From Calycina herbarum (lineage: Eukaryota; Ascomycota; Leotiomycetes; Helotiales; Pezizellaceae): a stretch of 64,000 bases of DNA. The stretch lies in NCBI GenBank assembly GCA_001414485.1, contig LLEY01000047.1, positions 186,001 to 250,000 on the forward strand, in the 5' to 3' direction. Position numbers and translations under genes: made by a program. This document shows positions 1-64,000 of the stretch, piece by piece. Position 1 is the first letter of the stretch; each line of letters opens with the position of its first letter. The notes beneath the pieces were generated by a model that was given only the letters and a program-made list of their open reading frames with translations, did no database searches and was not told where the DNA came from.

Positions 1-1765
1 AAGCAGCAAAGTTAGGCTCTAACGGCCATGCGAAGAGCAATGGAAAGGCAGCAGAAGTCGCAGAAGAGGACGACGATGATATAGAAGCAGGACCCTCCGC
101 GCCGCCAGATGAAGAAGACTATGGCCCAGACATCCCCGACGACGATGAGGGACGATTCTTCGGAGGAGGCGTAACACAAGAAGAGAACGAGGTTTTGGAT
201 TATATGGATGGACAAGAATCCGCAGAAATTGCGCCGGAAAAGATAGATTCAGCATGGCTACGGAAACTCGCTCTCAATTTCGAGAAGAAGATCTCGAAGA
301 ATTCGGAATTACGAGCGAAATTCGAGAACGAACCGGCGAAGTTTATGGGGAGTGAGGCAGATTTGGATGCTGATATAAAGGCTTTGAGTATCTTGTCCGA
401 ACACTCGGAATTATATGGAGAGTTTGCAAAACTGGGATGTGTAGGAAGTCTGGTGGGGTTATTGTCGCATGAGAATACTGATATTGCGATTGACGCTGTG
501 GAAATCATCAGCGAGCTCACGGATGAAGACGTGGAAGCAGAGCAGGAGCAATGGAAGGCAATCACAGATGCCATGGTCGAATCGGATTTACTGGACCTCC
601 TTATTTCAAACTTCTCGAGATTCAACGAAACTATTGAATCAGATAGAAGTGGAGTTTACCATGCGCTTTCCGTCCTCGAAAACCTCGCATCACAACCATC
701 ACTGGCAGAGAAAATAGGACAAGATACTACGGTGCTGAAATGGCTCTTGGAACGAATACAAAAGAGAGAAAGTCCGGTCACCCAAAATAAACAATACGCT
801 GCGGAAGTACTCGCCATCCTTCTACAATCATCCAGCATAAATCGAACGAAAGTCTGCGAGCTTGATGGAGTTGACACACTCCTCCAAATCCTCGCCGCAT
901 ACCGAAAGCGAGATCCAGCGAAAGGAACTGAAGAAGAGGAGTTTGTGGAAAATGTATTCGACGCACTAACATGTTGCGTCGACGAAGCGCAAGGAAAATC
1001 AAAATTCCTCGAAGCAGAAGGCACCGAACTCTGCCTCATCATGATCCGGGAAGGCAAAATGAGTAAACCACGAGCACTTCGACTTATCGACCACGCTCTA
1101 GGAGGAGTCTCCGGAGCAGAAGCCTGCGAAAAACTGGTCGACGCAGCTGGGCTCAAGGTGATATTCAGCATGTTTATGAAAAAATACCTGGATTCTCAGA
1201 CGATTGAACATCTCATTGGCATATTCAATTCTCTTCTACGTCACTTACCAGCCAACTCAGCACCTCGGATACGAACACTGGCGAAGTTTGTGGAGAAGGA
1301 TTATGAGAAAATCGAAAAACTTATTAAACTTCGACGCGACTTTGCTGCTAGGGTTGCCGTTGTAGATAGGGAGATCAAGGAGGAACAGAAGAGGAAAGAT
1401 GCTGAGGAGAAAGAGAAAATGGATGATGAGTGGTTAGGGAGGAGGCTTGATGCGGGCTTATTTTGTTTGCAGAGTGTGGATGTGGTGGTTAGTTGGTTAG
1501 TGGCAGAGGATGGGGGTGCGGAGAAGAAGGTTAGAGAGTTGCTTGCGGAGCGGGATGAGGGGTTGGATCTGCTGAAGAGCACAATTACGGGTATGTTATG
1601 TTTGAATTTCTTACACTTCGTTGGAATTTCCCCCTTTTCATCAACGGGAGCCACTTGCTAACTGGGATTGTGTTTACAGAACAACTCAATACGATACATG
1701 GTGATTCGGAAGAAGAGACCCTGATGAAGGATATGTTAAGCACATTAGCTCAATTCTTAACATAG
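1..1765 (+). CDS. Beta-catenin-like protein 1 (CTNNBL1), 5' truncated by window edge
   Basis: The frame is open from base 3 and runs to a splice donor at 1590/1591 (GTATGT). An 89-bp intron with a GCTAAC branch site ends in TTTACAG at 1679, and the second exon ends at TAG 1763-1765. About 557 residues are visible and the true start lies upstream. An acidic stretch leads into the family signature GRFFGGGVTQEE, followed by armadillo-like helical repeats (for example ELYGEFAKLGCVGSLVGLL) and a charged C-terminal helix. This is the CTNNBL (catenin-beta-like) family: nuclear ARM proteins associated with the Prp19/CDC5L spliceosome complex. Family knowledge gives the role in pre-mRNA splicing; the sequence shows only the fold signatures. 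No stop or frameshift interrupts the visible part. Confidence 0.9.
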
Positions 1766-2052
1766 CAAAATCCTCATCGAGATGTAATAAAAGAAATTCC
1801 CACATTATACTTTCAAATATTGTATCACAACGGTGAGTTTTCTTTCAGTCTCAAAGCATTGATCGAATAACTATACCAAACTATTCCAAGTTGTCAGCAA
1901 CTTGTTATTTTCATTTTTGATCTCATCCTTTCAACAATAAGGCGGTATGTCATCCCTAAACACGTCATGCTTACTTTCTCACTTGGCTCTCCAACCTACA
2001 TCCTATCATAAGTAGTCTCGTAGAGAAGTAAGATCTTACTCTCCACGTTCTA
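1766..2052. other. Intergenic, 3' flank of CTNNBL1 gene
   Basis: AT-rich 3' flank with no ORF of note. It ends at the TA dinucleotide (2051-2052) that forms the left target duplication of the MITE. Confidence 0.6.
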
Positions 2053-2575
2053 CAGTCAGTTGCGAGTTAAGCTTGAATTTGCCCACTTTTTTTGTAATCC
2101 GAGCTTTTTTTTATTAAGGCTTTCTCCCTCTTTTCTTTGGAAGACAGAAAATAAAAGTACTCTAAAAGAGACGAGGCCTAGCTAGAAAGAAGCGCTATAT
2201 CTAATTATCTCTCTTTTATATAATTTATTAATTTAAAGTAAGTATAATAAAAATAAACTAAAAGATAAATAATTCTTAAAATAACCCCTTTTCTTGAAAA
2301 AAATTTCACTACCCCTATAAGGTCGATAAGCTATGCTAAGACCGTATAAAAATCAAGATAGATATAAAATTGTCTGTTTTTGTCTTATAAAGTTTATAGA
2401 GTATAAGGGGAGATATAAGCCTCTTCTTTCCTGTTCTTATAAATAGTATATTATATGTTGTTGTTAATTAATAGGTAAAAGAGTGCCTAAAAAGGGGGGA
2501 AATTAAGGAATTTTCTCAAAATGCTTAGATTACAAAAAAAAGTAGGCAAATTCAAGCTTAACTCGCAACTCACTG
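2053..2575. mobile_element. MITE with about 52-bp terminal inverted repeats and TA target duplication
   Basis: The left end reads CAGTCAGTTGCGAGTTAAGC. The right end, reverse complemented, reads CAGTGAGTTGCGAGTTAAGC, and the match continues for about 52 bp with one indel. Both ends are flanked by TA (2051-2052 and 2576-2577). The 523-bp interior is very AT-rich and carries no transposase ORF. Length, TIRs and TA duplication fit a non-autonomous Tc1/mariner-pogo (Fot1-like) element. The arms differ mainly by C/T and G/A changes, which would fit repeat-induced point mutation. Superfamily assignment is inference from the TA duplication and CAGT ends. Confidence 0.85.
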
Positions 2576-4761
2576 TAATTAAAGCAATTGATCGCGTGAA
2601 CAACAAAATACTAACATCCTACCTCTTACCGATCTTACTTGCATAAACATACATTACTACCAGATCTTACTTACAGTACCAAGACGAGATAGGCATTTAC
2701 ATCCATCCCAATTCCGAGTGTGTCTTTCCGCTATCCGATAACCGTTGTCAATCATCGTGATATGACACTGGAAAGGCGTAGCCTTGTGGAAATAGATCTG
2801 AGATAGCTGGAGGGCGGAACGAGGAAGGCTGGTTCGGTGCGGGGTTGTACAATCAGATGTTTGTTGGTCATCTATTCTTGGTGTATGGAAAGAGCAAGGT
2901 TACATGCCGAATCTTGAGGGGTTCAATGGGGAGGCAGGTGGTTGAACGTGGCGGAGATACTTCTCCTAATGGACTGAGTGATGAACTGAATGAGTTGGAG
3001 AGGGTGTTGGAACTTAACAAGTTTTGGGGTCTGAAAAATGAGGCTGCGAAATAGGTCATTTTTAGAGAGAAGAATTGAGCAAGCTCAAAAGCTTAAAAGA
3101 TTTGAGATGATATGAGAACTTTACCCAGATATGGTAGTTTGTTAGGAATACCTTCACATTTCGTCTATTTGAATTTCTTATTAAAACAAGATGTGTAGTG
3201 CGAATAAGCTAACAAGGCAATTGTAGGCAACCGCGCTTGGAGAGGAAAATATGAATTTGGAAAAGGCGAACATAACAGGGGGATGTGTACTACCCAACAG
3301 ACCATGTGTAATTCGGTGGATAGCTCCCGAGCCTCGTCTTGAAGAGGAAGAAACGGGAGAGCTTTGAGCCGCCAACCCCACACTTGCTTTTGGTTACCGA
3401 ATACCGAGATTATTATTGGGAGGGAGGAATATGAAAGATGATGAAATTGAGTCCTTTAAATTTGAAGGTGTTAAATTTGATGAGAATTTTAATTGGAGGA
3501 TCAACTGTTCTCTCTCCAACACCACATAATCGAACAAGTCTTGACAGTGACATATAACTCGCATATACGGTGAATCCACTTCATCACCCACCCATTCACC
3601 TAACCCCAGATTGAGAAACTCGGTATAGTTCGGCAAGCATGTGAGTTACACCCCGATTCCCCAATTATCTGGGAAATCTCAACACACCCGCTCTCCTCTC
3701 GTACATGGCATGGGATTGAAGTACAACACACCACTTGGTACTCACCCCGCTCCTTCCATCCCCCCATTCCCAAATCTAAGCAATATAAAAAAAGATCTAG
3801 AATTACGACCTCCCACCTTCCCACATCCACGGCTCCAAGGAACCACTCGCAATAACGCACTCGTAACAACTCATACTTCCTCGGTACAAACACTCCATGC
3901 GCGATGAATCCCACACACACACACCATAACCCCAGCAGCTCTAAGAAGCCGGGCGTACCTGCAACACCTGCATATGCAGTACTACCCCACCCACACCCAT
4001 CCACCCAATACGCGAATACAGACTGACCACAAGGCAGATTTCCATCTCTACTTATTTTCGTGGCGTGCTCTCAAGTACTTCGATGCGGGGTTACGTGACC
4101 ATTCGGTGTAGCCACCACACTAGACTTCACATATGCTATATATTTTGGGGGCTAATAGCAACCAGCCTCCATGTTTCTCACCGAAATACAAGGCTTTCAA
4201 ATCGAATATATCGATTGGGATATATTGTTCCGAAGTCTATGCCCGCATCCACATCTTGACAAAACTTGTTTCATCCAATGCTTCTGGGGTTTTCAGCCCC
4301 CCCTCCACATTTGTGTAACAAGATATCTGTATGAGTTCTCAAGATAGAAAGTTTGTACCATAGGCTTTAGCTTTCGATCTCAAAGACTAGGATATTTCAA
4401 TTTTTCCGGGTCTTTTCAGCCCCCATTGTGTAACGAAATGTCTCCAAGAATTCCAAGGTAGTTGATAGCCTCGGATTTAAACACTTTATACAGGTGTATG
4501 TATGTATTCCCTATCATGCAGGGAGCGGCCGCCGCAATCATATGAATAACCCCAACGAACCAATCGACCCAATCAAGGAAGCCCTGAAATTTCAAATGCA
4601 AGTAAGAACCAAAGCAGAAACAAACGATCCCACCCACGTTCTCAAGGACGAAAGAAAAACAACAAGAAAAACCAAATGCAAAAAAACACACGATACCACC
4701 CCCCGTTTTCAAAAACCAACAAAGGAAAAATCCGAAAGGCCAATAGACGGAACGTATGTAC
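2576..4761. other. Intergenic region without a supported gene
   Basis: About 2.2 kb between the MITE and the F-box gene. Open frames at 2845-3054 and 3600-4004 have no recognisable domain and overlap on both strands. A pair of related stretches (around 4290-4330 and 4405-4445, both with TTTTCAGCCCCC and GTGTAAC) looks like an old local duplication. Nothing else was seen. Confidence 0.5.
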
Positions 4762-7128
4762 TTACTTCCCCCCCTCCCTAGCTCTCCCAAAGTTGTAACC
4801 CAGGTTACTTAATTCCAAGTACATGGCAGGTACCTTCCGCATCAACTCCCACCCCTTCCCATTCTCCTTACGCCCGGCTTTGCTGAAAGAACTTCTCGTA
4901 TCACCTGCATCTCCTCCAGAAGAGTTTCTCCCTGCATGACCAAATCCCAATTTTGGTGTGCGATGATTGGCACTCGCTAATTCAATAGTGGTACCAGCAT
5001 GTACGACCTCCCTCCCTTTTCCCTTTCTCTCCATACCCACTGTTCTCTCTTTCTCATGGGGGTCCACATATTTCTGTTGTCCGAATCTAAACGTAGCGGA
5101 GGAACACCCGGTAGCTCTCCCGTCAATGTGAGGACCCTCCCCGACACCTTTCATTCTCTTCTCCACTTGCTCCCACCTCCTCAGGCCTTTAAGTCTCACT
5201 CCGGCATCGAACCCCACAAATATCAAAGCCTGAGGTTTTCCCTTTTCTCCGGTGACATAGACCAGACTTCTCTCATCAGATGTTCCTTGGACTTGGCCTA
5301 GAAACTCAGGAGGATTGAGTAACTTGTAAAGTTCATCGAGTTCTGCCTCCATAATGGGGTTTTCTGCCGTTGGTGACCTCGGCCAAAAGGAGATACCTTT
5401 CTCTTGGTAAAGTTGTTTGATCGAGGTGTGAAGATCTTCAGATGGTTCACATAGTAGACCTTCTTGATTCAGAAGTGGTGGTTTTAGTTTTCGAGATCCC
5501 GCACGTAAGCGGAGCCGTTGTGTGCTGTTCCAATCCGTAGGTAAGGGGTCGTCCACGAGATCTAGGTAGGTGCTGCTGCTCTTTTGATACGCACGTAGAC
5601 AAGTTTTGGCAATTGTGAATGTTGGACGGGCGGTCCCGTCGTCTCCTAAATGTGTGCAGTGGGGGTCTCGCGGGGGTGCTTCCAGGTAGTGGGGTTTATC
5701 TTCCTTCTGCCGTAGACGTAATAACTGTGAATTGGGAAGACCGCTGTTGTCAAAAAGCGTCGTATATGAGGGTGCTGTGGTTGAACTCGATGCAGTAGCT
5801 TTTGAAGTAGAAGTTGATGCTGAGTAAACGGACGAAAAAGTTGTGGAACTTGTATTGCTCATATCGCATTGTGAGCGAAGTATAGCTTCCTCGAGAGCAT
5901 CCGCCTCTTTGTCCCTATATTCGTTTCCAAATTCCCCCTCGTAGTCTTCCTTTTTGTCCGTGGGGAAAACAATGTTCGTGGTATAATAGTTTCGTTGGCT
6001 TTTGCTGGAACCTTGGTACCATTCCTTTCGGGCTTCGACTATTTTGAGCTCACCAGAGACTTCATCAATATCTAATTGCATAGACATCCATCTTTCATCT
6101 ATAGGACCTTCTTGGTGCTGTCTTCTCCACATATCTTCATCATTTGTCTTTTCGAGGTGGTCTTTGCAAGGTGAGATGAGCGGAAACCGATAACCATGGT
6201 AGAATGATGTCCAGTCAATTTCCTCACATTCAAATGATGTTTGATTTGAGATAGCATAAAAGTATTCCCCATATATTTCGAAGCAGACGGATTGCCCAAT
6301 CTCAAATCCCGCCATCTCCGAAAGATGTATTTTCTCGTCAAACCATTTTCGATTCCGGAAGTCGTATCCAAGAATCATCCATTTCTTGTGGCCATCAGCA
6401 TCAATCTCCGAGTGCGTTCCATAAAATAAAAAGTCTTTATTGTGGCGCACAAAAAGCTTTTCGACGGAGTCCAATCGTTCTGGTGGAATCAGAAGAGCTT
6501 GCTCCTCCAACCCAAAGACAATGAGCCATGCTGGCAAATCTGGACCTAAGGATTTGTAGATGCATGAAACTATCTGGTCTGAATAGTATAGGATTTGGAA
6601 AAGACCCCTGCTGTTTGCATGGATATCCGAAACGGCCCTGGTGAGAAGTCCAGAGATGCTGACAACAATCTCCTCGTCACCGGAATGGTGCAGATCCAAA
6701 ATCCTTACCTCGTCATCCAAGCTATAACAAAGTATGCCCTTACAATATAGGTAATCATCGCAGAAACCGATTGTTGCCACCGTGAAAGGAGACACCGTGG
6801 CAAGAGCCTCACGCCGCTTGGCTACCGAGCGTAAAGCTGTTGCATAGCCACAACGGCGTGATTTTGCCTCCAGAGCTTCGGGGGAAAAGGGTATCTTGCT
6901 CTACTCAGCTTGTCAACACCACATCACCCTGATACGAGGAGTGTCTTGAGGAGATTGTCACGATCTTTGGATTTCACTCACTTGAACAATAGATTTTGCC
7001 AGACTTTCTTCAGTGAGGAAAAACTTGAAGCTCTTGCAAGTCAGACCAAGACTAAATACATCATCGAAGTTGATGTTTCCAACAATATTTGAAAGCACCT
7101 CGTATGGCAGAGTATTCAAATTCAACAT
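4762..7128 (-). CDS. F-box domain protein, 761 aa, with long disordered tail
   Basis: Two exons: 7128-6982, an 81-bp intron (6901-6981, GTGAGT...GTAG), and 6900-4762. ATG 7128 is chosen because the upstream in-frame extension begins with TTG. The first exon is the F-box itself (residues 7-45: LPYEVLSNIVGNINFDD, LGLTCKSFK). The second exon opens with SKIPFSPEALEAKSRRCGY, an Ala/Arg-rich segment and a beta-rich domain (SPFTVATIGFCDDYLYCKG) found in a large Pezizomycotina F-box family. The last 250 or so residues are Ser/Thr-, Lys- and Gly-rich and probably disordered. F-box proteins link Skp1 in SCF ubiquitin ligases to a target, and no substrate can be inferred. The C-terminal 180 residues could include readthrough of an unrecognised intron, since they lack clear domain character. 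Confidence 0.8.
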
Positions 7129-9894
7129 CTGGTCTCCTTTCAAGAACCGAATCTATTAGTTCCAAAATTAGCAAAGACATGATGATAATACTAACGGAGA
7201 AAATAAAAAGAAGGAGAAGCTGATTGGTAGCAAGAAACAGAAATATATAGTACTGACCTGCACGCTTCGTACAGAAATTAGAATGGCTCATTGGCACATG
7301 AAAATAATAGAGATGATGGTGTGGAAGTGACTGCTGCAGTGCATCTATCTGCAATGTCACTGGGAGCTACCAGTTATATGGGGGTCATGCGGCTCAAATC
7401 AATGAGCGAAAGGATTAGAGACACTTCTGCCGTCTTACTAACGAGGCTGCCGCTGAACTAGCATGTCCAAGTACCAAAGCGGAATGAGAATAAGGGCTAA
7501 AGTGACATGGTACGACTAGGACACCACCGCTAGAAAGATGTCAGGTACCACATAGGTCCAGCTGCCCAAATTGCTGGCCAAATTGCTGGCCTTTGAAAAA
7601 GAGAGGCTGGCACATTGTCCAGCATTGAAGGTGACATGAGGCTCTGCGATTTGCGAAGACCCGCATTTCAGAGCCGAAGTTGGACCAAGACAAAGAGGGT
7701 GTGATGAGACGCCAACTCTGCATTATTGAGGTGGAGTTGACTGGAATTTCTGGATAAGGCGTGAGGCCACGGAAGCAATTGAAGCAACCTGCATGTTCAG
7801 AGGTGCAGGTGGAAGATGATACTCGGCTAGTTCCCAGCTTTGGCTTGTCATTGGCCCTTCAATTTTGCAAGCTAGCAAGGGTGTGCAGAGCCGCATGTAC
7901 TCTTCCCCAAAGTGACAGGTCATATCTTGTTACGTATGGTACTACGGGCAACAAAATGTCTCAGCTGCTTCCGCTTAATCTAGGTTCAATAGTCTTGCCA
8001 ACTTTTGATCTACTTGGGATTGGATGTGAGTGGTCAAATTTTCAGCCAACGGACCCGCCCAAGGCTCCCTTTTCGTCTTACCTTGAGGCTCTAACGCAGG
8101 ACTGACCAACCATTGTAAGACAAGAAAGACTTCTAGTGATGACCTTTATCTCCGTATGTGGCAGGTCTCGGGAAAGCCCACAGGATTCCAGGTTATCGGA
8201 TCGGGTTGCTACTCATGATGAGCACCGGCCCGTCTTTTTGCATATTCGGGCCGGGGATTTAGATTCCCTTGCGTAACCACTGGATACTTCGTAGAGAAGG
8301 AGTGTGCCATTGCAGACGCCATGCCATGTAATAAAACCAAATCGTCGAAGGCAAATCATTCTTCGGAGCCTTCTCTATACCCCTCAATTGCAACATCGAT
8401 ACGGGTCTAGGACAAGACGCGAAGAAGTGAGACTTTGATAATTTAGAGAGCTTTAGCGAAAGGTATGGATTTGGTACTCGTTCGATAAAGAGATGAGGAA
8501 TTGATGCGGCTGAAAAGTGAACATGTGAACGAGAAACATCATGCGAGACACTTAGCGCCACATCTGGTCTGAGACATGATTCAAGATCTCACTTGAGCCT
8601 CAATTGGGGAGAGCTGGAATGCTTTTGACGTTTTCGTGCTTCTGAGAAACCACAGCGTTTGACGGAGTCGAGCTTGAATGAGCGTTTGTGACTGCGTATG
8701 CATCAACAACGCCCGAGTACGGGGAAAGAACTTGGATAGAGATGGTTGCAACCTTTTTTGGCATGGGAAAGCCGGGAGATAGTAACTGATATTGGACTGA
8801 TTGCTGGGGAGCGATAACCATCGACGTAGGCTATGTTCGCGTAGGTATTTCTTAGCCAAAGAAACCCCCGGGTTTCCTTGGACATGCTGCAAAGAAGTAT
8901 TGATTTGGTTCCATAACCCGGGGACGAGGAAGTATGGTTTTCGTCCAAGGACAACCCGCCACCAACCTAGAAGGATGTTGGTGTACATATGACTGGGCCT
9001 TCAGCGTCTAAAGCTGAGCTCTGAATGGCGGTGATAATGGTGCGATCCAAACGTGCGGTTGCATTGCGTACGGAGCAGAGGAAGCGACTCCCGCGATAGG
9101 CCAATTGAGTCTACATCTTGAGCATGCAGGCATGGTTGTTGAACTTGCAAGGCTCGCGATAGATAGTAAAAGCGGCAGTAAATATCAGGTTCGTACCTAC
9201 CCGTGCTACCTAGCTCGTTGTTCCCAGTATCGTTGTTCCCAGTATTCAGGGCAATTCAAATCAATTATCCTGTATACTTGAAACAATTTCAAATGTCAAC
9301 CCACATCTTTTCGAACGGTCAAGTTTCGTTGTTCCAAAGTATTTGAGGTAATATCGCTGCCGCTTTTTCTGTCCGCACACGCAGCAAGACGTCGTGTCAG
9401 ATGCTTCGATCGTTTCTGACAATCGCGCGCATGCTTCGTAGAGATCGAGATAGACCGCATGTTGGAGTTACGCAGAAGTTGTGCGTCCATTGCGTGTCGA
9501 GTGATGAGTGAGATGCGGTGAGAGGCGTGGTAGCTTTTATATCAGAGGATTTGTGGTGGAGGGGAGAGAAATGATCTCAAGCTGTGTTGAGTGTTACGGT
9601 GACCGCTTCGTACTACTTGGCAAGTCACCTCGAAGTGGCGGACGAAAACCCGGCCGAATATCATTTGACGTGATACAACAAGTCACTTGGGCAAACCAAT
9701 TCAGCAGCCAAAGACAAAATAGCTTCCTGCGCCTACAAAGAGGTGCCTGTCTGCATTTGATATATTTAATATATATCTGCATTCCTGGACATGGCTTCAA
9801 TCTTCTGCACCTCTTTTCCAAGGTAGTAGTATCCTTACCCTCCTCCTGCTTCCAACGTCGTACAGATCTAGACGCATCTGCAGATATCTAAGAC
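7129..9894. other. Intergenic region with short non-conserved ORFs
   Basis: 2.8 kb upstream of two divergently oriented genes. The ORFs here (for example 7761-8105 +, 8259-8561 -, 8581-8988 -) overlap each other and have no recognisable domain. The part next to the MFS gene contains a TATA-like AT run (about 9760-9780) that may belong to its promoter. One copy of the dispersed repeat lies at 9172-9297. Confidence 0.5.
9172..9297 (-). repeat. Dispersed repeat, copy D
   Basis: Read on the minus strand it gives GGGAACAACGAGCTAGGTAG followed by GGTAGGTACGAACCTGAT and TACTGCCGC, matching the cores at 49861, 53878 and 63841. A second partial GGGAACAACG unit directly precedes the core, so this copy carries a small internal duplication. 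The upstream ATTGATTTGAATTGCCCT stretch also resembles the 63841 copy. Confidence 0.65.
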
Positions 9895-11666
9895 ATGGCA
9901 CTGATGGAACGTCTCAAGAACTTCCTCTCTGGGAAACGAGTAGATACCACCTCCTCGCCGCCATATCTCCTCGCAATTCGAAGTTCCAACTGGTTTATAA
10001 TATCCACCATCTGCACGGCTGTGTTCACCGATCTCTTCTTGTATGGAATCATCGTACCCGTCATACCTTTCGCCCTGGAGGGAAGAGCTCACGTAGCGCA
10101 AAAAGATGTTCAAAAATGGGTCTCAGTTCTTTTGGCCGTGTACGGAGGGGCCCTCCTCATTGGCAGCCCTCTCGCAGGATGGTTTGCGGATCGTTCTACC
10201 AGCAGACGCCTTCCCCTCCTGCTCGGTCTCTTTGCATTAGGAGGTTCAACGGTCATGCTTTGCTTGGCCAAGACGGTTGTACTCTTCGTCATGGGACGGA
10301 TTCTACAAGGTTTTGCAGCCGCTGTGGTATGGACAGTTGGCATCGCGTTGCTGGTAGATACGGTGGGACAAAACTCTATCGGAGAAGTGCTAGGCTGGGT
10401 GAGCTTGAGTATGGCTGTCGCCGTATTGCTGGCACCATTACTGGGTGGAATCGTGTACGAGCGAGCAGGGTACTATCCGGTGTACTATATCGCATTCGCC
10501 TTCATCGCACTCGATATCTTTCTCCGACTTGCTCTGATTGAGAAGAGAATAGCTCAGCAATGGATACAACCAGGAGTCTCGGAAGCACCATCAACGATGG
10601 ATGAGGCAACAGATTCTACACAAGAAAAGGACTCTGCGCTACCGGACAATAGCCAAATACCGGTCATCAACAACTCCAGCCCTGATCTCACAACCCAGCC
10701 AGTTCCACTCAGTCAAAGGTTATCCCCGGTCTTCACTTTGCTGGCTTCTCGTCGGATCTTGGCAGCTCTGTGGGGCTGCATCGTACAAGGATCACTCCTG
10801 ACTGCATTCGATAGCGTTATCCCGCTTTTCGTGCAGAAGACTTTTGGTGTAAGTGCAACTTCAATTTCACTTATCTTAGTCAACTCTTCCCGACACTTTC
10901 AGCCTCAACCACGTCAACTTCAATGCTTCAACTAAATAGCTCTACGCACGACCATGTTTCTCAGCTTTGCCAACACACACTAACGATCACACAGTGGAAC
11001 TCAACAGGCGCAGGAGTTATCTTCCTAGCTATCACCATACCCTCCTTCGCAAGCCCCTACGTTGGCTACCTAGCCGACAACTACGGGCCCCGCTGGCTTG
11101 CCGTCACAGGATTCATCTTCGCCATTCCCTTCTGGGTTCTCCTCCGTCTAGTAACACACAACACCCTTGGTCAAAAAGTCCTTCTCTGTGCTCTCCTGGC
11201 TTTCATCGGTCTTGGTCTCTGTCTCGTCATGCCCCCGTTAATGGCGGAAATCACTTACGTGGTTGAAGCCAAAGAAAAAGAGAAACCGGGTTGCTTTGGT
11301 CCTACTGGTGCTTATGCACAAGCTTATGGGCTTTTCATTGCTGCTTTTGCGGCGGGGTCTTTGATAGGGCCTGTGTGGGCGGGGTATGTGTCATTTTTTT
11401 TGGATTGGAGAACGATGTGTTGGTCCTTAGCACTCTTTTCGTTTTTCGGAGCTGTGCCTTGTCTGTTATGGACGGGTGGAAATTTGGGGGCGAAGAATGC
11501 GAAGACGGGTGAGGAGAGAGCGATTGGGAGACCAACTTCTTCGTCTGCTGATGAAGAAGCGGCTATCGAATCAACTCCACAAGTTCAAGCTCGTGAGGAC
11601 GAGACAACTGCAATGAAGACGCTACCCAAAGACCAGGCGGCTGAAAAAGACAAGAACGAGGGGTGA
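9895..11666 (+). CDS. MFS transporter, DHA1/vesicular-amine-transporter-like, 541 aa
   Basis: Exons 9895-10848 and 10995-11666; the 146-bp intron has a GTAAGT donor, a CTAACGAT branch site and a CACACAG acceptor, phase 0. The first half (six membrane segments) carries the loop 2-3 motif GWFADRSTSRRLPLLLG, and the motif-C-like stretch LAPLLGGIVYERAGYYP. The second half begins WNSTGAGVIFLAITIPSFAS and repeats the six-helix pattern with GYLADNYGPRW. Between the halves is a hydrophilic, Ser/Thr-rich loop (residues about 225-275). A long acidic cytosolic tail follows. Family knowledge suggests proton-coupled antiport of a small organic molecule at the plasma or vacuolar membrane. The substrate is unknown, and nothing nearby links it to a metabolite cluster. 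Confidence 0.88.
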
Positions 11667-12667
11667 GAAAATTAGAGACCATGAGACCACCAAGCTCCAA
11701 ATCTCACCGAGATCCCAAGCTCGAAATTGGAAAATCACAAAAATAACGACATCACGAATCAAACCTTACAAATCTCTATATATCTCTAGAATAGATAGGG
11801 CGGGAAAACTTCACCACTCATTTGTATACGAAGACAACTCATTCTAATTAGATGCTTCCTGAAATTGATAATACAAAGAAAAAAATACACTCTAAATATT
11901 CCCGTCATTTAATTGCCAGTCGCACTTGTAGTGGTTTGACATTGCGATTTCCTCGCTGCGTCTGCTTACTTGTTGTAAATACTTGTACTGTAGCGTGGCG
12001 TTTTATGATTGGAGTTTGAAGACAGTATTTGGCCTGGTTCCTCTTCGGCTGACCCACCAGACCTACCATCCAAAAGGGGGGGCTGGGAATGGGGGTCGGA
12101 GTGGGGGGCTCGTTTTTGCTTTTTTCGATGAAGAGCAGATAAGAGTGTTCGACAAACAAGGACACTTGGACACGAGAAAGGAATCAAACCTTGCAATTCC
12201 TTAAAAATCACTCTCAGAATTATGCCAAATTTCCCACACAATGTCTTTGAGTACTGATGAGAAGACTGAAGAGTCCACATTTGAAGAATAGAATAACCCA
12301 TGCCCATTTATCCATCTCAAATGCTCCAAGTAGCCGGAACAATTATTTCAATTTTACTTCAGTCAACTCATCTATAATATTTCGTACAATTAATTGAGAG
12401 CTGCATACAAGAACTCACGTATTACAAACTTCGAGTTGAGAATTTGAAGTGGATTATGATTTTCGAACGATCGTCGTGTTATACACATGGGTATTTAGAG
12501 ACCTAGTTACTTCGTAATGTTGTCTGTCCCCAAGACCACCGAACCATTTATGCTACATACACAATTCATACATATTGCCAGCCTCATGTCTCCCAAATCC
12601 ATCAAAAAGAACGCCCGCTTTGCCAAAAAAGCAAGAACCCACGAAACCAAGCGTGAAAATAGGAAAA
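11667..12667. other. Convergent intergenic region (MFS / NFS1 3' flanks)
   Basis: 1 kb between two convergent genes. AT-rich, with only short overlapping ORFs. It presumably holds the two 3' UTRs and polyadenylation signals; nothing else was seen. Confidence 0.5.
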
Positions 12668-14459
12668 CTAATGTTGACTCCACTCAATGCTATCAAGAGC
12701 AATCCCCTCTTGCACCAACTCCCAGAGGGGACTCAATTCCCGCAAGAACGACACTCTTTCTGTCACAGCCTTCAAGACGTAGTCAATTTCTGACTCGGTG
12801 GTGAAGCGACCGATACCAAATCGGATACTGCTGTGAGCGCTCTCGTCACTGCTTCCGAGGGCTCGAAGAACGTAACTAGGTTCCAAGGAGGCGGAGGTAC
12901 ATGCACTGCCGGAGGACAAGGCGATATCTTTTAATGCCATCAATAGAGATTCGCCCTCGACGTATGCGAAGGAGACGTTGACACATCCTGGGTAGAAGTG
13001 CTGCGAATCTCCGTTTTGGGTAGTGTGCTCAAGGGATAGGAGACCCTTGAGTAATCTATCGGAGAGCTTCTTGATTCGCTTGGAATCGTACTAGAATGGC
13101 GTTAGCTCAATCCAATGTAAACATCAAGATAGTTTTGGAGAGTGAGTGAAATCAGACAGGGTACTGTTCTCGTCAAGGAAACCTCGACCTGCAAGCAAGG
13201 AGATACACTTGGAAAGCCATGCATATGTAATGTAAATCATCATATTCAAAAGAGGGGTAGAAAATATTGGGGTGGCACTTACGTCGAGTTCCTCCTTGGC
13301 AATCCGGCATGCTTCACCAAAACCAACGACCAATGCAGGTGCAAGAGTCCCACTTCTCAGTCCTCTCTCTTGTCCACCACCACTGATAATTGGGTCAAGT
13401 CTGACACGAGGCCGTCTTCGGACGTAACAGGCACCGATTCCTTTTGGTCCATATATTTTGTGTGATGAGATGGATGCCAGATCAATATTCATCTTGTTGA
13501 CATCCATAGGAATCTTTCCGACGGCCTGGGCAGCATCGGTATGGAAAAAGACCTTCTTCGACCTGCAGAGTTTTCCTATCTCTTCCAACGGTTGAATAAC
13601 ACCGATCTCGTTGTTGACCGACATGATACTGACCAAAGCAGTTTCGGGTCTGATGGCAGCTTCAAGCTCCTTCATATCAATCAAGCCAGAGTTTTGGACC
13701 GGAAGGTAGGTAACTTGGAAGCCTTCATCTTGTAAATGTCGACAACTATCCAAAACACACTTGTGTTCCGTTTGTGTGGTGATGATGTGGTTTTTTCTTC
13801 CGCCACTGCGACCGAAAAATCTTGCGACTCCCTTCACACTCATATTATTACTTTCGGTGGCACCGCTTGTGAAGATGATTTCCTTTGGATCAGCTCCAAT
13901 CAGACTCGCAATGTGCTCGCGAGCATCCTCGATTCCCTTGTCGGTCTCCCATCCATATGCGTGTGTTCTTGAATGGGGGTTTCCATAAAGCCCACTATAA
14001 TATGGCAACATGGCATCGAGCACCCTTGGGTCTAGAGGAGTCGTAGCTTGCATGTCGAGGTAGATAGGCCGCTGTCCTTCGTCCATTATGGTTGCTTGTT
14101 TGAGTACACCTTTATTTTTTGTCAGCGTTCGCTCTATTCCGGAGATAAGATGGGTCCGTACCAGCCATAGGACTCATCATGGCATCTGCAGTTGTGCTGG
14201 TTCCAGGAACAATCTCGTCCTGTGGAAGTTTTCCCGTCTCTGCAAAGAACTTCTTTTGATCTGCCCGAATGGCAGTCTCCACGCTGACCTGCGCATTATC
14301 CTTCTTCGATTCGGAGACATATCCCCTCCTTGAGATGGTTTGGCCAGAAATGGCGGCGACCCGATGTGTAGAAGCTCGTAGCAAGCCCGCCTTGGAGGTT
14401 GCCGGCTTCAGGCAAAGGCGCGAGGCCTGCCGTAATGAATTCGCAGCTATGTTGGGCAT
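12668..14459 (-). CDS. NFS1: Cysteine desulfurase, mitochondrial (NFS1/IscS type), 515 aa
   Basis: Exons 14459-14162, 14109-13283 and 13090-12668, with introns of 52 bp (GTACGG donor) and 192 bp (GTAAGT...CTAG). The ATG at 14459 opens [20 protein letters not shown], an Arg-rich presequence expected to target the mitochondrial matrix. The PLP enzyme follows. It includes the SGATESNN loop, FFHTDAAQ with the cofactor-contacting Asp291, [10 protein letters not shown] with the Schiff-base Lys317, and SSGSACTS with catalytic Cys439 on the mobile loop. It ends in the conserved [11 protein letters not shown] tail. The enzyme takes sulfur from cysteine as a persulfide and passes it to the Isu scaffold with Isd11 and frataxin for Fe-S assembly, and it also supplies tRNA thiolation. 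Length is close to yeast Nfs1 (497 aa). A CCAATCA box on the minus strand (14589-14595) sits about 130 bp upstream. Confidence 0.97.
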
Positions 14460-15309
14460 CCTGCTGGAATGGAATGTTGGTTGAACGAATCTAATAAGAT
14501 CAGAGTGTTGGAGAAGAAAGCCAACGGGAGGCAAAATATTCCGTTCGGCTTCTGAGCAAACTTGAGCTAGCTCCGAAGCGATGGGCGTTGATTGGCTGAC
14601 TCAAAACGTGCATTGCATGTAAAACCGTTTGCAAGAAATGTTCCAGAGGAAAAGAAGACGTTGTCTAAATATCTAGAGGAATAACTAATTGTTTCCTAGT
14701 TATTTCGTTAATTCTACTATTCTTCCCATGTTAAATGAAGTAAATCAGCTCGAAATATTGGAGTTCCCAATGTTGGTGGTGACGCTTTCGTCATGGCCAA
14801 GAATCCCCGGGGTTGTTTGTAGCACAATTACTCGTAACTTCTCACACCGATATCGAAAGCGGACGCCTCGCTTTCCTTCCAGGAGCTGTTGACAATAACA
14901 AATAACTAGTACCTCAAAATTACTGTATTGTAGTTATTAGGCGCCAGAATACGACTTATTCACCGTCAGATCTTGGTTTTGGCTGATCAACAGGCCTAAC
15001 AATCATCTAAAAGTACTCCGCCACAAAGCATCCTCGTCATCGTCGGCAAGAAACCCAAGCAAAGCCCAAAGGCACACTTTGCCCAACTTCAACTCCTCTG
15101 CCAACTTTCTGCAATCACCACCCCGCGACACCACGGAAACAATCCTCACAGCTGTGCGACCCTACATCTAATACCGCAGAGTATTTGTGACACTGGTACT
15201 CTCGTGGTGGCACTCGCAACTTTTTGGCATCATCAACATTGCCCCGCCATTCCCGGACTTGCAACCGGTATCGGTCAGCCCTCTATTTTGATCAATCCCA
15301 GAGAAAGCA
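14460..15309. promoter_or_regulatory. Divergent promoter region between NFS1 and the BAR-SH3 gene
   Basis: 850 bp between two divergent start codons. TGATTGG at 14589-14595 is a CCAAT box (CCAATCA) reading toward NFS1. The CCAAT-binding complex with HapX controls iron-use genes in filamentous fungi, so control of NFS1 from here is plausible but inferred. No ORF of interest was seen. Confidence 0.45.
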
Positions 15310-16714
15310 ATGTCTTTCAAAGGCTTCCAGAAGTCCATCGTCAGAGGTAAGAGTCTTGGGAATCTTCTGGTGTGAGCCCTCATGGCACATGGGCTGATAC
15401 AAGAACAGCGCCGCAAACGTTCAAGGCAAAATTCAGTATTGGCGAACATACGAAAGATGCCGTCTACATCGACGCAGAACGGCGGTTCCAGGAGTTAGAA
15501 ACCGAAACGAAGAAGCTACACGACGAGAGCAAGAAGTACTTCGACGCCATTAATGGTATGCTTTCCCACCAAATCGAATTCTCCCAAGCAATCGCCGAGA
15601 TCTACAAACCCATTTCCGGTCGTGTGTCGGATCCGGATTCTATAGTCCAGGAAGGAAATCCAGAGGGCATAAGGGCATGCGAAGAATATGAAGCGATCGT
15701 GAAGGACCTCCAGGAAACTCTGGCCCCCGAGTTGGAAATGATTGAGTCCAGAGTGATCCGACCTGCAGACGAGTTATTGGAGGTCATCAAAGTGATAAGA
15801 AAGACGGCCTTGAAACGACAACACAAGCAGTTGGATTACGATAGGCATCGTGCAAATCTGAAAAAGTACCAGGACAAGAAAGACAAGAATTTAAAAGACG
15901 AAAAGGCCATGTACAAAGCGGAGAATGATGTGGAACAAGCAACCCAAGAATTCAACTACTATAACGACCTCCTAAAGGACGAGTTACCGAAGCTGTTTTC
16001 CTTGGAACGCGAGTTTATCCGCCCATTATTCCAGTCTTTCTACTATATGCAACTGAACGTATTCTATACCCTGCACGAGAAGATGCAAGGCTGCGATATT
16101 GGATACTTCAACCTGACATTGGATGTCGAAGAAGCCTTCGAGGCTAAACGGGGAACCATTCAAGAAGCGGCGGAAGCCTTGTCAATTGTCAAATTCAAAA
16201 CCACTGGTGGAAGGCCTCGTCCTGGATCTAAACCCCTCGCTCTCGGCCCAGCAAGTAGCAGGCTTGCAATCGAAGGAAAAAAGACACCCACTTCTCCCAC
16301 ATCATCATCCGCTCTTACCCGACGACAAGAACTGGAATCTTCCGAGACTCCACCCCCACCATATTCCAATAACTTATCACCCACGACTCCCACGGATACA
16401 AAGTGGGGTGCAGCAGCAAAAGCAAAAGGAGCCGCGCCACCACCTCCCAAGCCCAAGCCATCAAGACTGAGTGGTGCGCCCGCTGCAGAAACGGCAACGG
16501 CGCTCTATGATTACGAAGCACAGGCTGAGGGAGATCTGAGTTTTACAACTGGGGATGTAATTGAAATTGTCACCAGAACGAGCAATGAGAATGAATGGTG
16601 GATAGGAAAGATTAAAGGAAAGCAGGGCCAGTTTCCAGGTATGCAACCCCCTCCTTTAATTCAGTTAAGGAAACGGACTAACAAATTTAAGGAAATTATG
16701 TCAAAATGAACTAA
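15310..16714 (+). CDS. BAR-SH3 endocytic protein, Rvs167/Hob1 type, 429 aa
   Basis: Three exons: 15310-15346, 15409-16638 and 16692-16714 (introns 62 and 53 bp; CTGAT and CTAAC branch sites). The tiny first exon encodes MSFKGFQKSIVR and the last adds only NYVKMN, completing the SH3 fold. Residues about 14-250 are an amphipathic coiled-coil BAR domain (FSIGEHTKDAVYIDAERRF at its start). Residues 250-370 are a Pro-rich linker with PPPPKPKPS. Residues about 375-428 are the SH3 domain (ALYDYEAQAEGDLSFTTGD, NEWWIGKIKGKQGQFPGNYV). Yeast Rvs167 dimerises with Rvs161, tubulates membrane at the neck of endocytic pits, and binds Pro-rich actin regulators through SH3. Both domains are intact. The Ala/Pro linker is shorter than the GPA region of yeast Rvs167. 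Confidence 0.95.
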
Positions 16715-17569
16715 TGCATCACCACTCCACGCCATCAAAGCCAACATGTGCACTCAATTCCTCTTACGATTTCCCGAGCCGCTGTCAAATTCAATAAAGC
16801 CTCGTTTAACCTCACCCCCTTTTACACCGGAATAAATGGGATGGAAAGGCCAGGTCTTGGGACCAGAAGGTTTGAAGGTGGTCTCGGATATCGTAGGCTC
16901 TTACTTCCTTCCTGTTCTTCTTTTACATGGATATTGGAGTACTACTCATGGCTATTGTTTCTACCTATTCGTGGGGCTGCACACTAAGGTTCGGCGGGGC
17001 GGCATAAATAAGTAGTAAGACAGAGATATAGCATGTAATAAACTTCTCAAAACTATGATTGTCTGCTATTCTAGATTTTAGAAATTGCGGGGGACCGAGA
17101 CGCGAGGAGTGAGGCTGAGAAGGAGAGGGGTTTGAAATTGTGGCTTGTTGAGGTTCTGTATGAAATCTTGTAGTATTCGTCCTTTTTTCTTTTTTTTTCT
17201 TGAGAGAGAAAGGTTTGATTAGTTGGTTTTGATGATTTTGATTGGGCTTTCTTTTTTCAGCGAAGTTTCTTGGTGGTTTTTTCTATGGAAACCAACTTGA
17301 ATATGTCCTATGGTCTTTATATCATTTTAGCGTTCTCTTTTGTGTGTATGATGATGTGAGCTCTATTATTCTTTTTTGTTTCAGAAGGAGATTGGGTTTA
17401 GGATGGGGGAAGGATATTCTGTCTAGTTAAATAGTTCTTAGAACAACAAGATCATACAAACTCAATCTTCTACCACCTAGAATGAGATCAATCAAATGGT
17501 ATTTAACTAACTAGTGGTCTAAATGAAATCTACCCAGATGCAAGTACAGAAGTCCATGAAGCATTTATC
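16715..17569. other. Convergent intergenic region
   Basis: T-rich 3' flank of the BAR-SH3 gene and 3' flank of the next minus-strand gene. ORFs at 16748-16987 and 17242-17430 have no domain and composition unlike coding DNA. Confidence 0.5.
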
Positions 17570-18442
17570 TTAAATGTAATACTTCCATTCACTCCCATGC
17601 TTCCACGAGTTGAAGCTAAGCTTAAACTCGAAACCCTGCTCGCCCTTGGTGGGCTGGCTGATATCAACAAGCGAAATAGTCGTATCCTCCATCCACAAGT
17701 GATTCCCTGGCGTATACCACTTCACCTTCTTGTTTTTTCCCTCGGTCCAGTCTTTTTTCTTCCAAAAGTCGTAGATTTCCCCTAGTCGTTCATGGCCTTG
17801 GTATCTGACAACGCTCACAATCTTTTCTTCCGGATGATCCATTCCCAATTGCACTTCCTCGAAATGCAAGAGATTGTCATAGAAGTTGTGGGCGAAAGGG
17901 ACGGGAGGTTGAACTACTAACATTTTGCGCCAACTAGCTTCCTGTCTTGAAAAAGCCTCGATCCAATGCAGCTTCGAGAGTTGGATGTCAAAACTCCGCG
18001 TGTGATTGGCATCATAATCTAAGACGAAAGGTTCCTGGAATTTGGACTGATACTCGGCAAGCTTGTGGGTAAGGAGTCCGCAGACAGAATACATTGGTTT
18101 TCCATCTTGGAAGTGTTGTTTCTCCTTTGGCATCGGTCGGAAGTGTAGGTTTTGTTGGAGGGAAGGTGATTCTGAGATTGTTTCATTCCAGAACTTGGAG
18201 ACTCTGAGGCAGTTGAGCAAGAGCTCGCGTGTTGGTATGTAGAGGAGGATATTTTGGAGGAGCTCGGCGATTTGAAGGACCTTTTTGGTGGCGGGAGAGT
18301 CAGGATTCCAGTTTGCTTGGGATAGTTCCTGGGAGCGAGCTAGGTCACGGAGTATGGCTCGGGAGTTTTCGAGGGCATCGAGTCTTGTATGTATGGCTTC
18401 TTGGTCGCATCCTTCAGGAGCTTTAAATGTATTGTCGTCCAT
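17570..18442 (-). CDS. F-box-like protein, about 290 aa
   Basis: Single exon. The frame is open to an ATG at 18568 (332 aa). The ATG at 18442 (MDDNTFKAPEGCDQEAIHTR) is preferred because the extra 42 residues look non-conserved. A helical segment is followed by an F-box-like motif (AELLQNILLYIPTRELLLN, then LRVSKFWNETISESPSLQQ) and LHFRPMPK. The C-terminal half is a beta-rich region ending in SFNSWKHGSEWKYYI. This layout matches a large fungal group that pairs a divergent F-box with an uncharacterised C-terminal domain. Skp1 binding is expected from family knowledge, but the target is unknown. Copy number of this family is high and variable between related fungi. Confidence 0.8.
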   Translation of the reverse strand: MDDNTFKAPEGCDQEAIHTRLDALENSRAILRDLARSQELSQANWNPDSPATKKVLQIAELLQNILLYIPTRELLLNCLRVSKFWNETISESPSLQQNLHFRPMPKEKQHFQDGKPMYSVCGLLTHKLAEYQSKFQEPFVLDYDANHTRSFDIQLSKLHWIEAFSRQEASWRKMLVVQPPVPFAHNFYDNLLHFEEVQLGMDHPEEKIVSVVRYQGHERLGEIYDFWKKKDWTEGKNKKVKWYTPGNHLWMEDTTISLVDISQPTKGEQGFEFKLSFNSWKHGSEWKYYI

Positions 18443-19225
18443 GCTGAACTGTAGTTGGACTATCGTCCTTTCTTCTTGCGGTGTTGTTTGTTTGATGGAT
18501 GTGTCAAGTTGGCACGTTGAAGACTTAATACGAAAAGAGTGACGCACTAACAGGCCAAACATTGGCATTCACACATTCACTGATGGACTGATATCTTGTC
18601 TTATTCAGAGAAAGGGGCTTAGCGAACTTTGAGGCCCTGCAACCACCAATATGTAATGATCCAAAACTCACAATAATGTATGTTTTCTCCAGGCATATTC
18701 TTATTTACCTATTGCCATATTCCTTCTTTGAAGAGCTACCACAACTGTTGGGCTGCTGACCTTATGGGTTGTTCTTGACTAAGTTACAAACAGCTCTCCA
18801 GATGCACGACTTTCCAGTGTTTGGCAGCTTGAATACCATGAACCATCTCGAGTAGGCCTGAGCTCTCTTTCCAGATTATTGAATATTGATGGATGGCTTG
18901 GTGGGAAAAGCTAGGGTGCAGTGAGTGATTCCATAAAATTTAAAACTTTGCTGATTATTCAAACTGAACTTAGTGGGAGAAGGTAACATGGAAGGGGAAC
19001 TTTATAGATCCAAGCAAGGAACAAGATACTTTAGTATTCCCCAACCTTCTGCCCTAGTAAGGAACAAGACCCGTGGAAGGGTGAAATATCTTCTATATGG
19101 CTCCCTTCAATCAAACGTACAAGATATTCCTAGTAAATTCTACGGAACACGTTCTACATTCTCAAGTCTATAGACTCACAATTTAATCCCTCAAGTAACC
19201 CCCAAAATCTCATTTTCCCACTATA
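18443..19225. other. Intergenic region
   Basis: About 780 bp between two minus-strand genes. It contains the F-box gene's promoter side and the 3' flank of the acetyltransferase. No supported ORF or repeat was seen. Confidence 0.4.
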
Positions 19226-19921
19226 CTACACAATTTCTTCTGGTTTAATCTGCATCTTCGCCATCACAAAATCCATATCCATACCATGACCCCTCAAATC
19301 AACGACCAAATGCTCTCCATTCTGCCTAAACCCAAGTTTCTCATAAACATGTTTTGCCATAGCTCCCGCCTCGAGATAAACCAACACTCCCTCTTCCTTC
19401 CCCTTCTCTATTCCCCAATTAATCAACATCCCAGCAGCACCTCGCTTCCTCTGCGAAGGTCTGGTGACTAAATGCATTAAAACATAACAAGGCTTTCCTT
19501 TCTCCATCCAATTTTCTCTCTCCTTATCCCTTGAGTCCAAAATGTAGTTATGCAACTCAATATTCATGCCTTCGGGAAATTCTTGACCAGAGATGGGGGT
19601 ATGGAGTTCCCAACCAATTCCTTGGGTGTACGAATAGCCGGAAGGATAGTAATGCCAACGTGCTATACTTATAATTTCTTTTGTTTCCTCGTCGACGATC
19701 TTGAGGTATTTGCCTGTGGGATCGCCAAGGAATCTGGAACGTAATTTTGACACGTGGAAGGTGAGGCGAGCGATGGATTCTTCTTGTGAGGATTGGGAAG
19801 TTATAGGCCAGCAGAGGGGTGTTGGAGGTCCGACTAAGTCATCTCCTGGAAGGTAGATATTTGCGTGATTTATCATGGTCTCGAAGTCTTCCAGTTGGAC
19901 TTCGAGGAGTTGGAGCGGCAT
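19226..19921 (-). CDS. GNAT-family N-acetyltransferase, 231 aa
   Basis: Single exon. The ATG at 19921 (MPLQLLEVQLEDFETMINHA) is chosen over 30 upstream in-frame residues that read like 5' UTR. The N-terminus is a typical GNAT strand/helix opening. The central ISIARWHYYPSGY strand is followed by motif A, LVTRPSQRKRGAAGMLINWG, where QRKRGA is the acetyl-CoA pyrophosphate loop. AGAMAKHVYEKLGFRQNGE is motif B. The enzyme should transfer acetyl from acetyl-CoA to an amine. The substrate is not identifiable; related fungal proteins are annotated only as GNAT acetyltransferases. No signal peptide or membrane segment is visible, so it is likely cytosolic. Confidence 0.88.
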   Translation of the reverse strand: MPLQLLEVQLEDFETMINHANIYLPGDDLVGPPTPLCWPITSQSSQEESIARLTFHVSKLRSRFLGDPTGKYLKIVDEETKEIISIARWHYYPSGYSYTQGIGWELHTPISGQEFPEGMNIELHNYILDSRDKERENWMEKGKPCYVLMHLVTRPSQRKRGAAGMLINWGIEKGKEEGVLVYLEAGAMAKHVYEKLGFRQNGEHLVVDLRGHGMDMDFVMAKMQIKPEEIV

Positions 19922-21034
19922 GATGACTGAAAAGGGGAGGTTGTTTTGGAAAGAGGAAGTTGAAATGGAAGAAAAATGATGATGAGTTGAAATATTTATA
20001 TAAGAAGTCAAACCAATGCTTCAAGTCTAACATCAACAAATGACTAAGTGAGAGTGTGTGTCATCTTTAAGGCGTGGCCCACAGTTGCCTCCCACTTTTG
20101 TAGACTTTAGAATCTCATGTCAGTTTACAATCTAGCGAGCATCCAAAGCCCAGATAAGAGCAAAGCGACTAGATAATGTTGGAAGAAAATTTCTCCAGGG
20201 ATGGGATAGACATTTAATATAAGCAGAGAAAGATTACATACCTTACCATGTAAACAATAGAGACCCGTGATCCCCAGTCAACACTTAGCCACCTCTCACC
20301 TTTAGCCATCACTTAGACATATCTAGAATCAATATAACAAAAGAAAGAGATAAGAAGAGACCCAATTAGTCTTCACTCTTCCTTACTATCCCTGTCACCA
20401 GGGGTTGCAGGAATTCGTGACTGTAGTCCCCTAGAACCTTGCCTTCTACAATTGTTCCAACGCATCTAGGAGGATTAAGTTGATATAAGTTAATTAGGAG
20501 AATTGGTTTGTTTTTTCAAGTCTTGCTTGAACAATCGGGGAGGTAGAAAAAAGGTGTTCTACTCTTGGTCAGTTACGAATTCCTGAACCCCCTGGTGTAT
20601 GCTCTTATCTAATTTAATTTTCGATTCAGATAAATTTCAGGAAAGTTTTGGATACCAAAGAAAGTATTTCAAGTTATGAAACCTCAAGAATTGTTAGCAA
20701 AATTGGGAATAAGAGGAAAGTCCTTTAACCTAGAAATGTGAGCTTAACCCCGAGAACAACCGACTCTTTTCATGATAGTATGTTACGATATCTGAGCCGG
20801 ACGAGTAGCATAGGTCTTGTTTTTTCCCAATCTTTCTTCATACCTGAGTTTCTCTCTTTTTGGGGGTCTTGCTCGACGAGAAGACCCGCTCACCTGCGAA
20901 GCCCCCGAATTCCTGCAACCCCCTGGTGAACTCGTGGGTTTTGGTCATATATCATTGGGTCTCTCGTGGTACCTTTCTATATCATCCTGTGTACAGTACA
21001 GTACACTTTATACAACCCCCCCTCCCCCCTCTCT
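19922..21034. other. Intergenic region with a cluster of inverted repeats
   Basis: 1.1 kb without a supported gene. It holds three copies of a 23-25-bp motif (see the repeat entry) and AT-rich stretches. Short ORFs at 20738-21074 overlap in all frames and lack domains. Confidence 0.5.
20394..20931. repeat. Inverted-repeat unit bounded by CACCAGGGG-type arms
   Basis: At 20394-20416 the plus strand reads CACCAGGGGTTGCAGGAATTCG. At 20906-20931 the same motif occurs in reverse complement, with an extra G. A third, more diverged copy in the reverse orientation lies at 20576-20598. No clear target duplication flanks the outer arms. This could be a decayed foldback or MITE of about 540 bp, or simply a dispersed motif. 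Confidence 0.5.
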
Positions 21035-22277
21035 CTACCCCTCAACCTTAGCCCCAGCACTAATATCAGGATAAACATCAAACCTCCTCTGCTCATAAAT
21101 CGGAATTCCCGTCCTCGCACTAAGGATCTCCTCATTCTTCAGCGAGGCATAAACAATCTCCTCCTTCTCTCCCGCCTCAACAAGTACCTTCGCCATCGGA
21201 TCAACAACAAGGGAATGTCCATACGCATGATAACTAGCTTCCATATCTCTAGCTGGCGAGCATAAAGCTACGTAAACTTGATTATCCATCGCCCGAACCT
21301 GTCCTTGTAATCTCCAATGTAGAGGCCCCGTTGTGGTATTAAACGCCCCTGGGTAGATCAATGCGAATGCTCCCCGACGGGAGGCAATGGTTGCGAGTTC
21401 GGGGAAGCGGATGTCGTAGCATATTGCTATTGCGATTTTCCCGTACTCGGGGAGCTCCAAAATCGTCAACTTGTTCCCTGGTGAGAGCACGTCGGACTCG
21501 CGGAAGGTGATTTTTCCGGGGATGGAGATGTCGAAGAGGTGGATTTTTCGATGGGTGCCGATGAGGACGCCAGTGGGGGAGAAGGTTAGGGATGTGTTGT
21601 AGTATTTTTTTGTTGAGGGGTCGAGTTCGGGGATTGAACCGGCGATGAGGTAGGTTTTTGATTCGGCGGCTAGGGAGGAGAGGGCGTGGAAGGTTGGGGA
21701 TTGCTCTTTTGTTGGGGGCGAGGGGAGGAGGGTTTCTGCGTATGAGGGGCTGGGAGTAGAGTTGTCAGTGAGAGCTCGTCTTGTATTCTTGAGTTACGGG
21801 TGAGGGCGTTTGAGGTTGGGTCTTGCAGACGTCGAGGGTACGGGAAAAAGAGCCAAGTGGCATATGTGTAGAGAAGCCGGGGAAGGACTGCTACTTACAA
21901 GTAGTCACAGCCATAGGGACTGTTGAAGCATTCGGGGAGGACGATTATGTTTGCGCCTGCTGCAGCAGCTTCGAGGACCTTTTCCCGGGCGTGGATGAGG
22001 TTTTGTGCTTTATCGGCGCCTGGAATTACAATGTTAGCTTGTATACCCTCTGCTTCTTTATGCCTTTCTTCCCTTCATATATTCCTCTCTTGAGAGGATA
22101 GGAGGGGTACTTTAGAGGGGTAAAGTACTAACCACTCGCCAACTGAATCAAACCCAATTTAACATCTTTCTTCAATAAAGGAGAGGCCATATTCGCAATT
22201 GTTCTTCGTAAAACAGTTTGTCGTTTGTAAGGTGTTGTGAAGAAGTATTTACAAGTCCGAATTGAGGTTCTGAACAT
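21035..22277 (-). CDS. Omega-amidase (Nit2/Nit3, nitrilase superfamily) with mitochondrial presequence, 326 aa
   Basis: Exons 22277-22133, 22019-21899 and 21749-21035; introns 113 and 149 bp with GTTAGT and GTAAGT donors. Starting at 22277 gives MFRTSIRTCKYFFTTPYKRQ, a basic presequence. A second ATG, Met30 (MASPLLKK), would give a cytosolic form. The catalytic triad of the carbon-nitrogen hydrolase superfamily is visible: Glu78 in IIVLPECFN, Lys157 in THRKIHLFD and Cys199 in AICYDIRFPE. TGPLHWRLQGQVRAMDNQVY fits the Nit2/omega-amidase branch. The enzyme hydrolyses alpha-ketoglutaramate and alpha-ketosuccinamate to the keto acid and ammonia; yeast Nit3 cleaves deaminated glutathione. Glutamine-transaminase salvage or metabolite repair is therefore the likely role. 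Choice between these substrates is inference. Confidence 0.92.
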
Positions 22278-23255
22278 TGTGTAAGATCTCCCACTATCGA
22301 AGTTGATAGTGGGATGCTGATGCGATTACGGAACTCTCCTGCCCACATTCAGCGGGTGGATCGGAGAAAGTTCCGAAAGCAGGATCCTTGTGTCACATCG
22401 GGATGTTCTTCGGGAGAAGTGCCGGTCAATTGAGTTTTTTTTCCTCCCGAGAGGGGGGTGTTTTTGTTTCTGATGATGTGGGCAAGTGCCGATGTTTATG
22501 GCTGTGTCGGTCTTAGCGGTGTCCCTATTGTAGGGCTTCCGTTCGTACAACTACACAAATATCTGAGGAAGATAATCGGAAATATTGTTCGAGAAGCTTT
22601 GGGGCAATGAAAAAGTCCACTCTCTAATTCTCCTGAACCTTCTCGATTAATATCCAGGTTGTTTGATGGGTAAGGGTGCCCGAGAGAAAACCAGCTCAGC
22701 ATCTTACCGCCAGGCAGGCCTCTCGAGATGGACAGGAAAAGCGGCGAAAACTCCATTGTTGTTCTGACTTTCTTATTTGAAGTAAAAATGCTTCGCATAA
22801 TTACTTACTATTCTGAAGCAATAGGAGTCATCAAGATTCAACAGACACTTTTGTTATCTATCGTGAGGGCTTGTCAAAACAACTCGCGAGGCTTGCTGCG
22901 GGACCTCTATCCGATTGAGTCAAAATAAATCGAGATGCTCCGGGCCTCTTTTACGAAGGCTTCTTGTCAGATTCCTGTCAGCAAGCTGCGATGGCAATTG
23001 CCAATTGGTCCTTCAAACCCCTCAATTCGATAATGTTGCATTTCTCAGAGCTGTGCCACATAAATTGTCGATTTATTGGAAAGCTGAAACTCCGGAATTA
23101 ACACGACGCGCAGCTGCTGGGAAGATGTGTTACGTATTTCTAAGCAAGCATCTGTGTTCATGTTGTGTTGCCGGAAGTTTTGAAGTCCATTGCAAGCGGT
23201 CTGGAACAATAATCCATCTCTCAGGGGCATACAGGAAACACGATAGACCACGAAG
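22278..23255. promoter_or_regulatory. Divergent promoter region, omega-amidase / Zn2Cys6 regulator
   Basis: Nearly 1 kb between divergent start codons. ORFs 22326-22550, 22496-22798 and 22915-23259 have no domain. No specific site could be assigned. Confidence 0.4.
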
Positions 23256-25016
23256 ATGAATCAGATGTTGCTGACACCTTTTGTTGTGAACCCCCAGCGA
23301 GAGGTTGCGCGTCAAAAGCGGCCACACTTTAAGAGCAAGGCCGGTTGTGTTCAATGCAAGTAAGATTCTTCAAAGTTGGAGGCATACTGCATACTAAATT
23401 CTGTCGGATTGTTGTAGTCCTTCGCTAACCAAGGTTTCTCTACTAGGGAGAAGAGAGTGAAGTGTGACGAGATTAAACCAGCATGCAACAGATGCTTGGT
23501 TGATGGAGTTGGATGCGATTACAACCTCCCATCGAGGCCGAGACGATCGAATACTACATCACGAACGAGCCGAACACCTGGGTCAAATTTAATAGCCCGA
23601 TCTCATGCAGCGACTTTACCCACAATGCAATATTCTCTCAGTCAAACGGAGGGATCACCACTAGACAAGCATTACTTTGGAATGTTCAAAAGTACCATGC
23701 CATCAATACAAGATGAACCACTTTACGCACAATTTTGGAATCAATTGGTTCCACAGCTTTGTCATACCGAGCCAGTTGTCTGGCATTCAATCATTGCGAC
23801 TGCAGCTGTCTTGCAAGAGCTTTTACCTAGACCAGAGCCCAAAGAGCAAACTGTCGAGCATACCTTCTATCGGGTTTCGATACCGAAGCCATTGGGCAAG
23901 AAAAGCAAGGTTGTGGATCAACAAGTTGCCTTTAGCCCTAGCACTTACTCGCTACGGCATTACCAGCAAGCAAACAGTCTTCTTCTCAATAGCAAAATTA
24001 CTGATGCAAAAGTTCCACTTGAAGCAAGGATAGTAGCATGTTATCTTTTCTTCGGTCTCGAAATGTTACTTGGGCATGTAGAGAGAGCCATGGGTATGCT
24101 CCGGGTGGGTTATCGACTGATAAGTGCCTTTTCAAGCAAGGGAAGCTCCTTGTCTACCGAGATACTTGCCCCCATATTCCATCACTCTATTTCAAATTCT
24201 ATTTTGTACGGTTCAATAATTCACAGTATACCAGAAGACGATGAGATGCGGATTCCAGAAAAAGCTGCTTTTGTAGGTGTCTTGGATGCAAGCAGCTCTC
24301 TTCTTCAAATCACAAGTTCGGCTCTCTACCGAGCTCAAGCATTTCAAAATCACCTCACCAGCTCCGACGCGCCTTACCCAAGCGCAGAAGTGGAGAGACA
24401 ACTAGTTGAATATCGACTGCAAAGTTGGTCCAAAAAGTTCAATGACCTTCTTGCTCGACCATACATGTTGGATAAAAGTAATCTCCAAAAAGTTGAGAAC
24501 ATCAAATACGTCACCCTCCGCCACAAACTAGCATCCATCTGGCTCCCCACCAGATTCTCCATGCATGAAACCGACTACGATAAGCATCACAAAGAATTCG
24601 CTGAAATCCTCAACGCCATGCCGAGAGATAACACCAAACCGCTTCAATTCCGACCAGACCTTTTTTCTCAAATTTACATGGTCGTTACGAAATGTCGGAA
24701 TCCAACGACTCGCCATCGGGGCTTGGAATTTATGAAGACTTTTGCGGATTCGGGGCCTTGGGTGAACTTCATCATTCGGGTGACGATACGTTTGGTGGAG
24801 ATTGAGGAGGAGGGGTTAAGGGATAGGAAAGATGGGAGCGGTGAGGTGGTTCCTGAGGATTGGGCGAGGGTTCATGATTTTAGGGTTACGGCTGATCCTA
24901 GGTGTCCGGGGCAGGAGTGGAAATTGGTGCAGTTTTGGCAGAGGATAGAGGGGAAGTCAAGACCGAGGGAGGAGAGGTTTATTGTGCAGCCGAGATTTTT
25001 TCCGCCGATGGAGTGA
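23256..25016 (+). CDS. Zn2Cys6 transcription factor, 557 aa
   Basis: Exons 23256-23359 and 23447-25016, with an 87-bp intron (GTAAGA donor, GCTAAC branch, CTAG acceptor). The intron splits the zinc cluster: exon 1 ends in KAGCVQCK and exon 2 starts EKRVKCDEIKPACNRC. Together they give C-x2-C-x6-C-x6-C-x2-C-x6-C, the Gal4-type binuclear cluster (residues about 32-58). A Ser/Thr-rich linker follows, then the helical regulatory domain with DEPLYAQFWNQLVPQLCHTE and VWHSIIATAAVLQELL, as in the fungal_trans_2-type middle-homology group. It is presumably a nuclear DNA-binding regulator. Targets cannot be read from the sequence. The divergent omega-amidase shares its upstream region, so co-regulation is possible but unproven. 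Confidence 0.92.
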
Positions 25017-25434
25017 TGTTGTTATTTACTTTGGGGGCTGCAGGCAATTGTTCAATGTTTCTAAAGCCGAGGAAACATAAACTTAATTGTTCTACTCTTG
25101 GTCATTTAAGATTCTTGCATTGACTCAAGTCAGTATCGTGGAAGGAGCGAGTTGAGACACCACATCCAACTCGCTCCTTCCACAACATACCTACTGACTT
25201 GAAGTAAGACAAAGGAGCTTGCAAGGCTGCTCCTTCCTTTAATAAATCTTTGATCGCTGCCGTCATTTTCTTGCTTCAAGTCGAGCATGCTACTTCAATA
25301 TTGACACCATCCACCTCCACCACACTCGTTTATCGCATTCATCACTTTCTTTATCACTTTACTCCTGCGCTCGACAGAAAACATCTGCGGCGTCAATATC
25401 ATTCCCTACTTCCCTACTCCAACGTCTATGTTTG
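25017..25434. other. Intergenic region with a long hairpin
   Basis: Short space between two plus-strand genes. It includes the 25125-25202 inverted repeat, and the 5' flank of the large MFS gene. Confidence 0.6.
25125..25202. repeat. Perfect-stem hairpin between two genes
   Basis: Outer arms TCAAGTCAGTA (25125-25135) and TACTGACTTGA (25192-25202) are exact inverted copies. Inner arms GTGGAAGGAGCGAGTTG (25138-25154) and CAACTCGCTCCTTCCAC (25167-25183) pair over 17 bp around a 12-base loop. The two stems are separated by small asymmetric bulges. It could be a 3' UTR structure of the upstream gene, a small-RNA precursor, or a miniature foldback element. Confidence 0.75.
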
Positions 25435-28400
25435 ATGACCCAACCATTAGAGGGGTCATTCAATGCCCCTCGTTCTCGTCAACCCGGTTCGGCCGTCAAT
25501 AATACCAGCATGAGCACTCCAAGCCATCGCCGAGTCGACGAAGATATTCTTACACGCATCCGTTCCCTATTACTCGCACGTAACGTCAGCAACCCCCCAC
25601 GAACTCCTTACCCATCTGACGAACAACCTGGAAACAATTTCTCCGAGGATGGTACCTCCTCACCGAATCGAAACTTCATCAACGCAAGTACAATGGAACG
25701 ATCAGCTCGACGAGAGAAAAGATTAAGTCTTCCAGAATCAATCGCAGAACTCAGTCGAAGCCCTAGCATGGTCATGCACGGTGCACTGGAATCGACGACC
25801 CCGGCTCCTGAGTTGTTTGTTTTCCCAGCTCCTAATTTACGCTCATCAAGCTCAGCACATGATTTAAGAACGACCTCCGATACCCCGGATGCATTCAACC
25901 TCACTGATGGGCCCTCATCCTTACCTGGCAAAAAGAAATCTCGTCTCAAGTTGGTTCTTCAGGACATACCAAAAGACAAAGAGTCGCAACTTGTATCATG
26001 CGTTGAGATCAGCGCAAAGATCCCCAAGAACGATGCTGCTATCCACGAAGATGAGTTGACTTGTTGTCCTCCTTGCGAACCACCCGAAGCACAGAACTCC
26101 AAATACATTATCAGTGATGGACAGTGGCCGAAGACAATTGAAGCAGAACCTTCTGATCTCGCATGCTTTCTTGCTGGATGCCCTCCGGGACAGCTTGAAT
26201 GTCAGAGGCATCCCAACCGACGAGCACAATCCACATCTCTTTTGGATCACAGATGCAGACCTCAAGATCTGGAAGCAATTGGACTCCCACTTTTTTCTGA
26301 TTTCGACAAGATAGTGGGTGACGCAAAGAGAGCTAGGATGAAGGTTACAACAACTACAGATGGCAACCACTCCACGCTGAAAAGCGTATCAGTATCAGCC
26401 GGCAGCGTTACCTCCAGTGACGCCTATCCACATGTTATGCAGTCACAAAAGATTGCATCGAGGAAAAGCATAAACCTACCTTTCTCAGCTGCTATCTTTA
26501 CAAATTTCAGTCTTCCCGGCCCCAAAACCAAGCGGCCTTCTGTTTCCCCAGGCCTGACTCGCAAAGAAACACAGATTGCTCCGGACGAGGAGGCACCATT
26601 CATGAAACCGGTCGAATTGCAACCGCTTGTCCTTCCAGAAATGCCACCACGCAAAGAAGCCAAGCCAGCTTTCCGTCCTAGCCCAGCTGTACGTCACAGG
26701 CAGTCTGATGGTTCCATGCGCTCAGGAAAATCGGGAAAGAGACATGTTTTGCTCAGGTCATCGGGTTCCGATGGAGATCCAATCGAGACCAGCCTCCCAG
26801 TTCCGCCAGTATTGTCAACCATCAGAAGTTTTGGATTAGAAACTGTAGAAGTCATTCCAGACCAGCAGGCCGAAGAGCCGAAAGAGCCCGTAGAGACACT
26901 GAGTCCAACCAAGAACGGGCCTGGTCCTTATCGGGATTTGAGTCCTGAAATCAACAGCACCATTCGAGATACTCAAAAAAGCCCAGTTGCAGGTCACTTG
27001 GCGAATTTGCAAAGAACCATAGATTTGGTTGATAACGTTCGTGAGCGGGTCCAGGACGTCAAACAGTATATTCCCGACGACGACGTCAACAAGAAGATTG
27101 ATCAATCCCTGAAGAAATGCCCTATATCACCTGGAATCAATCCTGTAGATGCGGCATACTGGGGCTTTGTTCCTTCTGTGAAAGACAAAGTTGAGGGTGC
27201 TGTTCAAACCGCAGTACGCAATGCGGTCAAAGAGGTTGTGGTACCCTCAGGCGCTCGAAGGAAGGAGGCATCGGAAGTATATCGTCTTTTGATGGCAGAC
27301 TCTTTAACCAATGCTGCGAAGAATGCGGATGATTTTCTGAAACGACCTTCGTTGTGGAATAGCATAGAATCTCCAGCTCCTTCGGGCACCAACTCTCCAC
27401 AAAAACCACAAAACACTCTCCAGCCAGACAGTGGGTTGGAAACCATCCCTCTAGACTTCGATCAGATCGTGTCACCAGAAAATCACAAGCAAGGATCAGT
27501 CAAGACGCCGAAAAAAGGACAAGTTGCTTCGAACAATGCCATTCCAGAAAGATTCTCTTCCAAGCATAAGGTTCTCGCTTCGAAGGTGGGAGCAACGAAC
27601 TCGTCTCAAAAACTGCCAGCCGTAGAAAAAGCCCTTGGTCCTCAAAAACGGTTGAACGAACAGCTGGCTCCAAAGAAGAATAAATATGTTCTTCGAGCGA
27701 CTTCTTCAGCCGAGTCGCTAAGGCCAATGGTCCCCGCAAAATTTCCATTTGACGACCGAAGTTCGGTTTCGAATATGCCACCTGGAAGGAAACTGGCTCG
27801 TAAAAACACGATTTATTGGCTCCGAGATCTGATTACTAGCAATGGACCGGGCCCATACGAACCCCAATTGACTGCTCTTCCACCGCGGACCAGAAGAGCT
27901 TACAACACTTCAGGAACACGAGGCAGATCGCAAACCGCACCTTCAAAACCTGGAGCTGAGCTATATTTGAATTCGAATCTTGGACCTAGAAAAACTGAAG
28001 AGGACTCCGCTGATCAAAACTCCGAGATTAATGTGGACAGAGCTCTCGTTCATGATCGCTTCGCTAGGACGATAGACGATCTCGAACAACTTCTCGGAGA
28101 AGCATTGATGGTTGCTCAGCAAGCAGCAGATAAAAATGACCCTGGTTATATGCCAGCCATCTTAGGAGATGCAAATCGAATCCTGAAGGATAGCCGAAAG
28201 GGTTTGTCAGAGAGCGCCGCATATTACCAACGAAGACAAATCATGCGTTCCAGGCGTACCGGTACATATTCTGATGAACTCTCTAGCATTGCTAGTATCC
28301 ACGAAAGTTTGAGGAGTTACGGGGACTCGACTGAGTTCAGCGACGACGACAGATTTCATCAGAATGCCCCATATGCATACCATGATACCCGGGACAGAAA

Positions 28401-31400
28401 TATTGAAATCCCTCCCAAGAATCCCCAACGTAAGCAACCAAAGGGGCGCGTTCATACCCCATACCAGGCCAGAACCCGAGCTCCATCTCGAGACTCAGAT
28501 ACAGCAAATGCTCCTCTTATGCAAAATACAATTAGGGACTTGGAGTGTATCAAGGCTGCTGATCCTAGATCAATGCCGGCAGAAATAGATTTCGCTAAGC
28601 CCCCAAGAAAGTACACAGAACCCCCCGATGATTCTAGTCCCCCTGAAGCACTCGGAGAACTAATCGGATCTGGTCCTCCTCCAAACTTTTATAATCCGGA
28701 TCCTTTCAAGGCGCCAACGAGTTCCGGTACTGGACGCAAAATTTCTGACAACTCTCCTCGGCGCCTCAGCCCTGTGAAACAGACAGTGCCAATTATCATC
28801 ACCGATGATCGAGGTAAAATGCCCGTTCCTCGTGGAGACAGTGTTACCCAAAGATGTGCTAGCGGAGGACACTCGGAAGATGAGCACAATGCCGTCAAGG
28901 CAAAGCTTATGGCGAAAGGTGTACCAGGAAAGCGTGAGGTACGTGAATACATTGAGAGTAACCAACGTCCACCAATCCACACTCGAGATAGCTCCAAGGC
29001 GTTGAGAGAACAAGCTGAACAAGTCGCGCAGGATGATGAGGAGAATTTCAAAATGAAACGAGGCAAGACCTATGACTGGCAAGATGTCGATCCCGATTAT
29101 GCTGAGCGATGTACGCTTGACGATGTGAAAGCTGGCTCTGTAGCAAAGCCTTTGTCTACTAATGGTCCTTCTGTTCCTTGCAGTTCCAGTACCGGTGGTG
29201 GTTCCGACTCAAGTGGTGCACTGGACTTTGGTGTTGGATATGTTCATGCAGGCCAATCTCCTGGAAACCAACGGGGCGGAAACCCACGATATACCGAGAA
29301 TCAGGGAAACTATACGCAAGAGCCAGACAATCGAAGATATGATTCAAGACTCGCGAATGGTAATGAAGACTATCCCGACAGAGGTGCAAATGAAAATCGA
29401 GGATATGATTCTGGGAATCCCAATGGAAATGGAGGTGGGAATGGCAATGGAAGGGGCGGTGGAAATGACAATGGAAGGGGCGGTGGAAATGACGGCGGAG
29501 GCTACAATGGTAAAGACTACAGAGATGGAGATGATCCTTCGAGGGATCCAAACGGCGGCGGTGGAGGATACGATCTCAGAGACGATCCACCCCCGAATCT
29601 ACCACAAACACAGAAACCACGACGTCGGAAGCACAAGAATAATGAAGAATATGATCTCTCGAGAAAGAACCATCTCAGTTTAAAGGAGGATCAACACAAG
29701 GGTTTCAGTTTTGCTCGATCCCATAAGAAACCGGCCATTGCTAGAGATTGGAAGCCAGCACGAAAGAGATTCGCTGCAACTGTTGCCTGTGTCAGTACAG
29801 CTCTTGTGGGGATCCTTGTGGGTATCTACGCTGGAGAAGTACCGGCTATTCAATATTACATTGTTGACTTTCACCATTATACGTTGCTCGGAAATGTCTT
29901 CTTCTACCTCGGTCTGGCCATTCCGACATTCTTCTTTTGGCCGTTGCCTCTTCTTCACGGACGGAAACCATACATTCTTGGTGCTATGGCGCTTGCTATG
30001 CCACTGCTCTTCCCGCAGGCTGTTGCGGTTGGGTCTATTAGATCTCCATACGTCAGATATTGGAGGATTGGTCTCATTCTTCCGCGAGCTCTGATGGGGT
30101 TCTGTCTCGGCTTTGCAAACATGAACTTCAAGTCAACTCTCACTGATCTATTTGGTGCCTCGCTGCAATGCGAAAACCCACATCAAGAAGTTGTTGATGA
30201 GAATGATGTTCGGCGCCATGGTGGAGGTATGGGTATTTGGTTGGGCTTGTGGACATGGTGCGCCATGGGATCAATTGGCGTTGGCTTCATGATTGGAGCC
30301 ATGATCATCAACCACCTCCCTCCTGCCTGGGGATTTTATACTAGCATTTTCATTATTGCTGGGGTTTTGTTCCTCAACATCATTACGCCCGAAGTCAGAC
30401 GTTCTGCATTCAGAAGATCCGTTGCTGAAGTCAAGAATGGCGATACTGTATCTCGTCGACTTGCTCGTGGAGAAGTTAAAATGCATATGGTACAGAGTGG
30501 TCCCAAATGGTGGGGTGAAGAAATGCATTATGGATACATGCTATCGCTGCGTATGCTTACACAGCCTGGCTTCATGGTGATAGCTGTTTATGTTGCTTGG
30601 ATGTATGCCCAGATTGTGTTGATTATTGTGGTTTGTCTTCCGCATTTGAGGAGAGCGGGATTTTGCTAATAGTTTACAGCTCCTTGGGTCCTTGACATCC
30701 AAGTACTACAAGTTCACTTCGCCATTTGTAGGATTGAGCGTGATGTCGGTACCTCTTGGAGCCATGGTGGCCATCCCGTTCCAACACGCATCACTCTTCA
30801 GTCGTTCCCATAACAAAGGACCGGACGAGGATGATACGGTCAAAAAGAAGATGAATTGGTCTTCTCACATGCTGCGACGTGCAATTTTCGTTCTGGTGCT
30901 TCCGTTCGCTGGTCTGGGATATACACTTTCTTCTACTGGCCCACCTTTCCATTACCTAGTGCCTATCTTGTTTGCGGCACTTATCGGTTTCCTCTCAAAC
31001 CTTGCTTTAGCAGAATGCCATGGTATTTTGATGGAAACTTTCGACACCTCAGATCTTCAACCTGGTATGGCTGGTCGAGCTCGTGGCTCTTCGGGCGATA
31101 AAGCCAAGGGTAAAAGAACCAATTACTCTTCCTTCCCACGAGTACAATCTGCATTCGCCATCACTCAAGCTCTTGGATACTGCTTCGCAGCCATTGCAGT
31201 AGGCGTAGGCGGCTCCGCTGAACGACAATTGGGTCAACAATCTGCCACAGGAGTCATGGCCGGTATTCTCCTCATCCTCTCCATCCTACTCCTCGGTGTC
31301 CTCGTTCGATTCAAGGATGTACAAATTATTCCTGATTCTAAAAAGGGCGAGCTATCGCAGTGGAAGAACGCGCGGAGAACTTCGGCGTTTATGCGTGCTC

Positions 31401-31834
31401 AGGGTGTTGATGCTGAAGAGCCATGGCGTCCGATTATTATTGGCAATCCGACTCATCATACGAGACGGATGTGCGTCCTCGAAATGGGAAGCTTGACAAG
31501 ATGGAGCGAGATCAGGAGGAAGAACCTGCTTGTTGATGCCAATAGTCTCGAGGCTAAGCATCCCAATATGGTCATGGTTGAAGAGGTGGAGGAGTTCTTT
31601 GGGAAGAAGAAGATAATTGGTGACCCGGGTGCTCGAGTTCCAAGCAATCAGCAGCAAGGTGGTCAGGGCTATGTGGGAGAAGATCAATTGAGGTTTACGG
31701 GTCAGGATCTGGGTGATGGACGACAGGAGAGGCCTTCGAGGAATTCGAGAATAGAGTTGTCTAGTCAAGCGGGAAACGAGGGGCCGAGGAGGAGGACTGC
31801 CCGGGGCACAGGAGAAAGAGGAGACAGAGAGTAG
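25435..31834 (+). CDS. Giant MFS-type transporter with about 1440-residue disordered N-terminus, 2116 aa
   Basis: Exons 25435-30630 and 30680-31834; the 49-bp intron (GTTTGT...TTTACAG) sits in phase 0 inside membrane segment 7 and removes an in-frame TAA. The ATG at 25435 (MTQPLEGSFNAPRSR) follows a TTG codon in the same frame. Residues 1 to about 1440 are Ser/Pro/Arg-rich and low in hydrophobics. They include one more ordered stretch (PISPGINPVDAAYWGFVPSV, followed by an amphipathic helix) and a Gly/Asn-rich run near 1320-1370. The C-terminal part has 12 predicted membrane segments, from RFAATVACVSTALVGILVGI to GVMAGILLILSILLLGVLV, with PALxxG-like loop motifs of the major facilitator superfamily. 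A charged tail of about 180 residues follows. The large N-terminus is unusual for a transporter and probably cytosolic. Function and substrate are unknown. Confidence 0.85.
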
Positions 31835-32681
31835 CTTTCTCGATGGACAATGCTGACCCTCAGATCCGAAAGGAAGATTTGAGTAGGAGACGAGGGGTCC
31901 CCTTTGTTGTTGAGAGATTGGTGTGGTGTTTGGATGGGCTTTGGAGGGCGGTGGGTGCGAGGAATGGGTTACAGGAGGTGGAAGAGGTTGGTGGTGGGTG
32001 GGAAGATTGGTATTGGAGGAGGAGTGTTGGGAATGGTTGATGTTTCTGTGGTTTGAACAGAGGGTGTGTGGAGGGTGGAGTTTTCGAGGTATCCTAGAAA
32101 TTGAATATTTGTACTGAGATTCTTATTTTGTGATTTATGATGAAACTTGTTTCTGGGATTCTGCTAGTGGCTTGAGGGCCCTTCAACGATCGGCAAATGA
32201 AATCCGATTTGAGGCGATTTCAAGGGTTATAATACAGGGCTTTCCTTGGGCCAATGATAGATACTCCATGATATCTGTACGAAAAAAATCGCAATAATGA
32301 TGTACATTCGAGATAACCAAGACTTCCTTTCAGAGCCTGCAGATACATCAGATCCAGGATATCTAGACAAGACTCTCAAAACCTGGCGAATTCTTTCTCT
32401 CCTTCAGCCCTCTTCCACTGCTTTAGCTTCCTGGCGTACAATAAGTATTGACAGCCGTCTTTCAAAATTCTCGTCTTATCCGTCCAGGTTGGGCTAACGA
32501 ATAGTATGTCAACCTCTCTACCGGCCAGCCCTCCTAATATTTGGAGTCGGAGTAGGCACATTTCTGTGAAAGAAATCCAAGATTTCCGCCTCCGGGTTCT
32601 CCTTGATGCCAGTTATCGGGCCAATTCCTCCGGGTATCGACATACCACCAGTTTTTTCTCCTCCATCTTCCTGGTAATGTC
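31835..32681. other. Convergent intergenic region
   Basis: 3' flank of the MFS gene and of the next minus-strand gene. ORFs 31843-32117 are Gly/Trp-rich and look non-coding. Nothing else was seen. Confidence 0.45.
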
Positions 32682-33482
32682 TCAAGTGGTATTCTTCTTC
32701 CCCAAACCCAGCTCCTTCTCCTCCCACTCCTCCCTAAGCTGTCGCAAACCCTGCAGTACCCTAGGCTTAGCATTCTCCTGCCTCTTCCTCTCCCTCTGCG
32801 CAACCCTCCATTCTATGCTCTTCTCCTCCGCCGCCACACCACCACTCCTCCCATCCGTCTCCCAATCCCGCAGACCAGGCGCAAATATCGAAGGCGGAAT
32901 GACCGCCTCCAGTGAAGATGCTATGTATGAACTTGGCGGCTTTACTGGTATGAAGGGCCCGTAGAGGGGGTTTGTGGTGGGTGAGGTTATGTATTTCATG
33001 TGGTCGAAGTTTGTGGTTGAGATGTGGAGTTCGAATGTTTTCTCTACTGGTGGGGATGGAGGAGGGAGGGTGGTAGGGTCGAGGGGCGCGAGGGTGGCTT
33101 CTATTTGTTGGGAGGGGGTGAGAGGGGGTGGTGGGGGGTAGGTCAGGAGGCGGTAGTGGATTGGGGAGGTGTTGAGGGCGTTGGTTGTTGAGGTTTGTTG
33201 GGTATAGGTTAGGAGGAAGGCGTTGTGGATTGGGGATTTGGAGTACTATGGGGAGAGGTCAATATGGGCAAGAGAGGGAGGGGAGAGCATAAGAAGAAAT
33301 ACTTTGAAGGAGCGGAACATGGTTATTTCTCCGAATTGCTCCATTACGCGGAGGACTTCTCGTCGTTCTGCGAAGGTGCTGGCTGTGGGGAACATTTTTA
33401 TGTGGACTGTTCGTTTTGCGAGTTCGAGGGCGCGGCCGGAGAGGGCACTGAGGTGATTGACGTTCCTCATTTTGTTTTGCAT
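32682..33482 (-). CDS. Conserved-looking protein with RRM-like N-terminus, 247 aa, function unknown
   Basis: Two exons: 33482-33303 and 33245-32682, joined across a 57-bp intron (GTATTT donor, CCCATAG acceptor, phase 0). The product starts MQNKMRNVNHLSALSGRALE. Residues 22-80 look like an RNA-recognition-motif fold: strand TVHIKMFPTAST, helix FAERREVLRVMEQFGEIT, strand MFRSFKYS and later NAFLLTYTQQTST. A Pro-rich middle is followed by a Lys/Glu-rich C-terminal helix (EWRVAQRERKRQENAKPRV). Codon pattern is regular across the intron, and the plus-strand ORFs here are shadows. I do not recognise a named family. An RNA-binding or mitochondrial translation role is a guess from the fold resemblance. 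Confidence 0.65.
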
Positions 33483-34827
33483 CTGTTGGCCCTCCGATTG
33501 AGGATGTTATCGGGGGAGCATTGGGTGTTGGGTTGATGAGGATTTGATAGCTCGAGTTGAGGCTCGAGGTTCTCTCTGGAGTTGTAAGCTGTTTGATTGG
33601 CCAATTCGGTAGAATATCGGGTAAATATATAACCGTTTAAGAGCGGAGAGGGATCGTGATTTCAAAGGGAATTATATTCATGATTTATATAAATCCTTAA
33701 CCACACTCTTCATGTTCAATAGAAGAAATTGCGAGACAGAGTCTCGTGGTCTACGCAAGACAGAGCGTAAACATAAGCTGTCAATTGGGTCATTCTCTTC
33801 TCTCCCCAGTTTGCATCCATGAGGGCCGACACTAACATGGAGAAAAGTCCAACCAAAACCCCCCAAAAACCAAACCTATCTCTTGTCTCGACTCTTTCAG
33901 CTCAACCCAGTCACAGAAGAGAAAGTGCACAGAAGTGTCGATTCCAATTCCCTCCATCCCCCTACTGTTCGACTACCATATCCCTCAAAAATCCCCTGCC
34001 TAAAAAGCGGGAAACCTTGTCTATACAAGTAGTGACTTGAACGCCACACAACCTGTCAGAAGGCTTATGCCATTGTAAAAAAAAGGTACTTTCTAACAAG
34101 CGTTTTAGATTTGAATTCAGAGTAAGCAGGAGCTTGCACATCACCCAACTCCAAGTAGAGTAAGTCCTCCGAGTATATAAGCTGCAAAGAATCTTTAGAC
34201 ACATCTATTTCCATGCACTTAGACAGTTCTTCCGAAATCACTCCCGTACCCGACCCGACGTTACTCAAAGGAGTCTTGTTACTCTCAAGTAAGCCAAAAA
34301 GAGCAACTACCTGTTTCTCTACACTACTACTCCTCGTTTACGCTTCTTGAAATCCATCACTTCACATACAAAGAATATCAAACATAGAAGTATAGAAGTG
34401 CAGAACATAAGTACCATCATCGAGGATTGATCTTCCAACACTGGCGATTTGCGAGTTCATTCGGGCACAACTAACATAAAGAACCGAGGATGTTCAGGTG
34501 TGTCAAGATTATTCATTTGCGAGTCTAGTTGCAAATTTCTATGTAAAGAAATTTTGTGATGAGGCATGTGCCTAGAAAACCATTTTAACTTTTTGTCATG
34601 TCGAGATCGAGCTCAATTCGTCGGAACCAGCTAGACCACCCATACAATGCAGGTGGTATTCAAAAGAGAGCTTTGATGTCCTTCTTTGGGTATACCTCCG
34701 ACCCGGAACCAACCGTCAAACCCGCATAAAAGTGCAAGCTTTTGGCGAGCCCCTGAGCCAATTCGAAATCTCCACCACGACGCCAATTTTGGAGAGATGC
34801 AAGAAAATGATTTTGAAATTGATCAAA
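33483..34827. other. Intergenic region
   Basis: 1.3 kb between two minus-strand genes, containing the promoter of the RRM-like gene and the 3' flank of spermidine synthase. The 33819-34040 and 34065-34268 ORFs have no domain. Confidence 0.4.
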
Positions 34828-36277
<1,450 letters not shown>

Positions 36278-36957
36278 TTTGAGGGTACGGTGGGTGGTAG
36301 TGGCAGTAATACCTGGAGAAGCTGAGTACTGGTAGATGGCCGTGGAAGAGGACCGTGAGGCGTGAAGAAAATTTGGGAGGAAGGCTGGTTGTGTGACTTT
36401 GATGGGACGAGGGGAGGGTCTGAAGAGGGGGGAGGGGAAGATGGAGAAGAAGCGAGCAGCGGACGACGTTTTGTAGACGGGAATTGAGAAAAGGTGGAGT
36501 GAAGTGAAATAATCTATTTGAAGGTGACGTTGTGATGGAGGCAAACAGAAAAAAGAAAGTCCAACCTTGAGGTGAAGAATATTTTTTTTACTCGGGTTGC
36601 GCGATTATCCCCGCGCGGGCACACTTCGTTTGGCAAACAACCCCACCAGCGGCGACCTACTCAGGCCACAGATGCAGTTCTATCTTTTTCACTCTTGGTC
36701 CTTTTACTTGGTGAATGTACTCGGAACGGCAGCCACGAGGCATGGCTTTTGAAGACGGGGGTTGAGTGGAAGGCATTTAGCCGCTGCAACTCGGTACAAG
36801 TATTGCAAGTATTGGTATTGAGATGCTTCGGCTGAGAGAGGTGGCCGTAACTGTAACCAGACAAGGGACGTTGGTGGACGGGGTTGCAAATGGTGAAATT
36901 GAAGGTGGTTGACAGGCCAGCCTCATCTTCTTTATTTTCGTGGGGAGGAAATGGCAG

Positions 36958-36986
36958 AGGGGAGGGGAGGGGAGGGGAGGGGAGGG
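36958..36986. repeat. GGGGA microsatellite
   Basis: About five to six consecutive AGGGG units on the plus strand. Confidence 0.85.
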
Positions 36987-37817
36987 AGAAGAGAGGCGTT
37001 GCGGGTGGCACCGTAATGGATATTAATCATCAATTTACCTGTACCTGGTAGCTCTAGAAGGAGGCCTAAAAGGAGCCCTAGAAGGGCCTAAAAGTGAGGA
37101 AAAAAGAGTTTAAAACGGGAAACAGAAACGAGCTTGGAACCAGGTTGGTCGCTGAAACGACGCGCTGATCGATCCAGCGTAGTCCGGTCGAAGTCGATGG
37201 CCTCTGTCCAAAGAAGGAGGGAAAACCGGGCGGCCAAATTTGGGTGGTAGATCGCTCGGCGTGCGAACTGCGAATCGTCAGCACTCCAGAGAAGCACGTT
37301 CTAAGGTTCAAACCAGACCAATTCAAGCCAAACCAAAGCAAACCACGAGCTTGTTGGGCAGCAGCGTGGCCAGAGGTGCATGGGGGTATCTGTATGTATC
37401 TGTATGGCAATTGTTTAATTATTTATTGCCCGCATGGCAGGCCGAGTCTGGATTATCATTCGTTGCGTGATGGCTTGGAGGCTTGGAGGCTGCTTCAACC
37501 CTGATGTCGCGTGTTTTTCCAGAAGGCTTCAGGGAGCACCACCTTGGCCACGCTTGACCACGCTTCCGAGTTCCCAACATGGCAATCGAGTGTTGATGTG
37601 CAACGCAACATCACCCAACATCACCCAACTGGAGCCATGGATCCGCACCCTCCAGGGCATCTAATTCGAAGCTTCGAAAGGGGAGCACCAAGCAGAGAAG
37701 TCTCCGCCTCAGCTCCATTTCCACCCCACCCCGCTTGGGAGAGAGCAAGTGCAAGGAACATCTTGACTCGATGGAGCAATGAGCGTTGAAGAGTTCCCTG
37801 CAGACAGGAAGGATGGA

Positions 37818-37862
37818 CCTGGGACTTCTCAACCTGGGACTTCTCAACCTGGGACTTCCCAA
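37818..37862. repeat. Three tandem 15-bp units
   Basis: CCTGGGACTTCTCAA is repeated three times head to tail; the third copy has one C for T change (TTCCCAA). Confidence 0.9.
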
Positions 37863-38607
37863 CCTCGGAGCTGTACTCGAGTTATGTACAATATCTGGAA
37901 CACAGTACTTACTAGTAGTTCTCACTGGAGAAGCTTGCCTTGCTTAGGCAAAGGTAGAGAGAATTACCGTTCCGCAAAGCGCTCCAACTACTGCTGTTAC
38001 TCCACACACCACACTCTTTAGACTTCGGGACTCACCAGCTGGTCTTAGCACCTGCAGCTGCCCATCTAGACCCTCGAGCTCGAGTACTGTCCTGTACTGT
38101 ACTGCACTATAAGTACTGTACCTAGCTTGAGTTTAACGCTGTGCTGTGTAGCTGGATCTTCAGGCATAAGTATCTGCCGGCCTGGAAAGAGACGAGCATT
38201 CTTGCTTTCTGCCTGTCTCAACCTGCCTCCAGTTTCATATCAAATTTCATATCATTTCCATTCACTCCAGAAACCCGGATAAACCTTCCTGTCCTATGTA
38301 CTGTATACAGCTGCTCGCAAGACACATCGACATCGAGACCGTGCCTAGGTAATGTTTAAAGCACGGTACTTGACTAGCTAGTACCTCCAGCTGGTTATTG
38401 CTATTGTAGACTACGAGAGGAATTGGTACCACCATCCACTTATTCATAGCCTCCTTGCACCAATCGTAGCTCTGTCTGTCCTACAATAATACGCCCTAAG
38501 CCGAGTGTGCTGAAGGGTCCTCCTAAAATCATCACCATATTAATTAATCACCACCGCCAACCGCTCCGCTCCCGAAACACCAACACCAAGGCCACCAACC
38601 TACCTAA

Positions 38608-38633
38608 GCAGCATCAGCATCAGCATCAGCATC
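38608..38633. repeat. Hexamer microsatellite (GCATCA)n
   Basis: Four consecutive GCATCA units within the pyrimidine-rich upstream region of the G-alpha gene. Confidence 0.85.
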
Positions 38634-39198
38634 CACGCAGTGAACTGAGCTGCAGGTCCTCTTCCACCACACCATCCACCACTCCTCTCCTCTCCTCTCC
38701 TCTTCTCTCCACCAAAAGTTCTCTTTTCACCTCCTCAACACCAAGAATCCCGACTATTCCGCGTCGTTCCCTCAGAAACCCACCACCAGACCATTGCGAT
38801 TGCGGTGGAGTTTTGCCGTGCTTCTCTTGTGCTTCTTCCCCCTGCCTTCCCCTTCTCCTTCTCCTTCACCACTTTCAGAGGGCGGAGTCCGAAGTCAGTG
38901 CGTGCAGTGCAAGACAACAGCCCTGGAGCAGCCAGCACGCTGACAGGCATTATCGAGCGGCCCCCCCCTTCTTCAACCTCCAGGTTGCATCGACCCATGT
39001 ACCAAGCATATTTGATACATTAAACGGCAAATCCTTCGTGCTGCCGACCTGAACAAAACCCTCTGGACAGCCTTCTCACCTAAACCTGCTGTACATCTCG
39101 CATCCGCACCCGACAACCCGCGCCGCTACCCCCCAACAACAACCTCAGCATTGGAGTTTCGTCCAACAACCTTCATCACGCCTCAATCAACGATCAAG

Positions 39199-40527
39199 AT
39201 GTGTTTCGGGGGACGGAGGGGCGAGGATGAATACAAGAAGAGTCGGGAGATTGATGCCATGATCCATCGGGATGAAAAGGAGCTGGCAAAGGTCGTCAAG
39301 CTCCTGTTATTGGGTAAGCCCTCGCTTTCCGACTTCCAGACCGATCCACCAACGCCTACGCCTACACCAACCGTCGTACTGTAATCGATGCTAACCATCA
39401 TGGCTTGCTGCAGGTGCTGGAGAGAGTGGAAAATCGACCATTTTGAAGCAGATGAAATTGATTTACACCAAGGAGGGCATCTCAAAGAACGAAAAGGAGG
39501 AATGGCGTGTGATAATCTTCAACAATCTATTGGATGGCTTGCGGATGATTATCGATGCCATGGAGGAGATGGGAATTGAATTCCAATACGAAAACACGAC
39601 TGTGAGTAGCTACTCGAGGGGTGTTGTCGCCGTGCATTTGTCCTAACATTCGCAGGTACACTTACCTGTAATTATTCAAGAGAAAGACCTGCGACCCTTC
39701 GAGCCCATACCGACCGAGTACCTCCGAGCGTTCAAAGACCTGTGGAAGGACCCAGGAATGAAAAAGGCAGTCGCGAGGGGTAATGAATATGCGCTACACG
39801 ACAATCTAGGATAGTAAGACAACCCCCATCATCCAAATTCCAGTCGCATCCGACTAACTGTTCCCCCTCCTAGTTTCTTCGAGGACCTCGACCGTTTATT
39901 CAGCAAAGACTTTGTTCCCACCGATCAAGATGTTTTACGAGCACGATTGCGAACGACGGGTATAACTGAGACGGTTTTTGATCTGGGATCCCTACAATAT
40001 CGCATGTTTGATGTCGGCGGACAACGATCGGAAAGAAAGAAGTGGATCCATTGCTTTGAGAATGTTAACGCTCTCCTATTCCTGGTAGCTATCAGCGGAT
40101 ATGACCAGTGTTTAGCAGAAGACAAGGACGGGGTAAGTAGGAGTGAATACAATCAGACCCCTTTGCTGACACACTTTTTTAGAATCAAATGCAGGAAGCG
40201 CTCATGCTCTGGGAATCGATTGCGAATTCGCACTGGTTCAAAAATTCGGCACTTATTCTCTTTATGAACAAGATCGATTTATTCAAGCAAAAGATTGCCT
40301 CCAGCCCAATCACCGAATCCGGATTTACCGATTTCCAGGGCGACGCCACCAGCTGGCAGCAAACCAGCAAATACTTCATGGACAAATTTGTGGCACTTAA
40401 TCGAAACCCAAGTCGAGATGTCTATGGACATTTCACAAACGCCACCGATACCGATCTTCTCAAAGTCACCATGAATTCCGTCCAAGACATGATAATTCAG
40501 AAGAATTTACAGAAACTAATCTTGTGA
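39199..40527 (+). CDS. Heterotrimeric G-protein alpha subunit, fungal group II (GNA-2/GanA/BCG2 type), 354 aa
   Basis: Five exons: 39199-39313, 39414-39601, 39656-39813, 39874-40132 and 40183-40527; four introns of 50-100 bp, all with GTAAG or GTGAGT donors. Starts [21 protein letters not shown]1 loop GAGESGKST at residues 39-47; switch I Arg178 in [10 protein letters not shown]; switch II DVGGQ with catalytic Gln204; NKID for guanine specificity. It ends NLQKLIL. Residue 2 is Cys, not Gly, so the N-myristoylation signal of group I subunits is absent and only palmitoylation is expected. The fourth residue from the end is Lys, so there is no pertussis-toxin cysteine. Both traits fit group II. 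In Neurospora and Botrytis this class has mild, partly redundant roles in growth and nutrient sensing. Signals in from receptors and out through cAMP/MAPK are family knowledge. Confidence 0.95.
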
Positions 40528-41829
40528 GCATGAAGATAATCCTGGACGTCCCCCCCTTTTTCTGATGTCACGAAAGATGCGATCCTCTTTAATTCTGAGG
40601 CCCTCTCCCTATGCAACAAGTCAACAGCAAATTGTCATAGCGCCGTTTTACGAACTCGACGAATCTTCTGATGAACTACTACTACTACTACTCACTCTCC
40701 TCACAACCAATACACTACAATACCCCTGTCACCAAAATCTTTGTTTTCTCTGAATCAGCCAACCACAGCAAATTTCAAACGCTCCCGCCCTACTTTTTTT
40801 TTTCTGGATGATCGGAGTTTGTATATCACACGAGGCATTTAACTTGCGACCAAACCCTTATCTTCATTCCTCTCCCTCGAAAAGAATATGGAAGAGCTGA
40901 GGCAGAAGAGGGAGAGGATGGGAGAGGAAATGGAAGATTTGGGAAATATTTTGGGGAATGCATTTGGATAATTGTTTCCGGTTTTCCTTCTATCCCACCC
41001 ATAATTGCGGCCTGGGAGTTTTTCGCCTTTTTTTTCTTGGATCTGCGCTCTCTTGATCTCTCTGTCTCAATCAACGGCGGCTTCTCTGTTTTAGTTGATT
41101 GCCTTTTCATCCCCGAAATTCACACAACCACCACAACCAACAACACGCACACCTCGATACACACCTCGACTCACACCTCGACTTTAGAAGCGATTCGTCT
41201 TTTTTCTTCAGTTTCTTCATGTAAAACCGGAGCGAGGGCAGGGGTTCTTCTTTTAGAAAGGAAATGAAATTTTGTTGGGAGGATGGAATGGATGGGGTGG
41301 ATGGATAGGGATATGAAGGGGGAGCGCGGGGTGGAGAAATTCAATGTTGTGTAAATAGACAAAGTGAAAGGAATAATCCCGCCTCTTCTCTGGATGCTTG
41401 ATGTCATCCATTTGATTTTCCTTTCTTCTCTTGAGGATTTCTGCTGCGCACCAGTCTTTGGTTTCTGGGTTTTGGTTTTGGTTACTATCTGATTTTGCTT
41501 TCGCTCATGCTTCCCACGACGTTCTGCGACGAATTACTTGGCTCGCTCATTTTCGGATTGGGAGGATTCAATTTTCGTGCACCTTTTCGTTCTGGATCTA
41601 CGAGTACTGTTAAGATGAAAGGGAAACACGATACTCTACTACTCGGATTCAGACACCGCGAAAACCAGGAAAAACCAAACAGCGAAGGAAGATGGGGTAA
41701 GAGGCACAAATTTATATATCCGCGTATATCTAGCTAGCTACGTATTCACCTGACTGGCTAGCTACCTACAGGTAGGTAGGTGTATGTATAGCTCTTTCCA
41801 ACACTGTCCCCTGCTTTGTCTACTTCTTT

Positions 41830-41937
41830 CCCCTACCTACTTCCTTCCCCTGCCTACATCCCTCCCTACCTACATCCCTCCCTACCTTGTCTACCTACCT
41901 TGTCTACCTACCTACCTACCTACCTACCTACCTACTT
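41830..41937. repeat. CTAC-rich microsatellite tract
   Basis: About 100 bp dominated by CTAC and CCTA units with imperfect interruptions; the last 40 bp are nearly pure CTAC repeats. Confidence 0.85.
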
Positions 41938-42177
41938 GCAAACTTCCTACCTTTCACCGAATTCGGCAGGTCGGCGTATAAATACCTACATATACCCTAC
42001 AGTACCCCGCTTTCTCAACCTGGTCGTCTACGATGGGACCAATGGGATGGCTTCCTTGTTGCTTCCCGCTGTTGGTTGGATCTGTTTTGGGAGTTTTGGG
42101 GGTAGGATGGGTTAGGGTAGGATGGGTTGTTTTGGGGGCTATCACTGGTATTTATTACTGGGGTGGGTCGGGGTTTG

Positions 42178-42226
42178 GTTTGGTATGGTATGGTAAGCTA
42201 TGGTATGGTATGGTATGGTATGGTGA
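42178..42226. repeat. TATGG pentanucleotide microsatellite
   Basis: About eight TATGG units interrupted once by AAGC. Confidence 0.85.
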
Positions 42227-43411
42227 GGTAGTAGTTGGTGATGCGATTGCGATGAAATCGATCGGCGATGTGAGATGTTCTTTTGGTTAGGTTTTTGGTT
42301 CTGATGGTACTCTGTTCGCGGGGGCTTAAGGTGATGTGAGGGGAGGGGAAATAGGAGGATGGGATTTATCGGAGTTATGGGTATTTTGGTGGTTTGTTAC
42401 ATGGGTGAGGTTAGTGTTCTGTCATCTTTTTACCATGTGCTGTCTCTGTTGTGCTCTTGATGAAGATATGTTGTGGAGGTATGGAGTTAGGTGCGGTGGC
42501 TGGTGGAATGGACAAGGTCGTGTGTACGAGGAGAGATACCTGATGGGTATGGTTGGTTACATAGATGGGGGCATATGGGGGCAGGAGTTTGGTGTTAGCC
42601 TTGATTTTGAGAGGGTTGTGTGTTAACTCCATGGACAAATTGAGTCGAGGTAACTACAGACTGACTAGGTAGTGACACAAGCTATGGATTTACTCCATGG
42701 GGTATGGATTGCGTATGTGCTCTGGATTTGGGGCCACTTTCGTTGATCCTCCGAGCTTTTGGGACTGTTGAGTCTTTCTGCTTGCGTAGGGCAGGTGGGA
42801 ATGGAGAAGGATTGAGGACATGAAGAGTGGAGTGTATAGGTACGTTTGTTGCTTGCAGTGAGCGCGTGTGTGTGGCGGGGTTTCTATAGGTACCTACTGC
42901 AGTGTGTTTTGGGTGTGCGATCGTACGAGTACGGTATAGCCACGAGTCGAAGTACTTACTTCTCAGAGGGTGTTGGAAATCTGGGTTGTGGGTCGCGCTA
43001 GTTGAAGGGGGGACGATTCACGGAGTGAGTGAGATGGAGGCCTAGTTTGGATGGAAGAGTGCAGACAGGCATGCTTTGGAATCAGAACACCGTAAAAATT
43101 GCAATCATCTTGCATGTATGATCTCTCTGTGTGACTTTCCTCTTTGTGTGGATCATGGAGCTTTGAAGATGGAAAAATACGAGATGCGTTACATGTACAG
43201 AGATTTGTATACCTTCTATTTTTCCATTGCCACCCACCCACTCACCAAAGGCATCCTGTCGTGGAAGCTAGAACTTCCGGTGAACTTGTACCGAAAGCAA
43301 AAACGTGCTTTTTTCACCCTGCCACGTGGAAAAATTGGGTGATGAACGGAAACTATTTTTGGTTGGGGGCGAAGGAGTTGGGGGCACGAAAGGTATGTTA
43401 TACATGTACTC

Positions 43412-43434
43412 TCCCCCCCGCCCCCCCCCCGGGG
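43412..43434. repeat. Homopolymeric C tract
   Basis: Two C runs separated by one G, followed by GGGG; prone to slippage and possibly to sequencing error. Confidence 0.8.
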
Positions 43435-46400
43435 AACTGTCTGTAGCCCGCACAGACAATTAAGGGGGGGGATAGTACCAGCACGGCATTTTAGTGTTGT
43501 CTTGTCCTCCCTCTTTCATCTTTTCGACAACCAAGGATGACGATCTTCGAGGGTTCGTAATCGTGGCGCTTACGTTTGCTCGTATTTTTCTTTTTGGTGG
43601 CGAGATCGGGTAAATTTGGATGGGTGATCATTGGTTTGGGACCCCATATGAGAGGTGAGAGCGGAGAATTGAACTGGTGATCTTGCTTTGTTTCTGGGTG
43701 GAAAATCGAAGTGATTTTTGGGAGGCTGGCTTTTTGGTAGGTAAGCATCACAACACCACACCGCAAGCCCGAATTTGATAAGAAGACTGCAAGTAGCTTA
43801 GCCTTAGTCCATGTGTGTGACGTGACAAGGTACATGAATGTCAATTATGCAGAGTACTTTACTACGCCGTATATGCGCATCAGAAGCCGAGGTCTCTAAT
43901 AGGGTAGTTAAGCGAGGGTGCGTGAAGGGGGGAGGTAATTGGAGAAAGGTATTGGATGCGGATACGATTGATGCTGAATGGTTGGATGATTTAGGAGGTG
44001 GACGGATATACTTGATTTTTGCATGGAGGGGTTGGTGAGGGGTGGCTGGGGAGGTACCGTACTTTGTGTTACCGCTGTTGGTTGGGCATTGTTGTAATGA
44101 GGCCGTTGAAGTGCCGGTGTTATTATACTTCAGCGGTTAAGTTGGAAAACGGAGTTTTGCTATCTGGACCTTTCTGGGATCTTTCGATTTTGTGGTGAGT
44201 AGATACTTCGTAAAATACCACCTTTACATGCGGGTTGTAAATCGCCAGTACTTAAGTATCTGAGTCAGACCCTGTACAGTACTTATCTTATCTATGTTCT
44301 TCCATAACCCGCCTCTGGGAACCACCGAGAGGCACAGTACATGATTTTTTCCGTGGGAATGACGATTGAGGATGCTCGATGTACACGTAAGACGGTACTT
44401 CATTTAAGCGAAATAAGATCTTAGGTCTTGTTTTCTGCAGGCCACCTAGACGAGGGATAAATGCGATGCAGAGGGAAGCGGCGGGTGGATGTGTTTCAGA
44501 AGATGCAATTGAAGATTCTGGGAAATGGGCGTTCTCGAGACGGATGAGGAAGTTACGTTTGTGGGCTGGTTTTGTATGCATTATTATGTGATTTGATGAT
44601 GTTGGGCTTGTATACGAGTATAACTACTCGGGGTTCGCTTGTTGGCGAGTTCGGAAACCACGAATTGTGGGATTCTTCCCTTATGTTATTAGGGCCTTGA
44701 GTCGATTGGGTTTTCATCAAAACGATCGTTCATTTTGTCTTGACTAGAAGCAGAAGTAGGGGGAGAAAGTTGTGAAGAAGGCGGTCAGGTGATTTGAGAG
44801 AATTGTTGGCTTGATCCACATTTCAAAAATTCCCCTCACGGTTGCTTTAAGTCTGTTATTTGTTACGTGATTCTCAGAGGAATGTTCCGAGGAAGGGTAC
44901 AAAGTAGGACTCCGCGAGCAGATTTGAGACAATCGCGACTATTTTATGCTTGATTATTAAAAGAGAATGCAGTATTAACACCTACTTTACCTTAACACAA
45001 AAACGACTGTTCGAGAAGATTTGGAAGAACTAGAAGGCAGGTTTATTGGTTCTCCTAAATTCACTAGAATGATATTGGCTGGAGTTATAAGAAAGGTGGT
45101 GTACGCAGGGGGGTTTTTGAAGCCGTTCATCCACCACTACTTTGTTCGTCAACTAGAAAAAATTGATCTTCCTATGAAATTAATCCCATTGTGCGAGCAG
45201 TACGGACTACTCTGAATTTGCGGAATTACAATACTCTAAACCATTCGAACAATTGTTCGAGAAGTTTAGGATAACTCACATTCGTAAACATACATTGTTT
45301 TAGTCCTCCCTGAAAATTACTTCCATTGCTCTATTACTCGTGTAGAACGAGGTTCGAAAACTCAATTGATACCTTTCTTAGGTTATGCTTTCCTCTAAAG
45401 TATCTCCAAAATATTCATCTTCTAAAAATAGCACAGGTACGATCATGATAGTCCAGAAATGCAAGAAATAATGGTCACTATTCTTTTCTATGACTGAGTT
45501 GCTTCATTTGAGTCGAGCCTTCACAACATAGAAAAAACACCTTGGGCCGCTTTCATTTATTCCGTAACCGGCAAAACCGCCTTGTTGAGCCACTCTCTCC
45601 ATTTACATTAGTTTAGGAAAACGTCGAAATGAATCACTTTGGTTGAGATCAAACCCATTATGCATGCGTCGTTGCCTTGTTGGACACATTCTTGACAATA
45701 AAATGAGTTGGATCTCGGAGAAAATCACAGTTGCATTGGGTGTTGGAAAGTGCGCAGCACTCACAGGTTAGTGGTGGTTCAAGTGGTGGTGAGTGACGGC
45801 ATCTGGCGCTTCCACCAACACTAAACGAAGTGGTAGAGAAACTAGTACCCTCACCAATTAGAACAGAATGGGACAGGGCCATTAGAACATGCTCGATGTT
45901 CAATTAGTGCCTCACTAGAAGCTTGAAGTTGAAGGTTTGCGTGTAGGTATCCTCGCGATACCCCTGATCTAAGCGAGCCAGAGAGTTTTAGCATCCTTCT
46001 CATTTAATAGTCATCCATTATAGAAAGCCTGGGGCAATTAATTCAGTTGTCCAAGCCGTTTGGAAAATCATAAATTTATATCATCCTGATTTCTCGAACA
46101 ATCAACTCAATTGTACGAGCCATCTGGGATATACATTGTAGTCGGCGAATGCGTGGGGTCCTCTGCCAAGGAATTTTCATTAGAATATGCGAATCAATTG
46201 TACGCTTACTATTGTTATTTTTGAGCAGGAGTGTTGCCCTTAGTCTAATAAGCAACAATAGCATGGGCTTAGCGAGAATTGGATCTTACTATTCCCCTAG
46301 CACAATGCGCTGAATTCTATTTCTAACGACACAAACAACAATAGTATGCCTTTCTGGATGTTCTATCGTTAGTGAGATATTCAGAGAACCTCAACCCCAG

Positions 46401-46491
46401 CGAGTAAATAACAATAGATAGATAACATCAATAGTAATGACTCTATTGTTCAACACTTTAGTGAAATGGTAGGATCTTAATCCACTTGGTT

Positions 46492-47178
46492 ATGTTTGAA
46501 GCTGTGAGTTTTCTCCTTTCCTTTCCATCGGAAAAAACAAAATCATTCATCATAGAGTACCATGAAGAGCCACGCACAGATGACCATTTTGCAACATGCC
46601 TAGAAGAGTTCAACGACTGGCAAGTCGTAGGTGGAAAGACTTCCAAACCTACATTCATGGCAACAACCAAATCTCTCGCAGCAGAAGTCGCTTACGACTC
46701 TGAAAATGCAATCCTAGCACTTGACCATCTGGAGAATAAGGGGTCGAATGGTGAATATGATGGACCGAAGGAAAGAATGGCCGATCTAGTAAGTCATTGC
46801 AAAAAGAAGCATACCTGATCATTACTTCCTGTAAGAAGAAAATGCTGACTTTGATGTTCTGCTCAGATTATCAAGTTTTGCGAGCGTCGACAATTTGTCC
46901 CAAAACTCGTCATCGTTACCACCATCTTGGAGGAGGAAACCTGGACTCTTATGGTTCCGAGGAAATCAAACGGCTTTCTGCATCCAGCAAGCACCATTAA
47001 ATCAAAAGTCATGAATACCAAGATCGGCAAAATTGTGGGGGCTCTTGGTACAATCAAAGAGATTTTCGTGACGGAGGTTACCAAAGCGGATAGTCAACAC
47101 AGATGGGATGGGCCTACTTTGATTTTTTCTTTGGTCGATATTCCAAGAAACTTGAAGTATGTGGGATACATGGGATAA
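46492..47178 (+). CDS. Candidate orphan gene, 202 aa
   Basis: I do not recognise this product. Two exons, 46492-46788 and 46867-47178, join in phase 0 across a 78-bp intron with a GTAAGT donor, a GCTGACT branch-like site and a CTCAG acceptor. The spliced frame is open for 202 codons from ATG 46492 (MFEAVSFLLSFPSEKTKSF) to TAA. Both exons have mixed, protein-like composition (for example ERMADL joined to IIKFCERRQFVPKLVI). No signal peptide, membrane segment or known motif is visible. Plus-strand frame 47103-47510 overlaps its end in another frame. It could be a lineage-specific gene, an old duplicate fragment, or chance. The consistent splice signals are the main support. Confidence 0.45.
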
Positions 47179-48103
47179 TAGAGATACGCTTTGCTTCACT
47201 TGAAAATACAGAAAGCTCAAAGGTGTTTATAACGTCTAGGTCAAAGCAGAGTCCTTCCTCGGTGATGATGTATGACTCTGGTATCTCCACTGCAAATTCC
47301 CATACCCTGAGTCTCAGCCTGCAACAAATTAGTATCCACATATGCCTCGCTTATATTCTCCGAAACAACATTACCTTAATGTTCAACACTCTTCGTTCCA
47401 ACTATTTTGTCTTTCATAAATCACCTTCAGTTCAAGACACTATCAAAACCTATGTCTCATTAAGCACCCCTACGATGATATCCCCACTTATACTCGACCA
47501 GTGTAGGTAAGCTGACAACTCAACAAATACTTTAGATAATCAAAACTCTCCTACCTTATGGTAATTGAGCTATCAGATGACAAACAAGATGGTGACGAGA
47601 GTGGTATCACTGCAGCGGAGGATAGAGACGAGTTGGGAATAGGCATTAATCAGGTGGGTGTGAGAATGGGTGGTTTGATTGCTGGTACTGATGGTAGCCA
47701 TCCTCCGTATCCTTTGAAATGTAAGAAGTTGGAAGCATGACAGTAAGTGCTTTCTTGACATGACGGGCAAGATGGTCAGCACGCATGCTGAGACTTCCTC
47801 TCTTATGAGAGACTACCGACAAACCGTAGAGATATAGGGGGTTCTTGAGACAAGCAAAGTGCAGGCTGAGCAAGGGCACAGAACCATATAGAATGCGATA
47901 CTTAAAGTTACGCCAAGATACTTGAAAACGATACTTACTGGTTAAAGGGCTATGTTTATGTTGCCAGTGAGATAGCTGAGGACTTGATTCCCGACGAGGA
48001 AATGCCAGGCCACGTGATCGCGCCCGTTTGTCTCGTTGCTTTTATAGGTGCTCCCCCTCCGCGCCTGGATTCTCTACCATACATATGTACCAAGTCCAAG
48101 AAA
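47179..48103. other. Intergenic region
   Basis: No supported gene. ORF 47558-47740 is short and without a domain. Includes the presumed promoter of the ipa-like gene. Confidence 0.4.
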
Positions 48104-49422
48104 ATGGCGCCTCCTCAAAGGACTCAGATGACGCGGTTTGGAGACCTGTAAGTTTTTTATCTCGTTCAGAACCACTCCCAAAAATGTAAACTCTCTAACT
48201 TTAGGTAGCATTTCCTCCGAAGAACGTGTCGCCGCCAATTCCGCAAGAACTTCGAAAACCAGCCTTCCAGTCGTTGAACCACCCTGCGATTGTTTCAAAT
48301 GCATTCAGCATTACCGCTATCCTTCCCTTCAAAAACTCCCAGACTTCGCCTACGTTGAGCATCTGACAGACGACAGCGCGCGAGAAAAATGCGCTGGCAT
48401 TATGGAGGAGATACATGCCAATATTCATTACCTCAGAGGATGCATGGAGACGCATGAGGCTACCATAACCAAGAAATGGAAGAAGAACAGCGTCAAGAAA
48501 CGGGAGGCCTTCCTCCTACAAGGTAAGGATGCATGCCATTTCTTTTCTTCACCCGAGACTCCTTCCTTTTCCTCGCAAGTTGATTTTAAACCCCCTGCTG
48601 TACGGGAAATATAAGACAAGCAAGAACTCTAGCCTCTGCTTTTATTCTTAATTTCTTTGCATCCCTGTTTCGCCTTCATAGTCGCGCAAGCCAGCACTAA
48701 CCTTCTTCTTAGTTTTCCCCGACATGTTCCCCTACGACTTCCCTGAAGTGTACATCAATAGGAGTTATATTGAAGAAATGGCAAAGTACACGAGGAGGAC
48801 AGGTATCACGGTTGTGGAAATGCCGGCCATGGAAGAAGCTCCAATTCCGGAGTCTGCATATCGACGTACGTTTTACAATACCCTCCTGACGCCTTACATC
48901 AACGCAGAAGCACTCAAAACCGATTGGACAAAGTTACCGAGCCTGCTAAGAAACCGTACCTTGTATACGCCGTCCCAGTGGGCAACCTACGATTGCGATC
49001 TCCATAAAAAGGAGTGGGCTGTTGGGAGTTTTCCAGCTACTTGGAATGGGAATTGCATTGCTATGCACGGTGACAGATATGGGCAACTCGTCGATTGGAA
49101 TAAAAAGCAGGTTCACGATTGGAACATCATGGGGTTTCGAAGAGGACTTTTTGTGCTCCTGGCCCAGCAGAGATGCTATCGATTCCTCCGCGAGATGACC
49201 CAGAACATCCTTGAAGGCGTCGACTTGAACAATATCCCACGACTACCAGAATTTCCCGACGAAACCCTCTCGGAGGAAAAAGGGAGCATGACGGAGGTTC
49301 CGAATATTGAACCAGGTTCAAAATTTGTGAATCAAGCTTATTCTCCCCCAGTAGGCTTCGATTTGCAAGAGATTGAAAACATTATTTGGGCGAGAGCAAA
49401 CTTCCATACGGACCACCTTTAG
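48104..49422 (+). pseudogene. 'ipa'-family protein, 5' part ending at an in-frame TAG
   Basis: Exons 48104-48147, 48209-48522 and 48713-49422, with introns of 61 and 190 bp. The frame begins MAPPQRTQMTRFGDL and contains FPYDFPEVYINRSYIEEMAK, FPATWNGNCIAMHGDRYGQ and QAYSPPVGFDLQEIENIIW, signatures of a large protein often annotated 'ipa protein' in Helotiales and other ascomycetes. It stops at TAG 49420-49422 just after NFHTDHL. The same frame continues past the stop with LLQLDRAYFSRKLS, as expected if the TAG replaces a Trp codon (TGG to TAG). The apparent product is 355 aa, less than half of the reconstructed gene. The biochemical function of the family is unknown. A cryptic intron 49351-49422 (GTAGGC...TTTAG, 72 bp) could bypass the stop but would delete 24 conserved-looking residues. 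Confidence 0.65.
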
Positions 49423-51553
49423 CTGCTCCAGTTAGATCGAGCTTACTTCAGTCGAAAATTATCTGTAAATCTAGATGTATTTGCAGCTCTTATCGATAAC
49501 CTACCCAACGACGCCAACATGTAGGACCCGATGCTGGTGATGGTTGTCCAAATTTGGGAAGATCTTTCAAAGTGGCTTTTCTGGGTTAGCTTATTGCAAA
49601 TCACAAGCAACTTTAAGGAATACTCGAAAGACCTCCAAGAAAGTACAGATGATGTAAGTCCCTTTCCAGTGTGTTTTCCTTGATACCGATTGTTCTTGGA
49701 GTCTTGGAACAAACTCCACAAGTTCCCCTGGTATTCTTCCGTTCTTCAGTTTCAGAAAAATCAAATAGTTCCATTGCAACATAATTGCTTCAAAATACCT
49801 GGGTCAATAGTCTCCAATTGTTCTAAACCATAAGGGTAATTTGCACGAATTACGCTAGAAAGTTGGAACAACGAGAGCTCGATAGGCAGGTGCGAACCTG
49901 AAGTACTTACCGCCACTTTTGATTTATCCTCAAACTACCCTTGCCCTTTTCTCTGGAATAGTTAAGCTGACTTTGAGATCTTAGGACAAGAAAACCGACC
50001 TATCCGCTGCATGCGGGTTTCTTTTGGGGATTTTGGAAGGCGTTTTAGAGCATCAAATTCGACTCAGCGCAAACGTACTTAGGGAAAGCGCCCCTTACCG
50101 CCCTGGCTTTACGCATCTGTTCAACTTCTCCTCGATGGAGAAAACGGTCGAACATGCTGGAAGACGAGTCGTAGGCTACATGAGACATCGAGAGGAAAAA
50201 AAGGAACATGCAAACCTCTTTTTTGAAGATAGGCTCTACTGGTGTCTGTCAACTATAGGCGAGCGAAAATATCAGGTGTACCAACAGCCCGGCGTTGCAG
50301 TTCCCACATACCGCGAAGAAATGTTGTTCACTATGCTGGAGGATCACATCGCCAAATGCCGACGAGAGGGCAACCGCGCGGAGCTAGCCAGGCTAGATGA
50401 GATTCTCTACAAAGACGTCTCTGAGCTTTCAGCAATGAACCAAATTCTTTCGATGATTCAATCACATCGGCCTAGGCATATTCAATTGCTTCCCAGTTTT
50501 CTTCCGGGGTGCGGATTATTCAGAGCAACTCAACACATCAAGACGGAATATTACGAAAAGCGCTCTCCTGTAAGCAACAGCGACCCGTGCGATCCCGACT
50601 ATTCAGGACCCCTAGCACGGGACAGTGCCGGTAAGCGCTTGGCAGCTCTTTTGAAGGGTTTTCGAACAGGCCCATTGTCTTCTGATAAGAGAATTAGTCA
50701 AGCCTGGCTTGATTTCGACGAATCTCAACGAGACATATTGTCCAATTTTTGGGCACAATTCCGAGACCAAGAAGTCAAAAACATGATACGTCAAGGACTC
50801 GAAGATGAAGTCAAGCCAATCATATCATTGCTTTCCATCTCAGAGTGTCCTAGTTACATGGAAGCTGTCGAAGAAGAGCGGCAATGGATTCTCTCCGTCA
50901 TCAATCACCGAAAAGCCGAGCAAGAAGAAAAGAAGTTTTCGCAGCTCAAATCGGGGTCCGAAAATTCACAAACGGAATGGGGCACTACGAGTTTGGAGAC
51001 GAAGGTGAAAATTCCTAGCCGGAAGCCCAAGACCAAAACTCGAGCAAAGCAACAAGAATCTGAATCCGAATCTGAGCTACCCAACTATCTCCAAGAAATG
51101 AGTATCGGCAACCAAGCCCGTGAGTATTACATGGAACCAGAATCCACCGACGACGAAGAAAGGGTCACGACAGTTGTGCGCAAAAGCACCTTCACCGTAT
51201 TCAAAGCCATGTTTCCGAGGCCCCAAACAGAGGACGATTCTCAGAAATCTTTTAGATGGGATGTGTTTTGTCTAGCGATGGCTGATCCTAACGTTGGGGT
51301 TGTAGCTCACAACAACGGAGGCGGCTCAGCAGTTCAATTTGAACCAAGCAAGAATTCGAAATGGGCCGGAAAAGGCAAGATTGTATTTCACCGACCTCAC
51401 CCCGATGACTTCATTGATCCAGTTATGCTGAGATCCATGGGAAAGAGACTGAATAAGTGGTTTGGGTGGAATGAGGATACCTTCATTCTTGAGGAGAAGG
51501 CAGAGAAGAATGCCAAAGGTGGTGTGGATTTATCGGGAAATACCAAAGAGTGA
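49423..51553 (+). pseudogene. 'ipa'-family protein, 3' part in the same frame
   Basis: Continues the reading frame of the upstream part. A second TAG (49522-49524) lies in frame but would be removed by a plausible 60-bp intron 49465-49524 (GTAAAT...CATGTAG). Next comes QIWEDLSKWLFWVSLLQ, then a 331-bp phase-0 intron 49654-49984 (GTAAGT...CTTAG) that contains a dispersed repeat. The last exon, 49985-51553, is open for 522 codons: DKKTDLSAACGFLLGILEGV, FEDRLYWCLSTIGERKYQVY, DEILYKDVSELSAMNQILSM, an acidic Ser/Glu linker, and a C-terminal domain with VRKSTFTVFKAMFPRP and KIVFHRPHPDD. The long open frame suggests recent inactivation, or independent expression of this half from an internal start. 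No catalytic motif is recognised. Confidence 0.6.
49861..49916 (+). repeat. Dispersed repeat, copy B (inside an intron)
   Basis: AGTTGGAACAACGAGAGCTC followed by GGCAGGTGCGAACCTG and AAGTACTTACCGCCAC. It lies within the 331-bp intron 49654-49984, which is much longer than the other introns of the gene. GGTGCGAACCT resembles a tRNA/SINE B box (GGTTCGANTCC). Confidence 0.7.
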
Positions 51554-52566
51554 AGTTTGGGGAAGACAAGTACAATATTGATGTGTGCGAGTGGTCTAGC
51601 CAGATATAAGAGCGAAGCTTGTGGCTAACTTTTGCTGATTTTCATGTAAAGCTCTCCATTAAAAGAAACAGAATTGCAGAGTTTATGACACTTGGTAGCT
51701 AAGGGCCTGTTTGGCACGCATATAATTTATTATAGATATATGAGATTTGTGCACGAGTACAGGGTGAAAAGGTGCTCGCATATATCTAGGTTTTTCTCTT
51801 ATATATATTCTGTGTCTGTTTGGCTCAAAGAAAGTTTGGTGCATATTTCACTAGTTCCGGTGATTATAGTAGGCTCAGCAGTAGTTGTAGGTGAGGAAGT
51901 AGGAGAGTATGTGCATGCACATAAAAGTTGAAGGTATAGAGGTCAAAAGATTATATTATGGAATCTTGGTGGTGCACATCTTGATGCATATATTATAAGG
52001 AAGTGCGAGCAAAAGTGCGTACTATAATATATGCTAGCCAAACGTTGGTGCACAACATGATGTGCATGCATATATTATATATTACCCCATTATTTTTGGT
52101 GGTGCATATCTTAAAAAAGTACTAATATGTGCGAGCCAAACAGGCCCTAAATTAAAACCAGACACATTCAATCTAAAGAAATAAAGCACTAATTGCATTC
52201 CGAGAATAACACGTATCACTAGGGGGTGTTAGTATACGTGGCGGTTATAGGGTTTTGATATCTATTATACGAACTATTTAGAAGAATCGCAAAGTCTAAA
52301 TACTGATTATTCGAAACTGCCTCGCACAATCTCCTATGTTGTACGAAGTGTTTTAGAACAATCAGTGATTTTTCCAGATCTCTAGTACACTGACCCCAAA
52401 ACTCCCAGTGTCGCTTATCTCAGATGATATCTTAGTGTTAATGTCGTCACCACAGTCAACTCTTAGCTCCACGCACACTAGCTGTGAGTTCCTCCAACTC
52501 ATATATCTTGGAGTAAGTCCAATTTTAATACCTTTCAATTTCCGACCCATTCTATTTTCAGAAAAT
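51554..52566. other. Intergenic region with a MITE and a probable 5' UTR intron
   Basis: Besides the MITE at 51703-52147, a GTAAGT...TTTTCAG pair (52513-52561) just upstream of the 2EXR start looks like a 49-bp leader intron. Confidence 0.55.
51703..52147. mobile_element. Tourist/Harbinger-like MITE, 445 bp
   Basis: The left end reads GGGCCTGTTTGGCACGCATA. The right end, reverse complemented, reads GGGCCTGTTTGGCTCGCACA. The ends are identical over 13 bp and similar for about 25 bp. Both are flanked by TAA (51700-51702 and 52148-52150), the TWA duplication typical of PIF/Harbinger elements. The interior is AT-rich with repeated GCATATATTATA and inner copies of CTGTTTGGCTC, and encodes no transposase. 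The ORF at 51692-51931 lies across it and is not a gene. Confidence 0.85.
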
Positions 52567-53604
52567 ATGTTTTCGGTGAAACAACCACACCTGCTTTTCG
52601 ACCAGAAGGGTTCCTTCAGACGCTTTCCACACCTCCCTGCTGAAATCCGCAATCAAATTTGGAAGATTTCTGTTCAGTTGTACCCAGCACGAATAGTCGA
52701 CCTACGAGAATACCGTCTATCAGCACCTGGAATCTTATCGCCTACTAAAGCTATTGCTCCAGAATCCTCCACAGCATCCAGGCCGAATGATGTACAAGAC
52801 AAAAACGAAGAGAAAGATGTCGAAGAAATCGTAGGCTTCAAATCACGAGCCCTTCCTCCAAATCTTCTCTATATATGCCGCGATTCAAGGAACTTCACCA
52901 AGGAGTCATACACCAAAGCTTTCGGTACCGTAGATGTGCCCGCGGAAACCTGGATTAATTTCAAGAAGGACATGTTGTACCTCACGTGGGACTTTTGCAG
53001 AATAGCACTAGAAGGCTTCGTAGTACATAGTCTTGTTGTCCACCCCACCGGGCAGACAGTCCCACACGGATGCTTTTTCAAAGAGCTAAAACAGGATATT
53101 AAACAAGTGACGGACCTTGCAATTGGGGGATTGTGGAATTCTGGCTTTGTGAGCGAGGATCTCTTTAGCATTCGCCACTCATTAGATGAGCTTCCCTTCA
53201 CTTTTGGGGATCAATTAGAGAGGATAATGTTGGTGGATGCTCAACATGCGCCAGGTTTAACCAGCGACTTGGTATTTACTGGTGATTTTCCGGAGTTTTC
53301 GTACGAAGCCGCAAACCCGAAGTACGAGAAAAGTTTTTTGGAATTTAGAGACTTTTTATTTGAGGCTCTGCATTCATCTAATTTGGGGGATTGGTGGTGG
53401 GGTCTGCAACCGTATCCGTGGGTCGAATTTGGAACTCTTGTAGAAAGGCAACTGGGGTGCACTACCTCTAGTATTCCACCGCGAAGAACTGACAGTCGAT
53501 GTGCGACGAAGGAAATTCGCGAAAGGGCAATTCCAGAACCGGAAATACGCATATGGCTTTGGGGTGACAAGCATGGTCCTCCACCTGCTTCAGAACTTGA
53601 GTAG
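52567..53604 (+). CDS. 2EXR domain protein, 345 aa
   Basis: Single coding exon. ATG 52567 (MFSVKQPHLLFDQKGSFRRF) is chosen because the upstream frame would read through a likely leader intron (52513-52561) whose removal shifts the frame. The 2EXR domain is at residues 15-50: FRRFPHLPAEIRNQIWKISV, then PARIVDLREY. Next come PPNLLYICRDSRNFTKESYT, typical of the family, and a beta-rich C-terminal half with DLAIGGLWNS. 2EXR proteins are an expanded family in Leotiomycetes and other Pezizomycotina with no established biochemical role. No signal peptide or membrane segment is visible. The domain is intact and the frame shows no damage. Confidence 0.85.
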   Translation: MFSVKQPHLLFDQKGSFRRFPHLPAEIRNQIWKISVQLYPARIVDLREYRLSAPGILSPTKAIAPESSTASRPNDVQDKNEEKDVEEIVGFKSRALPPNLLYICRDSRNFTKESYTKAFGTVDVPAETWINFKKDMLYLTWDFCRIALEGFVVHSLVVHPTGQTVPHGCFFKELKQDIKQVTDLAIGGLWNSGFVSEDLFSIRHSLDELPFTFGDQLERIMLVDAQHAPGLTSDLVFTGDFPEFSYEAANPKYEKSFLEFRDFLFEALHSSNLGDWWWGLQPYPWVEFGTLVERQLGCTTSSIPPRRTDSRCATKEIRERAIPEPEIRIWLWGDKHGPPPASELE

Positions 53605-53962
53605 GAGAGCTTTCACGACGACACATAGTCTTTCTCTGCCCATTTTCTTGCTATGTAAATAATATCATTATCTGGCGTAAAAGTTTGTGGGGCTACGTTC
53701 AAGGACAATTAGAGATTGTCACGAATATTGTAGGATTATTGCCTGTTCGACATTTAGTCGGTGCAAAATTCCGACTTTCCAGTACAAATACTTTGGAACC
53801 TAGTTGATTTAGAACACCTCAATTAATAGTCCAATTTATCCCGAATCTTTAAAATAATGACTTGAACTACTCTAGAAAGTTGGAGCAACGAAAGCTAGTT
53901 TAGGCAGGTACGAACGTAAATAAAGTATTACCGCTGTTCCAGGTTGAAGGTTCATTCAAATC
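53605..53962. other. Convergent intergenic region with dispersed repeat
   Basis: 3' flanks of the 2EXR and sugar transporter genes. Copy C of the dispersed repeat ends 26 bp before the transporter stop codon. Confidence 0.6.
53878..53936 (+). repeat. Dispersed repeat, copy C
   Basis: AGTTGGAGCAACGAAAGCTA, then GGCAGGTACGAACG and TATTACCGCTG. It matches the other three cores with several substitutions. Confidence 0.65.
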
Positions 53963-55915
53963 TCAACCCCTTTTCTCAACATCACTGCCCTCCACGCTCT
54001 CCCCAGTAGCAGCAATATCCTCAATCCCCCGACTATGAGCTTTATCCTCCTTCACAGCGCGACTCCTCACAGCATGTTCTTCCGTATTCGCATACTCAAT
54101 CAATAGCTCACCATTCTTACCATACCGATGGGGCTCATTTTTAGCCACTGAGACAACATCAAGCCAAGCTTTCCAACCCGTTTTAGTTTTCCGGAATATA
54201 TTATCGATTTCTTCGAGAGACCGGAGAGCGGTCTCGGGGTATATGAAGTAGACGACTGGGAACATGAAAGCGTTTATTACGGCGAAGATTATGTATGTTT
54301 TGTAGCCAATGGAAGAGAAGCAAACTGGGGTAATCATTACGACCATGAAGTTGAATGCCCAATTTGCGCTTGTGGAGAGGCCATTTGCTGGTGCGCGGAT
54401 CTTGAGGGGGACGATTTCTGCAGGGTAGAGCCAGGGTATTCCTGAAGTGATGGTAAGTAATTATGCGGGAAGGTTGTTTTGGAAGAAGCACGTACCTAGC
54501 CAACCAATAGCAAAAAAGGTGTTGAAAACAAACAGGAAGAGAGCTGACATGATTCCTGGAACTGAACCACCTTGTCCGACACTAGACATGTAGTTCATAC
54601 CCGCAAGAATAGCCATCGAACCCGCCTGGCCAGCCGCACCGAAAAGCATGAGTTGACGACGTCCAAATCTTTCAATGGTGTAGACCGCAAACCACGAAGC
54701 GAGAAAATATTCCGTTCCATTTGCCGCAGCAAGGATACTAGGCGTGATCCCCTCGAGTCCGATATATTGTTTGTAGATAGTTGGTGCGTAGTAAGTGATG
54801 AGATTGATCCCTGATATTTGTTGGAACACTTGGTTCAAATAGCCTAAAACGACGCGGTGGAAGTTTCTTTCTGGGCCCATTGAGAAGAGATCTGCCCACC
54901 CGTAGGCTTTCATTTCTATCACTGTGTCTTTGATTTCCATGAATTCGATTTGTACAATATGGTCATCGGTTGGTAGGTCTTCTAAAGCTGCGATTACGGA
55001 AAGAGCTTCGTGTTCGTTGCCTTTGAGAATAAGCCACTGTTGAAGTTAGTCCTGTATATACTTCTCGGGATTTTCTCATAGCTATGAAGTACTTACTCGA
55101 GGCGATTCGGGCAACTCCATGATGAAAGCCAATAAAACGAGCGCAAAGAATATCTGAAATGCAAGTGGAAAACGCCATGATACCGGATTTGGCTCTAAAA
55201 ATGAGAATGCGAAGTCGACCTGTTAAAGGAATGCCACAATTAGTCTCGTGCTTTGTGGGGGAAGCAGCGTGGTCAGAAAATCATACCCAATAAGAAGTCG
55301 CAATGCCACCAGTTATCATAGCACCTTCAATCATAACCATCTTTCCTCGCTTATGAGACTTGGAAGTTTCCGACGCCCAAGTAGGCACAGTGGAAGTATT
55401 CATCCCATTCCCAAACCCAGTAATGATTCTCCCAACAATTAAGTGAGGAAGACTGTATGCTGAGGCCTGCAATGCTGCGCCCACTACCATGATAGCCGAA
55501 CCCATAAATATCATTTTCCTTCTTCCAAATATATCTCCGATAAATATGGTGATAACCGCGCCCAAGAAACAACCGATATTGTAGGAGGCAACTGTGATTC
55601 CTTGAATGGTACTGATGTGGTTGTAATTCGGGCTGTCTTGGTTGTTGATAGCATCTATTTCGGGGAATTGTTTTACCTGTAGAGGGAGGGTCAGTGATTG
55701 ATATTTCTTGAGTCTGTTTGGCACCTACCCAGCTTCCAAGGGTCAACAATCCTCCCATAACTCCTTGATCATATCCGAAAAGACTGCCGCTTGTCAGTAA
55801 TTGAAAAGGGGCTTTCAAAACTCCTTTCTCACAAGAAATCAACACCAGCAATCAATCCAACCGCGAGATTCAGTCTCTGACCCCGGAGGCCGAAGTACCT
55901 CGAGGCGCCAAACAT
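53963..55915 (-). CDS. MFS sugar transporter, 558 aa
   Basis: Six exons: 55915-55833, 55789-55729, 55676-55287, 55219-55097, 55036-54496 and 54441-53963. Introns are 43-67 bp, and the first, at 43 bp, is close to the fungal minimum. Start MFGASRYFGLRGQRLNLAVG. Sugar-porter motifs are present: GSLFGYDQGVMGG in helix 1, GDIFGRRKMIFMGS in loop 2-3, VGRIITGFGNGMNTSTVPTW, PESPRWL before the central loop, QQISGINLITYYAPT in helix 7, and YPETALRSLEEID after helix 12. Twelve helices are expected in the plasma membrane. The protein should take up a hexose or related sugar by proton symport. Related fungal proteins include lactose/galactose-type permeases, but substrate cannot be assigned. Intact frame throughout. 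Confidence 0.93.
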
Positions 55916-58915
55916 GATGCGTTCAATTGATACCCCGTTTGTGCTGGTATGGAAAAGAAGCTAAACAGATATGTAAATTGTGATAAATCAAATACCCAAA
56001 GGCAAGGCAGGAAACTGAAAGCGGAAATCACTCGATTCCCGCACCGGGAAGCCGAACTTATGTAGAAAACTCGTGAAATTATTATGGAAACACATTTTTT
56101 AAACTTGTGATGCAGTCAAATGCAGATCGTACGAAATGTGACCTAGTGTATCGTCTCACTCAAGGAAGATCACCGAATCAGAGTCCAGAATGGGTTGGCT
56201 TAACTCCGGAATTCGAGTTACCAACATTGATGCAGAGTCCCAAACCATCAATTGTAGTCGTGACGTGCAATAGTAAGATTTTTGGCTTTAAAGATCCATA
56301 ATGGTCCACACCGCGCAGGCGCGTTCAACGGTTTGATTGCCGAGATTCGACAGTGGGGTGTGGGGAAGCGGGGTTGCTTGGAGGGCATAAGGCGGGGTTT
56401 CCCCCGGACAATAGACCATGGAGCCACCGTACGGCTTACCTTGAGCAGACATCCGTCGGCAAATTAATTATATAACTTGACACGCCTTTGGCTTCCGACA
56501 CGTTGCCGAAGCGAGCCTGGGGTTTAACGTTGACGGGTCTTGTCCGGGGATCAGCACATTTCTCCATTTTTTTCTTTACAAATATAGTCTGGTTTGGATG
56601 GTTGGTGGATATGATGACTGTACTCGGCGTACTTGAGTAAACTTTGAATGGTCTGAGGATGAGGCAACGGATAAGAGGAGGAGAAGAATATTGACTGGGA
56701 AACCTAGGCTTCATAGTTCTAGTAAAAGTCAGCTTACAAGCTTATATGTCAGCTAATTTTGGGCTCAAAGTATCTGAAACGGTCCAGAATGGGTAACCCG
56801 TACTTGACGTAAAATATAGAAAAGTGCGCCACTACCAAGACCAAACTAAAGCTTAGAAGGTGTTGCAGTCTTAACAGGCTGTATGTTGATAGATTCCGAG
56901 TCTACAGGTTTTATTCTTAATTCTCAGAGTGCCTAAAACTTCAAATCTTACTTTATCTTGTCTTCCCCCTCTATTATTAATTCTGATTTTTTTGGAGGGA
57001 TCCGTGAGAGACAGAAGTGACACCGATGTGTCAAACGGTCTAGGACGCTTATAATTATTTATCAAGAAGCTTTAGAACGATCAGGAGTTAACTCTTTCAA
57101 TTCTCCTAAAACTTGTCGGAAAATGTTCAGGATTCCCTTGTCTCATAGGTAGGTATATCGCGTATCCCCATTCCTCTCGCCCAAGTCAGACTGGTGGGCG
57201 AGGAAACATAGGAGATGTATCAAGGGGTAGAGGTAGCGACTTTGTTGAACTTTTCCGCGGAGTGCAATCAATTTGTGGATCGTGTCTATTTCTTCGTTAT
57301 TCCAGAGAGCTCCGATTCAGTACGTAGTAACTTCCCCCTTACCCCCGGGCCTAAAAAAAAAAGAAAATTAATATGAACTTTTGAGAATCTTGATGCATTT
57401 TTATGAGATCAATACTTGATATCAATTAATACCCCGCACTCGGCAGCAACCCGTCATCGCGATGGCTTCGACCCGAATCAGAACCAGGTTCCCCCTTGGC
57501 CCGGGTGGGAATCCTTGGAGGGCGACTGGTGATTGGCTAAAGTGAAAATTAACCATAATTGAAGCGCCATGGAAAGGAAATTGATGGCTGCCTTTAAATT
57601 GACCCTCGAGCGGTTGTAGCATCGAGAATGCGAAGGAAGTGTAAAAAGCCCCGATTCAATTATTCGAGGCTTTTTAGAACAATCATTTTGAAGCTCCGAG
57701 TCTTGTTTGGCAATGGGGAAAGGCCACGGGGATTTGAGTCTGGAACAGGTACCAAACCCCGCTTCCCCTGGTAACCCCATTCGATAACAGCCAACTTCAG
57801 CATGTTCTTGTCATGGGAATTCCGGTTGCATATTCAAAGTAGTTATCAAACTTGGGGACAGCATTTGTAACACCAAAAGAAAGAGTACAATTGCTCAAAC
57901 AGAACCGATTTTATGCGCTGCAGGCTGTCCAACATTCCACATAAAGAAACTGTCACGTCTACTAATATGGCAAGAAAACGATTCAACTAGAAAGTAAATT
58001 GTTGTACACGTCAAAGTCGTGCTCAGCTTTTTGTGCTACGAGTATCACACCACGCCGCGTGTTGACAAGTGATTGAGCAAACCCAGCTCTGCCAACAAAA
58101 ATCGAGAAGATCTCGCGCGCCACGGCGACGCGACAATTTCAGCACATCAATTGCTCCAGACCGCTCGAATCGATATCTGTTTGAAGACCCTTGTTTTCTA
58201 ACCATTTCAAGACCGTCATCGTCGTCGCAACTTCACGCATCGAGCTGGTTCATCCGAAGAAAAAGCTGGGTGAACCGAGATTGAAGATCTTGCACCAATG
58301 AAGGTGGATCAGGAAACGCTAGCGAGCTGAGCCACACTTTGCCCGCCACAGAATGACGTTTTCGTGCCCATAAAACCCTGAAATAAGCATCTTAAAGACC
58401 CCTGAACCAATCAACGCTGTTTAAACCTCGGCAAAAAAGCCTGGTCAACAGGGGTCTTTTCACGGGCATCTGACGAAAAGCTTCCTGTTTGGGCCTGTTT
58501 GCTGGCTTTTGGCATCGTGTATAGAAAATATCGAGATTGGGTGGTGTGACGGGTGTGATGAATTCAGCCACTGCAACTTGGCCACGAGTGGTGTTATGTC
58601 ATGATAGCAGAGACCCCGGAGGACATTCCCCCTTGGCCAATCAACAGTTGATATTGTGGTGCCTGCTTTCCTTTCCCTGTTTTCCTTTGAGCTTTGGCCT
58701 TGCTCAAAGCCCTGCAATCTTCTCACAACGCAAGCACGGCAAGTACAACTCCACATTTAGAGGCTGAAGGAATCTGAATAAATCTTGCTTGATCCCCAGA
58801 AACTCCTACTTCTCCATCAAAGCCTTCAACAACCATCAACGGGATCAAGCCTCACCTTCAACTACTCTCCCAACATCAAATCAACCCACAAAGCTCACGC
58901 AAACTATAATTAGCA
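55916..58915. promoter_or_regulatory. Three-kilobase divergent intergenic region
   Basis: No supported gene; ORFs here are short and domain-free. CCAATCA boxes occur at 58407-58413 and 58637-58643, the second about 275 bp upstream of the SUR7/PalI-type start. The middle (56700-57450) is AT-rich and may be decayed repeat sequence. Confidence 0.45.
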
Positions 58916-59675
58916 ATGGCTAAGACCGGATTCTTCCACCATATCGGCACATTCTTGCTGTTTGCTGCCACAATCCTCCTCCTAATCACATCCATTTCAG
59001 CGCCTGTGATCAACAAAATCTCGATCTTGGAAGTCAACCTCGAGAATGGAACAGAAATCTCATTTGGTTCATGGGGCTACTGCTTCATTGGCTCGTAAGT
59101 CTCCATTCCACCCTCTGAACCAAACACTTTCAATTAACAACTTAAACAGAAATGCTGGAAAAGATTACTGCAGTGGAAAGCACATTGGCTACAACCCAGC
59201 CCTCTTGATGGAAGGAGTAGACAACACGGACTTCAATGGCGCGCAAATCAACACATCAAAAGCTCTTACACGCGTAATGGTCCTCCACCCAGTCGCCTGC
59301 GCTCTCGCATTCCTCGCCTTCCTCTTCGCCGCCGGTTCTGGATTTTGCGGAGCTATCTTTGGGGCTGTCACTGCCACCGTTGCTTGGATCGTCACACTTG
59401 TTGTTATGGCCACTGATTTCGTCTTATTTGGAATCATCAAGAACCATATCAACGATGATGATTCGGAAAGCAAGGCATCTTTCCACACCGGAATGTGGAC
59501 TCTCTTAGCAGCATTCGTCTGTCTATTTCTCGGAACACTCATCGTCTTCTTCACTTGTTGTTCCTCAAGAATGCACAGACAAAACCACGTCTCAACAAAG
59601 CATGAGACTGGATACGCACACGGTACACAAACACGAAAGAGACATTTCTGGCAACGCAGAACCACCAGATACTAG
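58916..59675 (+). CDS. SUR7/PalI-family plasma membrane protein, 234 aa
   Basis: Exons 58916-59094 and 59150-59675 with a 55-bp intron (GTAAGT...AACAG). The N-terminal membrane segment is FHHIGTFLLFAATILLLITS, followed by an extracellular loop with the claudin-like GSWGYC motif and Cys pairs. Then come three more membrane segments: VACALAFLAFLFAAGSGF, VTATVAWIVTLVVMATDFVL and WTLLAAFVCLFLGTLIVFF. A basic C-terminal tail follows. Four membrane spans with a GxWGYC-type loop define the SUR7/PalI group. Sur7-type proteins mark eisosomes, while PalI/Rim9 assists ambient-pH sensing. The sequence does not discriminate, but the short tail argues against a long-tailed classical PalI. Plasma membrane location is expected. 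Confidence 0.9.
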
Positions 59676-60810
59676 ATGCTTCGTCACTAGTTGAGGAAAA
59701 GGGGAGAGAAGGAGAATTTGAGAAATACCCACACCGCATTTGAACTTTTCATATTGGAATGGCATTCGGCGTTGGCCTTATAATGAACCATGATCGGTGT
59801 TGACTTGGAGCGGAAATGCGTGCTTTTACGAGATACCACATGGGCTTTCTTTTTTACTTAATATTCTTTTACTGCTATGATACCAAATGAACTCTCAATT
59901 ACAAACAAAACATTGGCGTATTAAATCAACATCGTGAGCAGCAAATCCATTGCGTAAAGGTAACCTGATGCGAATCCATTTATTGTGCCAACATGTCCAT
60001 TTATTGTGCCAACAAGTCTCGGAGAAGCAGATTCTCGATTCTCTCTTTGCTTGAGTTCTGGTGAAACAATAAACAAATACTAATGAGCGATGTCCTCAAA
60101 CTCCTTCCGCACTTTGTAGATAAATCTAGCCACATCTGGGAACTTTAAGAAGAACGTTATACTTGATTGAAAGAATACAGCAAAACCGATCATACATAAT
60201 CGCAAGTATCGCTTCAGGTAGTGGTGTGGAACTGTTCATCGTTCCCAGCTGCTACCAGTAGTTCGAAACCTAGAAACTCGATGACGCGAACAAGACATTT
60301 CTTCAGGTAAATTCGCGATATTCGTTATCTAAGGATCTCAAAAAGAGAGGAGTATAATGACGCTGAAGCAGAGAGATATAAAGGAGGATTTTAAACAACT
60401 TCAGCTACTTTTCATGGAGTATTTTGTACGAAGGAGATTGTAGAGTAGATTGTTGAGGCAAAATGTCTGCCAAGCAAAGGCTGTTTGACTCGAGACCCAT
60501 TTAGCCGAGGTCTTTTGCAGACGACTCCGCCTTGTTCTTCAAACCAATCACAGTGCTTCTGCCATGGTCCGATTCACCGCCTTGCCAAAGATGGGTGGAA
60601 ATCTACGGGTGCGCGGCTGAGCCTTTAGCGCACCAGATTTAGAAGGCTGCCCTTCGCTCGAGGCTCTGTCGAATTCCAGCCTTATTGCCCAAAGACCTCC
60701 TCCTCCTCATCGTCAACACCACCAACGCTGCCTCAATCATCACGACAATACCATCGCTACGCTCATAGAAGCCTCCTCTCAGCTACTTCCTCACAATTAA
60801 TTGTGCTATC
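59676..60810. other. Intergenic region
   Basis: 1.1 kb between two plus-strand genes. A 21-bp direct repeat (ATTTATTGTGCCAACA, twice, around 59976-60015) and a CCAATCA box (60543-60549), about 265 bp upstream of the caspase-like gene, are the only notable items. Confidence 0.5.
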
Positions 60811-63421
60811 ATGGAGCCTTTGAGTAAGAAGCGGCGCCTTGCGCCTAAACTGGCTGAAAAACCACTGCATGAGCAGGTAAGGCCGACGATAATGAATGCC
60901 ATTAATATAGATTGAACAACTACTAACCGGTTCTATAGTCACCGCAGATGCGATACGACTACAAGGCTATGCCGCCAGTGCAAGATGCGGCCCCTCCTCC
61001 TGAACGGACCGACTTCGAGTCCTTTGCGCGACATCTGCAAGATGCAGCAATGCTCATTTATGCCCAAGCCAATCGCTCCCCATACACAAGCGCCTCTGTT
61101 CTTCTTCTCCGCTGGGAAGATGATATGAGTGTTGAACCAGATCTTGCGTCGTTGGAAAAGGCTTTCCGTGAAATCTTCAATTATAGAACCGAAACATGGA
61201 GCATTCCGAGTTGTCCTAACCCCAGTGTTAAACTCTCAATGCAGATGGCACAACATGTTGAATTTGCTCGCTCTGATCACCTCTTGATTGTCTACTATGC
61301 TGGCCATAGCTTTATCGGCTCTGATCACAATCTATACTGGGCATGGTATGATTACCGACACACAGCCTCGTTTAGATAAAGCTAATATGTAACAGCAACC
61401 CTCGTGAAGACTCCTCCAGATTGAAGTGGGAAGGTGTCAGATGCCTACTAGAAGACGCTCAATCTGATATCTTGCTTTTACTGGATACTTGTGCTGTTGC
61501 GGATGCGCCTACAGCCGGAAATCATGGCGTTAAACAAGTAATTGCCGCATACACCCCCGATCAAGCTGGACGGGATTCTGGTCCAGTATCCTTCACCTCA
61601 AATCTCGTTGAGAGTCTCAAGAGGCTTGGAAGTGGTCGTCCTTTCAGCATACAACGCCTACATGAAGAGATAATTGCCCAGAAGCACAACAACATTCTCA
61701 TTCACCAGTCCCCTCAAACCAATGGCTCCGGCAAGGCTACATCCGCCCACGAGCGAATGCCAGTATGTTTCTCATTAACGCCTGGGTCGCTTCAAAGTAT
61801 CACCCTCTCCCCAATTGGCATGCAGCAAGGTCTAGCCGGAGGGCCGATAATCTCACCAATGGGTTCCCCAGAAAATGATCTGCAATTAGGGCAAAACAAT
61901 CTCGGTAGCCAGCATGGGATCAAGGTTAATTCAAACTCGGATCTCACTTTCGAAGAAATGAGAGCTCTAGTTTGCACAACTTTCCTGGGAGAGCCAAGTC
62001 AGGACATGGCTTCCTTCAAACAATGGCTACACAACACTCCAATGGCAGCTTCAAAAATAGCTGTTGAGGGTATGTTTCATGGCCCACCTACCGTTTTACT
62101 TGTTTCGATGCCTATCGCAGTCTGGAACGTTGTTGCTGCTGATCGGACTTGTGCTTTTCTCGGGTATGTAAACTCACACAACATGTCAACCGAATACCAG
62201 CACCTTGTTGGCGGGATTTCACCTATTGGAAAAGCAGCAACCTTCAAAGAGCTTGAGGACGGCAAAATTCTTCTCGAGGCCCGTGAAGCAGCTTCCTCAA
62301 CACCAGTCATGTTACGGCACGATATGATGCATCAAGAATCCGTCAGACCGATGGGTACTCCGAGTACAGTGAACCAAACTATTTACCCGGAACCTAGTTC
62401 CTCTTCAGCTATTGCGGAACCAAAAGAAAATGTCGAGGATTCAGTTGAGATGCACGAGGCAGCAGAACAGCTTAAGGCCCTCAGTCACGTCCGCCATGTC
62501 AGTCACGATAACCTTGCTAATGACCGAAATCATTCTCACATACCTTCAGAGGACTCACCTGGCCTGAGAAGCGCTCGTGAGGAATCTGCCTCTTCTCAGG
62601 AACAAGGAGATTCCGGTGCCGAAGAACCATTGTACAATTCAGAATACAACTCCCCAGCCTCAGCCTCACGGCCGAAACCACGAAGATCCATACAAAAGCA
62701 AGGCCCCAAGCAAGACACTCGATGCACACTGTGTAGCCATGCACCTTTCAAAGACTCCTCTTCCTTACGAAAGCACATCGCCGCCGCCCACACAAGACCG
62801 TTCCCTTGCGCCTTTTCCTTTGCAGGTTGCACAAGTACATTTGGCTCCAAAAACGAATGGAAGCGACATATTGCCTCTCAACATCTTTGCTTAACCTATT
62901 ATCGATGTTCATCCTGCCCCCAGAGCTCAGTAGAAGGAAAGGGTAATGAGTTCAATCGAAAAGATCTGTTCACTCAACATCTCCGAAGAATGCATGCCCC
63001 ATTTGCTATTAAGAAAGCCATTGTGAAAGGCGAAAGCAAGCTACAACAAGAATGGGAGTCGCATGTCAAGGAAATGCAAGCATCATGTCTGGTCATTCGA
63101 CGTCAACCACCCCAACGTTCTGCTTGCCCCAAACCTGATTGTGCGAACGTGTTCGAGGGCGCAGGTAGCTGGGATGACTGGACCGAACACGTTGGCCGAC
63201 ATATGGAGAAGGGAGAGGCTGGTCGATTAGGCGTGGACAGGCTACTCGCACGTTGGGCTCTTGAGCAAAATATCATTGAACGAAAAGAAGACGGCGAATA
63301 TAGACTCATCGGCACTGAACGGGAAGGAAATGCTGGCGGTTATTATTCCGACGGCAATGGTGTGACCAAAAAGGAGATGGATGAGAAGGGTGACAACGAG
63401 GGTATGATTCTTGATGCATAA
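60811..63421 (+). CDS. Caspase-like domain fused to C2H2 zinc fingers, 832 aa
   Basis: Exons 60811-60876, 60939-61345 and 61396-63421; introns 62 and 50 bp, both with branch sites (CTAAC, CTAAT). It starts MEPLSKKRRLAPKLAEKPLH, a basic stretch that may be a nuclear localisation signal. Residues about 45-290 form a caspase/clan CD-like domain. Strand HLLIVYYAGHS ends in His145 and strand QSDILLLLDTCAVAD carries Cys190, the expected His-Cys dyad, with LYWACNPRED and LKWEGVRCLLEDA between them. A middle region of about 300 residues is mostly disordered. From residue 601 four C2H2-type fingers follow: CTLC...HIAAAH, CAFSFAGC...HIASQH, CSSC...HLRRMH and CPKPDC...HVGRH. The pairing suggests a stress- or incompatibility-linked regulator, perhaps with autoproteolysis. 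That is inference; activity and DNA binding are untested. No NACHT or NB-ARC domain is present. Confidence 0.85.
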
Positions 63422-64000
63422 TGGTTCTGGGAAATTATTTTGAAAAAATAACATGGAAATGGGAAAATGGCGCAGGTATATCAAAGGGTGGTTTGATTTG
63501 GTTCATTGACGGATTGATTTTACCCTCTTGGGTCTGGCGTACAAAGTCTTCTTCCTTATCTTTTTTGTTTCGTAAGCAACAAGCAAGGTTTACTCTTTTT
63601 TCTTGTACATTTGTCGGTCTCTTGTGCTCTAGTTTAGCCGTCGTCTCGAATAAACCGTCGTCTCGAATAAACAAGTCTATGAAATGCTAGATTTCTTCTG
63701 CCAATGTTGCTGGTGGAATTATGTCACAACAACTGAATGACTTGAGAGTTAAGTGGTGCTAAGGGAGTAGTACTAGGGGTACATTCAAGTAAATTGTTGA
63801 ATTATTCTAAACACAACAATCAACTTCAAGTGCCCTAAAAAGTTGGAACAACGAGCTGGGTAGGCAACCTGGTGTGTTTACCGCCGCTTGCGAGGTTATT
63901 ACAAAATACAGCATGCGACAATATTGAGAGTAATATCATGGGTAAATCTCCAGCATACGATAAAAAAATTATTCTTGATACTGATATGATGCTACTTGGC
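63422..64000. other. 3' flank with dispersed repeat
   Basis: 3' UTR of the caspase-like gene, then AT-rich sequence. A short direct repeat (CGTCGTCTCGAATAAAC, 63640-63672) precedes copy A of the dispersed repeat. Confidence 0.5.
63781..63890 (+). repeat. Dispersed repeat, copy A
   Basis: Core AGTTGGAACAACGAGCTGGG at 63841, then TAGGCAACCTGG and TTTACCGCCGC. The upstream AAATTGTTGAATT and CAAGTGCCCT stretches match copy D, extending the family to about 110 bp. Confidence 0.7.

What the first reader, a model, noticed from the sequence alone, without database searches (positions are those of the whole stretch)
60811..63421. Caspase-like protease domain joined to a C2H2 zinc-finger array
The N-terminal third has a clan CD layout with a YYAGH strand (His145) and an LLLDTC strand (Cys190), and a Lys/Arg-rich leader that could be a nuclear signal. 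The C-terminus carries four C2H2-type fingers. In fungi, caspase-like domains usually stand alone as metacaspases or sit in NLR-like immune receptors. A direct link to a DNA-binding module without a nucleotide-binding domain suggests a transcription factor with built-in proteolysis. The first substituted positions (AGHS instead of AGHG, DTC instead of DCC) may also mean it is a pseudoenzyme. The disordered middle contains possible cleavage sites.
Basis: partly seen in the sequence, partly recalled or inferred. Interest (0 to 1): 0.8.

Follow-up and report, generated by a model that had tools for sequence, protein, structure and literature searches.

The report
Pseudo-caspase joined to zinc fingers
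A conserved fungal protein joins a caspase-shaped domain, whose cutting residues are missing in many species, to four strictly kept zinc fingers, and related caspase modules that still look active sit next to DNA-binding domains, which suggests that moulds may use caspase folds to control genes.

The parts
60811..60876 (+). exon 1 (residues 1-22), with basic tract KKRR (residues 6-9, 60826-60837) that resembles a nuclear localisation signal
   Evidence: basic tract in 122 of 135 rows
60877..60938 (+). intron 1, 62 nt, GT...AG
   Evidence: no RNA evidence
60939..61345 (+). exon 2, first half of the caspase-like domain (domain about residues 45-300); His145 codon 61305-61307
61346..61395 (+). 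intron 2, 50 nt; by eye at the same place and phase as in the paralogue C57 of this genome
   Evidence: no RNA evidence
61396..63421 (+). exon 3: rest of the caspase-like domain (Cys190 codon 61490-61492), middle domain, linkers, four fingers, tail, stop
61937..62206 (+). middle domain (residues 339-428), predicted beta-alpha-beta-beta-alpha-beta (ferredoxin-like order), shared with the caspase-like superfamily
   Evidence: mean share of the commonest residue 0.83
62435..62497 (+). short conserved stretch, residues 505-525 (EDSVEMHEAAEQLKALSHVRH), helix 508-520 in the model, role unknown
62723..62791 (+). zinc finger 1 (C601 C604 H618 H623)
62807..62884 (+). zinc finger 2 (C629 C636 H649 H654)
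62906..62995 (+). zinc finger 3 with a long loop (C662 C665 H686 H691)
63125..63202 (+). atypical zinc finger 4 (C735 C740 H756 H760)
63218..63307 (+). conserved C-terminal tail (residues 766-795), also matched by a finger-only paralogue in the same genome (C370)

Best explanation
A nuclear regulator of filamentous ascomycetes. The C2H2 array with its tail binds one fixed target, most likely DNA. The N-terminal caspase-fold plus ferredoxin-like module is a former protease kept as a non-catalytic receptor or interaction surface (a pseudo-caspase) that controls what the fingers do, across disordered linkers. SHOWN by computation: the open frame, the caspase fold of the model, the ferredoxin-like order of the middle domain, conservation of zinc ligands, repeated change at the catalytic His and (less) the Cys, homology of the module with a family that mostly has His-Cys. 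INFERRED: that the change is loss (the trees have no tested root), nuclear location (basic tract only), DNA as the finger target, non-catalytic signalling as the role of the module. No ligand or partner is known.
Against: This very protein keeps His145 and Cys190, as do 66 of 135 rows; Cys190 is kept in 121 of 135, more than a wholly unneeded residue might be. Pfam C2H2 models stay below their cut-offs (15.5 of 27 and 11.7 of 25.2 bits), and the finger region has low pLDDT (block means 32-63), so DNA binding is not established. The closest non-orthologous modules that stand with DNA-binding domains look active (37 of 38). No expression, localisation or binding data.
Confidence: 0.6

Rival explanations
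1. Self-processing transcription factor: where the dyad is present (as here) the caspase-like domain is an active protease that cleaves its own linker, or a neighbour at chromatin, and so releases or switches the finger half.
For: His145 and Cys190 present in the window and in 66 of 135 rows in all; related modules listed with DNA-binding domains have HC in 37 of 38; long low-confidence linkers between module and fingers.
Against: The His column changes state at least 22 times, also between close species (Verticillium albo-atrum P0098 Tyr, V. dahliae P0116 His), while fingers and middle domain stay conserved; linkers are the least conserved parts (0.38-0.40), so no conserved cleavage site is evident.
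Confidence: 0.2
2. FLIP(L)-like partner: the pseudo-caspase domain pairs with active caspase-like paralogues in the same cell and steers their activity, with the fingers bringing the pair to chromatin. A special form of the best explanation.
For: The same genome holds at least 13 other places of the superfamily (C1, C21, C57, C67, C96, C315, C334, C338, two on C351, three on C342); by eye C1, C57, C338, both C351 copies, two of the C342 copies and the second C67 copy show GHG/GHS and DCC motifs; FLIP(L) precedent.
Against: No evidence of physical pairing; the superfamily members are mostly 26-32% identical to it (up to 44% over 43 residues).
Confidence: 0.2
3. The fingers bind RNA or protein rather than DNA, and the protein is a scaffold, not a transcription factor.
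For: Fingers 3 and 4 have unusual spacing and only fingers 1 and 2 are joined by a five-residue linker (sequence); weak hits below cut-off to TRAF- and Sina-type fingers (E 0.15 and 0.14).
Against: Among solved structures the best sequence matches are the fingers of CTCF and YY1; other members of the superfamily carry DNA-binding domains in the same place.
Confidence: 0.15
4. Gene-model or assembly artefact that joins two genes.
For: Only the absence of RNA-seq.
Against: The second half of the caspase domain and the fingers lie in one open frame; the same architecture in 134 other proteins of at least 740 aa.
Confidence: 0.01

Closest known systems
Caspase/metacaspase/paracaspase fold (peptidase family C14)
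   Same: Predicted fold, and His and Cys at the ends of two strands
   Different: 8-16% identity in the rows; Pfam PF00656 not listed for the window protein; dyad not conserved in orthologues; joined to C2H2 fingers. A review says that type I metacaspases may have a zinc finger motif (PMC13304501, passage); whether it is of the kind seen here was not tested
FLIP(L), human pseudo-caspase (PMC7586951, passages)
   Same: Caspase fold without the His-Cys pair; Tyr in place of Cys, as in 2 of 135 here
   Different: Death-effector domains instead of zinc fingers; acts with caspase-8
Bacterial pseudo-orthocaspases (PMC6426788, passages)
   Same: Tyr in place of the catalytic His
   Different: Ser or Asn in place of Cys in the variants named there, Cys mostly kept here; bacteria; a finger array is not mentioned in the passages seen
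Raptor/Kog1 N-terminal CASPase-like domain (PF14538)
   Same: Weak Pfam similarity (E 0.097, below cut-off); a caspase-like domain used as a scaffold (recalled)
   Different: No other Raptor domain in the Pfam list of the window protein
Unnamed fungal family: caspase-like + ferredoxin-like module with homeodomain-rhodanese, Myb, C2, DUF3295 and other C-terminal domains (found here)
   Same: Homologous over both domains, hhalign probability 100, E 1.2e-56; intron 2 at the same place and phase in C57 (by eye)
   Different: HC in 112 of 120 there; other C-terminal partners; the window's family is a separate clade

Membership tests
Peptidase C14 (caspases, metacaspases) | caspase fold | tested here: met
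   predicted model only
Peptidase C14 (caspases, metacaspases) | reaches Pfam PF00656 cut-off | tested here: not met
   not among the 7 families listed for the window protein; 6 of 21 orthologues match at E <= 0.1, best 4.5e-5
Peptidase C14 (caspases, metacaspases) | His-Cys dyad present in this protein | tested here: met
   His145, Cys190
Peptidase C14 (caspases, metacaspases) | His-Cys dyad conserved among orthologues | tested here: not met
   66 of 135
Peptidase C14 (caspases, metacaspases) | proteolytic activity | not testable with these tools
   needs a biochemical assay
C2H2 zinc-finger proteins | paired Cys and His ligands with finger spacing, conserved | tested here: met
   four sets, each ligand in >= 133 of 135; CTCF match E 1.4e-4
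C2H2 zinc-finger proteins | reaches a Pfam C2H2 cut-off | tested here: not met
   15.5 of 27 bits and 11.7 of 25.2 bits
C2H2 zinc-finger proteins | sequence-specific DNA binding | not testable with these tools
   needs SELEX or ChIP
Fungal NLR (STAND) receptor | NACHT or NB-ARC domain | tested here: not met
   none in the Pfam list at E <= 10
Raptor/Kog1 | Raptor_N above cut-off | tested here: not met
   12.9 of 27 bits
Caspase-like + ferredoxin-like module family | homology over both domains | tested here: met
   hhalign 366 columns, E 1.2e-56
Caspase-like + ferredoxin-like module family | partner domain C-terminal of the module | tested here: met
   C2H2 array here; in 8 of 8 representatives with a DNA-binding domain it lies after the module; 46 of 120 relatives have no partner label

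The most novel reading that the evidence does not exclude
Filamentous ascomycetes have a class of chromatin-targeted caspase-like proteins: one caspase plus ferredoxin-like module joined to many kinds of DNA-binding domain, active-looking members acting as proteases at chromatin or on their own DNA-binding half, and the window's family being the deeply conserved pseudoenzyme regulator of that class.
Probability: 0.22. Interest if true: 0.88.

Novelty: new variant of a known kind. Interest (0 to 1): 0.64.

Why it matters
Caspase folds in fungi are discussed mainly as metacaspases or as CHAT-type domains of cell-death receptors (recalled, and the passages). A caspase-like module directly joined to zinc fingers in a family kept in two classes of fungi, and found with several other DNA-binding domains with the catalytic pair in place, would connect this fold to gene control. 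The natural His/Tyr variants among orthologues give a ready test of what a pseudo-caspase does. All 120 orthologues listed had no precomputed Pfam domain, so the family is easily missed in ordinary domain surveys.

Tried and rejected
Active protease as the conserved function: rejected for the family because His and Cys change repeatedly. My first set of 60 suggested that His and Cys are never missing together; the set of 135 has five sequences with Tyr and Gly (P0108, P0118, P0171, P0180, P0183), so that idea was dropped.

NLR-like receptor, Raptor and plain metacaspase: see membership test. PDB sequence search with residues 1-304 found nothing at E <= 10; the profile of 60 orthologues found one finger protein only, E 0.0072.

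Partner labels on the tree: 9 changes with unlabelled rows left out, but nine label classes need at least 8 on any tree, so this shows that partners go with clades and is no proof of frequent shuffling; the tree is unrooted and the tool warned that the long row P0261 meets the window's clade.

For: 31 of the 120 rows carry a homeodomain; P0244 and P0252 (Myb) align to each other over nearly their whole length. Against: P0207 (HMG box + Zn2Cys6 + Fungal_trans, 1298 aa) may be two genes joined; P0198's module lacks its first part; P0237's close relative P0218 (72% identical) has no finger in Pfam or in its tail, and P0260, in the Myb clade, ends inside a Myb-like stretch and gets no Myb hit; P0250's fingers lie beyond the part that aligns to its relative P0291, which has only Myb hits below cut-off. 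So the single C2H2, Zn2Cys6 and HMG cases are unproven.

Sampling: the 135 rows are the 134 proteins of at least 740 aa among the 187 then held, plus the window; 53 shorter ones were dropped before the count; a few rows lack the N-terminus. The lists are the best 120 of 501, 525 and 194 hits. I did not reach Eurotiomycetes or Dothideomycetes orthologues, so the true breadth is open. Class names are recalled from the genus names. Of the 120, eight lack HC by alignment: P0190 has Pro for His; the others are gaps or misaligned fragments (P0193-P0196, P0198, P0216, P0239); the His called for P0296 looks misaligned too.

Literature: ten searches listed no paper on a fungal caspase-C2H2 or caspase-homeodomain protein. 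'caspase' has no occurrence in the main texts of PMC9815663, PMC2779367, PMC5415576 and PMC7142095 (passages only). Two papers listed with caspase and C2H2 words proved unrelated in their passages (PMC13208671, PMC4243288). Passages of PMC12881547 speak of CHAT caspase-like domains joined to repeats or kinase-like domains, with no 'zinc finger'. One database record (P0069, Colletotrichum) already names caspase domain plus C2H2. Subscription papers could not be searched.

Full report
WHAT IS THERE. The window lies in a 68.8-Mb genome held as G000 (contig C322, 186001-250000). The best match of the gene is Hymenoscyphus fraxineus, 95% over the full length (P0001), so the host is a close relative within Leotiomycetes (inference). 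In the same genome no second copy is close: the next matches are a finger-only protein (C370, 48% over P0001 residues 586-809) and caspase-like genes, mostly at 26-32%.

CONSERVATION. On 135 sequences (134 found proteins of at least 740 aa plus the window) the commonest residue has a mean share of 0.94 in fingers 1-3, 0.91 in finger 4, 0.85 in residues 499-527, 0.83 in the middle domain, 0.70 in the caspase-like domain and 0.38-0.40 in the linkers. Each of the 16 zinc ligands is kept in at least 133. The His145 column has His 75, Tyr 53, Phe 2, Asn, Cys, Val, Gln 1 each, one gap; Cys190 has Cys 121, Gly 11, Tyr 2, one gap. HC together: 66 of 135. On a FastTree tree built without these two columns, His/not-His changes at least 22 times and Cys/not-Cys at least 4 times (13 and 4 on 60 rows). 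Such counts cannot tell gain from loss; that it is loss is inferred from the sister family. Gly144 next to it was invariant in 60 of 60. In the window the His codon is CAT; one C-to-T step gives Tyr (sequence). The catalytic pair is therefore not under the constraint that the fingers and middle domain are under.

WHERE THE MODULE BELONGS. The paralogue C57 of this genome has the pair (GGHG ... LLDCC) and, by eye, its second intron at the same place and phase as the window gene. A search with its caspase-like plus middle part found 194 proteins, 120 listed. Profile against profile the two families match over 366 columns, caspase-like and middle domain both, E 1.2e-56. By the Pfam labels the 120 carry homeodomain (31, of which 30 also rhodanese), C2 (21), rhodanese without homeodomain label (6), YDR124W-like helical domain (5), DUF3295 (3), C2H2 (2), Myb (2), Zn2Cys6 (2, one with HMG box), Clr5 (1), PF25438 (1), and 46 none or only caspase-type labels. 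Thirty-eight have a DNA-binding domain, and 37 of these have HC; overall 112 of 120. My own Pfam scan of ten representatives and the module coordinates place the DNA-binding domain after the module in all eight that have one. Further scans add hits below cut-off: Myb in P0291 and bZIP in P0199. Not every case is sound: P0218, P0260 and P0291, near relatives of three fused proteins, lack the partner or have it only in part. The homeodomain-rhodanese and the Myb (P0244/P0252) cases are the firm ones. On a module tree of 83 rows the window's family is one clade with full SH-aLRT support; the long row P0261 next to it may be misplaced. One of the C2H2 relatives, P0237, has a second finger block that matches the window's fingers (28%, E 2.7e-10), so this finger type may have met this module more than once; its gene model needs checking.

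HOW IT MAY WORK. Fingers that hardly change across the listed genera point to one fixed target; a basic N-terminal tract is kept in 122 of 135 rows. A caspase fold with a drifting active site in front of it points to a binding or pairing role, as in FLIP(L) or pseudo-orthocaspases, which also have Tyr for His. Which molecule it senses or binds is unknown. In species that keep both residues, this one included, proteolysis is not excluded.

KNOWN OR NEW. The fold and the finger type are known; pseudo-caspases are known. The combination in one conserved fungal family, and the wider habit of joining this caspase-like module to DNA-binding domains, I did not find in print (ten searches named under Tried and rejected; a library of open papers only). 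One protein record already lists both domains by name (P0069). I class it as a new variant of a known kind; the class as a whole would be stronger if the fusions hold up with RNA-seq.

Noticed in passing
L022 1588-4860 (+), C96 of G000: Caspase-like second half and middle domain run in one open frame into a sequence that looks like a GMC/FAD oxidoreductase (recalled motif, no Pfam scan done); its catalytic pair looks degenerate.
   Followed up: no
L025, reverse-complement coordinates 983-3410, C67 of G000: Two caspase-like modules in a row, the first degenerate (GGNA, LDTS), the second intact (GGHG, LDCC).
   Followed up: no
L027 1037-2375 (+), C1 of G000: Intact-looking caspase-like domain followed by a kinase-like frame (recalled motif).
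   Followed up: no
L008 373-2229 (+), C370 of G000: Finger-only paralogue, 48% identical over fingers and tail, without a caspase-like match; no Pfam hit at E <= 0.01.
   Followed up: partly
31 of the 120 rows, for example P0264, P0266, P0269: Homeodomain proteins of Sordariomycetes, 30 of 31 also with rhodanese, with the caspase-like module and intact His-Cys; one search with homeobox, caspase, rhodanese and fungus gave no paper.
   Followed up: partly
window 25432-30669 (+): Open frame of 1745 aa with no Pfam hit at E <= 0.001.
   Followed up: no
window 195-1661, 9895-10935, 13124-14086, 15372-16709, 17570-18568, 52408-53604, 59046-59675: Other open frames by Pfam: CTNNBL, MFS transporter, class V aminotransferase, BAR-SH3, F-box, 2EXR, SUR7; nothing that explains the finding.
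   Followed up: no
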